64,000 bases of DNA from Frankia sp. AgB32 (GTDB lineage Bacteria > Actinomycetota > Actinomycetes > Frankiales > Frankiaceae). The number at the start of each line of letters is the position of its first letter. Positions within the stretch are counted from its first letter, which is position 1. Below, piece by piece: positions 1 to 64,000 of the stretch. The stretch covers positions 18,003 to 82,002 of the forward strand of contig NZ_JALKFX010000003.1 of NCBI RefSeq assembly GCF_023243045.1, given 5' to 3'. The notes beneath the pieces were generated by a model. It was not told the origin of the DNA, ran no database searches, and saw nothing but the letters and a program-made list of their open reading frames with translations. Position numbers and translations under genes: made by a program.

Positions 1-78
1 ACCGGATAACCGGTCTGCTCCCCGATCACCTCCACCACCACGTCCGACACCGCGGACCGGTCAAGCCCCGCGGCGACC
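1..78 (-). repeat. Tandem ACP repeat, copy 2 (cut by edge)
   Basis: Positions 1-78 are identical to 343-420, an offset of 342 bp or 114 codons. This is the N-terminal part of a second ACP in the synthase, including the VVVEVIGEQTG helix. Perfect identity at DNA level points to recent duplication or homogenisation of the ACP array, as in PfaA-type synthases. The total number of ACPs cannot be read here. Confidence 0.9.
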
Positions 79-3000
79 ACCCCTGACGCGGGTGTGGCGG
101 CACCGAGCGGCCCGGCGGACTGCCCGCCCGTCTCCGCCGGGGTCCGCCGGGCGACGATCCAGTCGACGATGCCACGCACCGTCTTCACCGCCGCGAGCTC
201 CTCGACGATCTCCTCATCCAGCTCCCCGGAACCGGCATCCACCAGACCGAGACGCCCGGCGAGCTCGCCCAGCACCTCCGTCCGCTTGATCGAGTCGATC
301 GACAGATCAGCCTCGAGATCCAGATCCGGTTCCAGCATCTCCACCGGATAACCGGTCTGCTCCCCGATCACCTCCACCACCACGTCCGACACCGCGGACC
401 GGTCAAGCCCCGCGGCGACCGGCACCGGCTGTGGTGCCGGCCCGGCGGGTCCCCCTGGCAGGACGGCGGGAACGGCGCCGGCGGCCGGTGCGACGCCGCC
501 GGCGGCCGGTTCGGCCTGGGGGGGCGTCGGCGTCGGCACGGGATGCGCGACGCCGTTGCTGGCCACCGCTGCGGCACGACCACCGTGGGTGGGCTGCTCG
601 ACCCGCTCGACGACGGTCGGTCGCGCCCGGACCGCGGGCTCCGCCGGCCGGTCGACGGCACCGGACGAGGCCGGGGCGTAACCCAGGTAACCGAGGATGA
701 CATCACGCTGCGCGGCGACCAGTTCCCGGGTCGTACGCAGAAAGTCCAGCACTACGGCCTCCACCGGACCGCCACCTCCAAGCTCGGGCAGGCCGGCGGC
801 GAGCGCCGCCGATTCGTCGGTCTGGTCTGTGGTCACGAACAGCTCGCCGGTCACGAACAGCTCGCCGGTCATGGCCTGATCGGCCGGGATGGCCTGCGCT
901 GTGGGCCCGGCCGGCTCCGGTACGGCAGCCGCCGCGCGCGCCGGGCGGGGACCGAGCGGCATCGACGGTCCGCTGCCGTTCGCCGTCGCGGCGACCCCGC
1001 CCGCGGCGAACGTCCGGACCGGCGGTGCCCCGCCGGAAGGGGGCTGCGGGAGCTCGGCCGGCAGGCCGGCGGCCGAGCCGCCCGACGCCACCGTGTCGGC
1101 CGGCACTCCCGTGTCGATCAGCGCGGCGGCACCGACCAGCGGAGCGATCTCCACCGGCTCACCCACGGCTGTCCGCTCGGCCGGTGCGCCCAGCGTGGTC
1201 AGCCGGCGCGGCGGCCGCAGGCCGCCGGGCAGGACGGAGCCGTCGGCCGTGCGGACGTAGGCGCCGTCGAGCAGCCAGCCGGGCTGGCGCGGGACGTCCT
1301 GGGCGCTGACCACCTGGGCGTCACGCCCGGTGAACAGCGGTGCCGTGTCGACGGTGATGCCGATCGCGGCGAGCTCCGCGAGCGCGAGCAGCAGCCGGCG
1401 CAACCCGAGTTCGCCGGCGACGTCGGTCGCGACGACCCGGTGCGGCCGCGCGCCGAGGATCTTGCCCACCAGCTGGGCGAGGACCCGGCCGGGGCCGGCC
1501 TCGACGAAGGTGCGCACGCCGGCGGCGTACATCGCCTCGATCTGCTCGACGAACCGCACCGGCGCGGCGACCTGACCGGCGAGCGTCGCGCGCACCGCGG
1601 CGGGCGACATGGGATACGGCGCCGCGGTCGTGTTCGACCACACCGTCAGCTCCGGGGCGGCGACGGGCAGCGCGGCCAACCGCTCGGCCAGCGTGTCCGC
1701 TGCGGCGGCCACCACCGGGCTGTGGAACGCGCAGGCCACGGGGATCCGTCGGGCGGTCAGGCCGGCGGCGTCCAGCGTCGCCATCGCCGTGGTGACCGCC
1801 TGCGTCGGGCCCGAGATCACGCTCTGGCGGGGGGCGTTGTGGTTGGCGACGACCACGCCGGCCTCCTCGCCGAGCGCCGCGAGTGCCTCCCGCACCCGCT
1901 CGATCGGCGCCGACACGGCGGCCATCGCGCCCGGGTCGTCCCCTGCCGCGGCGAGGATCGCGGCGGCCCGTGCCTCGCTGAGCCCGACCAGGTCGGCGCG
2001 GTCGAGCGCGCCGGCGGCGCACAGGGCGACCAGCTCGCCGTACGAATGCCCGGCGACGTGGTCGGGCCGCACGCCGAAGGTGGCGAGCAGGTCGTGCATG
2101 GCGAGGCCGCCGAGGCCGAGAGTCGGCTGCGCGGCCCGGGTGTCGGTGATCGCCGCCGCCTGCGCGGCCCGGTCCGCGGCGGTGAACGCGGCCGGCGGGA
2201 ACATCGTGTCGACCCACTGGGGGGCCAGGTCGAGCACGGCCCGCAGCCGCGGGAACGCGACGAACAGGTCGGCCAGCATCCCGGGCCGCTGACTGCCCTG
2301 GCCGGGGAACAGGAACGCGGTCGAACCCGCTGCCGTCGCGCCGGCACCGGCACCGGCACCGGCACCGGCGTCGGCGTCGGCGTCGCGGACGAACAGTCCG
2401 GCGGGCGGGTTCGGCTGAAAGGTGCGGGCCGCCTCGATCGCGGCGGGCAGACTGTCGAGATCGTCGACGACGAACGCGACCTGCACCGCTCCCCCACCCG
2501 CGGCGCAGGTGGTCCGGGCCAGGTCCCGCAGCCGGTACGGCCGCCCGGCGCCGTCGTTCGCGGTGCCGAGCGCGGCGAGCCGGTCCAGCGCCCGCCCGGC
2601 GGCCGCCCGGTCGGTGCCGCGCACGGTGAACAACTCGGCCGGCCAGCGGTCGAGGGCGTGCGCCGGCTCCGGACCGCCGTCGTAGGCGGAGAGCACGACG
2701 TGGAAGTTCGTGCCGCCGAACCCGAACGCGGAGACGCCGGCGTGCCGCTGGGAGCGCGGCGCCGCCCACGGCTTGGCGCTCTCGTCGAAGTAGAACGGGC
2801 TGGTCTCGGCGTCCCAGTATGCGTTCGGGGTGTCGATGTGCAGGGTCGGTGGGCGCACGCCGGTCTCGACCGCCCGGGCCATCTTGATCAGCCCAGCCAG
2901 GCCGGCGGCGCACTTGGTGTGGCCGATCTGCGATTTCACGGAGCCCACCGCGCAGGCGCCGGGGTCCGCGCCGTTCGCGGTGAACATCTCGGTGAGGGTG

Positions 3001-6000
3001 GCGAGCTCGGTGCGGTCACCGACGACGGTCCCGGTGGCGTGCGCCTCCAGCAGGCCGATGTCGGCCGGGGTGACCCCGGCCCGCGCGTAGGCCCGTTCCA
3101 GGGCCCGGACCTGGCCCTCCTTGCGCGGCGCGGTCAGCCCGAGGGCGCGGCCGTCGGACGAACCGGCGACGGCGCGGATGACGGCGTGGATGCGGTCGCC
3201 GTCGCGCTCGGCGTCGGCGAGCCGCTTGAGCACGACGACGGCGACGCCCTCCCCGAGGCTCGTGCCGTCGGCGCCCGCGTCGAAGCTGCGGCAGCGGCCC
3301 TGCGGCGACAACGCGTGCACGGAGGAGAACAGCAGGAAGTCGTGGGCGCCGGCGTGGGTGTCGACTCCGCCGCAGAGCACGAGGTCGGAGTTGCCGGTGA
3401 GCAGTTCCTTGCAGCCGGCGTCGAGGGCAGCCAGCGACGACGCACAGGCCGCGTCGACGGTGAAGTTCACCCCGCCGAGGTCGAGGCGGTTCGCGACCCG
3501 CCCGGCGATGACGTTCGCGAGCATGCCGGGGAAGGAGTCCTCGTCCAGTTCCGGCAGAAACTCGTCGAGCTCCGCGGGCAGCGATCCGAACAGTCCGGGC
3601 CACAACGAGCGCAGGCCGTAGGCGCCGGAGAGGTCTGTGCCGGCCTCGGTGCCGAACACGACGGACGCCCGGGACCGGTCGAACGACCGGCCGTCGTCGC
3701 CCTTGCGCGCCGTGTCGTAGCCGGCGTGGCGCAGCGCGCGGGCGGCGACCTCCAGGGCGAGCAGCTGGCTGGTCTCGATGCTGCGCAGCGAGCGCGGCGG
3801 GATGCCGTAGGACAGCGCGTCGAACGGGATCCGCGGCAGGTAACCGCCCCACTTCGACGGGGTGAACTTCCCGGCGTCCTTGACCACCGCGTCAGCGCGG
3901 TAGTAGATCTCCGGGTCCCACCGGTCGGCCGGCACCTCGCGGATCGCGTCGGTGCCGGCGACGATGTTGGCCCAGAACTCGTCGAGGTCAGGCGCATCCG
4001 GGAAGATCGCCGACATCCCGACGATCGCGATGTCGAGGCCGCGCCCGCCGGAGTCCGCCGGGGCCGGTTCGCGCACCGCGGCCGGTCCCGGCGCGGGGGC
4101 CGGCCGGGTGCCGGCGGTGGTCGGCCCGGCCGCGAGGCCAAGCTGCCCGGCGCGCTCGGCGAGCCGGTCGGTGGCGCCGGCGGTGACCTCGCCGTGCAGG
4201 TCGGCGACCGTGGTGCGGGCGGACCGCAGCGCCGCCACCTGGCCGATCATGAACATGCCGTCGCGCGCCTGCGCCTCGGGCGGGACTGCGACGACCTGCG
4301 CACCGTCGCGGCGCAGGCCCTTGCTGGCGACCCGCAGCCGGCCGAGGTTCAGCGACTCCAGCTCCGCCCACATCTGCTTGCGGCCGGTGCCGGCGGCGAG
4401 CAGGTCGCGCCGGCGGTCGAGGAACGTGTGGACGTAGGCGGACTCGACGCACCGGGTGGCGTGCCCGGGCGAGGTCTCCAACAGCACGGTGCGCTCGCAG
4501 TCCAGCGCGGCCTGCTGGAAACCGGGCTGGATCGCGCCGCTCGCGACGGCCTCGTCGGTGAACAGGTAGGCGGTGCCCATCAGCACGCCGACGTGGGCAC
4601 CCCGCTCGGCCAGCGGCGCCGCCGCGGCCGCGACCATCGCCGCGGACCGGGCGTCGTGGATGCCGCCGGCGAACAGCAGGTGCAGGCCGGCGAAGAAGTC
4701 CGGGCCGGCCGCGGCGGTCGCGCCGTAGGCGAGCAGGCCGTCGATCTGGGCCTGCCACAGCGGGAAGCTGGCCCGCGGCCCGACATGGCCGCCGCACTCG
4801 CGGCCCTCGAAGACGAACTTGCGGGCACCGTCGGCGAGGAACCGGCCGAGCAGCCCGGGCGAGGGCACGTGCAGGAACGTGTCGATCCCGGCGTCCTCCA
4901 ACGGCGCGGCCTGCGCCGGGCGCCCGCCGGCGATGATCGCGCACGGCGGGCCCACCTCCCGCACGGCCGCCATCTGCTCGGCCCGCAGCTCCGGCGGGGC
5001 GAAGCCGAGGATGCCGACGCCCCACGGCGCGTCGCCGAGCAGCGCCGCGGTCTCGCGTAGCAGGTCGCGGCTGTCGTCGCCGCTCAGCAGGGCGAGCGCG
5101 AGGAACGGCAGGCCGCCGCCGGCCGCGACGGCGTGGGCGAACTCGGCGCGGTCGCTCACCCGCGTCATCGGGCCCTGCGCGACGGGATGGCGCAGGCCTC
5201 GGGCGGCGGCAAAGGACGAACCGACCGCGAGCGGTTGGACCTGGGCAGCGGCGGTGATCCCGGCGCGGATTCCCTGGCGCACCGCCCGGACGACGCCGGC
5301 GGCGTTGACGTGGCGGTCTGCCAGCTCGGCGGCGAACGCGCCGTCCTGACCGATGGGCAGGAACTGCCGGGTGAGGTCGCGGGCGCCGAGCTGGGCGGCG
5401 ACGGCGGCGAACGCGCCGGGCGCGCTGTCGGTGGTGGGGGCGTCGAGGCTGCCGTCCGAGGCGATCTCGCCGCCGGTGGCCCGCAGGTCGTCACCGGCGG
5501 GCCGGTCGCTCTGCCCGGCGAGGGCGGCGATGGGCAGGTCGGGACGACTGTAGAGCCGGTGGCCCGCGTGCAGGACGGTCTCACTGCCGTCCATGGCCCG
5601 GATCGCGGCCGCGACCTGCTCGGGCAGCTCCATCTCCCGGACCAGCGCGAGCTGGGTGTCGAGCACGACCCCGGTCGCTCCACCGGCGACGGCCGCGGCG
5701 GCGGTCGCCGGCCCGCTCCCGCCGGCGGCGAACACCGGCCCCAGGTCCCCCGCGCCGGTACGTGGCTCGGCGGCGAGAAGGTGCTGCAGCAGGGTGAACG
5801 TGGTCAGGTCGCCGACCGCGCCACCGGACTCGTTGCCGCGCGCGATCAGGCCGACCGCACCGGCCGTGACGGCGTCCCGCGCCTCGGCGACCGAGGTCAC
5901 CTCCACCCACACCCGCCGGCCAGCGCGGACCAGCTCGGCGGCGGACCATGGCGACCGGACAGCGGGCGACCGGACAGCGGGCGACCGGGCGGCGAGGACG

Positions 6001-6308
6001 ACCAGGTCGACCGACGCGGGCAGCTCGGCGGGGCTCACCGGGCAGCCGGCACCGGCCCGCACGCCGAAGCTCCCGCGGGTCCAGCGGGCCGCGTCGCGCA
6101 GCGCCTCCCGGGCCTCGCGCGCCGACCGGCCGAGGTCGAGCACACCCACCCCGCCCGCCCGCACGACCGCCGCGACGAGCGCGGGGGCAGGCTGCGCGAA
6201 CGGTGTGATCACGACGACCAGCTCAGGGGCGTCGAGCGCTGCGGGCCAGACGGGCCCGTCGGGCCCGATCGACGCGCCGACGGGCGGCGGGCACAGGGCG
6301 GTGGTCAT
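1..6308 (-). CDS. PUFA-synthase-like type I polyketide synthase (NMO-NMO-KS-AT-ACP-ACP...), 3' end beyond window
   Basis: Giant multidomain synthase gene, open for about 2102 codons and leaving the window at its left edge. The start is ATG 6308, with AGGAGG 8 nt upstream. Domains in order: a degenerate flavin TIM-barrel (NMO/PfaD enoyl-reductase-like, about residues 15-330, with GNESGGAVG where active enzymes have GGHxG, Ala164 replacing His); a second, intact NMO/PfaD-like barrel (about 365-730, ECGGHVG, His508); a ketosynthase (about 760-1200, DAACASS with Cys955 and EAHATGT); an acyltransferase (about 1330-1640, FPGQGSQ and GHSYGEL, Ser1422); a long linker; a first ACP (about 1969-2044, DSIKR with phosphopantetheine Ser2006); and the start of a second, near-identical ACP. 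KS, AT and tandem ACPs follow the PfaA order; PfaD enoyl reductases are normally separate proteins. The likely job is making a long-chain or polyunsaturated-type lipid; the product is unknown. KR, DH or further ACPs may lie beyond the edge. Confidence 0.9.
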   Translation of the reverse strand, partial: MTTALCPPPVGASIGPDGPVWPAALDAPELVVVITPFAQPAPALVAAVVRAGGVGVLDLGRSAREAREALRDAARWTRGSFGVRAGAGCPVSPAELPASVDLVVLAARSPAVRSPAVRSPWSAAELVRAGRRVWVEVTSVAEARDAVTAGAVGLIARGNESGGAVGDLTTFTLLQHLLAAEPRTGAGDLGPVFAAGGSGPATAAAAVAGGATGVVLDTQLALVREMELPEQVAAAIRAMDGSETVLHAGHRLYSRPDLPIAALAGQSDRPAGDDLRATGGEIASDGSLDAPTTDSAPGAFAAVAAQLGARDLTRQFLPIGQDGAFAAELADRHVNAAGVVRAVRQGIRAGITAAAQVQPLAVGSSFAAARGLRHPVAQGPMTRVSDRAEFAHAVAAGGGLPFLALALLSGDDSRDLLRETAALLGDAPWGVGILGFAPPELRAEQMAAVREVGPPCAIIAGGRPAQAAPLEDAGIDTFLHVPSPGLLGRFLADGARKFVFEGRECGGHVGPRASFPLWQAQIDGLLAYGATAAAGPDFFAGLHLLFAGGIHDARSAAMVAAAAAPLAERGAHVGVLMGTAYLFTDEAVASGAIQPGFQQAALDCERTVLLETSPGHATRCVESAYVHTFLDRRRDLLAAGTGRKQMWAELESLNLGRLRVASKGLRRDGAQVVAVPPEAQARDGMFMIGQVAALRSARTTVADLHGEVTAGATDRLAERAGQLGLAAGPTTAGTRPAPAPGPAAVREPAPADSGGRGLDIAIVGMSAIFPDAPDLDEFWANIVAGTDAIREVPADRWDPEIYYRADAVVKDAGKFTPSKWGGYLPRIPFDALSYGIPPRSLRSIETSQLLALEVAARALRHAGYDTARKGDDGRSFDRSRASVVFGTEAGTDLSGAYGLRSLWPGLFGSLPAELDEFLPELDEDSFPGMLANVIAGRVANRLDLGGVNFTVDAACASSLAALDAGCKELLTGNSDLVLCGGVDTHAGAHDFLLFSSVHALSPQGRCRSFDAGADGTSLGEGVAVVVLKRLADAERDGDRIHAVIRAVAGSSDGRALGLTAPRKEGQVRALERAYARAGVTPADIGLLEAHATGTVVGDRTELATLTEMFTANGADPGACAVGSVKSQIGHTKCAAGLAGLIKMARAVETGVRPPTLHIDTPNAYWDAETSPFYFDESAKPWAAPRSQRHAGVSAFGFGGTNFHVVLSAYDGGPEPAHALDRWPAELFTVRGTDRAAAGRALDRLAALGTANDGAGRPYRLRDLARTTCAAGGGAVQVAFVVDDLDSLPAAIEAARTFQPNPPAGLFVRDADADAGAGAGAGAGATAAGSTAFLFPGQGSQRPGMLADLFVAFPRLRAVLDLAPQWVDTMFPPAAFTAADRAAQAAAITDTRAAQPTLGLGGLAMHDLLATFGVRPDHVAGHSYGELVALCAAGALDRADLVGLSEARAAAILAAAGDDPGAMAAVSAPIERVREALAALGEEAGVVVANHNAPRQSVISGPTQAVTTAMATLDAAGLTARRIPVACAFHSPVVAAAADTLAERLAALPVAAPELTVWSNTTAAPYPMSPAAVRATLAGQVAAPVRFVEQIEAMYAAGVRTFVEAGPGRVLAQLVGKILGARPHRVVATDVAGELGLRRLLLALAELAAIGITVDTAPLFTGRDAQVVSAQDVPRQPGWLLDGAYVRTADGSVLPGGLRPPRRLTTLGAPAERTAVGEPVEIAPLVGAAALIDTGVPADTVASGGSAAGLPAELPQPPSGGAPPVRTFAAGGVAATANGSGPSMPLGPRPARAAAAVPEPAGPTAQAIPADQAMTGELFVTGELFVTTDQTDESAALAAGLPELGGGGPVEAVVLDFLRTTRELVAAQRDVILGYLGYAPASSGAVDRPAEPAVRARPTVVERVEQPTHGGRAAAVASNGVAHPVPTPTPPQAEPAAGGVAPAAGAVPAVLPGGPAGPAPQPVPVAAGLDRSAVSDVVVEVIGEQTGYPVEMLEPDLDLEADLSIDSIKRTEVLGELAGRLGLVDAGSGELDEEIVEELAAVKTVRGIVDWIVARRTPAETGGQSAGPLGAATPASGVVAAGLDRSAVSDVVVEVIGEQTGYP
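343..420 (-). repeat. Tandem ACP repeat, copy 1
   Basis: First copy of the 78-bp segment that recurs exactly at 1-78. It encodes the N-terminal helix of the first ACP, whose DSIKR serine codon lies at 291-293. Confidence 0.9.
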
Positions 6309-7664
6309 GAGCAGGTCCTCCTGGCAGGTCGTGACCCGGGGAAGCGTGGCGAGCAGGGAGTACTGGTCCGGTTCAGTGGGCCTACCGGGATCGGTTTCCT
6401 GATCGACCGGCCGGTCGGCCACGCCGCTCGACCCGCCCCTCGGACGTCACACGGCCAGATCCAGAACAAGGGTCTCACCCACCAGACCAACGTGATGAAC
6501 ACGTTTCGAACGACAGGATCGCCCACATCAACAGTGATCTCCTGGCCGGCGCCGCCGGGCGACATGACGTACCGGGGAAGCTGTATCTGCACTGACTACG
6601 CGGAAAACGAACGGACCCCCAGCAACTCTCGTAGAATCGACGTGACCAGTCGCGCCGAGGCACTGCCCGGCATAGCCGACTCGACATCGTCAACGTGCGC
6701 GGAATTCTAGTCCGCCCGCTTCTGATCACTGCATGGTGGCAGACGATAGACGTGATCGCATAGTCCCCAGAGCACCGTCGCCGACAGGGTGGCCAGGTAG
6801 AGACGCCATCCGTCCAACGGATAGCCCACCTCCGGACATCACCGCCGATGTCGCGGATCGGGATTACGCAGAGCCCGCACGGATGCGCACCGGGCGACGT
6901 CATCAATCCGGCCACCTATCGCCCGCGTCACGAATTGGCATCGTCCACGAAGCGGTATCCCGGCCTCGCCGGTCGCGACGGTTCCATTCAACTTTCTCGC
7001 AATAAAGCGACAATGGACAGCGCAGAATTCTTTCCTCGGCGTCGAACTGGCGCCCGGCCGGCCAGGGAAATCGAGGCCGGATGTCGCGCGCCACAGGGGA
7101 GCCAGCCGACGACCGCGGACCGCCCGGAATGTGATCGAGCTACCGCCGGCGGGTCAGTCACCGACGGCCGGGCGGACCTCGCCGGGTCCACCCAGTTGGC
7201 AGGGCCGCAGTCAACCTAGTCACAGCATGCCATCGATCGCAAGCAGGTCCGACCGGAAATCCGGGAACGATACCCATCCAAACACCCAGCAGGATTGGCT
7301 GGTCACCACGGGCATCGGCCATCGTCGCCGTAGCCAGCAAATTCTTCATTTGTTAGAAACATACCAAAAGGTAAAATTGCATGCAACCGAGACAGGATGC
7401 CCGCTGGTCCGACCAGACCAGCAACCACGACGTCGAGTGAGGATCCGCTACTGTTTGTCAACAATCGGGCGTTCCGCGGGGATTCGGGCGCGCGGTAGCC
7501 GCGGAGCGGGACGGGTCGGGGCACGAGCCGGGATTTCCCCGGCCTCGCGGCCGAGCTCGACCATCCGGCCAAAGCGGGACGCGCAATGCGGGTGGTGGGC
7601 GGGCCGGGCCGCCGTCAACGCGGTTGATCCGCGGACCGGCCCGGCCACGCCGGTAAACACAGAA
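6309..7664. other. Long non-coding stretch upstream of the synthase
   Basis: About 1.36 kb with no convincing gene: the short frames present lack the GC3 bias of the neighbours and show no family motif. A frame from 6592 ends with TGA overlapping the synthase ATG (ATGA), but its codon use is poor. The stretch contains an unusually AT-rich patch at about 7325-7380. It probably holds the synthase promoter and a long leader. I see no riboswitch I can name. Confidence 0.5.
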
Positions 7665-7695
7665 CGAACGCCGGCGCCGGGGGCGCCGGCGTTCG
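7665..7695 (-). terminator. Strong hairpin terminator downstream of luxR-type gene
   Basis: Perfect 14-bp inverted repeat (7665-7678 with 7682-7695) around a GGG loop. Read on the minus strand it is followed by TTCTGTGTTT, so it would end transcription coming from the regulator gene that stops at 7955. It would also shield the synthase leader from read-through. Confidence 0.7.
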
Positions 7696-7954
7696 CGAAG
7701 GAGCGCGGCCGGGGCGGCGAAACCAGCCTGCGGCTCGCCGCCCGCGGCGAGCCGGCCGGAACGCCGCGGGCGTCGGCCTCGCGGGACGCGAAGGTCCCGA
7801 CACTGGCGGGCCGACGGCGGAATCGCTTCGACGCCATCGGCGCTCCCCTGGTGGGGGCTTGGCCCGAGACCAGGTCAGATCGATATCTCGTCCGGAGGGG
7901 GCGCGCCGATCGCGGGCGCGCGAGGCGTGGGCGCGGCGACCGCGCCCCAGGCAG

Positions 7955-9094
7955 TCAGGGTCGCGGCGGGCTCGGCGGCGCGAACGCGCTGGTCTCCCGC
8001 TGCCATGCGATGGCGAGCTGGGTGCGGTTCGTGCATCCCGTTGCCACGAGGGCGTGGGTCAGATGGTGCTTGACAGTGTCGATACTGATGCACAGCGCCT
8101 CGGCGACCTGGCGGTTCGACCGGCCCTCGGCGACGAGTCGGACAACGTCCCGCTCGCGGGCGGACAGCCGGCCCGCGACCGACGGACCCGGGTCGGTCCG
8201 GATGTAGAAGCGCAGCAGGTTACCCAGATGCCGACCAAGCACAGCGCCGACGGCGCGGTCACGCGGGCCGAACGCACCCGGACGCGAGTCGAGCAGCGAG
8301 ATCAGCGCGCCAACGTTCGACGGGCCGAACAGCCGAACGAGCAGCTTGGCGTGGATGCCGTGGGCGCGCAGGAAACGCTCCAGCCGCATCCGCACCTCGG
8401 GCCGGTCCGGCACCCCGAGGTCGTCGAGGGTGGCCAGGCCGCGCTCGCGGACCGAACGCAGGCTCTCCGGGTTGCTCAGCGCCTCAAGCTCCCGGTAACG
8501 CTCCATGTACGGACCGGCGAGGCGCAGCGCCAGGCCCCGGCCGGTGGGACGGGCGTCCTGGAACGCCGTCTCGATGGAGGAGCCCAGGAAGAAGGCCGAG
8601 TGCCGGTAGCCGAGGTGGCGAGCCATGCCGTCGAGGGCCAGTTCGCGGAAGGATGCCAGCGAGCTGGCCCGCTCACAGTCCTCCACCACGCGCAGGATGC
8701 CGCGCAGTTCGGCGGCGCCCAGCGCGAGGTCGCGCGGCATCGGCGCGCCGACCCGGCCCGCCTGCTGCAGGGCGGGCCTCGCGGCGCCGGGCACCGTGCG
8801 GGCGCCGCCGGGAACCTCGCCTCGACCCACCGGCGGTCCCGCGAGGGGCGCCGCGGCGCGGCCGTGGGAGAGCTGGCGCGCGGCGGCGCTGCCCATTCCG
8901 GTGCTCGGTGCGGGGTGCCGTGGGGCCGCGTGGTGCGGTGTGTTCGGCGGTGCTGGGGAACTTGCCGAGGCGCGCCTGGCCATCCCACCGACCACACCCA
9001 GGTCCGTGGATGTGTCCACGGTCACGCCGATTCGCGGCCGATGGGGTATCTCCTCGCCGATAGCATCGGTCGAGCGGGGAACTCGGTCGGTCAC
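7955..9094 (-). CDS. LuxR-family transcriptional regulator
   Basis: 379-residue protein with a C-terminal GerE/LuxR helix-turn-helix (about residues 310-365: LSARERDVVRLVAEGRSN, then IDTVKHHL). The central region (about 130-290) looks like a GAF-type sensory fold; residues 1-120 are Ala/Pro-rich and probably disordered. The start is GTG 9094, preceded by GGAGG at good spacing. It is the closest regulator to the synthase and points toward it, followed by a strong hairpin. Control of the synthase is plausible but inferred. There is no receiver domain with phospho-acceptor motifs, so it is not a typical two-component response regulator. Confidence 0.85.
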   Translation of the reverse strand: MTDRVPRSTDAIGEEIPHRPRIGVTVDTSTDLGVVGGMARRASASSPAPPNTPHHAAPRHPAPSTGMGSAAARQLSHGRAAAPLAGPPVGRGEVPGGARTVPGAARPALQQAGRVGAPMPRDLALGAAELRGILRVVEDCERASSLASFRELALDGMARHLGYRHSAFFLGSSIETAFQDARPTGRGLALRLAGPYMERYRELEALSNPESLRSVRERGLATLDDLGVPDRPEVRMRLERFLRAHGIHAKLLVRLFGPSNVGALISLLDSRPGAFGPRDRAVGAVLGRHLGNLLRFYIRTDPGPSVAGRLSARERDVVRLVAEGRSNRQVAEALCISIDTVKHHLTHALVATGCTNRTQLAIAWQRETSAFAPPSPPRP

Positions 9095-9729
9095 GCGTGC
9101 CTCCGGGGGGTCAGACTCAGAATCGCACCGGACGGTGGCCCGGTTGCGACTACATCACCGGGTGAATTTCCGGTGAAGCTGGACATGTTCGGCAAGCGTA
9201 GGGCCCGCCTACCTTGCTACGCCAGCGCTAGCTCACGCCCCTCACTCCCTCGCCCAGCAAACCCACCTTGTTTCGGGAGAAACAGGCCCCCAACCGGCCA
9301 TATCTTCCGCAACTGGGCGTTCTGGCACGCGGTTCATGCACTCGGAGTGACCTTTACCTCTCGAATCGCTACCCCCTACGGGCTACCTCCTGGGGAGAGG
9401 TCAGACCGTCCCTGGCGCGCTCGCGCCACCGTCCACGGCCGTCGGCGCCATTCCACGACCACGGACGTGACACCCGCGAGCCGGTTCCGGAACAGTCACT
9501 CATCCACCAAGAGTGAGCAAAACGCCACGAACGTGCATCCCAGCATGGACAGCCATCACCGAGGGTATTAACCAGCGAGACCTTCCGCATCGAGCAGGGC
9601 CGCACCCACCGGCGCCCGGAGGCCCGCCGGATCCACGGGTGCATGTCCGGTCTCGCGCCACCGATGTCCTCTCCCCCGGCCGGCCGGCCATCGCGCCACT
9701 GGCCACGGGACGAACGAGGTGAAGCAACG
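9095..9729. other. Divergent intergenic region
   Basis: About 635 bp between the divergent LuxR-type and DUF6458 genes. GC content is lower than in neighbouring genes and no frame has gene-like codon use. It must hold promoters for both directions. I found no clear palindromic operator. Confidence 0.5.
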
Positions 9730-10146
9730 ATGACTCTGGGACTGTCGGTCTTTCTCGTCGTTCTCGGCGCAACCCTCCGGTACGCCCTCACCTGGCGGGT
9801 GGCCGGGGTGGATCTCCCCGTCCTCGGGCTGATCCTGATCGTCGCCGGGATCGTCACCTCGGTGATCTGCGTGCTGCGGGCGGTGCTCCCGTTCTCGCCG
9901 ACGGGCCGGGGATCGTCCCGCGCGGGAGTGGTCTGGCCCCCGGCCGCGCCGCGCGCACCCGCCTCGGAACCCGCACGGCGGCCGACCGTGCCGCTGGGCG
10001 GTCCACCGGATCCGGCGGACCATCCCTACGCCGCACTCGAGAAGCAGGTGTTCGGCGAGCCGGCGAGCGCCGGAAGCCCACCGGGCGGCGGTCCCGATCC
10101 CGGCGATCCCGAGCTCGACGCCGGCCGGGACGGCTGGGACGGTTGA
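9730..10146 (+). CDS. DUF6458-type small membrane protein
   Basis: 138 residues. Two membrane helices occupy about residues 3-20 and 28-50, with the family-like pattern of a first helix, RYALTWRVAGVDL, then a second helix starting VLGLILIVAGIV. A Pro/Ala/Gly-rich cytoplasmic tail follows. The start ATG 9730 has GAGGTGA 8 nt upstream; a longer frame from 9643 lacks a better site. Function is unknown in the family. It is convergent with the large LuxR gene, 32 bp away. Confidence 0.75.
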   Translation: MTLGLSVFLVVLGATLRYALTWRVAGVDLPVLGLILIVAGIVTSVICVLRAVLPFSPTGRGSSRAGVVWPPAAPRAPASEPARRPTVPLGGPPDPADHPYAALEKQVFGEPASAGSPPGGGPDPGDPELDAGRDGWDG

Positions 10147-10178
10147 TCCGCCGCCTCCGGCCGGCGTCGCACTCCCGG

Positions 10179-13100
10179 TCAGAGCAGATGAAGTTCCCGG
10201 GCGCGGTGCACGGCGTCGCGGCGGCGCGGCACGTCGAGCTTGCGGTAGATGCTCTTCAGATGCGTCTTGACGGTGTTCACGGAGACATAGAGCTCCGCGG
10301 CGATCTCCGCGGTCGTCAGCATCGTCGGGAGGTAGCTGAGCACCGCGAGTTCCCGGTCGCTGAGCCGGTCGCCCGCGGCCGCCCCGCCGCGGCGCCGCCG
10401 CGCGGGCGCCGCGCCCGCCGCACGCGACGCCGGAGGGGACGGGAAGGCATCGGACGCCGGAGGAGACCGGAAGGCGTCGTCGGCCGCCCGCGCCGGCAGC
10501 CCGGGCACCTGCCCAGGGCGGCCACCCGGCGCGGCCGGCACCCGGGCCCGGTGACGCCAGTCGACCGACCCACCGGGTCCACCCGTCCCCGGGCCGCCGC
10601 GCCGGCGCACGTCCAGCGGGCCGCCCGGCCTTCCTGCCGCGACCGGTCTCGATAGCCAGGCCCCCGCAGCCTGCGCGCCGGCGGGCTGCGCGCCGGCGGG
10701 CTGCGCGCCGGTGGACGGTGGCCGGGTGGGCGCCGGCACTCTGACCCCGGCGCCAAACCCCCCGTTCCCGGGACCGGGACCGGCACCGGCACCGGCACCG
10801 GCTGCCGGGACAAGGCCAGGACCACGGGCGGCCGTCGCCGGTTCCGGCCGCACAGCCCGGCCGGCGCCGGCGGCGGCGCGCAGGTCGGCGATGAACCGCG
10901 GATGCGCGGCCCTCAGGCCGGGATGCGCGTCGAGCAGGGCCATCACCTCGTCGCCGAGGTCAAGGAAAGGACTGGCCAGCCCCTCTTCCTCGGCCAGCGC
11001 GAGGGCGCGCGCCAGCAGACCGGTCGCCCGCGCATGATCGTCGCGGCGCGCCGCGACGATCGCCGCGAGCGCGCACGCGGCCCCCCCCGGACCGCGGCCA
11101 CCGTCGGCGCGCCGCAGCGCCGCCCCCGCGGATTCCGCCGCGTCGGGATCGGCGCAGGCAAGCGCGGCCCGCGCCGCGGCGAGGGTGACGATGTGATCCA
11201 GTCGGCGGGCGTCGGTGGGGCGGGCGTCGGTGGGGCGGGCGAGCGCCTGCCGGGCCGCCTGCGCGTTTCCCGCGGCCAGCAGCAGGTCGACCTCGGCCGC
11301 CTGCCACAGCGACAGGCACAGGGGTGGTCCGGCGGGCCGGCCGTGGGCGCCGAGCAGCCGCCGGGCGGCGCGCACGTCGTCCGCGGCGCCCCGTCGGGCG
11401 CGCACGCGGGCCTGGCCCACCGTGACGAGGTCGAGGAGGTAGGGCGGTTGCCCGTCGCCGCAGCCGGCACGGGCCGCCCGCAACTGCTCCGCGGCCAGGT
11501 CGCCGTCGGCGCGGCCGAACGCGACCAGCGCAAGGGCAAGGCGCGCCTCGACCGGTCCGGCCGGAGTCGGCGACGCCGCCGCGCCCCCGGCGGCCAGCAC
11601 GGCCGAGGCGGTCGACTCGGCCAGCCGCAGCCGCCCCCGCAGGGCCTGGACCAGGGCAAGTGCGCCACCTGCCGCCATCTCGATCGTCGCGGAGCGGGCC
11701 ACTCGCGCCGCATCGAGGGAGGTGATCAGCGCCTCCACCGCCGCCTCGTACCGGCCCAGCAGCAGCTCCCCGCGCCCCCGGCCGCACCAGGCCAGTGCGG
11801 CGACGAGGTCGCCATCCGGCGCGTCGGTGACGGGTCGCCGGCCATCGATCTCACCCGGCGCCGCGCGGAGGTCCCGCCGCAGCCCGGCCGCCGCCTCGGG
11901 CGCCGCCCGGAGCAGTCGCCGGGCGACGGTCAGCATCTCCTCGGCCGCGCCGCGCAGCTCCGCCCGGCGCAGCTCCAACAGATCGGCCTGCACGGTCAGT
12001 GACCGGCGCCGAGTGGCGGCGGCCGCCGGGATCGCGGCCCGCGCCGCCTCCAGACATCTGGTCGCCTTCGCCACCCGGCCGTGTCGCAGATGCCCGGCGG
12101 CGGCGGCGAGCGAGCACTCCGGCGCCCCGGCGGTCGGGGACGTCGGCATCGCTGCCAGCATCGAGTCGACCCGCGACCCGCCGCCGAACAGCGTGTCGAG
12201 CATCCCCACCCCCGCGGCGAGCAGGCAGGACGCGTACCACCAGTCGCCGGCGGAGGCGGCGTGGCGCACCGCGTCCGCGGGCCGGCTGTGCGCGGCGAAC
12301 CACAGGGCGGCGCGCAGGTGCAGCTCGTCGACGTCCTCGGCGCGGTCCCGGGCGAGATCCGCCCGCAGCATCGCGGCGAACGGACGGTGGTAACGGAACC
12401 AGCGGCCGTCGTCGAGCGGGATCACGGATCCGTCCCGTTCCGCGAACGCCGTGAGCAGGTCGGCACCGCTGGTGGCCACCGGCCCGACTTCCCGGCCTGC
12501 CGGGGACGACCGGTCGCGACCGCCGGGCGCAGGCCCGCCAAGCTGGACGGGCTCACCGACCACCGCGTCGGCCAGCGAGCCGGTGACCCGGTCCAGCAGG
12601 CTCGTGCGCAGCAGGAACCGGCGGACGACGGGAGGGTGGCGGCTCAGCAGCTCAGCCCGCAGGAAGTCGGTGATCTCGGGCACGGCGACGAGCGCCGAGG
12701 CCGGCACCGCGGGGCTCGCGCCGTCCGCCGCCGGTTCCACCTGCGTGCCACGGGCCGCCGCGGCCACCGCGAGCCGCACACCGGTCGGCCAGCCCTCCGT
12801 CACGTGCAGCAGGTCGTCGGCCAGCGACCGGGCGGCGGGCACCGTGTGCGCCCGCAGGAGCTCCGCGATCTCGGGGCCGGTGAACGCCAGCGCCCCCGGG
12901 CCGATCTCGGTAAGCCGGCCGCCGGCCCGCAGCCGGTGCAGCGCCACCGGCACCGCCCGGCCCGCGAGGATCGTGCTCAGCCGGTCACCGGCCTCGTTGA
13001 CCAGCAGCTCCAGGCCGTCGAGGTCGGCGCGTCGGCGGAGCAGGTGCACGTCGTCGAGGATGAGGGCGACCGGGCCGGCCAGGTCGGCGAGCAGGTTGGC

Positions 13101-13604
13101 GAGCTGCCGGTAGGAATGGTCGGGAGGCGCGGTGCGCTCGGCCGGGCCCGCGTGGGGCGGCTCGGCCGGGTCGGGCACGCCGGGTTCCGCGGGGATCTGG
13201 CGACCGTCGGGAGCGCTGTCCGCGAGCAGGATCCCGGCGTGAACCAGGCTGTGGACCAGCTGTGGCCACAGTGGCAGTGCCGGGTCGACCCGGATCCAGC
13301 CGAGGGAGCCGGCGGGCCGACTGCCCGCCCAGGCCGCGAGCAGCGCGGTCTTGCCCCAGCCGGCCGGGGCCCGCAGGACGGTGAGCGGTCGGGTGGCCGC
13401 GTCGTCGAGGGCCGCCCGCAACCGGGGCCGGTCGAGGAACCCGGACGGGACCGGCGGAACGACGAAACGTCCGCGCACCAGCGGGAGGTCCGCGGCCCCG
13501 CCCGGCGCGTGCGGCGGCGGGGGCTCGACCAGGTGGGAACGAGACGGGACAGCCCCGGACACCGGCGACTGTTCGTCGAGCATTCCACACCACCCCCACG
13601 GCAC
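10179..13604 (-). CDS. Large ATP-binding LuxR regulator (MalT/LAL type)
   Basis: 1141 residues from GTG 13604; ATG 13583 (residue 8) is an equally good start. The N-terminal P-loop APAGWGKTALL lies at about residues 80-90, with a Walker B-like VALILDDVH near 180, defining the STAND ATPase module of MalT/LAL regulators. A long alpha-helical TPR-like region follows (about 400-870), then a Pro/Gly/Ala-rich linker of roughly 180 residues, and a C-terminal LuxR HTH (about 1080-1135: LSDRELAVLSYLPTML, then VNTVKTHLKSIYRKL). LAL proteins often activate secondary-metabolite or sugar-use genes by inducer-driven oligomerisation. The target is not visible here; the synthase cluster 4 kb away is a candidate. 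The long linker before the HTH is unusual. Confidence 0.9.
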   Translation of the reverse strand: MPWGWCGMLDEQSPVSGAVPSRSHLVEPPPPHAPGGAADLPLVRGRFVVPPVPSGFLDRPRLRAALDDAATRPLTVLRAPAGWGKTALLAAWAGSRPAGSLGWIRVDPALPLWPQLVHSLVHAGILLADSAPDGRQIPAEPGVPDPAEPPHAGPAERTAPPDHSYRQLANLLADLAGPVALILDDVHLLRRRADLDGLELLVNEAGDRLSTILAGRAVPVALHRLRAGGRLTEIGPGALAFTGPEIAELLRAHTVPAARSLADDLLHVTEGWPTGVRLAVAAAARGTQVEPAADGASPAVPASALVAVPEITDFLRAELLSRHPPVVRRFLLRTSLLDRVTGSLADAVVGEPVQLGGPAPGGRDRSSPAGREVGPVATSGADLLTAFAERDGSVIPLDDGRWFRYHRPFAAMLRADLARDRAEDVDELHLRAALWFAAHSRPADAVRHAASAGDWWYASCLLAAGVGMLDTLFGGGSRVDSMLAAMPTSPTAGAPECSLAAAAGHLRHGRVAKATRCLEAARAAIPAAAATRRRSLTVQADLLELRRAELRGAAEEMLTVARRLLRAAPEAAAGLRRDLRAAPGEIDGRRPVTDAPDGDLVAALAWCGRGRGELLLGRYEAAVEALITSLDAARVARSATIEMAAGGALALVQALRGRLRLAESTASAVLAAGGAAASPTPAGPVEARLALALVAFGRADGDLAAEQLRAARAGCGDGQPPYLLDLVTVGQARVRARRGAADDVRAARRLLGAHGRPAGPPLCLSLWQAAEVDLLLAAGNAQAARQALARPTDARPTDARRLDHIVTLAAARAALACADPDAAESAGAALRRADGGRGPGGAACALAAIVAARRDDHARATGLLARALALAEEEGLASPFLDLGDEVMALLDAHPGLRAAHPRFIADLRAAAGAGRAVRPEPATAARGPGLVPAAGAGAGAGPGPGNGGFGAGVRVPAPTRPPSTGAQPAGAQPAGAQAAGAWLSRPVAAGRPGGPLDVRRRGGPGTGGPGGSVDWRHRARVPAAPGGRPGQVPGLPARAADDAFRSPPASDAFPSPPASRAAGAAPARRRRGGAAAGDRLSDRELAVLSYLPTMLTTAEIAAELYVSVNTVKTHLKSIYRKLDVPRRRDAVHRARELHLL

Positions 13605-13762
13605 GCTTGCCTTCGGTAGTGGTACAGCTACTCAGGCGTACGAGCAACCCGGGGAGGCCTGGCGGCGCGAGCCGTCGTGACCGGTCACCGGGCCAGCCGG
13701 GCGGATCCGGACGACTTGCCGAGGCCCCCGGCAGGGCAGCGCCGGACAGCGGGCCGCGACGA

Positions 13763-14368
13763 TCAGCCCGGTTCGCCCCGGCGGCTGGGCCTGGAGGCCC
13801 GCAGCACGGATCCGGCGGTCGCGATGAACAACACGTCAAAGCCCATCTGCACGGTGACGACCACCCGGGCGGCCTGCCCCACCGCATGGACGTCGCCGAA
13901 CCCGACGGTCGTCAGCACCGCCATCGTGAAGTACAGGGCGTCGGTCCGGGTGCGGATGCCCGATATCTCACCGCCGTAGTGCCCCAGCGAGTAATAGGTG
14001 GTGGCAAACAGCAGCACAGTCAGGCAGACACCGACGAACAGCCGGGCGCTGGCGTTGCGGTAGGGCGTGCCATGCCGGCTGGCGCCCACCTGACGGGCGA
14101 ACAGCCAGCCGAGCAGAGCAAGGCCCACGACCAGCAGGACGAGCCGGGCGGCCAGCGCCACTCCCCAGCTGCCCTCGTAAATCGGCAGGCAGTAGAACAC
14201 GGCGATGGTGGCGGCGATCGTCGCCAGCACGGCGGCGATTCCATGGCCTGGACCGGGTTGCTGGTCGGCCCGCGCCCGCGACGGAGACGAGGCGCCGGGC
14301 GGTCCCGGGGGGTGCGCCCCGGGAGGCTGGTCCGGCGGCGGGCCGACCGGTGGCGTCACACCGGTCAT
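13763..14368 (-). CDS. Two-pore-helix potassium channel
   Basis: 201 residues with a Pro-rich N-terminus (1-45) and about four hydrophobic segments. The last pair brackets a pore loop with the K+ selectivity filter TTVGFGDV (about residues 150-157). This is the ion_trans_2/KcsA-type family. There is no RCK/TrkA-N nucleotide-binding domain after the pore. GGGAGG precedes ATG 14368 by 5 nt. It lies 25 bp downstream of the DUF4193 gene on the same strand, so the two may be co-transcribed. It probably acts in membrane potential or K+ homeostasis. Confidence 0.85.
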   Translation of the reverse strand: MTGVTPPVGPPPDQPPGAHPPGPPGASSPSRARADQQPGPGHGIAAVLATIAATIAVFYCLPIYEGSWGVALAARLVLLVVGLALLGWLFARQVGASRHGTPYRNASARLFVGVCLTVLLFATTYYSLGHYGGEISGIRTRTDALYFTMAVLTTVGFGDVHAVGQAARVVVTVQMGFDVLFIATAGSVLRASRPSRRGEPG

Positions 14369-14393
14369 GGCAGCCTCCCGGCCCGGCCCGGCC

Positions 14394-14693
14394 TCAGGCC
14401 GCGCAGTCCGAGCAGACCACGCGCCGTTGGTCCGCCAGCTGACTGCGGTGCTGTACCAGGAAGCACCGGGTGCAGGTGAACTCGTCCGCCTGCCGCGGAA
14501 GCACCCGCAACGCCAGTTCCTCGTCCCTGACCTCCGCGTCGGGCAGGTCGAGTTCGGCCTCGAGAGCGTCCATGTCGTCGCCGAGATCCGCTGCCGCGCC
14601 CGCGCGCTGCGCCTTCAGCGTCTCGAGACTCTGCTCCTGAAGCTCGTCCTCCTCGACATCCGCGCTTCGCCGAGCGTCGAAGTCCCGCGCCAC
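14394..14693 (-). CDS. DUF4193 acidic zinc-ribbon protein
   Basis: 99 residues: an acidic helical N-terminal half and a C-terminal zinc-ribbon-like part with two Cys pairs (FTCTRC near residue 75 and VCSDC at the end). This matches DUF4193, a family widespread in actinobacteria with no settled function. The start GTG 14693 has AAAGGAG 4 nt upstream. Length is typical. Probably metal-binding and cytosolic. Confidence 0.85.
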   Translation of the reverse strand: MARDFDARRSADVEEDELQEQSLETLKAQRAGAAADLGDDMDALEAELDLPDAEVRDEELALRVLPRQADEFTCTRCFLVQHRSQLADQRRVVCSDCAA

Positions 14694-14732
14694 GTGTCTC
14701 CTTCCCTTTCTCTACCGTCGCTCGCCCATTGG

Positions 14733-14772
14733 CTGTGTCAGCCGACGGGTACCTGTGTCAACCGATGGGTAC
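14733..14772. repeat. 20-bp direct repeat upstream of the DUF4193 gene
   Basis: Two adjacent 20-bp copies (14733-14752, 14753-14772) differing at two positions, sharing TGTGTCA and GGGTAC. They lie 40-80 bp upstream of the DUF4193 start, where a promoter is expected. They may be a regulator site or a simple slippage duplication. Confidence 0.5.
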
Positions 14773-15166
14773 CTGCCCACCGCTGAACGTGGGGAGCCAT
14801 TCGGTTCAGCACCCCAGGACATCGGTCGGCTACGTTACGCATTACCCCGGGGATGAGGATGGAACGTCCTATGTCCGCATTCCCCGGTGTCTCCGCCACT
14901 TCCAAGGGTCCGGCCGTAACGCGGATCTCCAAAGCCGAGCGAAGGATACGGGTCTCAACCCCGTCAGGCCAGGCAGGGGACTGGTCGGCGCGGTGTCTCT
15001 CCCACCACATTCACGACCGGATGCCACGACCCGGGCGGGTCACCCGTATCTCGATCGATGCGGCACCGTACACCATTCGGTGACAGGGCGACACCGGGTG
15101 GTCGGCCGAGCCGATCCTTGCCGGGCGCGCTCGCGGAAGGGGGGCGCCCGGACCCGGGCGCGCAGC
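14773..15166. other. Intergenic region, nothing recognised
   Basis: About 390 bp between the end of the GroES-like gene and the DUF4193 promoter. GC is lower than in genes and no frame shows coding bias. No tRNA or small RNA was recognised. Confidence 0.4.
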
Positions 15167-15559
15167 TCAGAGGTAGAGGCCGGTGAGACCGTCGTCCAGC
15201 CGCTCGGCCGCGACGGCGTGCACGTCCCGCTCGCGGAGCAGGACGTAGGTGGTCGAGTGCAGCTCGACCTCGGCGCGTTCCTCCGGGTCGAACAACACCC
15301 GGTCACCGATCTGGATCGTCCGCACGGCGGTGCCGACTGCCACCACGTCCGCCCAGGACAGCCGTTTGCCCATGTGAGCGGTCGGCGGGATGACGATGCC
15401 CGCCTTCGACCGGCGATCCACGGCGTCCTCACACGGTTCGACCAGCACCCGGTCGTGCAGAAGCCTGATCGGTAGCCCGCCGGTCTGGGTGACACCCACA
15501 CGCGTGTCCGCCCCAACCGCGCTGCCGACTCCCTGGACACCGTCGGACACAACACTCAC
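15167..15559 (-). CDS. GroES-like (Cpn10-fold) small protein
   Basis: 130 residues from GTG 15559. The core (about residues 30-115: LLHDRVLVEP, AGIVIPPTA, GDRVLFDPEE, YVLLRERDVHAV) follows the Cpn10 beta-barrel pattern. It belongs to the divergent actinobacterial GroES-like paralogues that end in GLYL and lack a clear mobile loop for GroEL binding, so a true co-chaperonin role is unproven. The frame stays open to ATG 15757, but residues added there are low-complexity. No groEL gene is adjacent. Confidence 0.75.
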   Translation of the reverse strand: MSVVSDGVQGVGSAVGADTRVGVTQTGGLPIRLLHDRVLVEPCEDAVDRRSKAGIVIPPTAHMGKRLSWADVVAVGTAVRTIQIGDRVLFDPEERAEVELHSTTYVLLRERDVHAVAAERLDDGLTGLYL

Positions 15560-15959
15560 AGGGCGGACCCTACCCGGCCCGGCACCGCACCGGGCTCCCC
15601 TGGGGGGAGGTCCCTCGCCGCCGGCCGCTGCGGCCACCGGGCGGCGTCGGGCGTTTTCCCGCATCCGATCGCCACGGTCAGTCAGGTCGGCGGAGTGGGT
15701 TGCCACAACCGTCTCGGGTTGACCTCGCCGGATGATTGACCACTGGTAGCGAGGCAACCTCGAATCCAGTCGTAGTCGCTATCCCCACAGACCGCACTGA
15801 ACCCTCCCGGAGGGGGAATGGTCTCCCAACGGGGTATAAGCTGCCGCCCATCGCCGCCCGGGCTGGCGCTGACGGGCGGCGCGAGGTGGCACCTCTCGTT
15901 CGTCCGTTGGCGCCGAGGAAACCGTAGGCACGTAACGAACTCAGGGATGGGGCGCCACC
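15560..15959. other. Divergent intergenic region
   Basis: 400 bp between the GroES-like gene and the divergent hypothetical gene at 15960. It holds promoters for both; no gene or clear operator is seen. Confidence 0.4.
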
Positions 15960-16619
15960 ATGGCATTGCGCATCAGTGTCGATCTCGATGGTCTGCGATG
16001 GGCCGATCTGTTCCGCTTCGTCGATCTTGCCCGCAACGGTGGGATCAGCGCCGACGATCAGGTCGACGTCATCACCTACGGCAGCGACCCGATGTCGGTC
16101 AGCCTCTCCGCCCGTATCTACCCGGCGTCCGAGGGCCTGCTGTCCGCAGAGCAGCCGGACCCGTCCGGCAGCGCGCCGCTCTCGCTCGCTCCCGGCGTCA
16201 GCTCCGCGAACGGCGCGGGCTACGGCTACGACGCGGGCGCCGCCGAGCGCAGCCAGTCCGCCAACGGCGCGCACTACCCTTCCTTCGACAACGGCCAGGA
16301 CCGCGCCCCCGCGTCCGGCGCCCCCGGCATGCCGCCCTACGGCCCGGGACCGGGTTACGACAGCCCGGGCGATCGCGGCGTCCCGCCGGCCGCGGGCGGC
16401 CACTACCCGCCGTTCGACGGCCAGCCCGACCGGATGCCACCGAACGGCGGGGGGCAGTTCGCCGGCTTCGAGCCGTTCGACCGCCCCGCGCCCGGCAAGG
16501 ACCCCGGCGGCGCCGCCGGGGGGGTCGAAAGTCCTTACATCGAGGAGTTCGCCCGCCTTCAGGAGGGTCTGATGCGTCAGGTGCGCCGCACCGACGAAGT
16601 CCGGCCGGACCGCGCCTGA
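15960..16619 (+). CDS. Hypothetical protein with conserved-looking N-terminus and Gly/Pro-rich body
   Basis: 219 residues from ATG 15960, not recognised as a named family. Residues 1-60 look folded (alternating hydrophobic pattern, LFRFVDLARNGG). Residues 60-180 are Gly/Pro/Tyr-rich with repeated HYP-F-D-x-QD/PDR blocks, probably disordered, and the last 35 residues are a charged helix. GC3 bias and the clean start support a real gene. It is followed by another low-complexity gene on the same strand. The short tyrosine-containing repeats suggest a scaffold or assembly role, which is speculative. Confidence 0.65.
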   Translation: MALRISVDLDGLRWADLFRFVDLARNGGISADDQVDVITYGSDPMSVSLSARIYPASEGLLSAEQPDPSGSAPLSLAPGVSSANGAGYGYDAGAAERSQSANGAHYPSFDNGQDRAPASGAPGMPPYGPGPGYDSPGDRGVPPAAGGHYPPFDGQPDRMPPNGGGQFAGFEPFDRPAPGKDPGGAAGGVESPYIEEFARLQEGLMRQVRRTDEVRPDRA

Positions 16620-16839
16620 ACAGCGATTCGCGTCACCCCCGGGTGCAGGGTCTGTCAGTGCGAAGAGGCGGGGTCATCCGGCCGGCGACCAGCCCCTGGG
16701 CCCGCACGCTCACCGCAGGTGAGAGGTACGGGACCCTCGGCGCCAGCAGCGGGCTTACCCCGGACGCGGAACGTGAGATCGCCGTGACGAGCTCCTCCTT
16801 CGTTCTACGCCGTTCCCCCCTTCTCGGCCGCTATGGTGC

Positions 16840-18840
16840 ATGCTGCCTGTGATGGACAATCCGCGCCTTGCCGGCGTCGAGCAATATCACGGGCGACTGT
16901 GCTCGGAGCTCGACGTCATCGCGCGTGGGCCGGTACTGGTCGGCCCGAAGATCATCGAGCATATTCATTCACTGATCTCACTCATTGATCTGCATCAGCC
17001 GAACGAGTTTGATCTCTGCCTGGGCTGCGACCGTCTCTGGCCGTGCGCCTCGATCATCGCGATCACCGGAATCTCCGCGGATGCCGCCGACGAGATCGCC
17101 CACGCGGACGAGATCGGCCACGCGGACCCGGAGGCCGACCTCGCCGAGGATCCCCTCAGCGGCGCCCTGGCCGTCCCCACCGGCCAGCTCCCGCCCGCGA
17201 CCGCGCCAGTCCAGCCCCTGCCGGCTGACCAGCCCCCGCCGCTCAGCCAGCCCCCGCCGCTCAGCCAGCCCCCGCCGCTCAGCCAGCCCCCGCCGCTCAG
17301 CCAGCCGATGGCGGCACCTCGGCAGGCCCAGCCCACGTACGCCGAGCAGCGCGGCTCGGATCAGCACCGCGGCGAGCTCCAGCGGCACCCGGCTCAGGCG
17401 TACCAGGACCAGACCTACGCAGCGGACCGGGCCTACCAGGACGAGGACAGCCAGCGTTTCCAGGAGCGGGCGTTCCAGGACCGCGGGTACCAGGCTGGCG
17501 AGGACCAGCGCCTGCAGGAGCGGGAGCGGGCCCGCCCGGACCGCTCCCGGCAGGAGCAGGCGTACCGCGAGCAGGCCTACCGGGAGCAGGCATTCCGGGA
17601 TCAGGCGTATGCCGACCACGGGACCGAGAGTCGCGACGCCGAGGATCGCCCTCGCCGCGACCAGCCCGCGCGCGACCAGCCGTCCCGGGACGAGCACTAC
17701 GTCGACCCCCGCCACGAGGCGCGCCGGCTCCGGCCGGAGGCACCGCGCTCCGGCGGCCAGGACCAGGCCGACCACCGGCCGGCGCGCGAGACCGGACGCC
17801 ACGCGCCACGACCCGCCTTCCCCCCGCCGGGTGTCCCCCGGCATGCTCCCGCACGCCCGGCGTCGACGCCCGAACGCGACGCGGGCTATCCGCCCGCCGC
17901 GCAGGCTCCGGCATCGCCCGGCGGCGGCCCGCGGCCCGGCAGGCCGGTTCCGCAGCTGCCCGGGGTCGCGCCGCCCGCCCCCCGGCCGGCGGCGAACGGC
18001 CGGGACGACCGCCACGCCGACCGGCGACCCGTGGGCAACACGCCGGCGGAGTCGGACGGCCCCCGGCAGAACGGCAGACCGCCGGCATACCCGCCGCCGC
18101 ACCCGGTGAGCGCGGGCCTGCCCGGTGTCGGGCCGGTGAACCGGACGCCGCTGCCCCAGTCCCAGTACCCACCCGGGGTCTCGGTGCCGGTCTCACGACC
18201 GGCGCCGCCGGTTTCCGGACCGGTCGAGCTGACCGGCCCGGCGGAGCTGGCCGCCGCGCGGGTCGGTGACACCTGGCCGGGGCAGCAGCGGGCGACCCAG
18301 GCCCGCGCCGGCGACGGCCGCCCAGCGGCTGGCGGCCCGCCCTCGGCGAACGATCGGTCGCGGGACCGAGAGGGCGTGCCTCCGCGTGTCCCGGCCGCCG
18401 AACGCGGCGGCCGGGACTGGCCCGGGCCCGGCGGTTCGGGTGCCGACGGACCGGATGCCGACGGACCGAGGCGGCCCGCGGACGGCGCCGGCAGGGCGCC
18501 CGATCGGCCCGCCCCGCGCCCACAGGGATGGCCTGACCCCCGCGCGCCCCGCGGCCGGGCGGACAGCCCGCCGCCCGGGGGGCGTGGCGATGGCGGCGAG
18601 CGGCCAGCGGCGAATCCCGGGCGGGGTTCGTATGGCCCGATCGGGGCAGGCGGAACGGGAATTCCGAATGTTCCGCACCGGGCGGCGGACCCCCGCGGGG
18701 TGCGCCCCGCGGGGCCCGCGAGACCCGGTAACGGGCTCTCCGCCGAGGCCGCGTCGATCGACCAGGAGCAGGTCGACGAGGTCACTCGGGCGTGGCTGGA
18801 GCGCCGCGGCTCCGTCCTCGACGGCATTGATGTCATCTGA
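16840..18840 (+). CDS. Large low-complexity protein with small Cys-containing N-terminal domain
   Basis: 666 residues; ATG 16852 (residue 5) is an alternative start. Residues 1-75 look folded and carry two Cys plus CLGCDRLWPC, a possible metal or disulfide site. The rest is mostly disordered: four PPPLSQ units (residues about 130-155), a Gln/Arg/Tyr-rich repeat stretch (REQAYREQAF; about 185-265), then long Pro/Arg/Gly-rich sequence. The last 30 residues (EQVDEVTRAWLERRG) form a conserved-looking helix. No enzyme motif. Probably an actinomycete-specific scaffold or DNA/membrane-associated protein; function unknown. Confidence 0.7.
   Translation: MLPVMDNPRLAGVEQYHGRLCSELDVIARGPVLVGPKIIEHIHSLISLIDLHQPNEFDLCLGCDRLWPCASIIAITGISADAADEIAHADEIGHADPEADLAEDPLSGALAVPTGQLPPATAPVQPLPADQPPPLSQPPPLSQPPPLSQPPPLSQPMAAPRQAQPTYAEQRGSDQHRGELQRHPAQAYQDQTYAADRAYQDEDSQRFQERAFQDRGYQAGEDQRLQERERARPDRSRQEQAYREQAYREQAFRDQAYADHGTESRDAEDRPRRDQPARDQPSRDEHYVDPRHEARRLRPEAPRSGGQDQADHRPARETGRHAPRPAFPPPGVPRHAPARPASTPERDAGYPPAAQAPASPGGGPRPGRPVPQLPGVAPPAPRPAANGRDDRHADRRPVGNTPAESDGPRQNGRPPAYPPPHPVSAGLPGVGPVNRTPLPQSQYPPGVSVPVSRPAPPVSGPVELTGPAELAAARVGDTWPGQQRATQARAGDGRPAAGGPPSANDRSRDREGVPPRVPAAERGGRDWPGPGGSGADGPDADGPRRPADGAGRAPDRPAPRPQGWPDPRAPRGRADSPPPGGRGDGGERPAANPGRGSYGPIGAGGTGIPNVPHRAADPRGVRPAGPARPGNGLSAEAASIDQEQVDEVTRAWLERRGSVLDGIDVI
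17231..17302 (+). repeat. 18-bp in-frame tandem repeat, four copies
   Basis: Four perfect copies of an 18-bp unit, each encoding six residues of a Pro/Gln/Leu/Ser repeat, inside the low-complexity gene. Perfect identity suggests recent expansion, so copy number may vary among strains. Confidence 0.9.
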
Positions 18841-19196
18841 CCGGTCGGCGTCAGCTGATCGGTTGACCGCGTCGGGTCAGCACTGATCAGCACGCACCGG
18901 TCGGCCGGCGCTGGTCGGCCGCTGCCCGGCTGCCCGCCCGCAACGTGCCGACGCGGCCGCCGCGACCGCGCCACGCCGATCGGTGTGGGGTCCGCCCGGC
19001 GCGCCGCGGCCACGGTCGGCGCCCCGGCGCGGTATCCAGAGGCCGCGCGTCGTGGCAGAGGGACGACCCGCGGCCACGCAGGGTGCAGGTTTGAGGTGGC
19101 GGGCGGGGTGGCAGGTACGCGTCGCCGGGCAGCTCGCTCGGCGCGGGGACGCCGGACCTCCGAGGGCGCCCCGCTGGAGCCCACGGAAGGTGAGGC
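18841..19196. other. Intergenic region, nothing recognised
   Basis: 356 bp upstream of the RsbW-like gene. No frame with gene-like features; presumably the promoter of the downstream gene. Confidence 0.4.
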
Positions 19197-19643
19197 GTGG
19201 CAGGAGTACTGACCGCACGCTTCGACCTGCCCGCCGATGCCCGCACCGCCGGACGGGCCCGCCGCCTGGTCGCCGAACTGCTCGCCGCGTGGCACCGTCC
19301 GGAGACCGTCGAGGTGGCGAAGCTGCTCGTCAGCGAGGTCGTGACGAACGCCGTGAGATTCGTCGGCGACCGCGGCGCGCTGTGCCTGAGCGTCGCCCTG
19401 AACGTCGACCGCATCCGCATCGCCGTCGACGACGGCAGTTCGTTGCGTCCGGCGCTGCGGCCCGCGGGTGAGGACGACGAGTCGGGCCGGGGCATGCACC
19501 TCGTCGCCGCCCTGGCACTGCAGTGGGGCGTCGTCGACATCAAGGACGAGCAGGGACCGGGCAAGCAGGTCTGGTTCGACCTGCCCCGCCAGCCAGACCC
19601 ACCCCGACAGGAGGGTTCCCTGGAAGCCACCTACGGTATCTGA
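19197..19643 (+). CDS. RsbW-like ATP-binding protein (HATPase_c_2)
   Basis: 148 residues from GTG 19197, with GGTGAG just upstream. The GHKL ATPase N-box VSEVVTNAVRF (about residues 45-55), the D-G loop VDDGS (about 80) and G-box GRGMHLVAALA (about 98-108) identify the stand-alone histidine-kinase-like ATPase family, the anti-sigma-factor/RsbW type abundant in actinomycetes. These bind anti-anti-sigma (STAS) partners or sigma factors. No sigma or STAS gene is adjacent, so the partner is unknown. Confidence 0.85.
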   Translation: MAGVLTARFDLPADARTAGRARRLVAELLAAWHRPETVEVAKLLVSEVVTNAVRFVGDRGALCLSVALNVDRIRIAVDDGSSLRPALRPAGEDDESGRGMHLVAALALQWGVVDIKDEQGPGKQVWFDLPRQPDPPRQEGSLEATYGI

Positions 19644-19699
19644 CCGGTCAACGCCCGATGTTCCCCGACCCGAGCCGACCCCCGTGGGAGGCCGCCGAC

Positions 19700-21040
19700 A
19701 TGTCGGAAAGGCAGGTCAGCCGCGTGCGGCGCGGTCTGGCCGCCGCCGTGGGCCGCCGCGACCGAGCCGGGCGGCGCACTTGGTTTGTCCGGAACACCGC
19801 GCCTGGACCGACGACGGACAGCTCACCCCACCGGAGCCTTCATACGCCGTTCAGGCAACTCGCGTACCGTGACGGACGTCTCTCCCACCATGAGTGGGAC
19901 CACGGCTCCGGCCCAACGGGGGTTGTCATCGAGATCCCGGTCCTGCTCGGCCCGGACGACGCCATCCCATCCACGATCGGGGCGGCGCCCAGGCAGGCGG
20001 CCGTGACGGCGCCTGCGGCGCGGCTCGTCGACGAGGCCGATCCGCATCGTCACGTCTTCGTCGAACCACTGTCCCTCGCGCCCGGGCGGTCGCGCCCGCA
20101 GCGGCGGTCGATCGCCTGCGCCATCGTCGTCGCCGTCCTGCTCGCCGCGCTGGCGGTGCGTTTCCGCGGGGACGCGGCCTCCCGGCTGTCCGGGGTGCCC
20201 GCTCCCCGCTGGCACTGGCTGGCCGCCTGCGCGGGCTGCGCGGTGGTGTTCTACATCGCCAACGGGGTGTCCATGCGGGCGGCCAGCGGGCTGCGGCTGG
20301 AGCTGCGCACGGTGACGAGTGTCCAGGTCGCGGCGGCCGCCACGAACCGGATCGTCCCCATCGGTCTCGGCGCGATCGCGGTCCATCTCCGGTTCCTCCA
20401 GAAGCGCGGCCTGACCCGCCCGGCGGCGCTCGCGGCCATCGCGTCGATCAAGGGCGCCGGCGCCGTGAGCCATCTGCTCGGCCTGGTCATCGTGGCAGGC
20501 ACCCTCAGCGACACCGGGATCGGCGCCGCCGTGATCAGCCCGATGCGGTCCACCGTCCACGACCTCGGCGCGGGGCCGGTCGTGCTCGGCTGCGTGGTCG
20601 TCGGGGCACTCGGCACCGGCACCCTTGCGCATCCGCGGGTGCGGGCGGTGACCCGGCCGGCGACGCGGGTGTTCCGCGCCCACCTGTCGGTCCTCGCGCA
20701 CTCGCCGGCCCGCACGGCGGTCCTGCTGCTGTCCCAGGCGGGTACCCGGCTGTGCCAGATCCTCGCGCTCGCCTGCTCGGTGTGGGCGTTCGGCGCCAGC
20801 ATGACGCTGATGTCCGTGGCGACCGTCTACCTGGTCGGCTCGATGGTGGCCGGCGCGGCGCCCACCGCCGGTGGCGTCGGCGCGCTGGAACCGGCGCTGG
20901 CGTTCGGCCTGGCGGCCGCCGGCGGCAGTGCCGCGGCCATGCTCGCCGCCGTGCTGGTCTACCGGGTGATCAGCTTCTGGCTGCCCGTCGTCCCGGGCGT
21001 GTTCTTCCTGGCCAACCTCCGCCGCACCGGCAACCTGTGA
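19700..21040 (+). CDS. LPG-synthase-type (UPF0104) integral membrane protein
   Basis: 446 residues from ATG 19700 (GGGAGG 8 nt upstream); ATG 19658 and a longer frame from 19523 overlap the preceding gene and are less likely. After a hydrophilic N-terminus of about 135 residues come seven or eight membrane helices (from about residue 137 to the end). The family pattern for the transmembrane module of lysylphosphatidylglycerol synthetases is visible: NRIVPIGLGAIAVHLRFLQKRG and PTAGGVGALEPALAFGL. There is no C-terminal aminoacyl-transferase domain, so it is a flippase-like or undefined lipid membrane protein rather than a full MprF. Confidence 0.8.
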   Translation: MSERQVSRVRRGLAAAVGRRDRAGRRTWFVRNTAPGPTTDSSPHRSLHTPFRQLAYRDGRLSHHEWDHGSGPTGVVIEIPVLLGPDDAIPSTIGAAPRQAAVTAPAARLVDEADPHRHVFVEPLSLAPGRSRPQRRSIACAIVVAVLLAALAVRFRGDAASRLSGVPAPRWHWLAACAGCAVVFYIANGVSMRAASGLRLELRTVTSVQVAAAATNRIVPIGLGAIAVHLRFLQKRGLTRPAALAAIASIKGAGAVSHLLGLVIVAGTLSDTGIGAAVISPMRSTVHDLGAGPVVLGCVVVGALGTGTLAHPRVRAVTRPATRVFRAHLSVLAHSPARTAVLLLSQAGTRLCQILALACSVWAFGASMTLMSVATVYLVGSMVAGAAPTAGGVGALEPALAFGLAAAGGSAAAMLAAVLVYRVISFWLPVVPGVFFLANLRRTGNL

Positions 21041-21055
21041 CGTCCGGCCGGCCGC

Positions 21056-21658
21056 TCAGGCCGGCAGGTTGAGGGCCTCGATCACCGCGGCCTCGTGTTC
21101 GTGGCCGAGCACCGACACGCTGCCGGCCGCGAGGGTGACGTGGACGCCGGCGCGCGGCGCCAGCCCGAGCCAGCGGGCGATGAGCACCCGCAACAAGTGG
21201 CCGTGCCCGACGAGGGCCACGTCGCCACGTTCCAGCGCCGGACGCAGCCGCGCGAGCACCGCGTCGGCGCGGGCCCCGACCTGCTCGGCGCTCTCGCCGC
21301 CGGGAACCGGCGCGGTCCACACCGTCCAGCCGGGCATCGTCTCGCGGATCGTTGCCGTGGTGATGCCCTCGTAGTCGCCGTAGTCCCATTCGGCAAGATC
21401 GTCCCAGACAACCCGTTCGACCGCCGGCGGGGCGGCCAGCCCGGCCAGGTCGGCGGTATGCGTGGCGCGGCGCCGCGGGCTGGTCGCCACCAGCTCGAAC
21501 GACCATTTCGCCAGCCGTTCGGCCTGACCGGCGGCCTGCCGCTCGCCCTCGGCCGTCAGCGGGACGTCGGTGCGACCGGTGTGCCGGCCGTCGCGGCTCC
21601 ACTCCGTCTCGCCGTGCCGCAGGAGCACCAGCCGACCGGGCGGGACGGCCCCGCTCAT
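21056..21658 (-). CDS. Histidine phosphatase superfamily protein
   Basis: 200 residues. The N-terminal RHGETEW motif (His about residue 15) is the phosphorylated-His signature of the phosphoglycerate mutase/phosphatase family. A second catalytic His lies in LVGHGHLLR (about 150), with Glu/Arg elements at SPRRRATHTADL (about 60) and GESAEQVGAR. The usual length is 190-230. The substrate cannot be deduced; cobalamin, sugar phosphate or acid phosphatase roles are all possible. It is convergent with the membrane-protein gene, only 15 bp away, and 12 bp downstream of the DUF3618 gene, probably in one transcript. Confidence 0.85.
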   Translation of the reverse strand: MSGAVPPGRLVLLRHGETEWSRDGRHTGRTDVPLTAEGERQAAGQAERLAKWSFELVATSPRRRATHTADLAGLAAPPAVERVVWDDLAEWDYGDYEGITTATIRETMPGWTVWTAPVPGGESAEQVGARADAVLARLRPALERGDVALVGHGHLLRVLIARWLGLAPRAGVHVTLAAGSVSVLGHEHEAAVIEALNLPA

Positions 21659-21670
21659 CCGCGCGACCGC

Positions 21671-22069
21671 TCAGCCACGGCGCGATGCCCGGCGCCGCCG
21701 GCGCACCCCGCCGGCGAGGAGCAGCAGCCCACCGCCGACGATGGCGACCCGGTCCCAGCGGACGACGCGCACGAGCGCGGAGGTCGCCCCGCCGGCGCCG
21801 GCGGGCAGGGCCGGTGGCAGGACGCCATCGCGGAGCGCCGGCCCGCCGCCCTCGCCCGCCGTCAGTTCCCCCAGGCCTGGTCCGGGCCCGAGGCCGAGTG
21901 CCGGGCCGTAGCGCGCGCGCAGTTCGGCGGCACGGACGCGGAGCTGGACCTGGGTCCGTTCGGCGATCCGGCGCGGGGAGACGATCTCCGAGATGGCGTC
22001 GATCGTCTCGGCGAGCTCGGCGCGGGTCTCCTCGATCTGCCGCTGGATCACGGCCGGGTCCTGCGGCAC
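21671..22069 (-). CDS. DUF3618 membrane-anchored protein
   Basis: 132 residues from GTG 22069, chosen because AGAGGG lies 8 nt upstream; the frame is open to ATG 22210 but the added sequence is low-complexity. The N-terminal DUF3618 motif DPAVIQRQIEETRAELAET is clear, followed by a Gly/Pro/Ala linker, one membrane helix near the C-terminus (VAIVGGGLLLLAGG) and a basic tail. The family is often found near DUF1269-type or phage-holin-like membrane proteins in actinobacteria; function unknown. Confidence 0.8.
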   Translation of the reverse strand: MPQDPAVIQRQIEETRAELAETIDAISEIVSPRRIAERTQVQLRVRAAELRARYGPALGLGPGPGLGELTAGEGGGPALRDGVLPPALPAGAGGATSALVRVVRWDRVAIVGGGLLLLAGGVRRRRRASRRG

Positions 22070-22299
22070 GGATGTCGCCCTCTCGTCCGGTGCGGACGCC
22101 GCGCCGCGGACATCCCACGTAGGGTGCGGCCGGCCTGCTCCGATCGTGCCAGACCGGCCACCGCCCGGCGAGGCAATACCACCGGTGGGGCGGGGGGACG
22201 TACCTCTCATCCCGCCGGATCGGGCCGGTATCCGCGCCGGCGCCGGGTCGCCACGGCCGCGACGACGGGCCCGCGGGGCCGGCCGTTAGGCTGAAGGCT

Positions 22300-23313
22300 G
22301 TGCATGGCGGCCGGCGCGGGTCCGTCCTGGGCGTGCCCCGTCCCGGGCTGGCCGGTCGTGCGCCGCCGCACCGCGGCGCCCGTCCGGGCCCCCCCGCGAG
22401 GATGACGCGAGCGGCGTCGGCACGCCGGGCCGGCTGGCGCGGCGCCGGTGCTGGCGCGGCCTTCGCCGTGCCGGCCGTCGCTCTCGCCCTGCTGGCCCAT
22501 CTGCCCTTCGCCGGCCGGCTTCCCCCGGCGCCCTGGCTGCTCGGTGTCGCGCTCGCCGCCGTGGTGCTGGCCGCGGCCGCCGATGGTCTGCGCGCGGCCC
22601 TCGTGACCCGCCGCGGCGGCCGGACGCCCGCCTGGGGTGTCGGTGGCCCGCGCTCGTTCGCCGGGCTGCTCGCCACGCAGGGGCTGCTGCACGGCGCCCT
22701 CGCCGCCCAGGGGGCCGTGGCGGGCCGACGCCAGGCCGCCAGCGGCGACGGCGCGCGCCTCGACGCCCTGGTCAATGCGCTGCTCTGCCACAGCCGTCCG
22801 GCCCGGCTTCCCGGCGGGCTCGACCCGGCGCTGGTGGCGGCGGCGCGCCGTGCCGTCACCCGCACGGCACCCGGCTCCGGCTCGGGCGGTCGGACCGCCG
22901 GAGCGCACGGTGCGCTCGGCGGGTTCGCCGTCGTACTCCCCTCCGGGCCTGCCTCCTCCACCGTTGCCGTGGCGGTTGCGATGCCGCTGGCCCACGCCGT
23001 GGCCGCCGCGCTGACCTTCTGGTGGACGCGGCGCGGCGCCTCACTGCTGGCCGGCGCCGTTCGGCTGCTGGCCGCCCGCCGCCGCCGACACCCGGCACGA
23101 CCGCCGACCCGCGCGGTGGCGCCGCCGGCCCGTCCGGGGCGGCACGAGCCGGCCGCCGCCCGGCTGCGGCTGACGATGCTGCGCCACGCCGTCGCCCGCC
23201 GCGGGCCGCCCGGTGCCGGGCCCGGCACCACCCGGCACCAGGCCGCGGCCCGTCAGCTCGCCGTGGCCCGACTCTCCATCACGACTTCGTCACTCCTCGA
23301 CCATGCCTGGTGA
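22300..23313 (+). CDS. Hypothetical membrane protein upstream of SCO gene
   Basis: 337 residues from GTG 22300; ATG 22402 (residue 35) is an alternative, and the first 34 residues look non-conserved. Two hydrophobic segments near residues 50-95 (VPAVALALLAHL, LLGVALAAVVLAAAA) and one near 225-245 suggest a membrane protein. The rest is Ala/Arg/Gly-rich. Not recognised as a named family. It ends 112 bp before the SCO gene and may belong to the same transcript. Lower confidence because of composition. Confidence 0.5.
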   Translation: MHGGRRGSVLGVPRPGLAGRAPPHRGARPGPPARMTRAASARRAGWRGAGAGAAFAVPAVALALLAHLPFAGRLPPAPWLLGVALAAVVLAAAADGLRAALVTRRGGRTPAWGVGGPRSFAGLLATQGLLHGALAAQGAVAGRRQAASGDGARLDALVNALLCHSRPARLPGGLDPALVAAARRAVTRTAPGSGSGGRTAGAHGALGGFAVVLPSGPASSTVAVAVAMPLAHAVAAALTFWWTRRGASLLAGAVRLLAARRRRHPARPPTRAVAPPARPGRHEPAAARLRLTMLRHAVARRGPPGAGPGTTRHQAAARQLAVARLSITTSSLLDHAW

Positions 23314-23425
23314 GGGGTGCTCCCGCGCGCCCCGCCGCGCCTGCTCCCGGAGCGTCATGTCCTCGACCCGATCCTGCCGCGGGCGGACCGCCCGATCACG
23401 GCGGTTCCCCGCCCCACGCCAGCCC

Positions 23426-24223
23426 ATGGCGTACACCGCCGACCTCGCCGCCGGGCCCGTCCCGTCCGCTCCGCCCACGTTCCGGTTTCCGACCCCCGCG
23501 ACCATCGCCGAGTGGCGTCGGCAGTCCCGGCTGTCCGCCGTCCGCCGACGCGCCGGCCGGCTGGTCACCCTCGCCGGCTCGGCCCTGGCCGCGTCGTCCC
23601 TTGTCCTGCTCAGCGCCTGCGCGGGCACGGGGACGAACAACAGCGGCGTGGGGGTGGTCGACGCCGGCGAGTCCGACGACGGCGGCCTGCACGGCACCGT
23701 CCCGGCCAAGCGGACGGTCAAGCCCGCGCTGAACCTCACCGACGTCAACGGTGCCCCGTTCGACCTGCGAGCCCGCACCAAGGGCAAGATCACCCTGGTG
23801 TTCTTCGGGTACACGACGTGCCCGGATGTCTGCCCGACGACGATGGCCGATCTCGCGGCCGCCCTGAGCGAGGTCAAACCGGACGTCCGCTCCCAGATCG
23901 CCGTCGTCTTCGTGACGACCGACCCAGATCGGGATACCGGGCCGGTTCTCACTCGTTGGCTCGGACAGTTCGACTCCAGCTTCATCGGGGTCCGCGGCAC
24001 CTTCGACCGGATCCAGGCCGACGCCGACGCCCTCGGTGTCCCCCTGTCCAGGCCGGAGGTCCAGGCCGACGGCTCCGTCCTGGTCACCCACGGTTCCCAG
24101 GTGATTGCCTTCTCCCGGGACGACCGGGTCCGCGCGCTGTACCTCGCGGGCACGAGCGTCCAGGACTACATCGATGACCTGCCCAAACTGACCGCCGAGC
24201 GGTCCGGAGAACAGCCGACATGA
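23426..24223 (+). CDS. SCO1/SenC/PrrC-family copper lipoprotein
   Basis: 265 residues from ATG 23426. A membrane segment ending in the lipobox LLSAC (Cys65) predicts an extracytoplasmic lipoprotein. The thioredoxin-fold SCO signature TTCPDVCP (Cys132, Cys136) and the downstream His222 (VTHGSQ) form the Cys-Cys-His copper site. SCO proteins deliver copper or reduce thiols for the CuA centre of cytochrome c oxidase. The stop overlaps the start of the MauE-like gene (ATGA), giving tight coupling with a thiol redox partner. The N-terminus before the membrane helix (about 45 residues) is long. Confidence 0.9.
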   Translation: MAYTADLAAGPVPSAPPTFRFPTPATIAEWRRQSRLSAVRRRAGRLVTLAGSALAASSLVLLSACAGTGTNNSGVGVVDAGESDDGGLHGTVPAKRTVKPALNLTDVNGAPFDLRARTKGKITLVFFGYTTCPDVCPTTMADLAAALSEVKPDVRSQIAVVFVTTDPDRDTGPVLTRWLGQFDSSFIGVRGTFDRIQADADALGVPLSRPEVQADGSVLVTHGSQVIAFSRDDRVRALYLAGTSVQDYIDDLPKLTAERSGEQPT

Positions 24224-24777
24224 ACACGATCGCCCACCGCCTGAGCACGCCGACGCAGCCGACGAGCCGCGTCGTGTCCACCGTGCTCCGGCTCGTGCTC
24301 GGCGCGGTGTGGCTCGCCGCCGGGCTGCTGAAGGTCAACGATCCCGACGGCATGCTCAGGTCGGCGCGGGCGTTCCGGATCCTGCCCGAGGCGCTGGTGC
24401 AGCCGGTCGCCTATGCCGTCCCGTTCCTGGAGATCGCCCTCGGCCTACTGCTGATCGTCGGGCTCGCCGTGCGGGTCACCGCGATCGTGTCGGCGCTGAT
24501 GTTCGCGACCTACATCGCCGCCATCGCCTCGGCGGCGGCCCGCGGGCTGCGCATCGACTGCGGCTGCTTCTCCTCCGGCGGCGACCTCACGGCCGACGCG
24601 CCCACGCATTACACCTCCGAGCTGATCCGCGACAGCCTCCTGCTGGCCGCGGCAGCTCTGCTCGCCTGGCGGCCCGCCGGCTACCTCAGCGCGGACCGCC
24701 TCCTCGACCGCCCGGGCGACCACGAGTCACCGGCGGACGACCGTTTCGGGAGTGACACAGATGGCCTCGAAGACTAA
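24220..24777 (+). CDS. MauE/DoxX-like redox membrane protein
   Basis: 185 residues with four membrane helices (about 20-40, 65-85, 90-110, 135-155). The periplasm-facing motif CGCF (about 113-116), typical of MauE, follows the third helix. MauE/DoxX-type proteins shuttle reducing equivalents to thioredoxin-like partners, analogous to DsbB/DsbD. It overlaps the SCO gene by 4 bp and the DsbA-like gene by 17 bp, so the three are one operon. It probably re-oxidises or reduces the thioredoxin-fold product of the next gene. Confidence 0.8.
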   Translation: MNTIAHRLSTPTQPTSRVVSTVLRLVLGAVWLAAGLLKVNDPDGMLRSARAFRILPEALVQPVAYAVPFLEIALGLLLIVGLAVRVTAIVSALMFATYIAAIASAAARGLRIDCGCFSSGGDLTADAPTHYTSELIRDSLLLAAAALLAWRPAGYLSADRLLDRPGDHESPADDRFGSDTDGLED

Positions 24778-25597
24778 GTCAGGCGCCGGGAACGGCGCCG
24801 GGCGCGGGAACGGAACCGGTGGCCGCGCCGGCAGCGGTGGGTCCGGCGCCACCGGCGGCGGGGGCCGCCCACCCGAGCGCCGCACCAGCAGCGCCGACGA
24901 GCGCCGGGCCAGGGCGGCGGCCGCCCGGGCCACCGCGGCGGCCCAGGAACGGCGTCGGCGCAACCTCGTCATCGCCGGGGTCGTGGTCGTCGTGCTCGTC
25001 ATCGCGGGTGTGATCGGCTTCGTCGTGCAGAACTCCCGCGAGGACTCGACGCCGGTCGTCCTGCCGGCCACGGCAACCGGCACCGACCACGGCATCGTGG
25101 TCGGCAAGGCGTCCGCCCCCGTCACCGTGGACATGTACGAGGACTTTCAGTGCCCGATCTGCGGCGAGTTGGAGAAGACCACCGGGCCGACCATCAACAC
25201 GCTCCTCGACCAGGGCAAGATTAAGATCACCTATCATATGATGATCTTCCTGGGCCCGGAGTCGAAGCGCGCCGCCAACGCCGCCGCCGCCGCGGCGAAC
25301 GAGGGCAGGTTCCGCGAGCTGCATTCCGTCCTCTACGCCAACCAGCCCGAGGAGAAGACCGGCGGGTACACCAACGCCCAGCTGATCACGTTCGGCGCCA
25401 AGGCCGGCCTGACCTCCCAGGCGTACAAGGACGCCGTGAACAACGGCACCTACGACGGCTACGCCACCAAGGTCGACAGCGACGCGTCGAAGGCCGGCGT
25501 GACCGGCACGCCGACGGTGTTCGTCGACGGCAGGCAGCTCTCCCAGGACCAGCTCACCCCGGCCGGCTTCACCGCCGCCGTCAACGCCGCGAGCTGA
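24761..25597 (+). CDS. Membrane-anchored DsbA-family thiol oxidoreductase
   Basis: 278 residues from ATG 24761 (GGGAG about 8 nt upstream); GTG 24752 is less likely. The cytoplasmic N-terminus is Gly/Ala/Arg-rich (1-67), with one membrane helix at about 69-88. The extracytoplasmic DsbA-like domain has the active site CPIC (Cys131, Cys134) in YEDFQCPIC and a cis-Pro loop GTPTVF near 250. This is the actinobacterial DsbA/DSBA-like thioredoxin family, forming or isomerising disulfides in exported proteins. The MauE-like gene just upstream is its likely electron partner. Confidence 0.88.
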   Translation: MASKTKSGAGNGAGRGNGTGGRAGSGGSGATGGGGRPPERRTSSADERRARAAAARATAAAQERRRRNLVIAGVVVVVLVIAGVIGFVVQNSREDSTPVVLPATATGTDHGIVVGKASAPVTVDMYEDFQCPICGELEKTTGPTINTLLDQGKIKITYHMMIFLGPESKRAANAAAAAANEGRFRELHSVLYANQPEEKTGGYTNAQLITFGAKAGLTSQAYKDAVNNGTYDGYATKVDSDASKAGVTGTPTVFVDGRQLSQDQLTPAGFTAAVNAAS

Positions 25598-25621
25598 CCC
25601 CGACGCGAGCTGACCCCGCCG

Positions 25622-25662
25622 CGCGGGACGGCCGACCACGCACCCAGGTTTGCCGTCCCGCG
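25622..25662 (+). terminator. Hairpin terminator after the thiol redox operon
   Basis: Perfect 11-bp inverted repeat (25622-25632 with 25652-25662) with a 19-nt loop, 25 bp after the DsbA-like stop and 26 bp before bcp. No U tract, as is common in high-GC actinobacteria. Confidence 0.6.
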
Positions 25663-25687
25663 ACGGTCAGGACTAGCTTGTCAGCCC

Positions 25688-26179
25688 ATGACTGAGACTG
25701 CCGGCGCCGCCCGTCTCGCCCCCGGCGACCCCGCGCCCACGTTCACCCTGCCCGACGCCGACGGCAACGAGATCTCGCTGGCGTCGTTCAAGGGCCGCCG
25801 CGTGGTCGTGTACTTCTACCCGGCCGCGTCCACGCCCGGCTGCACCAAGCAGGCCTGCGACTTCCGCGACAGCCTCGCGCAGCTGAACGACGCCGGTATC
25901 GACGTGCTCGGCATCTCCCCCGACAAGCCGGCGAAGCTGGCGAAGTTCCGGGACTCCGAGGCGCTGACGTTCCCGCTGCTGTCCGACCCGGACCGCGCGG
26001 TGCTGCGGGCGTACGGCGCGTTCGGCGAGAAGACGATGTACGGCAAGAAGACCGTCGGCGTGATCCGCTCGACGTTCGTGATCGACGCGGACGGCGCGAT
26101 CGAGGTCGCCCAGTACAACGTGCGCGCCACCGGCCACGTCGCCAAGCTCCTGCGCGACCTGGATCTCGCCACCGCCTGA
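25688..26179 (+). CDS. bcp: Peroxiredoxin, BCP/PrxQ type
   Basis: 163 residues. Thioredoxin-fold peroxiredoxin with peroxidatic Cys52 in STPGCTKQACDF and a resolving Cys57 five residues later, the PrxQ/BCP arrangement. It reduces hydrogen and organic hydroperoxides in the cytoplasm using thioredoxin. Length is typical (about 155-160). The ATG start is at 25688. It follows the thiol redox operon but is separated by a hairpin. Confidence 0.93.
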   Translation: MTETAGAARLAPGDPAPTFTLPDADGNEISLASFKGRRVVVYFYPAASTPGCTKQACDFRDSLAQLNDAGIDVLGISPDKPAKLAKFRDSEALTFPLLSDPDRAVLRAYGAFGEKTMYGKKTVGVIRSTFVIDADGAIEVAQYNVRATGHVAKLLRDLDLATA

Positions 26180-26193
26180 CCCGCCGGGGCCGC

Positions 26194-26219
26194 GCCTGGC
26201 TGTCGAGGCACGGCCAGGC
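26194..26219. terminator. Bidirectional hairpin between convergent genes
   Basis: 7-bp stem GCCTGGC/GCCAGGC with a 12-nt loop, placed between the bcp stop (26179) and the end of the convergent hypothetical gene (26238). It could serve both. Confidence 0.5.
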
Positions 26220-26237
26220 CGTTGGCGACCACGGCGA

Positions 26238-26684
26238 TCAGCTCGCGGGGCGCAGGTCCCAGCGCAGCAGCACGTTCCCCGGCTGGCCCGGGTCGACGAG
26301 CACCGGGATGCGCCGCGGCCGGCCCGACGAGCTGACGGCCACCGTTTCGAGGTCGACGTTCGAGTCGGGCACCACCGCGCTGCGGACCACCAGGTACGTG
26401 TCCCCGCTCGCCCGGCGAACGAGCAGGCGCATCTCGGCGACGGCCCGCCCGTTCACCCGCGCCCCGGTGTCCCGCAGCGCGTCGACGGTGGCGGTGGTCG
26501 CCAGACCACCGTGGATGAGCGTCAGCGCCTCGTTCCGTTCGAGCAACGCCCGCTCGGCGGCGGTGGCGTCCTCGGTGGAGCCGTCTCGCTCAGTGGGGAT
26601 GGCGCGGCCGGTGGAAGCAGCGGGCCCGGTGGGGGTGACAGCGCCCGCGGGCTTGTCCGGCTCCCGGACCTCCAGGTTTGTCAT
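26238..26684 (-). CDS. Hypothetical protein
   Basis: 148 residues from ATG 26684 (GGAG 9 nt upstream); the frame extends to 26837 with low-complexity sequence. The N-terminal 45 residues are Pro/Thr-rich. Residues 55-148 look folded, with alternating hydrophobics and a likely beta-rich C-terminus (YLVVRSAVV, NVLLRWDL). No family recognised, no membrane helix or Cys motif. It is transcribed away from tRNA-Leu and is the only gene in its transcript. Confidence 0.6.
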   Translation of the reverse strand: MTNLEVREPDKPAGAVTPTGPAASTGRAIPTERDGSTEDATAAERALLERNEALTLIHGGLATTATVDALRDTGARVNGRAVAEMRLLVRRASGDTYLVVRSAVVPDSNVDLETVAVSSSGRPRRIPVLVDPGQPGNVLLRWDLRPAS

Positions 26685-26996
26685 GTGCGTCGTCTCCAAG
26701 TCGTCCTCGCGCGTTTCGGCGCGGGCACCAGCCTGCCGCCGGCGGCCCGTCCGTGCGGGTCGGGCTGCCGACAACGGAACCGCCATGCCTGTCGGTTGGG
26801 CGACCGCCGGGTCGACGAGGCGGCGCGGCACGAACACTGCGACGCGTTCCTACGTGTCCGGTTCCCGACTCCTCAAACCCCAAGGGACAAACTAGAACAC
26901 ATATGACCAATCCGACGTCACAGCGTCACCACCGCTCAACGCTTCGGAGAACCTCCCAGCCCCGCCCACCGCACCCCTCGCTACGCTGGAGGCCAC

Positions 26997-27077
26997 GCGG
27001 GAGTGGCGGAATGGCAGACGCAGCAGGTTTAGGTCCTGCCGCCCTAGGGCGTGGGGGTTCAAATCCCCCCTCCCGCA
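26997..27077 (+). tRNA. tRNA-Leu (anticodon UAG)
   Basis: Acceptor arms GCGGGAG and CTCCCGC pair perfectly; discriminator A at 27077 and the CCA is not encoded. The anticodon stem GCAGG/CCTGC encloses the loop TTTAGGT, giving anticodon TAG for CUA and other CUN codons. The long variable arm and GGGGG-TTCAAAT-CCCCC T arm fit a class II leucine tRNA. No integrase gene is adjacent, although tRNA-Leu 3' ends are common attachment sites. Confidence 0.95.
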
Positions 27078-27466
27078 CCCCCTGCAATTCGGCCCGTTTC
27101 CCTTGTGTCGCAGTGGGTTTCGCCCCCTGATGGCCCGGTCGTGGGCGGCCAGCGACGGCCATGTGCGGCCATCGTTGACCAGGGTCCGTGACCGAGTCGT
27201 GTCCGAGGACTGCCTCATGATCATCTTTTCGGCGTAGCCAGGAACCTGGCGCGGTCGTGCGCATACCGGCCGCCTACACACTCCGCGTACTCCGTCATCA
27301 ACATGTGAACCGGCGCGAGACCGCAGCCGGCGCGCCGGGCCGCCGTCGAGATCCGTCCAGACGTACTGCTCGGGATCAGAGCAGCCGGAGCCGAACCCGC
27401 AACTGCATGGCGGCCTGCCCAGCTCGGCGGAACTACAGGACGGCGCGCGCCCGGCGCCGCGAACCG
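27078..27466. other. Intergenic region between tRNA-Leu and the HxlR gene
   Basis: About 390 bp. On the minus strand a short frame (about 27225-27303) reads like a small-protein C-terminus (MTEYAECVGGRYAHDRARF), with no upstream body. Possibly a tiny gene or a remnant; otherwise nothing recognised. Confidence 0.3.
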
Positions 27467-27904
27467 TCAACGCACCGTGCCGAGGCGCAGCAGCCGGATC
27501 GAGTCGGCGGTCACCGGGGTGTGGCAGTGCGCGCAGGCGAGCTCCGGGTGCAGCTCGGCGCCGCAGTCGTGGACCCACCTCGTCGGTCCGGGACCCTCGG
27601 TGACGTACCGGTCGCCCCACTCCATCAGCGCGAGCAGGACCGGGGCCAGCGCCCGGCCGGCCTCGGTGGGGACGTACTCGTGGCGCGGCGGGCGCTGTTC
27701 GTACTGCTCCCGGGTGAGCACGCCATGGTCGACGAGGGCGCGCAGGCGCGCCGCGAGGATGTCGCGGCTGGCGCCGGTGTTGCGGGCGATCTGGTCGAAC
27801 CGGCGCTCGCCGAGCAGCACTTCGCGCAGCACGAGCAGACTCCACCGCTCGCCGATGACGGCCAGCGCGTTCGCGATCGAGCATTCCCGCCCGGCACCCG
27901 CCAT
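27467..27904 (-). CDS. HxlR-family transcriptional regulator
   Basis: 145 residues from ATG 27904, chosen because GGAGG lies 8 nt upstream; GTG 27925 is also in frame. The winged-helix HxlR core is plain: ECSIANALAVIGERWSLLVLREVL, then RRFDQIARNTGASRDILAARLRALVDHGVL, and the wing YEQRPPRHEYVPTEAGRAL. The C-terminal extension has Cys-His pairs (HDCGAELHPELACAHC) that may bind metal or sense thiol stress. HxlR/DUF24 proteins often repress a divergent redox enzyme gene and sense electrophiles through Cys (the ECS Cys near the N-terminus). The divergent neighbour is a Fe-S protein, matching this pattern. Confidence 0.9.
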   Translation of the reverse strand: MAGAGRECSIANALAVIGERWSLLVLREVLLGERRFDQIARNTGASRDILAARLRALVDHGVLTREQYEQRPPRHEYVPTEAGRALAPVLLALMEWGDRYVTEGPGPTRWVHDCGAELHPELACAHCHTPVTADSIRLLRLGTVR

Positions 27905-27995
27905 GGCTCGCACCTCCTCCGCCACGCGCTGCCGCGCAGGTTAGTCCGGATATCCAACCTACGGTTGACCCTGCTACGGCGGCACCTCGATAGTC

Positions 27996-28012
27996 AGTTG
28001 GATATTCCAACT
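27996..28012. promoter_or_regulatory. Palindromic operator, probable HxlR site
   Basis: Perfect inverted repeat AGTTGGA-TAT-TCCAACT in the 135-bp divergent region between the HxlR gene and the Fe-S protein gene, 28 bp before the latter's start. A second related element, GGATATCCAACC, lies around 27947-27961 nearer the regulator. Two like sites in a divergent promoter suggest auto-repression plus control of the neighbour; the assignment to this regulator is inference. Confidence 0.6.
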
Positions 28013-28039
28013 AACTGAGTCTCCGACGGGAGCAGGCGC

Positions 28040-29248
28040 ATGGACAAGCGGGGCGAGCAGAACGACGGAAACGAGCGGGACGAGCAGGACGGCCCGGGCG
28101 GGCGAGGCGGGCGAGGCGGGCGAGGCGGGCGAGGCGGGCGTCGAGGGTCGGGGCCGTTGCCGGCGCGACTGTCCGCCCATCCGTCGGTCCGCGCGGTGCT
28201 GGCCCGCCGGTCCCCAGACGCCGGCGACGACGCGGCGAAGCGGCGGCCCGAGGTGATCGACGCCGGCTGGTTGCGGGAGGTCGCGCTGCGCGCCGGCGCG
28301 GACGACGTGGCCGCGGTGCCACTGGACCGCCCCGGGCTCGAGTCCGAGCGGCCGCACGTCGAGCGGGCGCTACCCGGGACGCGCAGCCTCGTCTGCCTGG
28401 TCGTGCGGATGAACCGGGACAACGTGCGCTCCCCGGAACGCAGCGTCGCCAACCAGGAGTTCCACCAGAGCGGCGAGCTCCTCAACGCGGCCGCGCGCCG
28501 GATCGTCCGGGCACTGCAGGACGCCGGCCACCGGGCGATCAACCCGTCGGCGACCTTCCCCATGGAGATGGACCGCTACCCGGGCCGGATCTGGGTCGTC
28601 GCGCACAAGACCGTCGCCGTCGCCGCCGGGCTCGGCGCGATCGGCCTGCACCGCAACGTCATCCACCCGCGGTTCGGCAACTTCGTCCTGCTCGCCACCC
28701 TTCTCGTCGATGCCGAGGTCAGCGAGCACGGCGAGCCGATCGATTACAACCCGTGCGTGGAGTGCAAGCTGTGCGTCGCGGCCTGCCCGGTCGGCGCGAT
28801 CGCCAAGGACGGCGCCTTCGACCACCTGGCCTGCTTCACGCACAACTACCGCGAGTTCATGGGCGGCTTCACCGACTGGGCCGAGACCATCGCGGACAGC
28901 GCGGACGGCGCGGACTTCCGGGCGCGGGTCAGCGACGCGGAGAACTCGTCGATGTGGCAGAGCCTGTCGTTCCGGGCCAACTACAAGGCCGCGTACTGCA
29001 TGGCGGTGTGCCCGGCCGGCGAGGACGTCCTCGAGCCGTACCTCACCGATCGCCAGGAGTTCATGGCCCAGGTGCTGCGCCCGCTGCAGGACAAGGTCGA
29101 GCCGCTCTACGTCACCGCCGGCTCGCCGGCCGCCGCCTACGCCCGCCGCCGCTTCCCGCACAAGGAGCTCCGGCTCGTGGGCGACGCCGGCCGCTCGCGC
29201 CGCCCGGGCGACCACGGCGACCAGGACACCTGGCACCTTCGTGGGTGA
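28040..29248 (+). CDS. QueG-like / reductive-dehalogenase-like 4Fe-4S protein
   Basis: 402 residues. After a Gly/Arg repeat N-terminus (1-45) comes a region like the corrinoid-binding part of epoxyqueuosine reductase (about 75-230: FPMEMDRYPGRIW, LGAIGLHRN). A first Fe-S motif CVECKLCVAACPVG (about 240-253) and CxxxCP (CMAVCPAGED, about 320) complete a double cluster. This is the 4Fe-4S double-cluster family that includes QueG and RdhA. The HHE repeats of QueG are absent and the N-terminal extension is unusual. Activity (tRNA queuosine, dehalogenation or another reduction) is undetermined. It is divergent from an HxlR regulator, so redox control is likely. Confidence 0.75.
   Translation: MDKRGEQNDGNERDEQDGPGGRGGRGGRGGRGGRRGSGPLPARLSAHPSVRAVLARRSPDAGDDAAKRRPEVIDAGWLREVALRAGADDVAAVPLDRPGLESERPHVERALPGTRSLVCLVVRMNRDNVRSPERSVANQEFHQSGELLNAAARRIVRALQDAGHRAINPSATFPMEMDRYPGRIWVVAHKTVAVAAGLGAIGLHRNVIHPRFGNFVLLATLLVDAEVSEHGEPIDYNPCVECKLCVAACPVGAIAKDGAFDHLACFTHNYREFMGGFTDWAETIADSADGADFRARVSDAENSSMWQSLSFRANYKAAYCMAVCPAGEDVLEPYLTDRQEFMAQVLRPLQDKVEPLYVTAGSPAAAYARRRFPHKELRLVGDAGRSRRPGDHGDQDTWHLRG
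28101..28140 (+). repeat. 9-bp in-frame tandem repeat in the Fe-S gene
   Basis: Four perfect copies of GGCGAGGCG plus a partial one, encoding (GGR)n at residues 21-34. Such a tract can expand or contract without breaking the frame and gives an RGG-like, possibly RNA-interacting, N-terminus. Confidence 0.85.
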
Positions 29249-29372
29249 ACACGATGCAACCCTTACCCAGAATTAGTACGGACAGATACGTACATATCGC
29301 ATCGCAAGGGAATATGGGATGTACCCGACCAGCACGGTGATGCTGGCCTGAAATCGAGGAGCAAATTTCCCC

Positions 29373-30038
29373 GTGAAGGTTCTCGACACCTGGCGAAAGC
29401 GCGCCATCGCCGCCACGACGGCCGCTTTGGCCTGCCTCGGCGGCGGCCTCTTCGTCACCGCCGGAACGGCATATGCGGCGACCTGTTCGGACGCCGACGT
29501 GGCTTTCGTCCGCGGCAGCACGGAGCTTCCCGGCCCGGGGCTCGTGGGCACCCCGTTCACCAACGCGGTGATGCAGAACCTGCCCGGAAGGACCGTGACC
29601 ACCTACGGGGTTGACCACGCCGCGAACATCCAGCAGACCTCGGCCGGACCTGGCGCCACGGACATGACCCGCCACGTGACATCGGTGGCCGCCACCTGCC
29701 CCAACACCAAGTTCATGCTGGGCGGACACACCCAGGGCGCCAGCGTCACCGACATCTCGATCGGCATTCCCACCTTCCTCGGCACCGGCGCGAGGATCCC
29801 GACCAACCTGGCATCGCGCGTCTCGGCGGTCGTGGTTTTCGGACATCCGCTGGCGCTCACCGGCGGAAAAATCACCTCAGCCAGCCAGCTTTACGGTCCG
29901 AAGGCCAAGGAGTTCTGCGAGCCGGGTGACCCGGTGTGCGCCAACCGATTCAACGGCATCGCACATCTGCTGCACGCCTTCGACGGCAGCGCCACGGACG
30001 GCGGCAGGTTCGCGGCGAGCAAGGTGCTCGGCCAGTGA
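29373..30038 (+). CDS. Secreted cutinase-family protein with Thr at the nucleophile position
   Basis: 221 residues from GTG 29373 with an upstream GAGGAG. A Sec signal peptide (about 1-36, AYAA cleavage) precedes an alpha/beta-hydrolase of the cutinase family. The nucleophile elbow reads GGHTQGAS where cutinases have G-Y-S-Q-G; Thr120 stands in for Ser. The Asp element EPGDPVC (Asp186) and His (AHLLHAF, His198) and the two Cys pairs are kept. The protein may be a weak esterase, use Thr as nucleophile, or be a non-catalytic binder. Monocistronic; the flanking regions are AT-richer. Confidence 0.85.
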   Translation: MKVLDTWRKRAIAATTAALACLGGGLFVTAGTAYAATCSDADVAFVRGSTELPGPGLVGTPFTNAVMQNLPGRTVTTYGVDHAANIQQTSAGPGATDMTRHVTSVAATCPNTKFMLGGHTQGASVTDISIGIPTFLGTGARIPTNLASRVSAVVVFGHPLALTGGKITSASQLYGPKAKEFCEPGDPVCANRFNGIAHLLHAFDGSATDGGRFAASKVLGQ

Positions 30039-30093
30039 CGAACGCCGAGTGACTCTCACCCAGTGACGGCCGCACCTCCGGCGCACTGAAGGC

Positions 30094-30131
30094 AACCCGG
30101 ATAGTTCGAGAACGGACGAGCTACCCGGGTT
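30094..30131 (+). terminator. Possible hairpin after the cutinase gene
   Basis: AACCCGG (30094-30100) pairs with CCGGGTT (30125-30131) across a 24-nt loop, followed by a short T-rich run, 56 bp after the cutinase stop. A moderate candidate. Confidence 0.35.
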
Positions 30132-30167
30132 TGGCGTGCCGCAAGTAAAAAGCCCTAGAATGCGCGC

Positions 30168-30677
30168 ATGAGCACCGAGAACGCGGAGAACGCGGACCGC
30201 CGCCCGGTCCGCAAGGGCTCCGGCAGCGGCCGACTCACCTGTCTCGGGCCGGTACCGGACCCGCCGATCGATCGGGTGACCAGCGCGGCGGCGGTAGTGA
30301 TCACCGACTACGGCCGGCTTGTCCTCGCGGAGCTCGACCGCGGCCCGGACATCCCCGGCGGCCATGTGCGGCGCGACGAGAACTCGGTGGACGAGACGGT
30401 CCGGCGGGAGGCATGGGAGGAGATCCGCGCCCGGCTCGGTGAGCTGCGCCCCGTCGAGGTCATCGAGTCGGACCACTTCGGCCCGGACGACCTCACCTAC
30501 ATGGTGATCCGGGCCGCCCGGGTCACCGAGCTCGCCCCGTGGGTGACAACCCACGAGTCCGCCGGTCGGCTGGTCATCCCGCCGGAGGACTTCCTCCGGC
30601 GTTACCGCGGGAACGACCCCGCGCTGATGCGCCACCTCGTCACCGCCGCCCTCGCCGTCGTGGCGGCCCGTCCCTGA
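30168..30677 (+). CDS. Nudix-domain hydrolase
   Basis: 169 residues. A Nudix box is visible at about residues 64-85 (IPGGHVRRDENSVDETVRRE, then AWEEI), with one residue inserted before the RE pair. The first 40 residues are Ala/Asp/Arg-rich. It hydrolyses nucleoside-diphosphate-linked compounds; the substrate is unknown. ATG 30168. It ends 74 bp before the dehydrogenase gene on the same strand. Confidence 0.8.
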   Translation: MSTENAENADRRPVRKGSGSGRLTCLGPVPDPPIDRVTSAAAVVITDYGRLVLAELDRGPDIPGGHVRRDENSVDETVRREAWEEIRARLGELRPVEVIESDHFGPDDLTYMVIRAARVTELAPWVTTHESAGRLVIPPEDFLRRYRGNDPALMRHLVTAALAVVAARP

Positions 30678-30751
30678 TCAGCGGTGCGCCTACGATAGGT
30701 AATCGTATGATCGCTTGGCGACGATTCCCTGGCTGCGACGGGAGCACCACC

Positions 30752-31624
30752 ATGACGATCGGATTCATCGGCCTGGGTGGGATGGGCGCGGCGATCGCCC
30801 GCAACCTGTTGGACGCCGGCCACGAGCTGCTGGTCTGGAACCGCTCCCCCGAGCCCATCGCCCGGCTGGCCGACCTCGGCGCCGTCCCGGCCAGCATCGG
30901 CGAGGCGTTCGCCACCGGTGTCGTGCTCAGCATGCTCGCCGACGACAACGCCGTGACCGAGCGTCTGCTGGACCCCGCGGTGCTCGAGGCAGCGCCAGCC
31001 GGTGCCCTGCACGTGAACATGGCGACGATCAGCCCCGCCCTCGCCGCGCGGGCCGCCGCCGCGCACGCCGACCATGGCCTGCGCTACCTCGCCGCGCCGG
31101 TCTTCGGCCGCACCGACGCGGCCGCCGCCGGCAACCTCACCATCGTCACCGCCGGCGACGCCGCCGCCATCGCCGAGGTGCGGCCGCTGTTCGACGTGGC
31201 CGGCCGGCGCACCTGGACCGTCGGCGACCGGCCCGAGCAGGCGAACCTGGTGAAGATCTTCGGCAACTACCTCATCGCGTGTTCCATCGAGGCGATGGCC
31301 GAGGCGACCACGGTGATCGAGGCCGACGGGCTCGATCCGACGATGTTCATCGAGGTGCTGACGGAGGGCCTGTTCACCGGCCCCGTCTTCGCCGGCTACG
31401 GCGGCATGATCGGGCGGCGGAACTACGAGCCGGTGAACTTCCGGCTGCCCCTGGGCTTCAAGGACGTCCAGCTGGCGCTCAGCGCCGGGCAGGAACGCAA
31501 CGTGCCGCTGCCGTTCGGCTCGGTCCTGCGCGATGCCTTCGTCGACGCCCTGGCCCACGGGCAGGCGGAGCAGGACTGGGCGGCGGTGGCCGAGACCGCG
31601 CGGCGCCGCGCCGGCCTCGCCTGA
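30752..31624 (+). CDS. NAD(P)-dependent oxidoreductase, beta-hydroxyacid dehydrogenase family
   Basis: 290 residues from ATG 30752 with GGGAG upstream. The Rossmann N-terminus IGFIGLGGMGAAIARNLL gives the GxGxxG NAD(P) site. The substrate-specific region and catalytic Lys segment (ANLVKIFGNYLIA, about residue 170) match the 3-hydroxyisobutyrate/6-phosphogluconate dehydrogenase-like family, including imine-reductase-like members. The exact substrate cannot be told. Length is typical (about 290). Confidence 0.88.
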   Translation: MTIGFIGLGGMGAAIARNLLDAGHELLVWNRSPEPIARLADLGAVPASIGEAFATGVVLSMLADDNAVTERLLDPAVLEAAPAGALHVNMATISPALAARAAAAHADHGLRYLAAPVFGRTDAAAAGNLTIVTAGDAAAIAEVRPLFDVAGRRTWTVGDRPEQANLVKIFGNYLIACSIEAMAEATTVIEADGLDPTMFIEVLTEGLFTGPVFAGYGGMIGRRNYEPVNFRLPLGFKDVQLALSAGQERNVPLPFGSVLRDAFVDALAHGQAEQDWAAVAETARRRAGLA

Positions 31625-31679
31625 GCAGAAGCCGTCCCAGGATGCGGTGTCCCACCGCACCGCGCCGCAGGCTGATCGC

Positions 31680-32126
31680 ATGACCCATCCCGTCGGCCTG
31701 ACCGTGGCCGTGACGTTCGCGGTGTTGGTGGTGACCCTGAGCCTGGGCCACAAGCTCGCCGACCACGTGCTGGGTCAGACCGACGCCCAGGCCCGGCTGA
31801 AGGCCGCGCCGGGGCGGGCGGGCTGGGCGGCGCTGGCGCGGCATCTGGTCGCGTACCACGCGGTGCTCGTCACCATGGTCGCGGTCGCGCTGGGCGCACT
31901 GGGTCTGTCACTGTCCGTCCTCGGCGCCGCCGCGGGGCTGACCGTGTCGGTGTTCAGCCACGCGCTGTGGGACCGGCGCCGGGCCGTGCGCTGGTTGCTG
32001 GTCCGCACGGGCAGTGGGGACTTCGCCGACCTCGCCGATCACGGACTCAACGGCATGTACCTGGCCGACCAGTCCCTGCACGGCGCCTCGCTGTGGCTCG
32101 CGGCGCTGGTGGCCGTGCTGCTCTGA
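31680..32126 (+). CDS. DUF3307-like integral membrane protein
   Basis: 148 residues with three or four membrane helices. Charged and His residues within helices follow the DUF3307 pattern: GHKLADHVLGQTDAQARLK near the N-terminus, RHLVAYHAVLV in the middle and FSHALWDRRR later. Function unknown. The 3' end is part of a 19-bp tandem repeat that contains the stop codon. Confidence 0.7.
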   Translation: MTHPVGLTVAVTFAVLVVTLSLGHKLADHVLGQTDAQARLKAAPGRAGWAALARHLVAYHAVLVTMVAVALGALGLSLSVLGAAAGLTVSVFSHALWDRRRAVRWLLVRTGSGDFADLADHGLNGMYLADQSLHGASLWLAALVAVLL

Positions 32127-32167
32127 ACCGGCCGTGCTGCTCTGCACCGGCCGTGCTGCTCTGCACC
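32111..32167 (+). repeat. 19-bp tandem repeat across the stop codon
   Basis: Three copies (32111-32129, 32130-32148, 32149-32167), identical but for one base: copy 1 has TGA (the stop of the DUF3307-like gene), while copies 2 and 3 have TGC. The duplication therefore copied the gene's last codons past its own stop. Confidence 0.85.
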
Positions 32168-32232
32168 GGCCTGTCGTGCGGTGCTGAACTAGCCGTGCCG
32201 TGCCGTGCCTGGCCAGGAGAGCTGGCGGCGAA

Positions 32233-32532
32233 CTACCTGCTCGGCCGGGCGCGCGACCACTGGGGGCCGCGGCCGCGGGGAGCGACGCTCCACGAGATGT
32301 TGTCGTCGCCGCCGGAGCCCTCCCAGCGGTCGTCGTCGGCGCTGTCCGCACCGTCGGGACCGGCATAGTCCCAACTCGAGGACCATTCGTCCGCATTCGG
32401 ATCGGCGGGCGCATCGGCACCCGACCAGTCAGTCCCGCTCCGGACGAAGCCGATCGGGCGGCCAACCTGCGGATTCACGAGCCAGGCAGTGATGGTTACC
32501 CCCACGAGGACGGGATGGACGTGGACCGGCAT
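32233..32532 (-). CDS. Small acidic hypothetical protein
   Basis: 99 residues from ATG 32532; a TTG at 32622 would add 30 residues. Codon third positions are strongly GC-biased, unlike the other frames here, which supports coding. It starts with a hydrophobic stretch (VHPVLVGVTITAWLV) and continues with a Trp/Asp/Gly-rich part (EWSSSWDYAGPDGAD, RWEGSGGDD). Not a recognised family. Convergent with the DUF3307-like gene. Confidence 0.5.
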   Translation of the reverse strand: MPVHVHPVLVGVTITAWLVNPQVGRPIGFVRSGTDWSGADAPADPNADEWSSSWDYAGPDGADSADDDRWEGSGGDDNISWSVAPRGRGPQWSRARPSR

Positions 32533-33229
32533 CGGGCCGCGGTGCCCGGGGCCACCCGGGTACCAGGCGGCCCACTCTCCAATAGCGCCGGTACCTTCAT
32601 ACCGCCGACGCCCCGCCGACAACCTCGATCGACGCCAACCTGACAGTGGGCGAGACCGGTTTGGCGGCCCTCATCCCGCTTGTCGACCCGCCTGCGCGTC
32701 CGTGACTAGCCCGGACGCGCCGCCGACGGCCTGGCAGCCGGCTGCGGCCCCCTGGCCCGACGGTGCCAGCCGGGACACCCGCATGGATGACCCGACCGGA
32801 CGCCGCCGAGACCGAGGAGCGACTGGGCATCGCGAGTCGGGGACGGATGGCGACCCGGACACCACAGCCGCATCTTCAACCTACCTGTTCGATAGCTTGT
32901 AGTCACTGATCGATTACAGGCAGTTCTAGCGTACACCCTGTTTGCGCGCCCTGAGCCTGTATGCCGCCGCTCTCAGTTCGGCCACTTCGTGGACACCACG
33001 GGATCTTCGTGAGCCTTCGGTCGGCGATGGCCCGACCACACATCGTCCGGACCCGGCGCATCCCGCGACGACCAACACGTGACGACCGGCGGTCGAGCCG
33101 GCCAGGTACTACGCAAAGCAGGCAGATCGGTAGTACTGGCGACTTGTGGCCAGTGTCCGGCATTGGACAAAGGTTTCGTGATGACAGCCACAGGGTGAGC
33201 AGCGGGTTTCCGGCTTAGTCTGATCGCTC
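32533..33229. other. Intergenic region upstream of murI
   Basis: About 700 bp with no gene I can support; GC is lower in 32880-33220. It includes the promoter of the murI operon. Confidence 0.45.
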
Positions 33230-34138
33230 ATGAGCGGCGCGCCAGTAGGGGTGTTCGACAGCGGAGTAGGCGGACTGACGGTCGCCCGCGCGATTCTCGA
33301 CCAGCTTCCGCACGAACCCCTCCTCTATCTCGGTGACACCGGGCGAGCACCATACGGACCGCGCCCGATCGCCGAAGTGCGGCGTTTTGCTCTTGAATGC
33401 CTCGATCGTCTGGTCGCGGAGGGGGTGAAACTGCTCGTCATCGCCTGCAACACCGCCAGCGCCGCGTGCCTGCGCGATGCCCGGGAGCGCTACGACGTCC
33501 CCGTCGTCGAAGTGATCATGCCGGCCACCCGGCGCGCGGCGGCCGCCACCCGCAGTGGCCGCGTCGGCGTCATCGGGACGGTGGCCACGATCGGCAGCCG
33601 CGCCTACGAGGACGCCTTCACCGCCGCCTCCGGAGTGAGTCTCACCACCGTGGCCTGTCCGGCGTTCGTGGACTTCGTGGAGCGGGGTATCACCTCGGGA
33701 CGCCAGCTGTTGGGACTGGCAGAGGCCTACCTCGCACCGTTGCAGGAAGCCGGGGTTGACACGGTCATTCTTGGATGTACGCATTATCCTCTGTTGACCG
33801 GCGTCATCGGCCTCGTGATGGGAGAGGGCGTGACGCTGGTGAGCAGCGCTGAGGAGACCGCGAAGGACACCTACCGGGTACTGGCGCGGGACAGCCTGTT
33901 CCGGGACCCCGCGCTCGCGCCACCCAGCCACCAGTTCCTGATAACGGGTGATCCCGCTCTGTTCACTCGGGTGGGGCGCAGGTTCCTCGGCCCCGAACTT
34001 GCCCGGGTCTCGCCGGTGGCGGCCCACGCGGCGCCGGCCGGTTCCCCGACCCCAGCCGTCTGGCCCGCTCGATCCGCGGCGGACCCTGTCCCTCACCCGC
34101 AAGATCCCGACCAGCAGAGCCCGGTGGTGCCACGGTGA
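33230..34138 (+). CDS. murI: Glutamate racemase
   Basis: 302 residues; the core (about 265) is a complete MurI with catalytic Cys73 (ACNTAS) and Cys183 (GCTHYPLL), plus the N-terminal FDSGVGGLT. It makes D-glutamate for peptidoglycan in the cytoplasm. A Pro-rich C-terminal tail of about 35 residues is unusual. Its stop overlaps the GTG start of the MBL hydrolase, and rph and rdgB follow, an order conserved in actinobacteria. Confidence 0.96.
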
Positions 34139-34881
34139 AACTGACGATTCTCGGCTGTTCCGGCACATACCCCGGCCCGGCCTCCGCCTGCTCGTCCTAC
34201 CTGGTGGAGTCCGAGGGTTTCCGGCTCGTCGTCGACGCGGGCAACGGTTCGATGGGTGAGCTGCAGCGCCACTGCGACCTGCGCGACATCGACGCAGTCC
34301 TGCTCAGTCACCTGCACGGCGACCACTGCCTGGACCTGGTGGCGAACTCCTACGCGCGGCGCTACCACCCCGAGGGCATGCCGCCCAAGCTCCCGGTCTA
34401 CGGGCCGATCAACACCCAGGAGCGGCTGTGCGGCGCCTTCGAGAAGTGGCCGGAGGACAGCCTGGCGGACATCTACGACTTCCGTACCATCGGCGCCGGC
34501 TGCCTGCACCTGGGACCGTTCCGCATCGACCTGACCCGGGTCGCCCATCCCATCGAGGCCTACGGCGCGCGTATCACCGCTGGCGACCGGGTGCTCACGT
34601 ACTCGGGTGACACCGGGGCGTGCGAACGGCTTGTCCGGCTCGCCCAGGACAGCGACCTGTTCCTCTGCGAAGCGTCCTTCCTCGACTACGAGGACAATCC
34701 CCCCGATCTGCACCTCACCGGCCGGGAGGCCGGCGAGCACGCGCGCCGCGCCGACGTCGGCCACCTCGTCCTGACCCATCTCGTCCCCTGGGGCAACGCC
34801 GTCCGCTCGGAGGAGGAGGCCGCCGGCGCGTTCGACAGCCAGCTGACCATCGCCACCCCGGGCGCGGTCTTCGAGGTGTGA
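34135..34881 (+). CDS. MBL-fold metal-dependent hydrolase (Rv1339-like)
   Basis: 248 residues from GTG 34135, overlapping murI by 4 bp. The metallo-beta-lactamase metal motif [10 protein letters not shown] (about residues 59-68), further ligands near YSGDTGACE (about 160) and a late His (THLVPW) identify an MBL hydrolase. In mycobacteria the gene at this locus, Rv1339, has been linked to cyclic-AMP breakdown as an atypical class II phosphodiesterase; by position this is its likely counterpart, though tRNase Z-like activity is an alternative. Confidence 0.88.
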
Positions 34882-34886
34882 CTCTG

Positions 34887-34960
34887 CCAGCCGGACGTGG
34901 ACCAGCCGGACGTGGACCAGCCGGACGTGGACCAGCCGGACGTGGACCAGCCGTCGGGGA
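34887..34960 (+). repeat. 15-bp tandem repeat between MBL gene and rph
   Basis: Four perfect copies of CCAGCCGGACGTGGA from 34887 to 34946, then a partial copy. The array sits in the roughly 100-bp spacer between two operon genes, just before the rph start at 34980. Variable-number potential; possible effect on rph translation. Confidence 0.85.
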
Positions 34961-34979
34961 CGGCCGATAGGGTCGCGGG

Positions 34980-35723
34980 GTGACACGAGTCGATGGCAGA
35001 AAGCCGGACGAACTGCGGCCGGTGACGATCCAGCGGGGCTGGCAGGAGCACGCCGAGGGATCCGCGCTGATCAGCGCGGGGCGGACCAGGGTGCTGTGCG
35101 CCGCGTCCGTGACCACCGGGGTCCCGCGTTGGCGCAAGGGCAGCGGCCTCGGGTGGGTGACCGCCGAGTACTCCATGCTGCCGCGGGCCACGAACACCCG
35201 CAACGACCGCGAGTCCGTGCGCGGCAAGGTCGGCGGGCGCACCCACGAGATCTCCCGGCTGATCGGGCGCAGCCTGCGGGCCTGCATCGACCTCAAGGCG
35301 CTCGGTGAGAACACCATCGCCATCGACTGCGACGTGCTGCTCGCCGACGGCGGCACCCGCACCGCCGCGATCACCGGCGCCTACGTCGCGCTCGTCGACG
35401 CCACCCGCTGGCTGAACCGGCCCGCCGCGATCACCACCAGCATCGCCGCGGTCAGCGTCGGCGTCGTCGGTGGCGAGCCGATGCTCGACCTCGCCTACAC
35501 CGAGGACTCCACCGCCGACACCGACATGAACGTCGTGTGCACCGGCGCGGACGGCTTCGTGGAGGTGCAGGGCACCGCCGAGGGCGCCCCGTTCGACCGG
35601 ATGATGCTCGAGCGCCTGCTCGACCTCGCCGTGCACGGCTGTGCCCAGCTCACCGCCATCCAGGTCGAGGCCCTGCGCGGCCCGGCACCGGCCGGCCCGC
35701 CCCGCGCGGAGGGGGCCCGGTGA
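34980..35723 (+). CDS. rph: Ribonuclease PH
   Basis: 247 residues from GTG 34980. The RNase PH core is complete ([13 protein letters not shown] at the start, then [55 protein letters not shown]). It trims 3' ends of tRNA precursors using phosphate. Length is typical (about 240). Stop and rdgB start overlap (GTGA). Confidence 0.96.
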
Positions 35724-36337
35724 GCACGGCGAAGATCGTCCTCGCCACCCGCAACGAGGCCAAGCTCACCGAGCTGCGCCGCATCCTGGCCGCCAGCGAC
35801 CTCGCGATCGAGCTGGTCGGCCTGCCGGACGGCGAGGAGGTGGCCGAGACCGGCACCACCTTCGCGGAGAACGCCCTGATCAAGGCGCGGGCGGCCGTCG
35901 AGGCGACCGGGCTGCCCGCGGTGGCCGACGACTCCGGCCTCGCCGTCGACGAGCTCGCCGGGATGCCCGGCATCCGCTCGGCGCGCTGGTCGGGCCGCCG
36001 CGACGGCACCCGCGAGCAGCGCGACGAGGCGAACAACGCCCTACTGCTCGCCCAGCTCGACGACGTGCCCGCCGAGCGCCGGGGCGCGGCGTTCGTCTGC
36101 GCCGTCGCCCTGGTCACCCCGGAAGGGGTCGAACGGGTCGCCCATGGCAAGCTGCGCGGCGCGCTGCTGAACGCGCCGCGCGGGCAGAACGGCTTCGGCT
36201 ACGACCCGCTGTTCCTCGCGGACGGCCAGACCGGCACCAACGCGGAACTGACCGCGGCCGAGAAGGACGCGATCAGCCACCGCGGCCGCGCCTTCCGCGA
36301 GCTCGCCGTCGTCATCGGCCAGGTCCTCGTCCCCTGA
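35720..36337 (+). CDS. rdgB: Non-canonical purine NTP pyrophosphatase (Ham1/RdgB)
   Basis: 205 residues from GTG 35720, overlapping rph by 4 bp. Ham1 motifs: [13 protein letters not shown] at the N-terminus, [21 protein letters not shown] and [18 protein letters not shown]. It hydrolyses ITP, dITP and XTP to prevent misincorporation. The standard actinobacterial rph-rdgB pair. Confidence 0.96.
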
Positions 36338-36380
36338 GAACCTGGCCGGCGCCCCGGCCGGCAGCCGGCGAACTGTGCCC

Positions 36381-37387
<1,007 letters not shown>

Positions 37388-37687
37388 TCAGACCCGGGCG
37401 TCGGCGCTACCACCGGCGACCGCGGGCAGGATGGTGACCTCGTCGCCGTCGCCCAGCTTGGCGTCGAGGCCGCCGAGGAAACGCACATCTTCGTCGTTGA
37501 TGTAGATGTTGACGAAGCGGTGCAGCTCGGTGCCGTCGTCGCCGGTCACCAGCCGGCCGCGCAGGCCGTCGTAGCGGCTGTCGAGGTCGAGAAAGAGGGC
37601 GGCGACCGTGTCACCGGTGCCCTCGACCAGCTTCGCGCCTCCCGTATAGGTACGCAGGATCGTCGGCACACGGACCTGGACTGCCAT
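37388..37687 (-). CDS. cysO: Sulfur-carrier protein CysO with C-terminal extension
   Basis: 99 residues from ATG 37687, with AAAGGAG 6 nt upstream. Ubiquitin/MoaD/ThiS fold: VPTILRTYTGGAKLVEG, RFVNIYINDEDVRFLGGL, DEVTILPAVAGG. Mycobacterial CysO ends exactly at Gly-Gly, which is thiocarboxylated; here six more residues (SADARV) follow. The tail must be removed before activation, and the adjacent Mec metalloprotease is the obvious candidate. The sequence is otherwise standard. Confidence 0.93.
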   Translation of the reverse strand: MAVQVRVPTILRTYTGGAKLVEGTGDTVAALFLDLDSRYDGLRGRLVTGDDGTELHRFVNIYINDEDVRFLGGLDAKLGDGDEVTILPAVAGGSADARV

Positions 37688-37882
37688 TGGTGCTCCTTTC
37701 AAGGATGCCGCCGGTCAGGTCTGACCGGCGCACTGCCCGGCTGGGCGGAGTGGTGCGGCACGCGAGACGATGGTGGCGGATACCGGGCCCGCATGCCCAG
37801 GATGCCCCGCGGCGAGGCAGCTGTCCGGCCATCGGCCGGGCGGGCCTGCCGCGGCTCCGCCGAGCTGCAACGCCCCTGGAGG

Positions 37883-38293
37883 TCAGACGATTTCCACCGG
37901 CTCCTCGGTGACCGCTCCGTCGACGATCCGGAACGACCGGAACTCGGTGCTGTCGGGTTCCCGGGTGGAGGCCAGCACGTAGTGGGCGCCCGGCTCGCCG
38001 GCGAGCGAGATGTCCGTACGGGAGGGATAGGCCTCCGTAGCGGTGTGCGAGTGGTAGATCACGACGGGCTCCTCGTCGCGGTCGTCCATCTCCCGCCACA
38101 CGCGCAGCTGCTCGGTCGCGTCGAAGCGGTAGAAGGTCGGCGAGCGCTCGGCGTTCTCCATCGCGATGAACCGCTCCGGCCGGTCCGAGCCGGCCGGGCC
38201 GGCGACGACGCCACACGCCTCGTCGGGGTGGTCACGGCGGGCATGGGCGACGATCGCCTCGTAGCAGGCACGGTCGATACGCAGCACAGGCAC
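37883..38293 (-). CDS. mec: JAMM/MPN metalloprotease Mec
   Basis: 136 residues from GTG 38293. The JAMM zinc site is complete: an upstream Glu (DEACGVVAG), then HSHTATEAYPSRTD (H-S-H ... D). In Mycobacterium, Mec releases cysteine from the CysO-cysteine adduct. Here it probably also trims the CysO tail. Located between DUF2017 and cysO, as in other actinobacteria, with a 195-bp spacer before cysO, longer than elsewhere in the group. Confidence 0.92.
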   Translation of the reverse strand: MPVLRIDRACYEAIVAHARRDHPDEACGVVAGPAGSDRPERFIAMENAERSPTFYRFDATEQLRVWREMDDRDEEPVVIYHSHTATEAYPSRTDISLAGEPGAHYVLASTREPDSTEFRSFRIVDGAVTEEPVEIV

Positions 38294-38342
38294 ACCGTAC
38301 GACGCGGACAGGCGGATCCGGGCGGCTCTTTCGAGACGGCCG

Positions 38343-38882
38343 TCAGTCCAGGGCCCGGGTGAGGTCGTCCAGCAGCTCGGTCAGGAAGGCGTACACCGCC
38401 ACCAGCGGGCGGCGTGGGTCGTCGGGCTCGAGATGTTCGAGCTCGGTGGTCGAGTCGTCGTCGGTGAGCGCGAGCCGGGTACCGAGGACGAGACGCAGGT
38501 CGTTCAGGGTGGTCAGCCAGTCCTGGGCCGCGGCCTCGTCGAGCACGCGCGCCCGGCCCGGGGCGGGCACGGCGGCCAGGACCCGGCGGGCGGCCTCCCG
38601 CTTGCGGGCCAGCAGGTCGTCGGTCCGACGGCGGCGGAAGTCACCGGAGGCCATCGGATCGTCGGGATACGGGTCCGGTAGCAGCCGGGCCAGGGCCGGG
38701 TCGTCCGGCGGCGGAGGCGCGGTGTCGCGCAGCCCGACCAACGCCTCCAGCGGGTCCTCGACCGGCGGCGCCTCGAGCAGCGCGTCGATCTGGCCGACCA
38801 GTTCGGACAGCAGCGTCGCCTCGAGCTCGGGCAGCCTCAGCTCGATCCCGGCACGGGTGCGACGGAAACCGTCAGCGGCCAC
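38343..38882 (-). CDS. DUF2017 family protein
   Basis: 179 residues from GTG 38882; the frame opens further upstream to 38957. Helical, acidic: RLPELEATLLSELVGQIDALL, DFRRRRTDDLLARKREAARRVL, WLTTLNDLRLVLGTRL. DUF2017 is fixed between clpS and mec in many actinobacteria and has no proven role. A 49-bp spacer separates it from mec. Confidence 0.85.
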   Translation of the reverse strand: MAADGFRRTRAGIELRLPELEATLLSELVGQIDALLEAPPVEDPLEALVGLRDTAPPPPDDPALARLLPDPYPDDPMASGDFRRRRTDDLLARKREAARRVLAAVPAPGRARVLDEAAAQDWLTTLNDLRLVLGTRLALTDDDSTTELEHLEPDDPRRPLVAVYAFLTELLDDLTRALD

Positions 38883-39608
38883 GTCCTCGCGTCCTTCCTC
38901 GCTGGGACATACCCCGCCGCAGACCCATGCCCCGCTGGGACACACGGCGGCAGGCATGCCGGTCGCGGGGCGACCGCCGCCAGCCTAGTGCAGTCGGTGG
39001 CCGACGCCCCGACACCATCCGGGCCCCAAATGCGGAGAGTAGCCAATCGGCCCGGCGACGACGGCCGGAGCGCGGGGCCGACTACCCCCCTTTGGGGGTG
39101 ACAGGGTGCCTACCCCCCCCGAAAGGGGTGGCACCACGGAACTAGAAAAACCGAGATGCCCTCACCACACAGCATTACCTCACGAACATCACGGATAACC
39201 ATACGTGACCAAGGTCGACTCGTCGAGGGCCGCCAGCCGAAATCCCGGAATATTCCACCGCACCAGTCGAATCAGTCGGCGAGCCGCGCAAAACCAGCCA
39301 CCATTCACCAGCGCCAGCCCATCGCCGGTCCCACAACAGAAGTACACTCGGTCACCGGACGATAAACAGGCGTCGCCAGCGGCATGACAACGGCCCGCGG
39401 AACAGCCAAGAAAACACCGGCCCGGAAACCCCGGGAAAGCCTTTCCGTACCCGCCACCGAAACGACCGGCGGAACAGCGCCAGTCGCCTGCGCTCAATGC
39501 GGCGCGGCGGGGGGCGGACGATTCCGGCGAGTGCGGGTCAGGTCGTGTCCGGCCGATCATGGTAGGGGCATCCGGACACCGAGCCCCCAAAGCGACCAGA
39601 TCAACCTG
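38883..39608. other. Long gap between clpS and DUF2017 gene
   Basis: About 726 bp with no supportable gene. It breaks what is usually a tight clpS-DUF2017 pair. It includes a cluster of C/G runs (39084-39129) and a lower-GC part (39130-39400). Confidence 0.45.
39084..39129. other. Paired C/G-run hairpins
   Basis: Two adjacent hairpins: ACCCCC/GGGGGT (39084-39089, 39094-39099), and a C-run pairing with GGGGT across a GAAA-containing loop (39112-39129). They lie about 200 bp upstream of the DUF2017 gene; possibly a terminator for clpS transcripts or an attenuator. Confidence 0.4.
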
Positions 39609-39908
39609 CTAGTCCTGGGCGATGGTGGCCCACAGGCCGTAGGCATGCAGCCGCTCGGCATCGGCCTCCATCTCCTCCCGGGTCCCGGTCGCGACCGAGG
39701 CTCGGCCCTTGTGATGGACGTCGAGCATGAGCTCGGTGGCCTTCGGCTTGCTGTAGCCGAACAGCTTCTGGAACACGTAGGTCACGTAGGACATGAGGTT
39801 GATCGGGTCGTTCCAGACGATCGTGACCCAGGGCCGATCGTCGTCGACGGCCTCGTCGACCTCCTCCACGTCGAGGGGCGACACCGATGCGACAGACACG
39901 AGACCCAT
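39609..39908 (-). CDS. clpS: ATP-dependent Clp protease adaptor ClpS
   Basis: 99 residues from ATG 39908. The ClpS core [27 protein letters not shown], then [16 protein letters not shown] and [19 protein letters not shown], gives the N-degron pocket fold. It delivers N-end-rule substrates to ClpC/ClpA. The N-terminal extension is acidic and of usual length. It begins 30 bp after the NrtR-like gene, so it is co-transcribed with it. Confidence 0.95.
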
Positions 39909-39937
39909 TGTTGCGCGTCCGCCGCCCGGCAACGCAG

Positions 39938-40624
39938 TCAGACGGACCGGCGCAGCAGCGGCGGGTGCAGCGCGGTGGCCGGACCCCGCCGGTACAGCTC
40001 GGCCGGCCGGCCACCACCGCGCGGCGGGGTCCGCCGGCCCAGCGGCACGACGAAGCCGGGGGTGGACAGCACCTTGCGGCGGAAGTTCGGCGCGTCCAGC
40101 GCCACCCCCCACGCGGCCTCGTAGACCCGCCGCAGGTCGGCGAGGGTGAACTGGACCTCGCAGAACGCCGCGGCGAGCGGCGTGTACTCGAGCTTCGCCC
40201 GCGCCCGCTCCACGCCGTCCGCGACGATCCGCCGCTGGTCGACGGCGACGCCCTCGCCGTCCGGCGCGGTCGGCTCCTCGACCGGCCACCATCGCGGCAG
40301 CGGGCCGGGCCGGCTCGGCGGCGGCGGCAGGTTCGGCAGCAGGGCCAGGTAGGCGACACTGACGCCGGGTGCCCGCGCGCCCTGCCAGGGCCCCCCGTAG
40401 GTCCGGAGCTGTTCCAGATGGCCCGTGGCCGTGACGCCGGTCTCCGCCGCGAGCTGGCGCGCGGCGCAGGTGTCGAGGTCCTGGTCACCGTCGACGAAGC
40501 CACCGGGCAGCGCCCAGTCCAGCGGTGACGGGTCGTCGTCCCGGCGGACCACCAGCACCCGCAGCCGGCCGGCGCGCAGCGTCAGCAGGACGAGGTCCAC
40601 GGTCACGGCGACGACGGGCGGCAC
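39938..40624 (-). CDS. NrtR-like Nudix-fold transcriptional regulator of NAD metabolism
   Basis: 228 residues from GTG 40624 (GGAGG is unusually close, 1 nt). Nudix-fold N-terminal domain with a decayed box [24 protein letters not shown], here split as GGFVDGDQ then RQLAAETGV: the catalytic Glu residues are replaced, as in NrtR sensors that bind ADP-ribose instead of cutting it. The C-terminal winged helix ([20 protein letters not shown], then [12 protein letters not shown]) follows the NrtR/COG4111 pattern. It sits 45 bp after pncB in the same operon, strongly suggesting control of NAD salvage. Confidence 0.88.
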
Positions 40625-40668
40625 ACCTCCAGTCTGGCCATCGCGACCGGCTCCGGAGCCGGCGGGTC

Positions 40669-41982
40669 TCAGTGCCGGGTGGTGTGCACCACAGGCAGGC
40701 AGGGCTGGCCGAAGCGGACGTCGCGGGCCGTCGGCGGGAGGGCCGCGAACGCCCGGGCGTGATGCTCACGGGCCCGGCGGGTGCCCGCCGCCCCGGTCAG
40801 CCCGTCGTCGACGGCCCTGCCGTCGATCATGATCGGACGCAGCAGCTCGCGGTCGGCGCCGGCGACCGGCACGGGCGCGGCGGGGGCGGGTGCGGCGGCA
40901 CCGGGCAGGACGACGTCCGCGACGGCCCGGCCGCTGGGGTCATGGCGGCGCACGACCCGCTTGCGGCCACCGCGGGAGCTCTTGCCCACCGACCGCTTCG
41001 CCACGGCGGCGCCGTCGACCTCGACAAGCTTGTAGACGAAGCCCGCCGTGGGCGCGCCCGACCCGGTGACCAGGCTGGTGCCGACCCCGTAGCCGTCGAC
41101 GGGCGAGCTGGCGAGCCGCGAGATCGCGTGCTCGTCGAGATCGCCGGTCACGATGATCCGGGTGCCGGTGGCACCGAGGGCGTCGAGCTGGGCGCGGCCG
41201 GCCGTGGCCTGCGCGGACAGGTCGCCGCTGTCGATCCGGATGGCGCCGAGCCCGGGGCCGGCGGCGGCCACCGCCGCGGCGATGCCCGCGGGGACGTCAT
41301 AGGTGTCCACCAGCAGCGTCGTGTCGGCCCCCAGGGCGGCGACCTGGGCCGCGAACGCGTCGGCCTCGCTGGCGTGCGCCAGGGTGAACGCGTGGGCGCT
41401 GGTGCCGACGCTGGGGACCTCGAACGTCCGCGCCGCCTCCAGGTTGGAGGTCGCGGTGAAGCCGGCGAGATAGGCCGCGCGGGCGGCGGCGACGGCGGCC
41501 GCCTCGTGGGTCCGCCGGGAACCCATCTCCAGGCATGGACGCCCGTCCGCGGCGACGACCATCCGCGCGGCGGCCGCGGCGATGGCACTGTCGTGGTTGA
41601 GCACGGACAGCACGAGCGTCTCCAGCAGGACGGCCTGCGCGAACGTGCCCTCGACGGCGAGGACCGGCGTGCCGGCGAAGAAGGGCTCGCCCTCGGCGAA
41701 GGCGTGGATGTCCCCGCGGAACCGGTAGTCACCGAGCCAGTCCGCGGTGGCGTCGTCGACGGCGCCCGTGGCACGCAGCGCGCTGGTCTCGGCCGGGCCG
41801 AAGCGGAAGTCGGCGAGGGCCGCGAGCAGCCGGCCACTGCCGGCGAACACACCGAAGCGACGACCGGGCGGGAGGGAGCGAGTGAAGACCTCGAAGACCA
41901 CGTGTCGATCTGCCGCACCTGACCGCAGCGCGGCCCGCAGCATCGTCAACTCATAGTGATCGGTCATAAGGGCCGTGGACAC
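40669..41982 (-). CDS. pncB: Nicotinate phosphoribosyltransferase
   Basis: 437 residues from GTG 41982; ATG 41967 is an alternative. NAPRTase motifs: TDHYELTMLRAALRSG, RRFGVFAGSGRLL, EGEPFFAGTPVLAVEGTFAQAVLLET, MGSRRTHEAAAV, GTSAHAF and RIDSGDLSAQA. It makes nicotinate mononucleotide from nicotinate and PRPP in NAD salvage. First gene of a likely pncB-nrtR-clpS transcript. A hydrophobic Ala/Pro insert sits near residue 380. Confidence 0.94.
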   Translation of the reverse strand: MSTALMTDHYELTMLRAALRSGAADRHVVFEVFTRSLPPGRRFGVFAGSGRLLAALADFRFGPAETSALRATGAVDDATADWLGDYRFRGDIHAFAEGEPFFAGTPVLAVEGTFAQAVLLETLVLSVLNHDSAIAAAAARMVVAADGRPCLEMGSRRTHEAAAVAAARAAYLAGFTATSNLEAARTFEVPSVGTSAHAFTLAHASEADAFAAQVAALGADTTLLVDTYDVPAGIAAAVAAAGPGLGAIRIDSGDLSAQATAGRAQLDALGATGTRIIVTGDLDEHAISRLASSPVDGYGVGTSLVTGSGAPTAGFVYKLVEVDGAAVAKRSVGKSSRGGRKRVVRRHDPSGRAVADVVLPGAAAPAPAAPVPVAGADRELLRPIMIDGRAVDDGLTGAAGTRRAREHHARAFAALPPTARDVRFGQPCLPVVHTTRH

Positions 41983-42258
41983 CCGGAACACGGTAGGGAC
42001 GACTACGGCCAGATGCGCGTCAACCACGCCCCCGTCGGCCAACCGGCGGGCCGGGGTTCGCGGAACCGGCCGCGTGTTGGTCCAGCGGTGAGACGGCGGT
42101 CCTCCCCCATGATGGCTCTCACCACCCGCCCGGCCCCACCGTCAGCACGACAGCCGTTCAGCACGCGAAGCCAGCCGGATTTCCGCCACCACGAGACGAC
42201 CGGGAGTGCCGCGACGTGACGACGCCCGTGATCGCGGAGTACCACGTGCCGGCGGTCA

Positions 42259-42504
42259 TTGACCGGGACCACAACTGCCGCGCCGGGTCACTATGCGATC
42301 GTCTTCCTCGTGGACCACAGCAATGCGGGTATCTTCCTCGTCGTGGTGGGTGGCGCGCTGCTCGCGCTGCTGGTGTTCGGCTCTCGCGCGGGACGCGGTA
42401 TCGGCCGGGATGTCTGGAGCCGGATCCGCTTCTTTCGTTGGATACTCGTGGCCATCATCATCGTGATCATCTGGGACCTACACGACGGGCTGCCCAACCA
42501 ATGA
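42259..42504 (+). CDS. Small two-helix membrane protein
   Basis: 81 residues from TTG 42259, or about 64 from GTG 42310, which may be the real start (VDHSNAGIF). Two membrane segments (IFLVVVGGALLALLVFG and ILVAIIIVIIWDL) flank a basic loop. Not a named family. The AT-richer region on both sides suggests it has its own promoter. Confidence 0.55.
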   Translation: MTGTTTAAPGHYAIVFLVDHSNAGIFLVVVGGALLALLVFGSRAGRGIGRDVWSRIRFFRWILVAIIIVIIWDLHDGLPNQ

Positions 42505-42652
42505 AGGCGCAACTGTGGACATCGCCTCCGAATAACCCATGGCAATGGAGATGTTGCACAACGGAGTGGTCGATTTATGCCAGTGCGCTCCTAGATGCCC
42601 GGCTAGTTATGCTCACTTCGCGTAACACGGTTGCCGGACGAGAGGACAGCGG

Positions 42653-44149
42653 GTGACTGGTCAAACCTGGCTCTGGACGCCGCCGCGGGCCACTCCAGCC
42701 AGTGTCGGCGTCGGCCAGCTCCTGAAGGCCTACCGGCAGGCGCACGGCCTGACCCAACAGCAGCTCGCCGACCGGCTGGGCTTCGACCAGTCCTATGTGT
42801 CGAAGGTCGAGAGCGGCCGCCGGGCCATCCACGACATCTCCACCCTGCGTCACATCGCCCGCAACCTCGCGCTGTCCCCCGAGGACGTGGGGCTCGCGCC
42901 GGGAGCGATGGCCGACCGGCGCCGCGACGCCGGCCCGCGCAGCGCCGCGGCCGAACAGGTCGCCGCCAGCCAGCGCGCCTGGCGGTTGACCCGCGACCAC
43001 CTCAACCACCACCGCATCAGCCTGGCGCGCGCCGCCGTGCGGCTGTACCCGGAGTCCGACCGGCTCGGCAGCGGGCTGCTCGCCCGGCCGGGCTGGGTCT
43101 GGGACCGGCCCGTCGACATCGACGAGGTCAACCTGCGCTGGAACGACCAGGTCGCCCCGCCACTACTCAAGGGGGACGAGCCGGAGACGGCCGGCAGCCG
43201 GCCGCTGCACGGCGGGGGCAACCCGCAGGCCCGCTACCAGCGCTACACCCGGGCGATGCGCGACCTGGACCGCCCGACGCTGTTCGAGAACCGGCTGAGC
43301 TTCCGGCTGCTGGGCATCAGCGGCGACGGCGGCGCGCCGGCCTCGCCCGACAACCGGCCGACCCTGAGCTTCGGCCACACGACGTACTTCGACGCGGTCG
43401 ACGTCTGCGAGACCGTCGCGCACGAGGCCGCCGCCGCGATGGCCGGCTCCGGGCTGTCGTGGCCGGCGCTGCCGTTCCGGGCCCGCATCGGCAACCCGTT
43501 CGACTTCGGCCGCCGGGTGGCGCTGCCGTCCGTCAACACCTTGACGATCCGGCATGACCGCAACGGTCAGGCGAGCTTCTTCCTGCACCGGCGCAGCGCC
43601 GGATCGGTCGCGACCGCGGGCGGCGTCTACCACGTCATTCCGGCCGGGGTGTTCCAGCCGTCCGGGATCACCGCGACCCACCACAAGGCCGACTTCGACC
43701 TGTGGCGCAACATCATGCGGGAGCTCAGCGAGGAGCTGCTCGGCAATCCCGAGCACGACGGCAGCTCGTCCAGCGCGATCGACTACGCGACCGACGAGCC
43801 GTTCCGTTCGTTCGAGGAGGCGCGCCGCGCTGGCACCGTGCGCGTGTCGTACTTCGGCATCGGCCTCGACGCGTTGACCTTGTTCGGCGAGATACTCACA
43901 GTTGTGGTCATCGACGCCGACGCCTTCGACAAGTTGTTCGGCGGCATGGTGCAGAGCAACACGGAGGGATCGGTCGTCACCGCTGGGCCGAACCGCGCGG
44001 TGACGGAGGGCATCCCGTTCACCCACACCGCCCTGCGGCGCCTCGTCGACACCGAACCGATCGCGCCGTCGGCGGCGGCCTGCCTGGAACTCGCGTGGCG
44101 CCACCGGGAGACTCTGCTGCCCGGCCTGCGCATGCGGACGGCGCACTGA
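42653..44149 (+). CDS. XRE-family regulator with Nudix-like C-terminal region
   Basis: 498 residues from GTG 42653, GAGAGGA about 7 nt upstream. XRE helix-turn-helix at about 20-75 (LLKAYRQAHGLTQQQLADRLG, split here as LLKAYRQAHGLTQQQ and LADRLGFDQSYVSKVESGRR). A central region (about 80-290) is unassigned. Residues about 300-380 carry FLHRRSAG, then YHVIPAGVFQPSG and later RELSEELLG, the elements of a Nudix fold, though the box is expanded by about four residues. A long C-terminal segment completes it. The protein may sense a nucleotide or related metabolite. The neighbouring NrtR-like regulator uses a Nudix sensor too. Confidence 0.75.
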   Translation: MTGQTWLWTPPRATPASVGVGQLLKAYRQAHGLTQQQLADRLGFDQSYVSKVESGRRAIHDISTLRHIARNLALSPEDVGLAPGAMADRRRDAGPRSAAAEQVAASQRAWRLTRDHLNHHRISLARAAVRLYPESDRLGSGLLARPGWVWDRPVDIDEVNLRWNDQVAPPLLKGDEPETAGSRPLHGGGNPQARYQRYTRAMRDLDRPTLFENRLSFRLLGISGDGGAPASPDNRPTLSFGHTTYFDAVDVCETVAHEAAAAMAGSGLSWPALPFRARIGNPFDFGRRVALPSVNTLTIRHDRNGQASFFLHRRSAGSVATAGGVYHVIPAGVFQPSGITATHHKADFDLWRNIMRELSEELLGNPEHDGSSSSAIDYATDEPFRSFEEARRAGTVRVSYFGIGLDALTLFGEILTVVVIDADAFDKLFGGMVQSNTEGSVVTAGPNRAVTEGIPFTHTALRRLVDTEPIAPSAAACLELAWRHRETLLPGLRMRTAH

Positions 44150-44157
44150 TCCGGGAT

Positions 44158-45153
44158 ATGCGCGTCCTGGTCACCGGTGCGTCCGGCTTCATCGGCAGCG
44201 TGGTTACGGACGCGCTCGCCGGTGCCGGTCACACGGTGACGGCGATGGTCCGCGACCGCTCGTCGGCGCCGGCCTTCGCGCCCGGCGTCGAGGTGGTGGC
44301 CGCGGATCTGCTCGAACCCGGGCAGCTCAGCGCGGCCGGGGTGGCCCGCGGGTTCGACGGGGTGTGCCACCTCGCGGCGCTGACCCGGGTGCGGGAGTCC
44401 CGCCTGGCGCCGCTGCGCTACTTCCAGGCGAACCTCTCGGGCACCGCCAACCTGCTGACCGCGCTGGAGGTCGGCACCGAGCGGACCGGGGTCGCCCCGG
44501 CGTTCGTGTTCGGCTCCAGCTGCGCGGTCTACGGCGACGTCGACCTCACCGGGGTGCCGGAGAGTCGCCGGCCGGACCCGTCCAACCCGTACGGGGCGTC
44601 CAAGCTCGCCGCCGAGCGGCTGCTCGGCCACCAGGCCGGCACCGGCCTGCTCGGCGTGGTCATCCTGCGGTCGTTCAACGTGGCGGGCGCGGTCGAGGGC
44701 CACTTCGACCACGACGACAGCCGGATCATCCCGGCGGCGATCGCGGTGGCGAGCGGCCGGCGGGACGTGTTCCGGGTGAACGGCGACGGGCAGGCGCTGC
44801 GGGAGTACGTCCACGTCGGGGACATGGCCACGGCCTACCTGCGGGCGTTGGACGGCGCCACGAGGGGGGGCTGCGCGGTCTACAACGTGGGCAGCGGCGT
44901 CGGGGTGAGCGTCCTGGACGTCCTCGCCGCGGTCGGCCGGGTCAGCGGCCGACCGGTGCGCCGGGAGAACTGCCCGCCGGTGGCGGAACCGAAGGCGCTC
45001 ATCGGCGACAGCCGGCGCATCCGGGCGGAACTCGGCTGGAGCTCGCCGCGGTCGAGCATCGACCGGATCGTGGCCGACGCCTGGCACCACGGCCGGGCTG
45101 CCGGCGGGACCGGCGTGCCACCTCGGCAACGAAATGTACCGATCATCACCTGA
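44158..45153 (+). CDS. NAD-dependent epimerase/dehydratase (GalE-like)
   Basis: 331 residues from ATG 44158, 9 bp after the XRE gene. Extended SDR: GASGFIG at 7-13, then Tyr145-Lys149 (NPYGASK), and Ser near 120 (FGSSCAVYG). This is the UDP-glucose 4-epimerase-type nucleotide-sugar family. The exact sugar is unknown. The tight spacing suggests co-transcription with the XRE regulator. Confidence 0.88.
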   Translation: MRVLVTGASGFIGSVVTDALAGAGHTVTAMVRDRSSAPAFAPGVEVVAADLLEPGQLSAAGVARGFDGVCHLAALTRVRESRLAPLRYFQANLSGTANLLTALEVGTERTGVAPAFVFGSSCAVYGDVDLTGVPESRRPDPSNPYGASKLAAERLLGHQAGTGLLGVVILRSFNVAGAVEGHFDHDDSRIIPAAIAVASGRRDVFRVNGDGQALREYVHVGDMATAYLRALDGATRGGCAVYNVGSGVGVSVLDVLAAVGRVSGRPVRRENCPPVAEPKALIGDSRRIRAELGWSSPRSSIDRIVADAWHHGRAAGGTGVPPRQRNVPIIT

Positions 45154-45261
45154 GTTCCGCTCAGCACCGGGCCGCCGCGATACCCGCATCCGGGGCTACC
45201 GCACACCGTGGCCACCCCGTAGCCTGTAGCGAAATGTCATCCGACCCCTGAAGGGCTGGCT

Positions 45262-45546
45262 GTGATGGCGGTGGACCGACCCGTGGGCCTGCGGCCCTGC
45301 CACGTCTACGACTACGACGGCGACTACCTGGGCTCGTTCACCACCTGGTCGGCCGCGCACGAGTGGGCCCACCTGCAGGCGGCGATGGGCGGCGTGCAGG
45401 GGCCGCTGGAGATCGAGGACGAGCGGGTCGGGCAGCGCCGCCGGGTCTGGGTGGATCGCTGCGCCGAGAACCTGGAGAGCGCCACGCTCTGTGACGTACT
45501 CGACGGGCCGACCTTCATTCCCACCCAGCCGCGCCCCGCGGACTGA
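45262..45546 (+). CDS. Small conserved-looking hypothetical protein
   Basis: 94 residues from GTG 45262 (ATG 45265 is equal). Compact, with many aromatics (CHVYDYDGDYLGSF, WSAAHEWAHLQ) and a basic middle (GQRRRVWVDR). Looks like a small folded domain of unknown function. No membrane segment. Confidence 0.6.
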   Translation: MMAVDRPVGLRPCHVYDYDGDYLGSFTTWSAAHEWAHLQAAMGGVQGPLEIEDERVGQRRRVWVDRCAENLESATLCDVLDGPTFIPTQPRPAD

Positions 45547-45960
45547 CCCCATCCGGCCGGATCGGTCGGGACCAGCCCCCTGCCGCGCGGGGTCCGTCCG
45601 GCCCCCCGGCGGGTCCTCGAACCGGACTGCCCCCAGCCGCCGGCACCGGCGCCCACCAGGCCAGACGCGACATCCGCGACCGTCCTGGGTCGACATCCGC
45701 GCCCATTCGTTCCATGCTGTCCGCGAGCGGACATACCACTCGGTGTCGCCGCAGGTCGCCTATTCTCAGACAACGGATGCGACGAAGCCTCCCGTGCCGC
45801 CGGAGCTCGCCGAGAACATCCTTGGGCCACCCGACAGCACACCTGTGCAGCTCCGCGCACTAATCTGACGCTGTCGTGCCGAGGACTCATGTCCCGGACG
45901 GGCACCACGTGGGGCGGTGCCCGCGCGACCGATGACGAGACGCTCCTGGGGGAGACGAAA
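45547..45960. other. Intergenic region before the Liv operon
   Basis: About 410 bp with no supportable gene. Probably the promoter region of the Liv transporter operon and its leading membrane gene. Confidence 0.4.
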
Positions 45961-46395
45961 GTGGACGAGCAGACCGCTGGGACCGGTAACCCGCGGCCCA
46001 CCTCGCGCCTGGTGGTCGACGTGGTGCGCGCGCTGCGTGGATGGGTGGTGGCGGCGGCCGGCGGCGTACTGCTTCTCGGCTGCTACCTGGGGGTCTCGAA
46101 GCAGACGGATGTAGCCCTCCAGCTACCTTACGTGGTCTCAGGGGGCTTCGGAGGTCTCGCGCTTGTTCTGATCGGCAGCGCGCTGCTGGTCGCCGACCGC
46201 GTCGACGCCGCCCAGGCCGCGCAGGCCCGCACCAAGGGACAGATCGACGATCTGCACTCCCTGATCATCGCGGCGGCCACCGCCGGCATCGAGGATGAGC
46301 GCGCCGGCTCCCCCGCCCATGCCTCCTACCAGGGCCAGCAGCCGCCCGCGCAGGCGCCGAACTCGTACGTCAGCACGCCCGGCCATCGGGGGTGA
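45961..46395 (+). CDS. Small membrane protein preceding the Liv permease
   Basis: 144 residues from GTG 45961, chosen for GGGGGAG 6 nt upstream; the frame extends to 45889. Two membrane segments (about 28-48 and 58-80), then a Gln/Ala helix (AAQAAQARTKGQIDDLHSLI) and a disordered tail. It overlaps the LivHM start by 4 bp, so translation is coupled. No known family; perhaps an accessory subunit of the transporter. Confidence 0.7.
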   Translation: MDEQTAGTGNPRPTSRLVVDVVRALRGWVVAAAGGVLLLGCYLGVSKQTDVALQLPYVVSGGFGGLALVLIGSALLVADRVDAAQAAQARTKGQIDDLHSLIIAAATAGIEDERAGSPAHASYQGQQPPAQAPNSYVSTPGHRG

Positions 46396-48599
46396 CCAGC
46401 GTCGACCTGGCGCTGGCCGGGATCTCTCTCGGCGCGATCGCCGCGCTGTCCGGGATCGGCCTGCTCGTCACCTACCGCACCAACGGCGTCCTGAACCTCG
46501 CCCAGGGCGGCATCGCCACCCTGGTCGCGTACGTGTTCCGCGAGATGGTCGTCGAGTGGAGCCTGCCGAAATGGCTGGCCGCCGTGATCGCGCTCGCGGT
46601 GGTGTCCCCCGGCATCGGGCTGCTGCTCGAACGGTTCGTCTTCCGGCCCCTGGCCCGCCGGCGGGCCTCGGCGGCCGAGTCACTCGTCGCCAGCCTGGGC
46701 GTGCTGGTGCTGATCCTCGGGATCGTCGCCGGCATCTGGGGCCTGGGCTCCCGCAGCGACGCGCCGAACATCTTCCCGAACTCCTCGGTGCGACTGTTCG
46801 GCGAGACCCGGATCGGCATCGACGCACTCGCCGAGCTGCTCATGGTCGTGGTGTTCACGATCATCATCGGGCTCATCGCCGCGCGCACGGCGTTCGGCCG
46901 CCAGATCCGGGCCGTCGTCGACGACCGGCAGCTCGCCGAGCTGTCCGGCGTCCCCGCGGACCGGGTCGCGGCCGCCGGCTGGGCTGCCGGCACCACCATG
47001 GCGGGCCTGACCGGCGTCCTGCTCGCTCCCCGCTTCCAGCTCACCCCGTACGGGCTGACCCTGCTGGTCCTGGAGACCTTCGCGGTGGTCGTGGCCGCCC
47101 GACTGGCGAGCATGCCGGTCGCCGTGCTCACCGCCCTCGGCATCGCCATCCTGCAGAGCGAACTCAAGCAGTTCACCCTGCACGGCGACGCCGGGCAGAT
47201 CCTCACCGTGCTCCAGTCGAACCTGTTCATCGTCGCGCTGCTGGTCCTGCTGCTCGCCGTGCCGAAGCTGCGCGAGCTGGGCAGCGGTGACTCCGGCGCG
47301 ACGGCGAGCTTCTCCAGCCGCGGCGCCCCGCCGTCGGGTCGGGTCAGCGGCGTCCGCTTCCGCCAGGACTACCTCGGCAAGCTCGGCGGATTCGCGCTGC
47401 TCCTCGCGCCGCTCACGTTCGCCCCGGCCGACCTGCGCTCGGCGTTCATGGTGCCGGCACTAGGTCTGATCTTCCTGTCGATGGTGATCGTCACCGGCTA
47501 CAGCGGGCAGCTCTCGCTCGGCGTCGCCGGCTTCGCCGGCCTCGGCGCGCTGCTGTCCCTGAAGCTGGCCAACGGCAACCTGTTCGGCCTGCCGGCGATA
47601 CCCGGCATCTGGTCGATGTTCCTCGGCGCCCTGCTCGTCGCCCCGGTCGGCCTGGTCACCGGGTATCCGGCGATCCGCCGCCGCGGGCTGACCCTGGCGC
47701 TCACGACCTTCGCGGTCGGCGCGGTCGTCAGCAGGTTCGTCTTCGAGCAGCCCACCTTCGCCAACGGCCTCTACCTGGACCCACTGAAACTGTTCGGCTG
47801 GGAGCTCTCGGAGAAGGCCTACTACGTCTTCGAGCTGGTCTGCCTCGGGATCGGCCTGCTCGTCGTCCGCAACCTGCACCACGGCCGCCTCGGCCGGGCG
47901 CTGCTGGCCGTGCGCGACGACTCCAGCGGCGCGGCGGCGGTCGGCGTCGACGTGCGCAACCTCAAGCTGCTGGCCTTCACCGTCTCGGCCGCCGTCGCCG
48001 GGCTCGGCGGGGCGCTGCTGGTGCACTCCAGCTACTCGTTCTCCCCCGACGACTTCGCGCCGCTGCAGAGCCTGCTGTGGTTCACCGCGGTCGTCGTCTT
48101 CGGTGCCGACAGCGCGGCCGGCGCGATCATGGCCGCCGCGTTCATCGTCACGATCGACGTGCTCGCGCCAGCGGGATCCTCGACGCTGGCGATCGGCATC
48201 CTCGCGCTGGCTCTCGGCTGGATGCCCGGCGGCCTCGCCTCCGCCGTGCGCGGCATGCTGCGGCTGTTCGCGCAGCACCTCGCCGACAGTTTCGTCGACC
48301 CGAACCAGCGCGCGCCCCGCCCGGTGCCGGTGCGTATCTCCGCCGGCGGCCACCTGCCGGCGACGACCGGCATCACCGGCGCCTCCGGCATTCCCGGCGG
48401 CGGCGCCACCCTCGGCGCGGCCCGCGCCGGCCACTACAGCCAGTGGCCGCTGGGCGCCCAGCGAGCGGCGCCGAGCTCCGACCCGCGGCTGACCCCGTTC
48501 GGTGCCGACCTGGTGAGCGTGGTCCAGCAGTACGCCGCGAGCCGCCAGCGGGCCGTGATCCGGCAGCCCGCCGCCCACAGCCAGGAGGGAACGCGATGA
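46392..48599 (+). CDS. Fused LivH-LivM branched-chain amino acid-type ABC permease
   Basis: 735 residues. The N-terminal half (about 1-295) is LivH-like (GLLVTYRTNGVLNLAQGG at about 25-42). The C-terminal half (about 325-635) is LivM-like (GYSGQLSLGVAGFAGLGA, then GRALLAVRDDSSGAAAVGV). LivH and LivM are usually separate; here one polypeptide supplies both permease halves. The final 110 residues are a hydrophilic Ala/Pro/Gly tail. GTG 46392 overlaps the preceding gene by 4 bp. Confidence 0.92.
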   Translation: MTSVDLALAGISLGAIAALSGIGLLVTYRTNGVLNLAQGGIATLVAYVFREMVVEWSLPKWLAAVIALAVVSPGIGLLLERFVFRPLARRRASAAESLVASLGVLVLILGIVAGIWGLGSRSDAPNIFPNSSVRLFGETRIGIDALAELLMVVVFTIIIGLIAARTAFGRQIRAVVDDRQLAELSGVPADRVAAAGWAAGTTMAGLTGVLLAPRFQLTPYGLTLLVLETFAVVVAARLASMPVAVLTALGIAILQSELKQFTLHGDAGQILTVLQSNLFIVALLVLLLAVPKLRELGSGDSGATASFSSRGAPPSGRVSGVRFRQDYLGKLGGFALLLAPLTFAPADLRSAFMVPALGLIFLSMVIVTGYSGQLSLGVAGFAGLGALLSLKLANGNLFGLPAIPGIWSMFLGALLVAPVGLVTGYPAIRRRGLTLALTTFAVGAVVSRFVFEQPTFANGLYLDPLKLFGWELSEKAYYVFELVCLGIGLLVVRNLHHGRLGRALLAVRDDSSGAAAVGVDVRNLKLLAFTVSAAVAGLGGALLVHSSYSFSPDDFAPLQSLLWFTAVVVFGADSAAGAIMAAAFIVTIDVLAPAGSSTLAIGILALALGWMPGGLASAVRGMLRLFAQHLADSFVDPNQRAPRPVPVRISAGGHLPATTGITGASGIPGGGATLGAARAGHYSQWPLGAQRAAPSSDPRLTPFGADLVSVVQQYAASRQRAVIRQPAAHSQEGTR

Positions 48600-49444
48600 G
48601 CCGGGGCGTGCTGCAGGCCGTCGGCCTCGTCCGCCGCTACGGCGGGCTGACCGCCGTCGACCACGTCGACCTCGTCGCCCCGCCCGGCATGATCACCGGT
48701 CTGATCGGGCCGAACGGCGCCGGCAAGTCGACGCTGTTCAGCCTGCTGACCGGCGTCGAGCAGCCGGACGAGGGCCAGGTCATGCTCGGCACCACCGACA
48801 TCACCACGATGCGCCCGGACATCCGCTCCCGGCGCGGGCTGGTCCAGACCTTCCAGGTGCCCTCGCTGTTCCCCACCCTCACCGTCGCCGACAACCTCCT
48901 CGTCGGCGCGGAGAACCGCCGCCGCGACTACGCCGGCGGCCTGCTCGGCCTGTCCGCGCAGGGCCGCGGGCGCATCAGCCGGTCCGCCGAGCGGGTACTC
49001 GAACGCCTGGGACTGGCCCCGAAGGGCCCGGTGATCCAGATCGTCGAAGAGGTGCTGGACTCCCTCGGCCTGTCCGACGTCCGCGACACCATCGCCGGCA
49101 CGCTGCCGACCGGCGCCCTGCGGCTGGTGGAGTTCGCCCGCGCACTGTGCGCGCAGCCGGACATCCTGCTGCTCGACGAGCCGGCCAGCGGCCTCGACGC
49201 CGCCGAGACCGCCAAGCTCTCGGAGCTGCTGCGCCGCACGGCGGCCGACGGCGTCGGCATCCTCATCGTCGACCACGACGTCGACCTGGTGTTCTCCGTC
49301 GTCGACCAGGTCTACGCAATGGTCGGCGGCCGGGTCGTCGCCGCCGGCGACCCGGAGACGGTCCGCAACGACCCGACCGTGCGGTCGGTGTACCTGGCGC
49401 AGGCGCCGCTCGCCGCCGCCGGGCAGTCCGGGGAGGGCCGATGA
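48596..49444 (+). CDS. LivG-type ABC transporter ATPase
   Basis: 282 residues from ATG 48596, overlapping the permease stop. Walker A GPNGAGKST (about 38-46), Q-loop LVQTFQVPSLF, Walker B ILLLDEPASGLD (about 200) and the H-loop IVDHD. The signature motif is LPTGALRLVEFARAL instead of the usual LSYGQQRRLEIARAL, a notable change. Characteristic LivG insertion after the Q-loop. Partner of LivF. Confidence 0.92.
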   Translation: MSRGVLQAVGLVRRYGGLTAVDHVDLVAPPGMITGLIGPNGAGKSTLFSLLTGVEQPDEGQVMLGTTDITTMRPDIRSRRGLVQTFQVPSLFPTLTVADNLLVGAENRRRDYAGGLLGLSAQGRGRISRSAERVLERLGLAPKGPVIQIVEEVLDSLGLSDVRDTIAGTLPTGALRLVEFARALCAQPDILLLDEPASGLDAAETAKLSELLRRTAADGVGILIVDHDVDLVFSVVDQVYAMVGGRVVAAGDPETVRNDPTVRSVYLAQAPLAAAGQSGEGR

Positions 49445-50118
49445 CCACGGCGACCGTCGAACTCCAGCTGTCCGGCGCCCGCGCCGGCTACGGCACCGTC
49501 GAGGTCCTGCACGGCCTCGACCTGGCCATCCCCGCTGGGAAGGTGACCGCGCTGCTCGGCACGAACGGCGCGGGCAAGTCCACCACGCTGCGCGTCCTTG
49601 CCGGTCTCATCCCGCTGCGCTCGGGCACCCTCACCTGGCGCGGCGAGGACATCACCCGGCTGTCCACCGTCGACCGCGCCCGGCGCGGTCTGATGCTCGT
49701 CCCCGACGAGCGCGCGGTGTTCGCCACCCTGTCGGTCCGCGACAACCTGCAGATCATCGCCGAGGCGAGCGGCCATCCCGACATCACCCCCGCGCTGGAG
49801 TCGTTCCCCCGCCTGCGGGAGCGCCTCGGCCAGCGGGCAGGGTCGATGTCCGGCGGTGAGCGGCGGATGCTGGCGCTGGCGCGGGCGCTGCTCGCCCGGC
49901 CCTCGGTGCTGATGGTCGACGAGCTGTCCCTCGGGCTGTCCCCGAAGGTCGCCGGCGACCTGTTCGGCTGGCTCGCCACGGTCGCCGCCTCCGGCACCAC
50001 GGTGCTGCTCGCCGACCAGTACACCGAGCAGGCCCTCGCCATGGCCGACCAGGTCTACGTCCTGCACCGCGGCGAACGCTCCTTCGCCGGCACCCCCGCG
50101 CAGTTCGCCACCGCCTGA
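49441..50118 (+). CDS. LivF-type ABC transporter ATPase
   Basis: 225 residues. Walker A GTNGAGKST, signature MSGGERRMLALARAL, Walker B VLMVDELSLGLSP, H-loop replaced by Gln (LLADQYTE), as often in LivF-like ATPases. It overlaps livG by 4 bp (ATGA). Completes the Liv importer with the LivHM fusion and LivG. Confidence 0.92.
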   Translation: MTTATVELQLSGARAGYGTVEVLHGLDLAIPAGKVTALLGTNGAGKSTTLRVLAGLIPLRSGTLTWRGEDITRLSTVDRARRGLMLVPDERAVFATLSVRDNLQIIAEASGHPDITPALESFPRLRERLGQRAGSMSGGERRMLALARALLARPSVLMVDELSLGLSPKVAGDLFGWLATVAASGTTVLLADQYTEQALAMADQVYVLHRGERSFAGTPAQFATA

Positions 50119-50140
50119 GCCCAACCCCGGCCCCACCCCG

Positions 50141-50220
50141 GCCGATCAAGGTGTTCCGCGGCGCACACGACAAGGCCCCGGCCGATCAAGGTGTTCCGCG
50201 GCGCACACGACAAGGCCCCG
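50141..50220. repeat. Two perfect 40-bp direct repeats at the livF 3' end
   Basis: Copies at 50141-50180 and 50181-50220, each ending in the left arm of the adjacent terminator stem (CAAGGCCCCG). The duplication multiplied part of the terminator, giving alternative pairing partners for the right arm. Confidence 0.93.
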
Positions 50221-50261
50221 GCCAGGACCGGCGCCGAGGCGCGGTCCTGGCCGGGGCCTTG
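50211..50261. terminator. Very strong bidirectional terminator
   Basis: Perfect 20-bp inverted repeat (50211-50230 with 50242-50261) around an 11-nt loop, between convergent livF (ends 50118) and the solute-binding protein gene (ends 50279). The left arm belongs to the second 40-bp repeat. Confidence 0.9.
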
Positions 50262-50278
50262 TGCCGGAGCGGCCGCTG

Positions 50279-51637
50279 TCAGCCGGCGGAGTAGGGCAGG
50301 TTCGGAACGTCGTAGCAGGTCGTGTTCATGTCCTTGACCTGGCTGACCCAACCGCCCTTGCCACCGTTCGCCGAGTCCTGCCAGCGAGTGATGTTCACGC
50401 AGTTGTGTTCCTGGGCCGGTGGCTGCGCCAGCGCCTTGAAGGTCCGGTTCGCCGAGATGAGCAACCCGTGGCCGTCATAGTCCTTGCCGCTGGTCATGTA
50501 CGCCTCGACGCACTTGCGGGTGACGTCCACGCCGCAGGACCGGATGGCGTCGGTCAGCCACTGGGCTGACGCGTAGCCCTCCATCATCCACAGGTTCTCC
50601 TTGGCCACCTTGTCGGGCGAGGATGCCTGCAGAGCCTTCTGGTAGTCGGCCACCGCTGGAATGCTGGTGTCGTCATAGTTCGCCGACTGACTGCTCGAGT
50701 AAATCGTGTTACGGCAGTTCGGCGACGCGCTGTACACCTGGTCGATGTTGTTCGCCATGCCCTGCGCCGTGGCCACCTTCGCCTGCAGCGGCATCTTCTG
50801 GCTCTCGATGGCACCACACAGCTGCGCGTTGCCGCCGTCGTCCATCGCGTCGAAGACCACCTGCACGCCGCGCCGCTTCAGGTCGAGCACCGCGGAGTCC
50901 CAGCCCGGGGCACCCAGGTTGATCTCTTCCTGGACGACGGTGAAGCCTTCCTTCTGCAGGCCGTCCGCGATGGACTTGGCGTAGCGCTGCGACTGGGCGA
51001 CGTTGTAGTACACGACCCCGGCCACGTTGGCGTGCAGGTTTTCCTTCAGCCACCGGTAGGTCTCGGTGCCCGCGTAGAGCGTGCCGTTGTAACCCGGACG
51101 GTCACCGGTGCGCGGGTAGTAGCTGCCGTAGATCGAGTAGAGGTGCGGGTACTGGTCGTACTCGGTGCCGACCGGCTGCCCACCGATGTCCGGCACAGAC
51201 TTGGAGTTGATGTACTGCGCGCCGGCGTAGTTGAACGCGGTGACGCCGGCCAGCGCGAACACCTTGTCGTCGTCGACCAGCTTGTGGGCGCACTTGACGT
51301 TCTCGTCGCCGGAGCCCTTGTCGTCGCACTCGTCGAGGTTCACCGTGCGGCCGTTCACGCCGCCCGCCGCGTTGAGCGCCTTGAAGTATGCCCGTGCGCC
51401 GTACAACGACGCGGAGAACGTGTCGGGCCCGAACTGGCTGCTCAGGCCAGCGATCGTGCCAACCTTGATCTCGGTGGGGGTGACCCCGACGTCGGAGGCG
51501 GTGTTGTTCGACGCGCTTGACGCCGTAGAACTGGCGCCTGTTGTCGACCCGGTGCTACCAGCCCGGCTACCGCAGGCGACAAGCACAAGCGATGACAGGA
51601 TGGCGACGGCGACGAGCGACTTCGCTCGCATGGACAT
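50279..51637 (-). CDS. Liv-type ABC solute-binding lipoprotein
   Basis: 452 residues from ATG 51637; ATG 51631 has better RBS spacing (GGGGAG). Signal peptide with lipobox LVACG (Cys22). Periplasmic-binding-protein type I fold (EIKVGTIAGLSSQFG, ARAYFKALNAAGGVNGR, then GVQVVFDAMDDGG). It belongs with the Liv importer by family, but the gene is on the opposite strand and convergent with livF, so it has its own promoter. Ser/Thr-rich linker after Cys22. The ligand is probably an amino acid, urea or related small amide; unproven. Confidence 0.92.
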   Translation of the reverse strand: MSMRAKSLVAVAILSSLVLVACGSRAGSTGSTTGASSTASSASNNTASDVGVTPTEIKVGTIAGLSSQFGPDTFSASLYGARAYFKALNAAGGVNGRTVNLDECDDKGSGDENVKCAHKLVDDDKVFALAGVTAFNYAGAQYINSKSVPDIGGQPVGTEYDQYPHLYSIYGSYYPRTGDRPGYNGTLYAGTETYRWLKENLHANVAGVVYYNVAQSQRYAKSIADGLQKEGFTVVQEEINLGAPGWDSAVLDLKRRGVQVVFDAMDDGGNAQLCGAIESQKMPLQAKVATAQGMANNIDQVYSASPNCRNTIYSSSQSANYDDTSIPAVADYQKALQASSPDKVAKENLWMMEGYASAQWLTDAIRSCGVDVTRKCVEAYMTSGKDYDGHGLLISANRTFKALAQPPAQEHNCVNITRWQDSANGGKGGWVSQVKDMNTTCYDVPNLPYSAG

Positions 51638-51749
51638 GCTCTCCCCTGGTGTGTCGGTGGCACCCGACCGATACGGCTGGAGGTACGTGCCTGGGCGCGG
51701 TCAGCGCTGACGATGGCCGCGATGCCACCGAGAGCCACGCACAGTTACA

Positions 51750-52856
51750 TCACCCTGCGTTGCGTACGAACATGCGGCGCCACCAGCTTCGACGCACCGG
51801 CGGCGTGCTGCCGCGTTCCACCGGTGTCTCCTGCGCGGACGGGATACTCCTTCCGTCCGCTCCGTCCTCACCCTCGGCCGCTTCCCCGCCGTCAGCCGAG
51901 CCGACTTCACTGTCGGTAGCCGAGGCCACAGCCTGGGATGGAGGCGACGCCGGCTGGCCCGCGCGCTGCGCGCCTACTCCGACCGCAGAGGAAACCGCCT
52001 CCGTCCCGGAAGGCTCGGCTACCGTACCGCCAGCGGGTTGCACCGGCACCATCGCATCACCGGCCGGGGCTACCGGCGGAATCGGGGCCGCTGGCGCCAT
52101 CGTGGTGCCCAGCATCGCCATCGCCTCGTCGAGCGCGGCCAGTGCCTGACCGAGCGCGGCCACCGGGTCCTCGTCCGGCTCCGCTGCCTCGGTCGACGGC
52201 TCCGGACCGGCCGCTGGGGCCACCTCGGGCGCGATCTCGATCACCGGCTCCGACTCAGCCACCAGTGCCGGCATGATCTCGGTCACCGGCTCCGGTTCGA
52301 TCGCCGCAGCCGGCTCTGTCGCCGCCTCGGGCTCGGGCTCGACCGCGGACACCGCCTCCGCCTCAGCCGCCACCGGCGACTCGACTTCGGCTTCCACCGT
52401 CGGCTCGATCACCGGCTCAGCCACCGCCTCCGGCTCAGCCACCTCCTCCGGCTCAGCCACCTCCTCCGGCTCGATCACCGGCTCGGGGGCGGCCTCGGCC
52501 GTGGCCGCCGGCTCCGCCGTCGGTGGGTCGCTCGGGGGCGCGGGGACGGAAGCAGGCTCGGCCGGCAAGGGTTCGACGGACGGCGCGACGACGGCGCCCA
52601 CGCCGACAGCCGCGACCTCGGTCTCGGTCTCGGAGGCCGGAGGTGCGGAGGTCGATTCCGCGGCCGGCGCCAGCCGGTTGGTAATCAGACCGCCCGGGCC
52701 CGGCCTGCGGCGCAACTGTCCTGTTTGCGCGAGTCGCCGACAAGCCTGGTTCACCGAACCCCGGCTCGCGCCGATGGCAGCGGCCAGTCGGCCGTCGTCC
52801 AGCCCCTCAGGCACCTTGGCCAGCTGGTCGAGTATCCGGTCAGCAACAGTAGCCAC
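51750..52856 (-). CDS. Winged-helix N-terminal protein with long Glu/Pro/Ala-rich body and basic C-terminus
   Basis: 368 residues from GTG 52856. Residues 1-60 form a winged-helix-like domain (VADRILDQLAKVPEGL, AAAIGASRGSVNQACRRL). Residues 70-250 are Glu/Pro/Ala/Val repeats (EPEEVAEPEEVAEPE) with strong negative charge; then an Ala/Pro/Gly stretch; the C-terminus RRSWWRRMFVRNAG is basic and aromatic, a possible membrane or nucleic acid anchor. The upstream TATAGC about 14 nt before the start and no RBS suggest a leaderless mRNA. Not a named family. Confidence 0.7.
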   Translation of the reverse strand: MATVADRILDQLAKVPEGLDDGRLAAAIGASRGSVNQACRRLAQTGQLRRRPGPGGLITNRLAPAAESTSAPPASETETEVAAVGVGAVVAPSVEPLPAEPASVPAPPSDPPTAEPAATAEAAPEPVIEPEEVAEPEEVAEPEAVAEPVIEPTVEAEVESPVAAEAEAVSAVEPEPEAATEPAAAIEPEPVTEIMPALVAESEPVIEIAPEVAPAAGPEPSTEAAEPDEDPVAALGQALAALDEAMAMLGTTMAPAAPIPPVAPAGDAMVPVQPAGGTVAEPSGTEAVSSAVGVGAQRAGQPASPPSQAVASATDSEVGSADGGEAAEGEDGADGRSIPSAQETPVERGSTPPVRRSWWRRMFVRNAG

Positions 52857-53114
52857 AAAACCGGACGCTATACGCCATCTGGGAAACGACTGCTAGCGGG
52901 GTCGGTCCGCGTCGCCTTCGTGTCCAGATCGCTGCCGTTGGCAGTGATCTGGTGGTCCCGCCACGGCACACACGGCCGTTACCTACACGGACTCATCAAA
53001 CACAGAGAGCTATATTGCGCCGAGAGTCGCCGAGTGGTCGAGGCCCGGACCCACCGGCCGTACTGCCGGCGGCGGCTGCCGTCCGGCCTGGCGCGCACGG
53101 AATGGGATGCCCGC

Positions 53115-54506
53115 ATGTCCAACCGGCCACGACGGTCAACGCTCGCCACCGCCTTCAACCCGCGCCGTAACAGTTTCGGGTTTCTCCGCATCACGATGGC
53201 CCTCGCCGTGTTCGTCCAGCACGGCCTGATCGCCGGAGGCTTCGTCGGGGCGCCGCGGGCGTCCTCCCGGTTCGACCTGGCCGCGATCGCCGTGGACTGC
53301 TTCTTCGCCATCAGCGGGTTCCTCGTCACCCGCAGCCGGCTGAGCATCCGCTGGACCGCCCGGTTCCTGTGGCACCGGTTCCTGCGGATCCTGCCCGGCT
53401 TCTGGCTGTGCCTGGTCGTCGTGGCGATGGTGATCGCCCCACTCGGCTGGCAGCACCAGCACGGGACGCTGAGCGGGTACTTCGGCGCCCGACCGCACGG
53501 ACCGTTCGCCTACGTGCTCACCAACAGCACGCTGCTGATGCACTTCTACGACATCGCGGGCACCCCGCGGGGAGTGCCGATCACCGCCCTCCCGAACGGG
53601 CCGGTGGCCTGGGACGGGTCACTGTGGAGCCTGTTCTGGGAGGCGCTGTGCTACCTCGGGCTTGCCGCGCTCGGCGCGGGCGGGCGGCTGCGCCGGCGGA
53701 CCCGGCTGCTCACGGTGCTCACCGGGCTGCTGTCCGGCCTGTGGGTGCTCCGCTGGCTCTGCCCCGGGTCGCTTCCGACGCTGCTGGACAGCGACCTGGC
53801 CGGCGCCGCCGTCCGACTGGGCTCGATGTTCCTGGCCGGAGCGTTGCTGTGCGTGTACGCCGACCGGGTGCCCTACAACCGGCGGCTCGGGCCGGTCGCG
53901 ATCGTGGCCGCGACGGCGGCGATCCTGCTGCTGCCCGACGCACACGCGCCGGCCAGCCTGCCGATCGCCTACTCCTGCGTGTGGCTCGCGATCCGCCTGC
54001 CGCTGCATCGGATCGGTGCCCGCAACGACCTTTCCTACGGCACCTACATCTACTCCGCGCCGGTCCAGCAGCTGCTGGCCGTGTACGGGCTGCACCGGGC
54101 GGGGATCGTGCCGTACTTCGCCGTGTCCCTGGCGGGCACCGTGATGCTGGCGGCGGTGAGCTGGCGGCTCCTCGAACAGCCGGCGCTACGGCGTAAGAAC
54201 CAGGTCGTTCCCGGGCTGGCCAGACTTCGGTTCGTGCTCCGGCGGACCGGCGGGCGGCGGGCGGCGGCCCGTCCGCGTGTGGTCCCAGCGGCTGTTCCCC
54301 GGCAGCGGGATGTGCCGCATGCCCAGTCCCCGCACGCTCGTCTCGACGGCGCCCGGGACGGCGGGGTCGTCGTCGGCGAACAGCAACAGAGCGAGCAGGA
54401 CCACCAGGAACAGGCCGGCCCGGTTCGCCGTGAACACCGGCAGGCCGATCGTCCCGAACAGGCACAGCACGGTGACCGACGTGGCGAACCGCCGCTGCTC
54501 CGGTGA
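53115..54506 (+). CDS. Acyltransferase-3 family membrane protein
   Basis: 463 residues from ATG 53115. The acyltransferase-3 domain (about 15-350, ten or so membrane helices) has RITMALAVFVQHG near the N-terminus, DCFFAISGFLV and RFLRILPGFW. It transfers acyl groups to sugars or lipids at the membrane. The conserved part ends near codon 360; about 107 further low-complexity codons run antisense into the O-antigen ligase-like gene, an unusually long tail-to-tail overlap of 321 bp. Confidence 0.85.
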   Translation: MSNRPRRSTLATAFNPRRNSFGFLRITMALAVFVQHGLIAGGFVGAPRASSRFDLAAIAVDCFFAISGFLVTRSRLSIRWTARFLWHRFLRILPGFWLCLVVVAMVIAPLGWQHQHGTLSGYFGARPHGPFAYVLTNSTLLMHFYDIAGTPRGVPITALPNGPVAWDGSLWSLFWEALCYLGLAALGAGGRLRRRTRLLTVLTGLLSGLWVLRWLCPGSLPTLLDSDLAGAAVRLGSMFLAGALLCVYADRVPYNRRLGPVAIVAATAAILLLPDAHAPASLPIAYSCVWLAIRLPLHRIGARNDLSYGTYIYSAPVQQLLAVYGLHRAGIVPYFAVSLAGTVMLAAVSWRLLEQPALRRKNQVVPGLARLRFVLRRTGGRRAAARPRVVPAAVPRQRDVPHAQSPHARLDGARDGGVVVGEQQQSEQDHQEQAGPVRREHRQADRPEQAQHGDRRGEPPLLR

Positions 54507-55625
54507 GCGGACCTTCCGGACCCGCAGCCACGAGCTCGCAACGAGCACGAGCATCACGGCGAGCAGGCCGACGCCGAGCAGGCCGCCGACCACCACGGCC
54601 TCCGCCCAGCCACTGTCGTAGGGGACGGCGAGGCCGCCGACGCCGTAACCGAGCCAGGGACGGGTGTCCAGCACGTAGCCCCAGGCCCGCGCGGAGGCGC
54701 CGACGGAGTGGAACCGGTCGGCGGTGTACTGGGCGAACAGGCCGCTCGAACCCGCGCCGGGAATGAGCATCCGCAGCATCCAGGAGCCGTTCCAGTGGGT
54801 CAGCCCGGCCTGCCCGGCCCCGATCGCCGCGGCCGCGAGCCCGCCGCCGACGATGAGCAGGCGGCGCAGCGGCCGGCCGAGCCGAATAGCCTGCCACGCC
54901 GCCATCGGGACGCCGCACAGCAGGAAGATCTTGGAGACGCAGAGCACCCCACCGAGCAGCAGCGGGGCGGCGGCGACGCCGAGCAGCACCGGCTTGTCGC
55001 CGCGCCCGGACCGGCCGTACAGGTACACCGCCGCGAACAGCGCGAGGGAGTAGGCGACGCCGGCCTCCACCGGCTGGTTGAAGATGCCGGAGAGCCGGCC
55101 GTTGTTGAGGGCGAGCACCGCGACGCTCTGCCCGTCCAGCGCGACGCCGCCCCAGAACGCCCCGAGTATCCCGGAGAGGTCGGTGAACAGACCCATAGCG
55201 GCGACGCCGGCGTTCAGCACCATCAACACGACGAAAATCCGGCAGAACCGGTCGAGAGCGGCGGTGCGGGTGTAGCCCGCGGCCAACCACCGACCGACCA
55301 TGAACAGCACCGCCGCCGGGTAGACGTAGTTGTCCATTCCGGCCAGCGTGGAGCCGGACTGAAAGTCACCCAGCACCGTTACACCGATCCCGTCAAGGAT
55401 GACGTAGACGGCGAAGGACGACCAGGTCACAGCAAACAGAAGGTGCCTGGGACCCATCCCGCGAAAGGGGTGACCGAAGGGCATGGAAAGGAGCATTCCA
55501 CCGTAGACGACTACCTGCTCCGTGCGAATACCGCTCACCACGTAAGGCCCAAAACCGGCCACCACGGCCAAGGTCAGCCAAAGCTTCGCGGTTAGCGTCG
55601 GAGCCCTATTCTCAGGTGGGTACAC
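54186..55625 (-). CDS. O-antigen ligase/polymerase-like membrane protein
   Basis: 479 residues from GTG 55625. About ten to twelve membrane helices; a large hydrophilic loop (about 295-335) holds NGSWMLRMLIPGAG and AQYTADRFHS, then RPWLGYGVGG, consistent with the Wzy/WaaL polymerase-ligase family of surface polysaccharide assembly. The last 50 residues are hydrophilic and lie over the acyltransferase 3' end. Identification by topology and motif, so moderate. Confidence 0.75.
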   Translation of the reverse strand: MYPPENRAPTLTAKLWLTLAVVAGFGPYVVSGIRTEQVVVYGGMLLSMPFGHPFRGMGPRHLLFAVTWSSFAVYVILDGIGVTVLGDFQSGSTLAGMDNYVYPAAVLFMVGRWLAAGYTRTAALDRFCRIFVVLMVLNAGVAAMGLFTDLSGILGAFWGGVALDGQSVAVLALNNGRLSGIFNQPVEAGVAYSLALFAAVYLYGRSGRGDKPVLLGVAAAPLLLGGVLCVSKIFLLCGVPMAAWQAIRLGRPLRRLLIVGGGLAAAAIGAGQAGLTHWNGSWMLRMLIPGAGSSGLFAQYTADRFHSVGASARAWGYVLDTRPWLGYGVGGLAVPYDSGWAEAVVVGGLLGVGLLAVMLVLVASSWLRVRKVRSPEQRRFATSVTVLCLFGTIGLPVFTANRAGLFLVVLLALLLFADDDPAVPGAVETSVRGLGMRHIPLPGNSRWDHTRTGRRPPPAGPPEHEPKSGQPGNDLVLTP

Positions 55626-55808
55626 CGCCGCATCATGACACGGCTAATGCCATTCTCCACGATTTTCTGGCCGCGGCCGGCGCGACGGTCGCGGGGTCTG
55701 GCCCCCGCCGTGCCGGTCCCCGTGGCGCTTAGCCCGGCCGCGCCTGGGAAGGTGCAGGACCGAGGCGTACCGGGAACGGCCCGGGACGCACCGATATGGG
55801 AGGCCGCC

Positions 55809-56225
55809 ATGACACAGCCAGCCTCGGATTCCGGGTCGTGGGACCAGGACGAGTCGCCGTTGGAACCCGCCGAGATGCTTGACGGCGACGAGCTCGGCTC
55901 GACCGACGCCGGTCGTGACCCGCTCGGCGACAGCTGGGACGCGCCGGACCGGCCCAGCAGATCCGTGCAGTACCCCACCACCCCGCGGGAGGAGCGGCAG
56001 GGGGCGACCTTCGACCGGCTGCTCTCGGCGGAACTGCCCGACACCGACCCCTACCTGGAGGCGGAACGCCGGGAGACCGGCCAGGTCCTCGAGGCGGACG
56101 CCTTCGGTGAGGGATCCACGGCGGCCACCGACGATGACGGCGGACGTCGACGCGCCCGCAGCGACCGTGACGGCGAGAGCGGCTGGGCCGAGGCCGCGGA
56201 GCACAGCGCCCTGCATCTCGAGTGA
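55809..56225 (+). CDS. DUF5709 family acidic protein
   Basis: 138 residues from ATG 55809 (GGGAGG 6 nt upstream). The N-terminal signature SWDQDESPLEPAEMLDGDEL, then DPLGDSWDAPDRPS, is the DUF5709 pattern found in actinobacteria. Acidic and probably disordered; function unknown. The next gene starts 31 bp later. Confidence 0.8.
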   Translation: MTQPASDSGSWDQDESPLEPAEMLDGDELGSTDAGRDPLGDSWDAPDRPSRSVQYPTTPREERQGATFDRLLSAELPDTDPYLEAERRETGQVLEADAFGEGSTAATDDDGGRRRARSDRDGESGWAEAAEHSALHLE

Positions 56226-56256
56226 GCCGGTCCGCGCGAATGACTACGCTGCAGGC

Positions 56257-56706
56257 GTGGCAGTCACGCGTCTGACGGGCGTTTCGCCGGCACCGCGGGT
56301 CTGGTCGCCGCGAGCCCGCCTCGCCGGCTTCGCCGCCGTCGGCGCGCTCGCGGGGGCCGCGGCGCTGCGGGTGTACCTGGTCGATCCGGCGCATCCCGGG
56401 CACTATCCGAGCTGCCCGTTCCGCTGGGCGACCTCGCTGGACTGCCCGGGCTGCGGCACGCTGCGCGCGCTGCACCAGGCGCTGCACGGACACGTGGGTG
56501 AAGCGGCGAACTACAACCTGTTCTTCGTCGTCGCCGCCCCCATCCTGGCCGTCGGCTGGGTGGTGGCGATCGCCCGGGCCGCCGGTTGGCGCCGTCCGCT
56601 GCCGCGCGTCCCCCCACGGCTGCTGCCGGCGATCCCGGTGCTGGTCATCGCCTTCTGGGTGCTGCGGAACCTGCCGCTGCCCGGCTGCACGTGGCTGGCG
56701 TCCTGA
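56257..56706 (+). CDS. DUF2752 small membrane protein
   Basis: 149 residues from GTG 56257. Three membrane helices and the DUF2752 motif CPFRWATSLDCPGCGTLRA (about 52-70) with conserved Cys. Function unknown; often near polysaccharide or lipid genes. Convergent with the RNA methyltransferase gene, 9 bp away. Confidence 0.85.
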   Translation: MAVTRLTGVSPAPRVWSPRARLAGFAAVGALAGAAALRVYLVDPAHPGHYPSCPFRWATSLDCPGCGTLRALHQALHGHVGEAANYNLFFVVAAPILAVGWVVAIARAAGWRRPLPRVPPRLLPAIPVLVIAFWVLRNLPLPGCTWLAS

Positions 56707-56715
56707 CCGTTGCGG

Positions 56716-57573
56716 TCAGCGCCGGCCCAGCAGGTAGCAGGCAATGGCGGCGGTCGCGGCGACGTTCAGCGAATCGACGCCGTGCGCCATCGGGATGCGC
56801 ACCCGGGCGCCGGCCGCCGACTGGGCCGCAGCGGACAGCCCGGGGCCCTCGGTGCCGAGCAACAGCGCGACCCGGGCCGGCGGGCCCGCCCCGGCGTCGA
56901 CCCGGGCGGCGAAACTGGCAAGATCGTCGGCGTCGGCCGCCGGCGTCAGCGCGAGCACGGTGAACCCGGCCGCGGGCAGGTCGTCCAGCGCGGCCGGCCA
57001 CGGGTCGAGCCGCGCGTAGGGCACGGCGAACACCTCGCCCATCGACACCCGCACGGACCGCCGGTACAGCGGGTCGGCGCAGCGCGGGCTGAGCAGCACC
57101 GCGTCCATGCCGAGCCCCGCCGCCGAACGGAAGATCGCCCCGAGGTTGGTGTGGCTGACGATGTCCTCGCAGATCAGGATCCGGCGCGCGGTGGCGAGCA
57201 GGTCCGCGGCGGTCCGCGGCGGCCGTCGACACATCGACGCCAGTGCCCCGCGGTGCACCTCGAAGCCGGTGATGGCGGCGAGCACGTCGGCGCCGGCGAC
57301 GTAGATCGGCACGTCGGCGGGCAGGCCCGCGGGAACGGCGGCAAGCCGGGCCGGTGCGACCAGGACGCTGCGTGGCCGGTAGCCGGCCCGCAGGGCACGG
57401 ACGATGACCCGCTCGCCCTCGGCGATGAACAGGCCGTCGGCCGGTTCGCGGCGGCGGCGCAGCGCGACGTCGGTGAGCGCGACGAAGTCGTCGACCCGCG
57501 GATCGGCCGCATCGTCGATCGCGATCGTCCGGTCGACCGCCCCGTCCGGGTCGCGGGGCAGGTCAGCGGGCAT
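56716..57573 (-). CDS. TrmH/SpoU-family RNA 2'-O-methyltransferase
   Basis: 285 residues; GGAGG lies 7 nt upstream of ATG 57573. An N-terminal substrate-binding domain (LFIAEGERVIVRALRAG) and the SPOUT knot: NLGAIFRSA (about 145), LLLGTEGPGLS (about 240) and RIPMAHGVDSLNVAATAAI (about 262-280). Methylates tRNA or rRNA ribose using SAM. Specific target unknown. Confidence 0.92.
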   Translation of the reverse strand: MPADLPRDPDGAVDRTIAIDDAADPRVDDFVALTDVALRRRREPADGLFIAEGERVIVRALRAGYRPRSVLVAPARLAAVPAGLPADVPIYVAGADVLAAITGFEVHRGALASMCRRPPRTAADLLATARRILICEDIVSHTNLGAIFRSAAGLGMDAVLLSPRCADPLYRRSVRVSMGEVFAVPYARLDPWPAALDDLPAAGFTVLALTPAADADDLASFAARVDAGAGPPARVALLLGTEGPGLSAAAQSAAGARVRIPMAHGVDSLNVAATAAIACYLLGRR

Positions 57574-57638
57574 GACGGAACCTCCGTGGACGGACGACGT
57601 GACCCGTGCGAAACGCGTGGAACGCAGAATCGGCCGTC

Positions 57639-59123
57639 ATGACCACGCCATCTCCCGGTCCGGCACCCGCCACCGCTCGCCGCATCGCCGCTCCCGTCAC
57701 CGCCGATCTGCTCGTCGTGGGCGCCGAACTGGTCGCCACCGTCGACGCCGACCGCCGGGAGATCCGCGGCGGCTGGGTCGCGGTGACCGATGGCCTGGTC
57801 AGCGCGATCGGCGGCCCGGGCGAGCTGCCGCCGCCCGCCAGCCGGGTGCTGCGCGCCGACGGCGCCCTCGTCACGCCCGGTCTGGTCAACACCCATCACC
57901 ACATCTACCAGAACCTCACCCGGGCCTTCGCGCCCGCCCTCGGCGGCACCCTGTTCACCTGGCTGTCGACGCTCTACCCGTTGTGGTCGCGGCTCGATGA
58001 GGAGGCGGTGCACGTCTCGGCGTACGTCGGGCTGACGGAACTGGCCCTCGGCGGGTGCACGACCAGCACCGACCATCTGTACGTGCATCCGCGCGGCGGC
58101 GGCGACCTGATCTCGGCGGAGATCGCGGCGGCGCGGGAGCTGGGGATGCGGTTCCATCCGACCCGGGGCTCGATGTCACGGTCGGTGAAGGACGGCGGGC
58201 TGCCACCGGATTCGGTGGTCCAGGACGACGACGAGATCCTCGCCGAGTCGCAGCGCCTGGTGGAACGTCATCACGACCCGTCCTGGGGGGCGATGGTGCG
58301 CCTGGCGCTGGCGCCATGCTCGCCGTTCTCCGTCAGCCCCGAGCTGATGCGGGCCACCGCCGAGCTCGCCGAGCGGCTCGACGTGCGCCTGCACACCCAT
58401 CTCGCCGAGGACCCCGAGGAGGACGAGTACTGCCTGGCCACCTTCGGCCGCCGGCCGATCGACCAGTTCGCCGAGGTCGGCTGGGCCGGCGACCGGGCCT
58501 GGGTGGCGCACTGCATCTGCCCGAACCCGCAGGAGGTGGCCCGGCTCGGTGCCTGGGGCACCGGGGTGGCGCACTGCCCGAGCAGCAACATGATCCTCGG
58601 CGGTGGGCTCGCGCCGGTCGCCGAGATGCGCGCCGCCGGCGTCCCGGTCGGGCTCGGCTGCGACGGGTCGTCCTCGGCGGACTCGGCGTCACTGTGGCTG
58701 GAGTCGCGCACCGCGATGCTGCTCGGCCGGCTGCGGCACGGCGCCGCGTCGATGTCGGCCCGCGACGCGCTGGAGATGGCCACCCGGGGCGGCGCGGGCT
58801 GCCTCGGCCGGGTCGGCGAGATCGGCGAGCTGTCCGTCGGGTCTGCCGGTGACCTGGTCGTCTGGCCGCTGGACGGGGTGGCGTTCGCCGGGGCGCTGTC
58901 CGACCCGATCGACGCCTGGCTGCGCTGCGGGCCGGTGGCCGCGCGGCACACCGTGGTCGCCGGTCGCCTCGTCGTCGAGGACGGCCGGTCGGCGCATCCC
59001 GACCTGCCGGCGATGCTCGACCGACATCGCGTCCTGGCCGGCGGCATCCAGCGGGCGTTCGACGACGCCGGCGTGGACCCGTCCACCACCGCGACGGCGA
59101 GCCCGGCCGGCACGCGACGATGA
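57639..59123 (+). CDS. 8-oxoguanine deaminase-like amidohydrolase
   Basis: 494 residues from ATG 57639; GTG 57606 also in frame. TrzN/AtzB-type amidohydrolase: NTHHHIYQNLTRAF (about 84-97, metal His-x-His), HTHLAED (about 247), CPSSNMILGGG (about 310) and GCDGSSSADSASL (about 340, metal Asp). Best fit 8-oxoguanine deaminase; hydroxyatrazine-type ethylaminohydrolase is the alternative. Followed by an adenosine deaminase remnant and an aldolase of a family seen near purine catabolism genes. Confidence 0.85.
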   Translation: MTTPSPGPAPATARRIAAPVTADLLVVGAELVATVDADRREIRGGWVAVTDGLVSAIGGPGELPPPASRVLRADGALVTPGLVNTHHHIYQNLTRAFAPALGGTLFTWLSTLYPLWSRLDEEAVHVSAYVGLTELALGGCTTSTDHLYVHPRGGGDLISAEIAAARELGMRFHPTRGSMSRSVKDGGLPPDSVVQDDDEILAESQRLVERHHDPSWGAMVRLALAPCSPFSVSPELMRATAELAERLDVRLHTHLAEDPEEDEYCLATFGRRPIDQFAEVGWAGDRAWVAHCICPNPQEVARLGAWGTGVAHCPSSNMILGGGLAPVAEMRAAGVPVGLGCDGSSSADSASLWLESRTAMLLGRLRHGAASMSARDALEMATRGGAGCLGRVGEIGELSVGSAGDLVVWPLDGVAFAGALSDPIDAWLRCGPVAARHTVVAGRLVVEDGRSAHPDLPAMLDRHRVLAGGIQRAFDDAGVDPSTTATASPAGTRR

Positions 59124-59160
59124 CGGACATGTCCGGCCGCGGGAACGCACCCGGGATGGC

Positions 59161-59412
59161 GGACTGACGGTCTGCCCGAACTCCAACATCCGGATAGCGA
59201 ACGCCTTCCCGGCGCTCGCCGACCACCCGTTCCCGGCCATGCGCGCCGCCGGGCTGCTGGCCACCCCCAATACCGATGATCCAGCCCTGACCTTCGACGA
59301 CATGGTCGCCATCGCCCTGGACGGAGTCGCCGCGAGCTGGCTGCCCGCCGACGACGCCCGCGCCCTGACGGATTCGAGACCCTTCGCCATCCGCGACGGC
59401 TCGTCCCCGTAG
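59161..59412 (+). pseudogene. Adenosine deaminase C-terminal remnant
   Basis: About 83 codons ending at TAG 59410. The reading frame GLTVCPNSNIRIANAF, then LADHPFPAMRAAGL and NTDDPALTFDDM, matches the C-terminal segment of adenosine/adenine deaminases (CPxSN and N-S/T-DDP metal region). Nothing upstream in frame has the N-terminal HxH part, so this is a truncated remnant. It begins 37 bp after the amidohydrolase stop, as if deletion fused its neighbourhood. Confidence 0.7.
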
Positions 59413-59685
59413 GCTGTCCACGCGGGGGGTTTTGGCACGACGCAATTGGGCATTACGGGCCTGACCAGCCGGAATTCATGGATCCGGCGACGGTCCGTCT
59501 GGCGTCGGGGAGCCGGACCTCGCCCCCACCGACAGCCGCCGTCGGCGCCGCGCATCGACCCCCCCGATCGGTGCGCCCCGCGCCGGCGGCGGCCTCACCT
59601 GCGGCGAACGCCTTCGTCGCCCTGCGCCCACGGCTGCCCGGCGACGCCACCCCTCCGCTCGCCTGATCGGCTACGCTGCCGCCGC

Positions 59686-60996
59686 ATGCCGACACCGCCA
59701 GCCGCCCCGACGCTGCCGCCCGAGGTCGTTGCCCGGCTGAGCGCGCCGCTCGACCCCGTCGACGCCGCTCTCGCCGCCCGTCACCCGGGCACCGGCACCG
59801 GCCGCCAGCCGGTCCACACCTGCTATCTGCCGGCCGACCGGATGCGGCCGGACCTCGTGCCGGCCTGGGCCGCCCGGGCCGGCGAGCTGCTGGCCGCCCA
59901 CGGCGGCGACCCGGCGCGGCTGGCCGCGGCGACCGGCGGCGACCCGGCGCCCGACCGGGCCGCGGCTGTCCACGCGCACGTCCTGCGGGCACTGGCCACC
60001 GAGCCGATCCAGGATCTGCGCGTCGACCTGGAGGACGGCTACGGCTCGCGCCCGGACGAGACCGAGGACGCCGACGCCGTGCGCGCGGCCGAGGCGGTTC
60101 TCGCCGCGGCCGGCGCCGGCACGCTGCCCACTCGTTACGGACTGCGGCCGAAGTCGCTCGATCCGACCGTGCGCGTCCGTGGGCTGCGCAGCCTCGACCT
60201 GTTCCTCACCACCCTCGCCACCACCCTCGCCACCGGTGGCGGCGTGCCGCCCGGGCTGGTGCTGACGTTGCCGAAGGTCAGCGATCCGGCGCAACTGCGC
60301 GTGTTCGACGCGATCGTCACCGAGCTGGAGCAGCGCCTGCACCTCCCGCCGATTGGCATCGAGGTGCAGGTCGAGACGCCCGCTGCCGTCCTCGCCCTGC
60401 CGGAGCTGGTCCGCGTCGGCCTGACGCTCGGCCCCGGCCGGCTCGTCGGCCTGCACGTCGGCACGTACGACTACTCCGCCGCTCTCGGGATCAGCGCCGC
60501 CGACCAGGCCAGCGATCATCCGGCGGTGGAGTACGCGACGGCCCTGATGCAGCTCGTGGCGGCCGGAACCGGCATCCAGGTCGCCGACGGCTCCTCGAAC
60601 CTGCTTCCGATCGACGCGACCGAACAACCGGGCACTGGCGGCGCGGACGTTCACCAAGCGTGGCGACGGCACGCCGAGCTGATCCGCCGAGCCTGGCACC
60701 GCGGTCTCTACCAGGGCTGGGACCTTCATCCCGGCCAGCTCGTGAGCCGGCACGCGGCGGTCGCCGGCTGCCTGCTGACCGGACTCGATGACGCGATCGC
60801 CCGACTTGCCGCGTATGCCACCGCCCACCAGTCCGGCACGATTGTCGACGAACCGGCCACCGGCCGGGCCCTGGCCGGCCACGTCCTGCGGGCGCTGGAC
60901 GCCGGTCTGCTTGACGACGACAACCTCGCGGCGGCCGGCCTGCGGCGCGACCTGGTCGGCCGCCTCAGCGGCCGAGCGGCACCGGTTGGCTCGTAA
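59686..60996 (+). CDS. HpcH/HpaI-type aldolase, citrate-lyase family (DUF6986-like)
   Basis: 436 residues from ATG 59686. TIM-barrel citrate-lyase-beta-type features: DLRVDLEDGYGSRPDETED (about 113-131), the LPKVSD strand, IEVQVETPAAVL (acid residue metal ligand) and HVGTYDYSAALGI. Members occur near purine/ureide catabolism genes in actinobacteria, consistent with the upstream deaminase. Substrate unknown (a 2-keto acid or malyl-type compound). Confidence 0.8.
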   Translation: MPTPPAAPTLPPEVVARLSAPLDPVDAALAARHPGTGTGRQPVHTCYLPADRMRPDLVPAWAARAGELLAAHGGDPARLAAATGGDPAPDRAAAVHAHVLRALATEPIQDLRVDLEDGYGSRPDETEDADAVRAAEAVLAAAGAGTLPTRYGLRPKSLDPTVRVRGLRSLDLFLTTLATTLATGGGVPPGLVLTLPKVSDPAQLRVFDAIVTELEQRLHLPPIGIEVQVETPAAVLALPELVRVGLTLGPGRLVGLHVGTYDYSAALGISAADQASDHPAVEYATALMQLVAAGTGIQVADGSSNLLPIDATEQPGTGGADVHQAWRRHAELIRRAWHRGLYQGWDLHPGQLVSRHAAVAGCLLTGLDDAIARLAAYATAHQSGTIVDEPATGRALAGHVLRALDAGLLDDDNLAAAGLRRDLVGRLSGRAAPVGS

Positions 60997-61030
60997 ACCG
61001 AACGACCACCCCCACCTTCTCGAACAGCAG

Positions 61031-61046
61031 GTTAATAGAGTTTAAC
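61031..61046. promoter_or_regulatory. GTTAA-N6-TTAAC element upstream of pit
   Basis: Inverted repeat GTTAA...TTAAC (61031-61046), also readable as overlapping GTTAA/GTTTAA direct repeats, 73 bp before the Pit start, in an otherwise GC-rich region. It resembles half-sites of the actinomycete PhoP box in a loose way; assignment is inference. Confidence 0.35.
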
Positions 61047-61118
61047 AACAGGCGATGCGACCATCAGCAGGCTGTTCAAGGGTCGACATCCCGACCGAGT
61101 GCGGTTACAACAGACCGT

Positions 61119-62267
61119 GTGAACGACGGAGTCCTTGTCCTGGTAGTCATTACCGCGCTGGCCTTCGACTTTACCAATGGATTTCATGACACCGGCAACG
61201 CGATGGCGACGTCGATCGCGACGGGCGCGCTGCCACCAAAGATCGCCGTGGCGATCTCCGGCGCCCTGAATCTCGTCGGAGCCTTCCTGTCGCTGAGCGT
61301 AGCCGCCACGATCGCAAGTGGGCTGGTAGACACCCATCTGGTGACTCTCACGGTGGTCTTTGCCGGACTGGTCGGCGGCATCACCTGGAATTTGCTTACC
61401 TGGTTCTTCGGGATACCTTCCAGTTCATCGCACGCGCTCATCGGCGGCGTCATCGGATCGACCATCGCGGCCGCCGGCGGGCATGCGGTGAAATGGCACG
61501 GCGTGGTCTCGAAAGTCATTATTCCGGCCGGTCTCTCGCCCGTCATCGCGGGGCTGATCGCAACGCTGGGCACCTATCTCATCTACCGAATCAGCCGAGG
61601 TGTGCCCAAGGGGACACGCAGCCACGGGTTCCGCATCGGCCAGATCGGCTCCGCGTCCCTGGTGTCCCTTGCCCACGGAACGAACGACGCGCAGAAGACG
61701 ATGGGTGTCATCACCCTCGCCCTGGTCGCGAACGGCACGCTGAACTCCGGCGACCAGGCACCGTTCTGGGTGATCCTGACCTGCGCGATCGCTATCAGCG
61801 CCGGCACCTACCTCGGCGGTTGGCGGGTCATCCGCACCCTGGGCAAGGGCCTCGTCGAGATCGACTCGCCGCAGGGCATGGCCGCCGAGTCCTCATCGGC
61901 GGCGACGATCCTGCTGTCCAGCCACTTCGGGTACTCGCTGTCCACCACGCACGTGGCCACCGGCTCGATCCTCGGCACCGGTCTCGGCAAGCGCGACGCC
62001 GAGGTGCGCTGGGGGGTGGCCGGCCGGATGGCGACCGCGTGGCTGCTGACCCTGCCGTCCGCCGGCCTGGTCGGCGCCGCCTGCTACGGCATCGCCAACG
62101 GCATCGGCGGAACGGCCGGCGTGGTAGTCGTCTTCGCGATCCTGGTGCTCGCCGCCGGAGCGCTGTACCTGCAGGCCCGCAGGTCGCCGGTCAGCCACCA
62201 CAACGTCAACGCCGAGTGGGAGGGCTCCCTCGCCCCGGCCGACGACCAGAAGAAGCTCGCCGCCTGA
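61119..62267 (+). CDS. pit: Low-affinity inorganic phosphate transporter (Pit family)
   Basis: 382 residues from GTG 61119. Pit signatures in both inverted repeats: DFTNGFHDTGNAMATSI near residue 17 and SLAHGTNDAQKTMG near 187. About ten membrane helices. Takes up phosphate (as metal-phosphate) using the proton gradient. The next small membrane gene is commonly paired with it in actinobacteria. Confidence 0.95.
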   Translation: MNDGVLVLVVITALAFDFTNGFHDTGNAMATSIATGALPPKIAVAISGALNLVGAFLSLSVAATIASGLVDTHLVTLTVVFAGLVGGITWNLLTWFFGIPSSSSHALIGGVIGSTIAAAGGHAVKWHGVVSKVIIPAGLSPVIAGLIATLGTYLIYRISRGVPKGTRSHGFRIGQIGSASLVSLAHGTNDAQKTMGVITLALVANGTLNSGDQAPFWVILTCAIAISAGTYLGGWRVIRTLGKGLVEIDSPQGMAAESSSAATILLSSHFGYSLSTTHVATGSILGTGLGKRDAEVRWGVAGRMATAWLLTLPSAGLVGAACYGIANGIGGTAGVVVVFAILVLAAGALYLQARRSPVSHHNVNAEWEGSLAPADDQKKLAA

Positions 62268-62325
62268 ACCGCCTGAACCGCGTGGGCGGCGGACGGCGAC
62301 GGCGAGGAGCGAGGAGAGAAGTGGC

Positions 62326-62592
62326 ATGAACTCCTGGATCGACCTGGACGCACTGTGGAAGATCGTGGTCATCGGGCTGCTGGCCGGCGCCGGGCTGCCG
62401 GCGCTGTTCGCGGTGGGCCTGCGCGCCGTGAGCCTGCCCGGCCGCGGCGGCGGCGAGGCGACCACGACCGTGACAGCCGACGACCGGATCATCGGAACGA
62501 ACCCGGTGGGCATCGCCGCCGGCGCGCTGTGCTTCGCGATCGTGCTGGCCGGCATCGGCTGGGGCATCTACTCCGTCGTCGCAGGAACCTGA
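62326..62592 (+). CDS. Small two-helix membrane protein in the pit operon
   Basis: 88 residues from ATG 62326 with GAGGAGAG upstream. Helices at about 12-34 and 60-83 (GIAAGALCFAIVLAGIGWGIYSVV). Common as the partner after pit in actinobacteria; perhaps an accessory subunit. Starts 58 bp after pit. Confidence 0.75.
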   Translation: MNSWIDLDALWKIVVIGLLAGAGLPALFAVGLRAVSLPGRGGGEATTTVTADDRIIGTNPVGIAAGALCFAIVLAGIGWGIYSVVAGT

Positions 62593-62605
62593 ACGAGGCA
62601 GGACT

Positions 62606-62929
62606 ATGACAAGCAGGTCGCTCCCCCCGTTCCTCGCCGCCATCATCGACTGGCTGCGGGCCGGCTACCCTGAGGGCGTTCCCGAGCACGACTACCTCCC
62701 GCTGTTCGCCCTGTTGCAGCGCAAGCTGACCGCGGAGGAGGTCGACCGGATCGCCGAAACGCTCAGTGCCGGCGACGACCCCGCGTCAGGGCTCGCGATC
62801 CGCGGCGTGATCCTCGCGGTCACCGACGAACTGCCCCGGGAGGACGACATCGCCCGGGTCAGCGCCCGACTGGCGGCCGGCGGCTGGCCGCTGGCCGAAC
62901 CGTCCCGCGCCCATCCCGAGACGCCGTAA
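62606..62929 (+). CDS. DUF3349 family protein
   Basis: 107 residues from ATG 62606. Helical core PFLAAIIDWLRAGYPEGVPEHDYLPL (split: FLAAIIDWLRAGYPEGVP, EHDYLPLFALLQRKL), then DDIARVSARLAAGGWPL, matches DUF3349 found across mycobacteria and relatives. Function unknown. Its last codons lie in a direct repeat shared with 63783-63865. Confidence 0.85.
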   Translation: MTSRSLPPFLAAIIDWLRAGYPEGVPEHDYLPLFALLQRKLTAEEVDRIAETLSAGDDPASGLAIRGVILAVTDELPREDDIARVSARLAAGGWPLAEPSRAHPETP

Positions 62930-62995
62930 CGCAGCGGCGGACGACGCTCTCGCCCGCCGTCGATCGACCGCGGGTCATGACCGCCGCTTCTGATC
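62912..62995. repeat. Imperfect direct repeat, left copy
   Basis: About 83 bp covering the last codons of the DUF3349 gene and its downstream flank; it recurs, with about 80% identity by eye, 871 bp later. The two copies bracket the isochorismatase-like gene. Confidence 0.75.
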
Positions 62996-63049
62996 GCCAG
63001 TGGTTCTGGTGCCTGGACGCGGCGGCGGACCGCGGTCGACGATGGCCGG

Positions 63050-63667
63050 GTGAACCGTTGGGCCCTGCTCACGATCGACGTCCAGAACGACTTCAGTCTG
63101 CCCTGCTCGCCACACGCCATCGCCGGAACCGACGAACTGGTCCCGACCATGGCGAGCGTTGTCGCGGGATTCCGCGCCGCCGGGTTGCCGATCGTGCACG
63201 TCGTGCGCCTGTACCAGGCGGACGGATCCAACGCGGAGGCGTGCCGCCGCCCGCTGCTGCGCTCCGGTGAGCCGCTCGTCCGGCCGGGCACACCCGGCAG
63301 CCAGCTCCGCGCCGAGCTGCACCCGCGTCCGCCGTTCACGCTGGACCACGCCGCGCTTCTGGCCGGCCGGTTCCAGCCCGTCGGGACCTCCGAACGGGTG
63401 CTGTACAAACCCAGGTGGGGTGCGTTTTTCGGCACCGGTCTCGACGCCTGGTTGCGCGCCCGCGGCGTCGAGGCGGTGGCCGTCGTCGGGGCGAACTTCC
63501 CCAACTGCCCGCGGATGACGGTCTACGAGGCCAGCGAGCGGGACTTCCAGCCGATCGTCGTCGCCGACGCCATCTCTGGCATCTACCCGCGGGGCATCGA
63601 GGAGTGCGCGGGCATCGGCGCCCGCGCCCTGTCCGCGGCGGAGCTGCTTGCAGACCTGGCCCGATGA
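63050..63667 (+). CDS. Isochorismatase-like cysteine hydrolase
   Basis: 205 residues from GTG 63050. Catalytic triad Asp10 (TIDVQNDF), Lys120 (LYKPRWGAF) and Cys153 (NFPNCPRMT). Nicotinamidase/isochorismatase-like superfamily; ureidoacrylate, nicotinamide or N-carbamoyl amide hydrolysis are possible. The cis-peptide region (GANFPNC) is typical. It lies between direct repeats and ends in unrelated sequence. Confidence 0.88.
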   Translation: MNRWALLTIDVQNDFSLPCSPHAIAGTDELVPTMASVVAGFRAAGLPIVHVVRLYQADGSNAEACRRPLLRSGEPLVRPGTPGSQLRAELHPRPPFTLDHAALLAGRFQPVGTSERVLYKPRWGAFFGTGLDAWLRARGVEAVAVVGANFPNCPRMTVYEASERDFQPIVVADAISGIYPRGIEECAGIGARALSAAELLADLAR

Positions 63668-63782
63668 AAGCCTCGACGCGCCGACGCCCAGCCCGTTTCC
63701 GCGAGCGCTCACCGAGCGTCACGACCCGGGGCGCACCTTTTAATTCGATTTATCCGCATTTCCGGGCCTCTATATGCGCTGT

Positions 63783-63865
63783 CATCCCGTGACGTCGTAA
63801 CGCGGCGGCGGACGATCCTGTCCCCGGCGTCGATCAACCGTAGACATGATGGCCGCTTCGCGCTC
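63783..63865. repeat. Imperfect direct repeat, right copy
   Basis: Second copy of the 62912-62995 segment, including a ghost of the DUF3349 stop region (CATCCCG...TAA). Supports a duplication or insertion event around the isochorismatase-like gene. Confidence 0.75.
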
Positions 63866-63885
63866 AGCAGCCGGACACACGGCCA

Positions 63886-64000
63886 TCAGCCGGTGACGTC
63901 GTCGGGCGCAGCCGCCGCGGCGAACGCCTGCCGGCAGTGGCGGAGCAGTTCCGGCAGGGCGGGGTGGGGGCCACCCGCCCAGACGAGGGCGAGCAGCGCG
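63886..64000 (-). CDS. 3' end of a probable LysR-type regulator, partial
   Basis: About 37 codons ending with TGA at 63886-63888 and continuing beyond the right edge. The sequence ALLALVWAGG, then ALPELLRHCRQAF resembles the last strand and helix of LysR effector domains. Too short for certainty; GC3 bias supports coding. Confidence 0.45.
   Translation of the reverse strand, partial: ALLALVWAGGPHPALPELLRHCRQAFAAAAAPDDVTG

Follow-up and report, generated by a model that had tools for sequence, protein, structure and literature searches.

The synthase gene and its cluster

The left edge of the window, the 64,000-nucleotide stretch of Frankia sp. AgB32 DNA that was analyzed, is occupied by the 5' part of a PfaA-like synthase gene on the minus strand, the frame of which starts with an ATG at window position 6308 and remains open through to the left edge (Table 1). 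In the Pfam search, NMO matched the encoded protein in two stretches (64.8 bits), and ketoacyl-synt (2.3e-63), Acyl_transf_1 (1.9e-37), and PP-binding (9.7e-5) were also detected. The PfaA model TIGR02813 scored 678 bits on the KS–AT part, which is under its cut-off of 1010. The AlphaFold2 model of residues 1–724 contained two complete TIM barrels (pLDDT 89.4, pTM 0.91). The initial annotation, made from the sequence alone, had described two tandem flavin-type barrels fused in one frame to a PfaA-like synthase with KS and AT following them; the fusion and the domain order were confirmed by Pfam, and the barrels by both Pfam and the predicted structure. It had also described tandem ACPs, and this was confirmed in part: the window holds one complete ACP and the initial 23 residues of another, almost identical one, where the gene is cut by an assembly gap. 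The gene extends beyond base 1 of the window, with the 99-N gap (C208:17904-18002) followed by the ACP tail and a KR, a domain that the initial annotation had proposed to look for on this side. Canonical PUFA synthases (Types A/B) have 4–6 tandem ACPs; one or two were found in complete relatives of the gene by motif scan. Because the gap interrupts the gene of the window, the C-terminal completeness of its protein is presumed from relatives.

Table 1. Position of the synthase gene, its domains and key codons, and a neighboring regulator (window coordinates unless given as C208)
Feature	Position	Strand	Basis
ACP tail and KR of the synthase, left of gap and window	C208:16194-17903		
PfaA-like synthase gene (psiER-ER-KS-AT-ACP...), 5' part	1..6308	-	ORF + Pfam domains
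Start of second ACP, near-identical to first, cut by assembly gap	3..71	-	
First ACP (EADLSIDSIKR)	243..383	-	Pfam + motif
Acyltransferase (AT), motifs GHSYGE and AFHSP	1461..2315	-	Pfam + motif
Ketosynthase (KS), Cys in VDAACASS	2835..4034	-	Pfam + motif
Barrel 2 (ER2), residues 362-724, complete FabK-like enoyl reductase with lid	4137..5225	-	
His508 codon, predicted catalytic His of barrel 2	4785..4787	-	
Linker helices between barrels, residues 295-361 (preceded by disordered stretch 267-294)	5226..5426	-	AlphaFold2
Barrel 1 (ER1), residues 25-262, FabK-fold TIM barrel without catalytic His, motif-I Met, and C-terminal lid	5523..6236	-	
Ala164 codon, position of the catalytic His of FabK	5817..5819	-	
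LuxR-family regulator upstream of synthase, possible regulator by association only	7958..9094	-	

The synthase cluster is conserved and consists of six genes. A downstream KS-AT-DH-PPTase gene encodes a PfaC-like protein of 1760 aa that combines ketoacyl-synt, Acyl_transf_1, PS-DH, and ACPS (PPTase) domains. The other downstream genes encode a separate ACP, an alpha/beta hydrolase, a UGT-type glycosyltransferase, and a methyltransferase. Canonical PUFA synthases (Types A/B) have a FabA-like DH/isomerase pair and a KS-CLF in PfaC, and this combination was absent here: no FabA-type dehydratase/isomerase domain was found in the cluster or its PfaC-like protein, which has one KS and one PS-DH. The presence of PS-DH together with the absence of a FabA-type domain argues against a PUFA-type product. 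Given these downstream genes, the cluster probably makes a long-chain lipid that is released and glycosylated, and perhaps also methylated, instead of a PUFA with methylene-interrupted double bonds. A literature search for the product of the cluster, or for a role in Frankia vesicle glycolipids, returned nothing specific, and the cyanobacterial heterocyte-glycolipid literature that was searched did not mention Frankia.

Fold, residues, and family of the two barrels

The signature of FMN-dependent TIM-barrel ERs, a motif-I Met and the His of ExGGH, is present in barrel 2 only, as QGPM and ECGGH. Residue 508 is His within GRECGGHVG in barrel 2, while residue 164 is Ala within GNESGGAVG in barrel 1, exactly as the initial annotation had read them. 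In structure comparisons, the Z score of barrel 2 was 37.6 against FabK, with 312 residues aligned, and 32.9 against PfaD (4z9r); barrel 1 alone gave a Z of about 22 against FabK, in an alignment of 228 residues that ended where the FabK lid starts. The predicted catalytic His of barrel 2 was found in 78/78 relatives, an invariance that is partly by construction in loci L030-L109 because the scan patterns used to collect them included ECGGH[VI]GP. Barrel 1 was not among these patterns, and the same position in it was never His (0/78), being R in 53 relatives, V in 8, L in 7, A in 6, W in 3, and P in 1. For both barrels, 16 sequences gathered without any motif filter agreed on the catalytic position.

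The cofactor motifs of barrel 1 differ likewise from those of FabK. The FMN-contacting QGGM Met motif of FabK has no counterpart, as the hhalign match starts downstream of it; a Met anywhere in the motif-I region occurred in only 6 of the 78 rows, and the QGxM context in none. In the phosphate loop, the invariant G-T of FabK is replaced by D-x-Q, of which D217 and Q219 are invariant in all 78 relatives. Along with these two, E160, G163, G196, and G197 are invariant residues of barrel 1 itself. The mean column identity was 43% for barrel 1 (49 rows) and 64% for barrel 2 (26 rows), values obtained from different sequence sets. Since it lacks the catalytic His, barrel 1 is probably non-catalytic, as the initial annotation had suggested, and judging from its residues it is probably a pseudo-reductase that binds no flavin or at any rate does not reduce. 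Barrel 2 is predicted to be the active enoyl reductase. Having its own invariant residues, barrel 1 could serve another catalytic or binding function, and ER1 and ER2 could both be required for some other partner.

In the case of family placement, barrel 1 on its own matched NMO at 1.4e-7 and solved FabK at 1e-9. By profile comparison, both barrels were far nearer FabK (barrel 1, 3e-20; barrel 2, 3e-30) than PfaD (2e-4 and 3e-6, respectively). Neither barrel matched the PfaD model TIGR02814 at E ≤ 1, for which three genuine PfaD genes elsewhere in the same genome served as the positive control. In the tree, ER1, ER2, FabK, and PfaD were each placed on one side of a branch, with the deep order unsafe owing to long branches. 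FabK is the nearest family to both barrels and each barrel forms its own clade; on the curated FabK model TIGR03151 the barrels scored 53 and 61 bits against a cut-off of 453. Accordingly, the PfaD identity of the barrels was rejected on the model, tree, and profile results, and the description of them as PfaD-like in the initial annotation did not hold. A recent tandem duplication of barrel 2 as the source of barrel 1 was not supported either, because barrel 1 was closer to FabK than to barrel 2 (2e-8).

Among 392 Actinomycetota genomes, strong matches to barrel 1 (E ≤ 1e-59) and to barrel 2 were found in the same 10 genomes and in the same frame. The next barrel 1 match was at 3e-27, and the matches from there on were mostly stand-alone, FabK-sized frames. 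Neither a lone barrel 1 nor a lone barrel 2 was found in the 392 genomes, and the pairing of the barrels is obligate. The 78 relatives with the pair span several phyla, across which the gene order of the cluster is kept, and the synthase was present in 32 of the 35 Frankiaceae genomes searched. The cluster also occurs on Streptomyces plasmids; NZ_CP108735 is an example of a Streptomyces sequence with all six genes. The family of the pair has hundreds of relatives.

Comparison with known synthases

Type M secondary-lipid synthases (Shulse & Allen 2011) have a fused pfaDA gene and a pfaBC-PPTase gene, form an uncharacterized product, and were recorded in Frankia, Actinosynnema, Renibacterium, and S. 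avermitilis. Following the definition in PMC13291983 and PMC3098273, an ER fused to a PfaA-like KS-AT-ACP-KR protein and a pfaBC-like partner with a PPTase domain were both found here. By this description and by gene order, the fused order with the downstream KS-AT-DH-PPTase gene matches Type M. The host group and the uncharacterized product are also the same, and the gene is near-universal in Frankiaceae genomes, as is stated for Type M in Frankia. Thus, the undescribed pathway of the initial annotation was overstated: the fused order belongs to a class already recorded, though one without a known product. The passages on Type M in Shulse & Allen (2011) make no mention of a two-barrel structure or a pseudo-reductase, and no description of a tandem FabK-like ER barrel was found in the literature searched; it is the tandem barrel, rather than the fused order, that appears without description there.

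FabK (FMN enoyl-ACP reductase II, TIGR03151; PDB 2z6i) shares its fold with the barrels and its QGxM, ExGGH, and GGI/GT motifs with barrel 2, but it is a stand-alone protein of about 320 aa, and both barrels lie in their own clades far under the curated FabK cut-off. PfaD and the trans-AT PKS ERs (TIGR02814; PDB 4z9r, 4cw5) are likewise FMN TIM-barrel ERs, serving a PfaA-type synthase; unlike the FabK-like barrel 2, which is fused in cis, they are separate subunits with an EADSGGHTD motif and large insertions. TIM-barrel ERs have been reported as dimers, and ERb of the thraustochytrid PUFA synthase is stable only together with ERc (PMC13311796). Two non-identical ER barrels cooperate in that system, one needing the other for stability, but they are two PfaD-type polypeptides that both keep the catalytic His (PMC13311796). 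The pfaDA and pfaBC-PPTase clusters of Aquimarina and Flavobacterium, likened to Renibacterium by PMC13291983 itself, show the same fused order with a PPTase on the pfaBC-like gene, but adjoin PKS-NRPS genes (PMC13291983).

Possible role of barrel 1

On balance, we favor as reasonably probable a Type-M-like synthase with a live barrel 2, barrel 1 as a pseudo-protomer, and a glycosylated lipid product. In this view, a Frankiaceae member carries an iterative, Type-M-like synthase of secondary lipids, of which this would be the first gene, with a fixed pair of FabK-type barrels as its N-terminus. Barrel 2 would bind FMN and use His508 to reduce the trans-2-enoyl-ACP intermediates that the KS, KR, and DH within this assembly generate. 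By analogy with the FabK, PfaD, and thraustochytrid ER dimers, barrel 1 would pack on barrel 2 in place of the second protomer and might assist ACP docking.

The enoyl reductase is central to the question of which double bonds iterative PUFA-type synthases retain. As a FabK-type barrel that seems dead is fixed in the same chain as one that seems live, the partner role is directly testable with a single protein. Moreover, the pair flags a conserved cluster of six genes, the lipid product of which has yet to be named. A bolder and only tentative proposal is that the dead barrel shapes ACP access to the live one and programs the extent of reduction in each cycle, in a broad glycolipid pathway whose product has gone unseen.

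Another reading, which takes up the substrate gating and the control of saturation suggested in the initial annotation, is that barrel 1 serves chiefly in ACP docking or gating, controls which enoyl intermediates reach barrel 2, and so sets the degree of saturation. It agrees with the obligate pairing and with the thraustochytrid models, where contact between the ACP and the partner ER is predicted (PMC13311796). No sequence feature here indicates ACP binding, and this idea is compatible with, and hard to tell apart from, a structural partner; as the main role, it is rather unlikely. We also doubt that barrel 1 is a flavin-free enzyme with its own chemistry, for instance an isomerase or hydratase acting through the Arg usual at position 164 in relatives, Glu160, and Asp217, so that the pair does two steps. 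The invariance of E160, D217, and Q219, the Arg at 164 in most relatives, and the undetected FabA-type isomerase domain would suit such an enzyme, but residue 164 varies freely, unlike a catalytic residue, a lid like the one closing over the active site of FabK is absent, and the columns are less conserved than those of barrel 2, as far as the different sequence sets compare.

Compared with the structural partner favored above, a functionless, decaying relic of a tandem duplication is very improbable: it would account for the loss of the cofactor and catalytic motifs, but barrel 1 is kept with its invariant residues in 78 sequences of several phyla, was never lost among the 392 genomes searched, and is nearer to FabK than to barrel 2. 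Finally, one ordinary PfaD fused to PfaA across the first 730 residues, which would fit the TIGR02813 coverage of the KS–AT part and the fold common to PfaD and barrel 2, is considered refuted, as the model contains two barrels, neither matches TIGR02814, and both are set apart from PfaD in the tree and profile comparisons.

Synthase gene and its neighbors

The window spans bases 18003-82002 of the 137-kb contig C208 in a 6.7-Mb genome, and its same-genus relatives showed 76-88% identity. In the PfaA-like synthase, two NMO domains, KS, AT, and one ACP were detected by Pfam search, and residues 1-724 were modeled by AlphaFold2 (59 sequences) as two complete TIM barrels (pLDDT 89.4, pTM 0.91). 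Thus, the two barrels, KS, and AT read in one frame by the initial annotation were confirmed, and the alignment placed Ala164 in barrel 1 and His508 in barrel 2 exactly as it had stated. The tandem ACPs it described were found in part: one ACP was complete, and the second copy showed 23 near-identical residues followed by 99 Ns. This assembly gap lies directly left of window base 1, inside the second copy, and the frame is broken there, probably by a collapsed repeat rather than a real frameshift. If the lost stretch were the remainder of the second ACP, it would comprise 142 bases, which would also restore the frame. On extending leftward, as had been proposed, KR was located beyond the gap, left of window base 1, followed by a KS-AT-PS-DH-PPTase protein.

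Locations of the synthase, its neighbors, and related genes
Feature	Location	Strand	Basis
PfaA-like synthase gene	ATG at window 6308, frame open through left edge	minus	reading frame
99-N assembly gap	C208:17904-18002 (locus L009)		
KS-AT-PS-DH-PPTase protein, 1760 aa	left of window	same as synthase	domain search
Separate ACP; alpha/beta hydrolase; UGT/macrolide-type glycosyltransferase; methyltransferase-domain protein	left of window	same as synthase	
GmrSD-type restriction N-domain protein (PF03235), adjoining HipA-like protein	L009:3489-6364	minus	
True PfaD genes, same genome	G000:C209:30157-31479; C240:25214-26524; C249:20575-21885		
Diverged second two-barrel synthase, Frankiaceae genomes	e.g., G001:C1:3160863-3162938; G029 (several contigs)		
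Six-gene cluster, Streptomyces plasmid L125 (NZ_CP108735.1)	17677-32648		
Six-gene cluster, Streptomyces plasmid L126 (NZ_CP108492.1)	14827-29801		

KS retains its Cys and AT its GHSYGE motif, and KR, DH, and PPTase are present alongside KS, AT, and barrel 2 (ER2), while neither a FabA-type dehydratase/isomerase nor a chain-length factor was detected by domain search in the PfaC-like protein. From this gene content, the enzyme is predicted to be a long-chain synthase that works iteratively, with no isomerization of the PUFA type, its product being released by hydrolysis and glycosylated.

Affiliation and catalytic status of the barrels

The initial description of both barrels as PfaD-like was not upheld, and neither belongs to PfaD: the PfaD profile gave no match to either at E ≤ 1, and FabK, the FMN enoyl-ACP reductase II, was nearer in profile comparison. 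For barrel 2, the values were 3e-30 for FabK versus 3e-6 for PfaD; for barrel 1, they were 3e-20 for FabK, 2e-4 for PfaD, and 2e-8 for barrel 2. Similarly, the barrel 2 model matched FabK (2z6i) with Z 37.6 and 2.1 Å over 312 residues, versus Z 32.9 and 3.0 Å over 341 residues for PfaD (4z9r). Barrel 1 folded alone matched FabK with Z 22.1 and 2.8 Å over 228 residues, the match stopping at the start of the FabK lid. In the tree, barrel 1, barrel 2, FabK, and PfaD formed one clade each, the deep order being unsafe because long branches meet. The CDD (NCBI) entry NPD_PKS, "NPD-like domain associated with PKS", presumably covers one of the two barrels. As three true PfaD genes lie elsewhere in the genome, it probably contains several more synthase loci of the PUFA or trans-AT type.

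Residues were counted in 78 aligned sequences, namely, the protein of the window and 77 relatives. No row has His at the catalytic-His position of barrel 1 (0/78), which is occupied by R, V, L, A, W, or P; barrel 2 carries His in all 78, a count partly built in by the scan patterns used for collecting relatives (ECGGH[VI]GP and QGPMTRVS). Sixteen sequences from a whole-protein search agreed with the His pattern of both barrels. Moreover, the Met of the FabK QGGM motif contacts FMN in the TIM-barrel ER class (PMC13311796), and barrel 1 has no counterpart: the FabK profile match starts past the motif, and Met in a QGxM context occurs in none of the 78 rows. In the phosphate loop, the invariant Gly-Thr of FabK is replaced by Asp-x-Gln, with D217 and Q219 invariant. 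Judged by these residues, barrel 1 is probably dead, in agreement with the non-catalytic role first suggested for it, and barrel 2 looks active. Barrel 1 nevertheless retains invariant residues of its own.

Pairing of the barrels and relation to Type M

Among 392 Actinomycetota genomes, the 10 with strong barrel 1 matches (E ≤ 1e-59) were also the ones with strong barrel 2 matches, the two always sharing a frame, and loss of barrel 1 was never seen. The next barrel 1 match followed at 3e-27, mostly in stand-alone frames of FabK size. Barrel 1 is probably needed despite being probably dead. In the reading we favor, it would substitute, through a putative interface, for the second protomer of the usual TIM-barrel ER dimers. 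The closest precedent comes from thraustochytrids, whose ERb requires ERc for stability in the ERb/ERc heterodimer, although both members keep the His (PMC13311796).

Type M was introduced by Shulse & Allen (PMC3098273) to cover Frankia, Actinosynnema, Renibacterium, and S. avermitilis, with an uncharacterized product, and a fused pfaDA with pfaBC-PPTase has been described and likened to Renibacterium (PMC13291983). Since the Frankia cluster shares this fused architecture with Type M, it is best filed, by architecture, as Type-M-like. The accessible literature texts, Figure 1 of the 2011 paper aside, contain no statement of a FabK-like or doubled ER in Type M. Thus, the novelty lies in the obligate live/dead barrel pair, not in the ER fusion.

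Distribution of the cluster

The two-barrel region was matched in 32 of the 35 Frankiaceae genomes searched. Several of them hold a second, diverged two-barrel synthase (about 55-60% identity), which suggests two different products. Within the flanks analyzed, the cluster order recurs in Actinomycetota relatives and in MAGs labeled Myxococcales, Planctomycetota, Acidobacteriaceae, and others. A variant order was observed in Actinomadura sp. NBRC 104425 (L102), with no KS_C/DH match between the synthase and the glycosyltransferase/methyltransferase.

The usual order is also found on two large Streptomyces plasmids, where annotations made by others name the genes as polyketide synthase or SDR oxidoreductase, ketosynthase, ACP, hydrolase, glycosyltransferase, and methyltransferase. 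The plasmid location and the adjoining IS elements suggest that the six-gene cluster is mobile. LuxR-family regulators lie upstream of the synthase, and the GmrSD-type and HipA-like neighbors downstream of the cluster are a possible defense or toxin-antitoxin pair.
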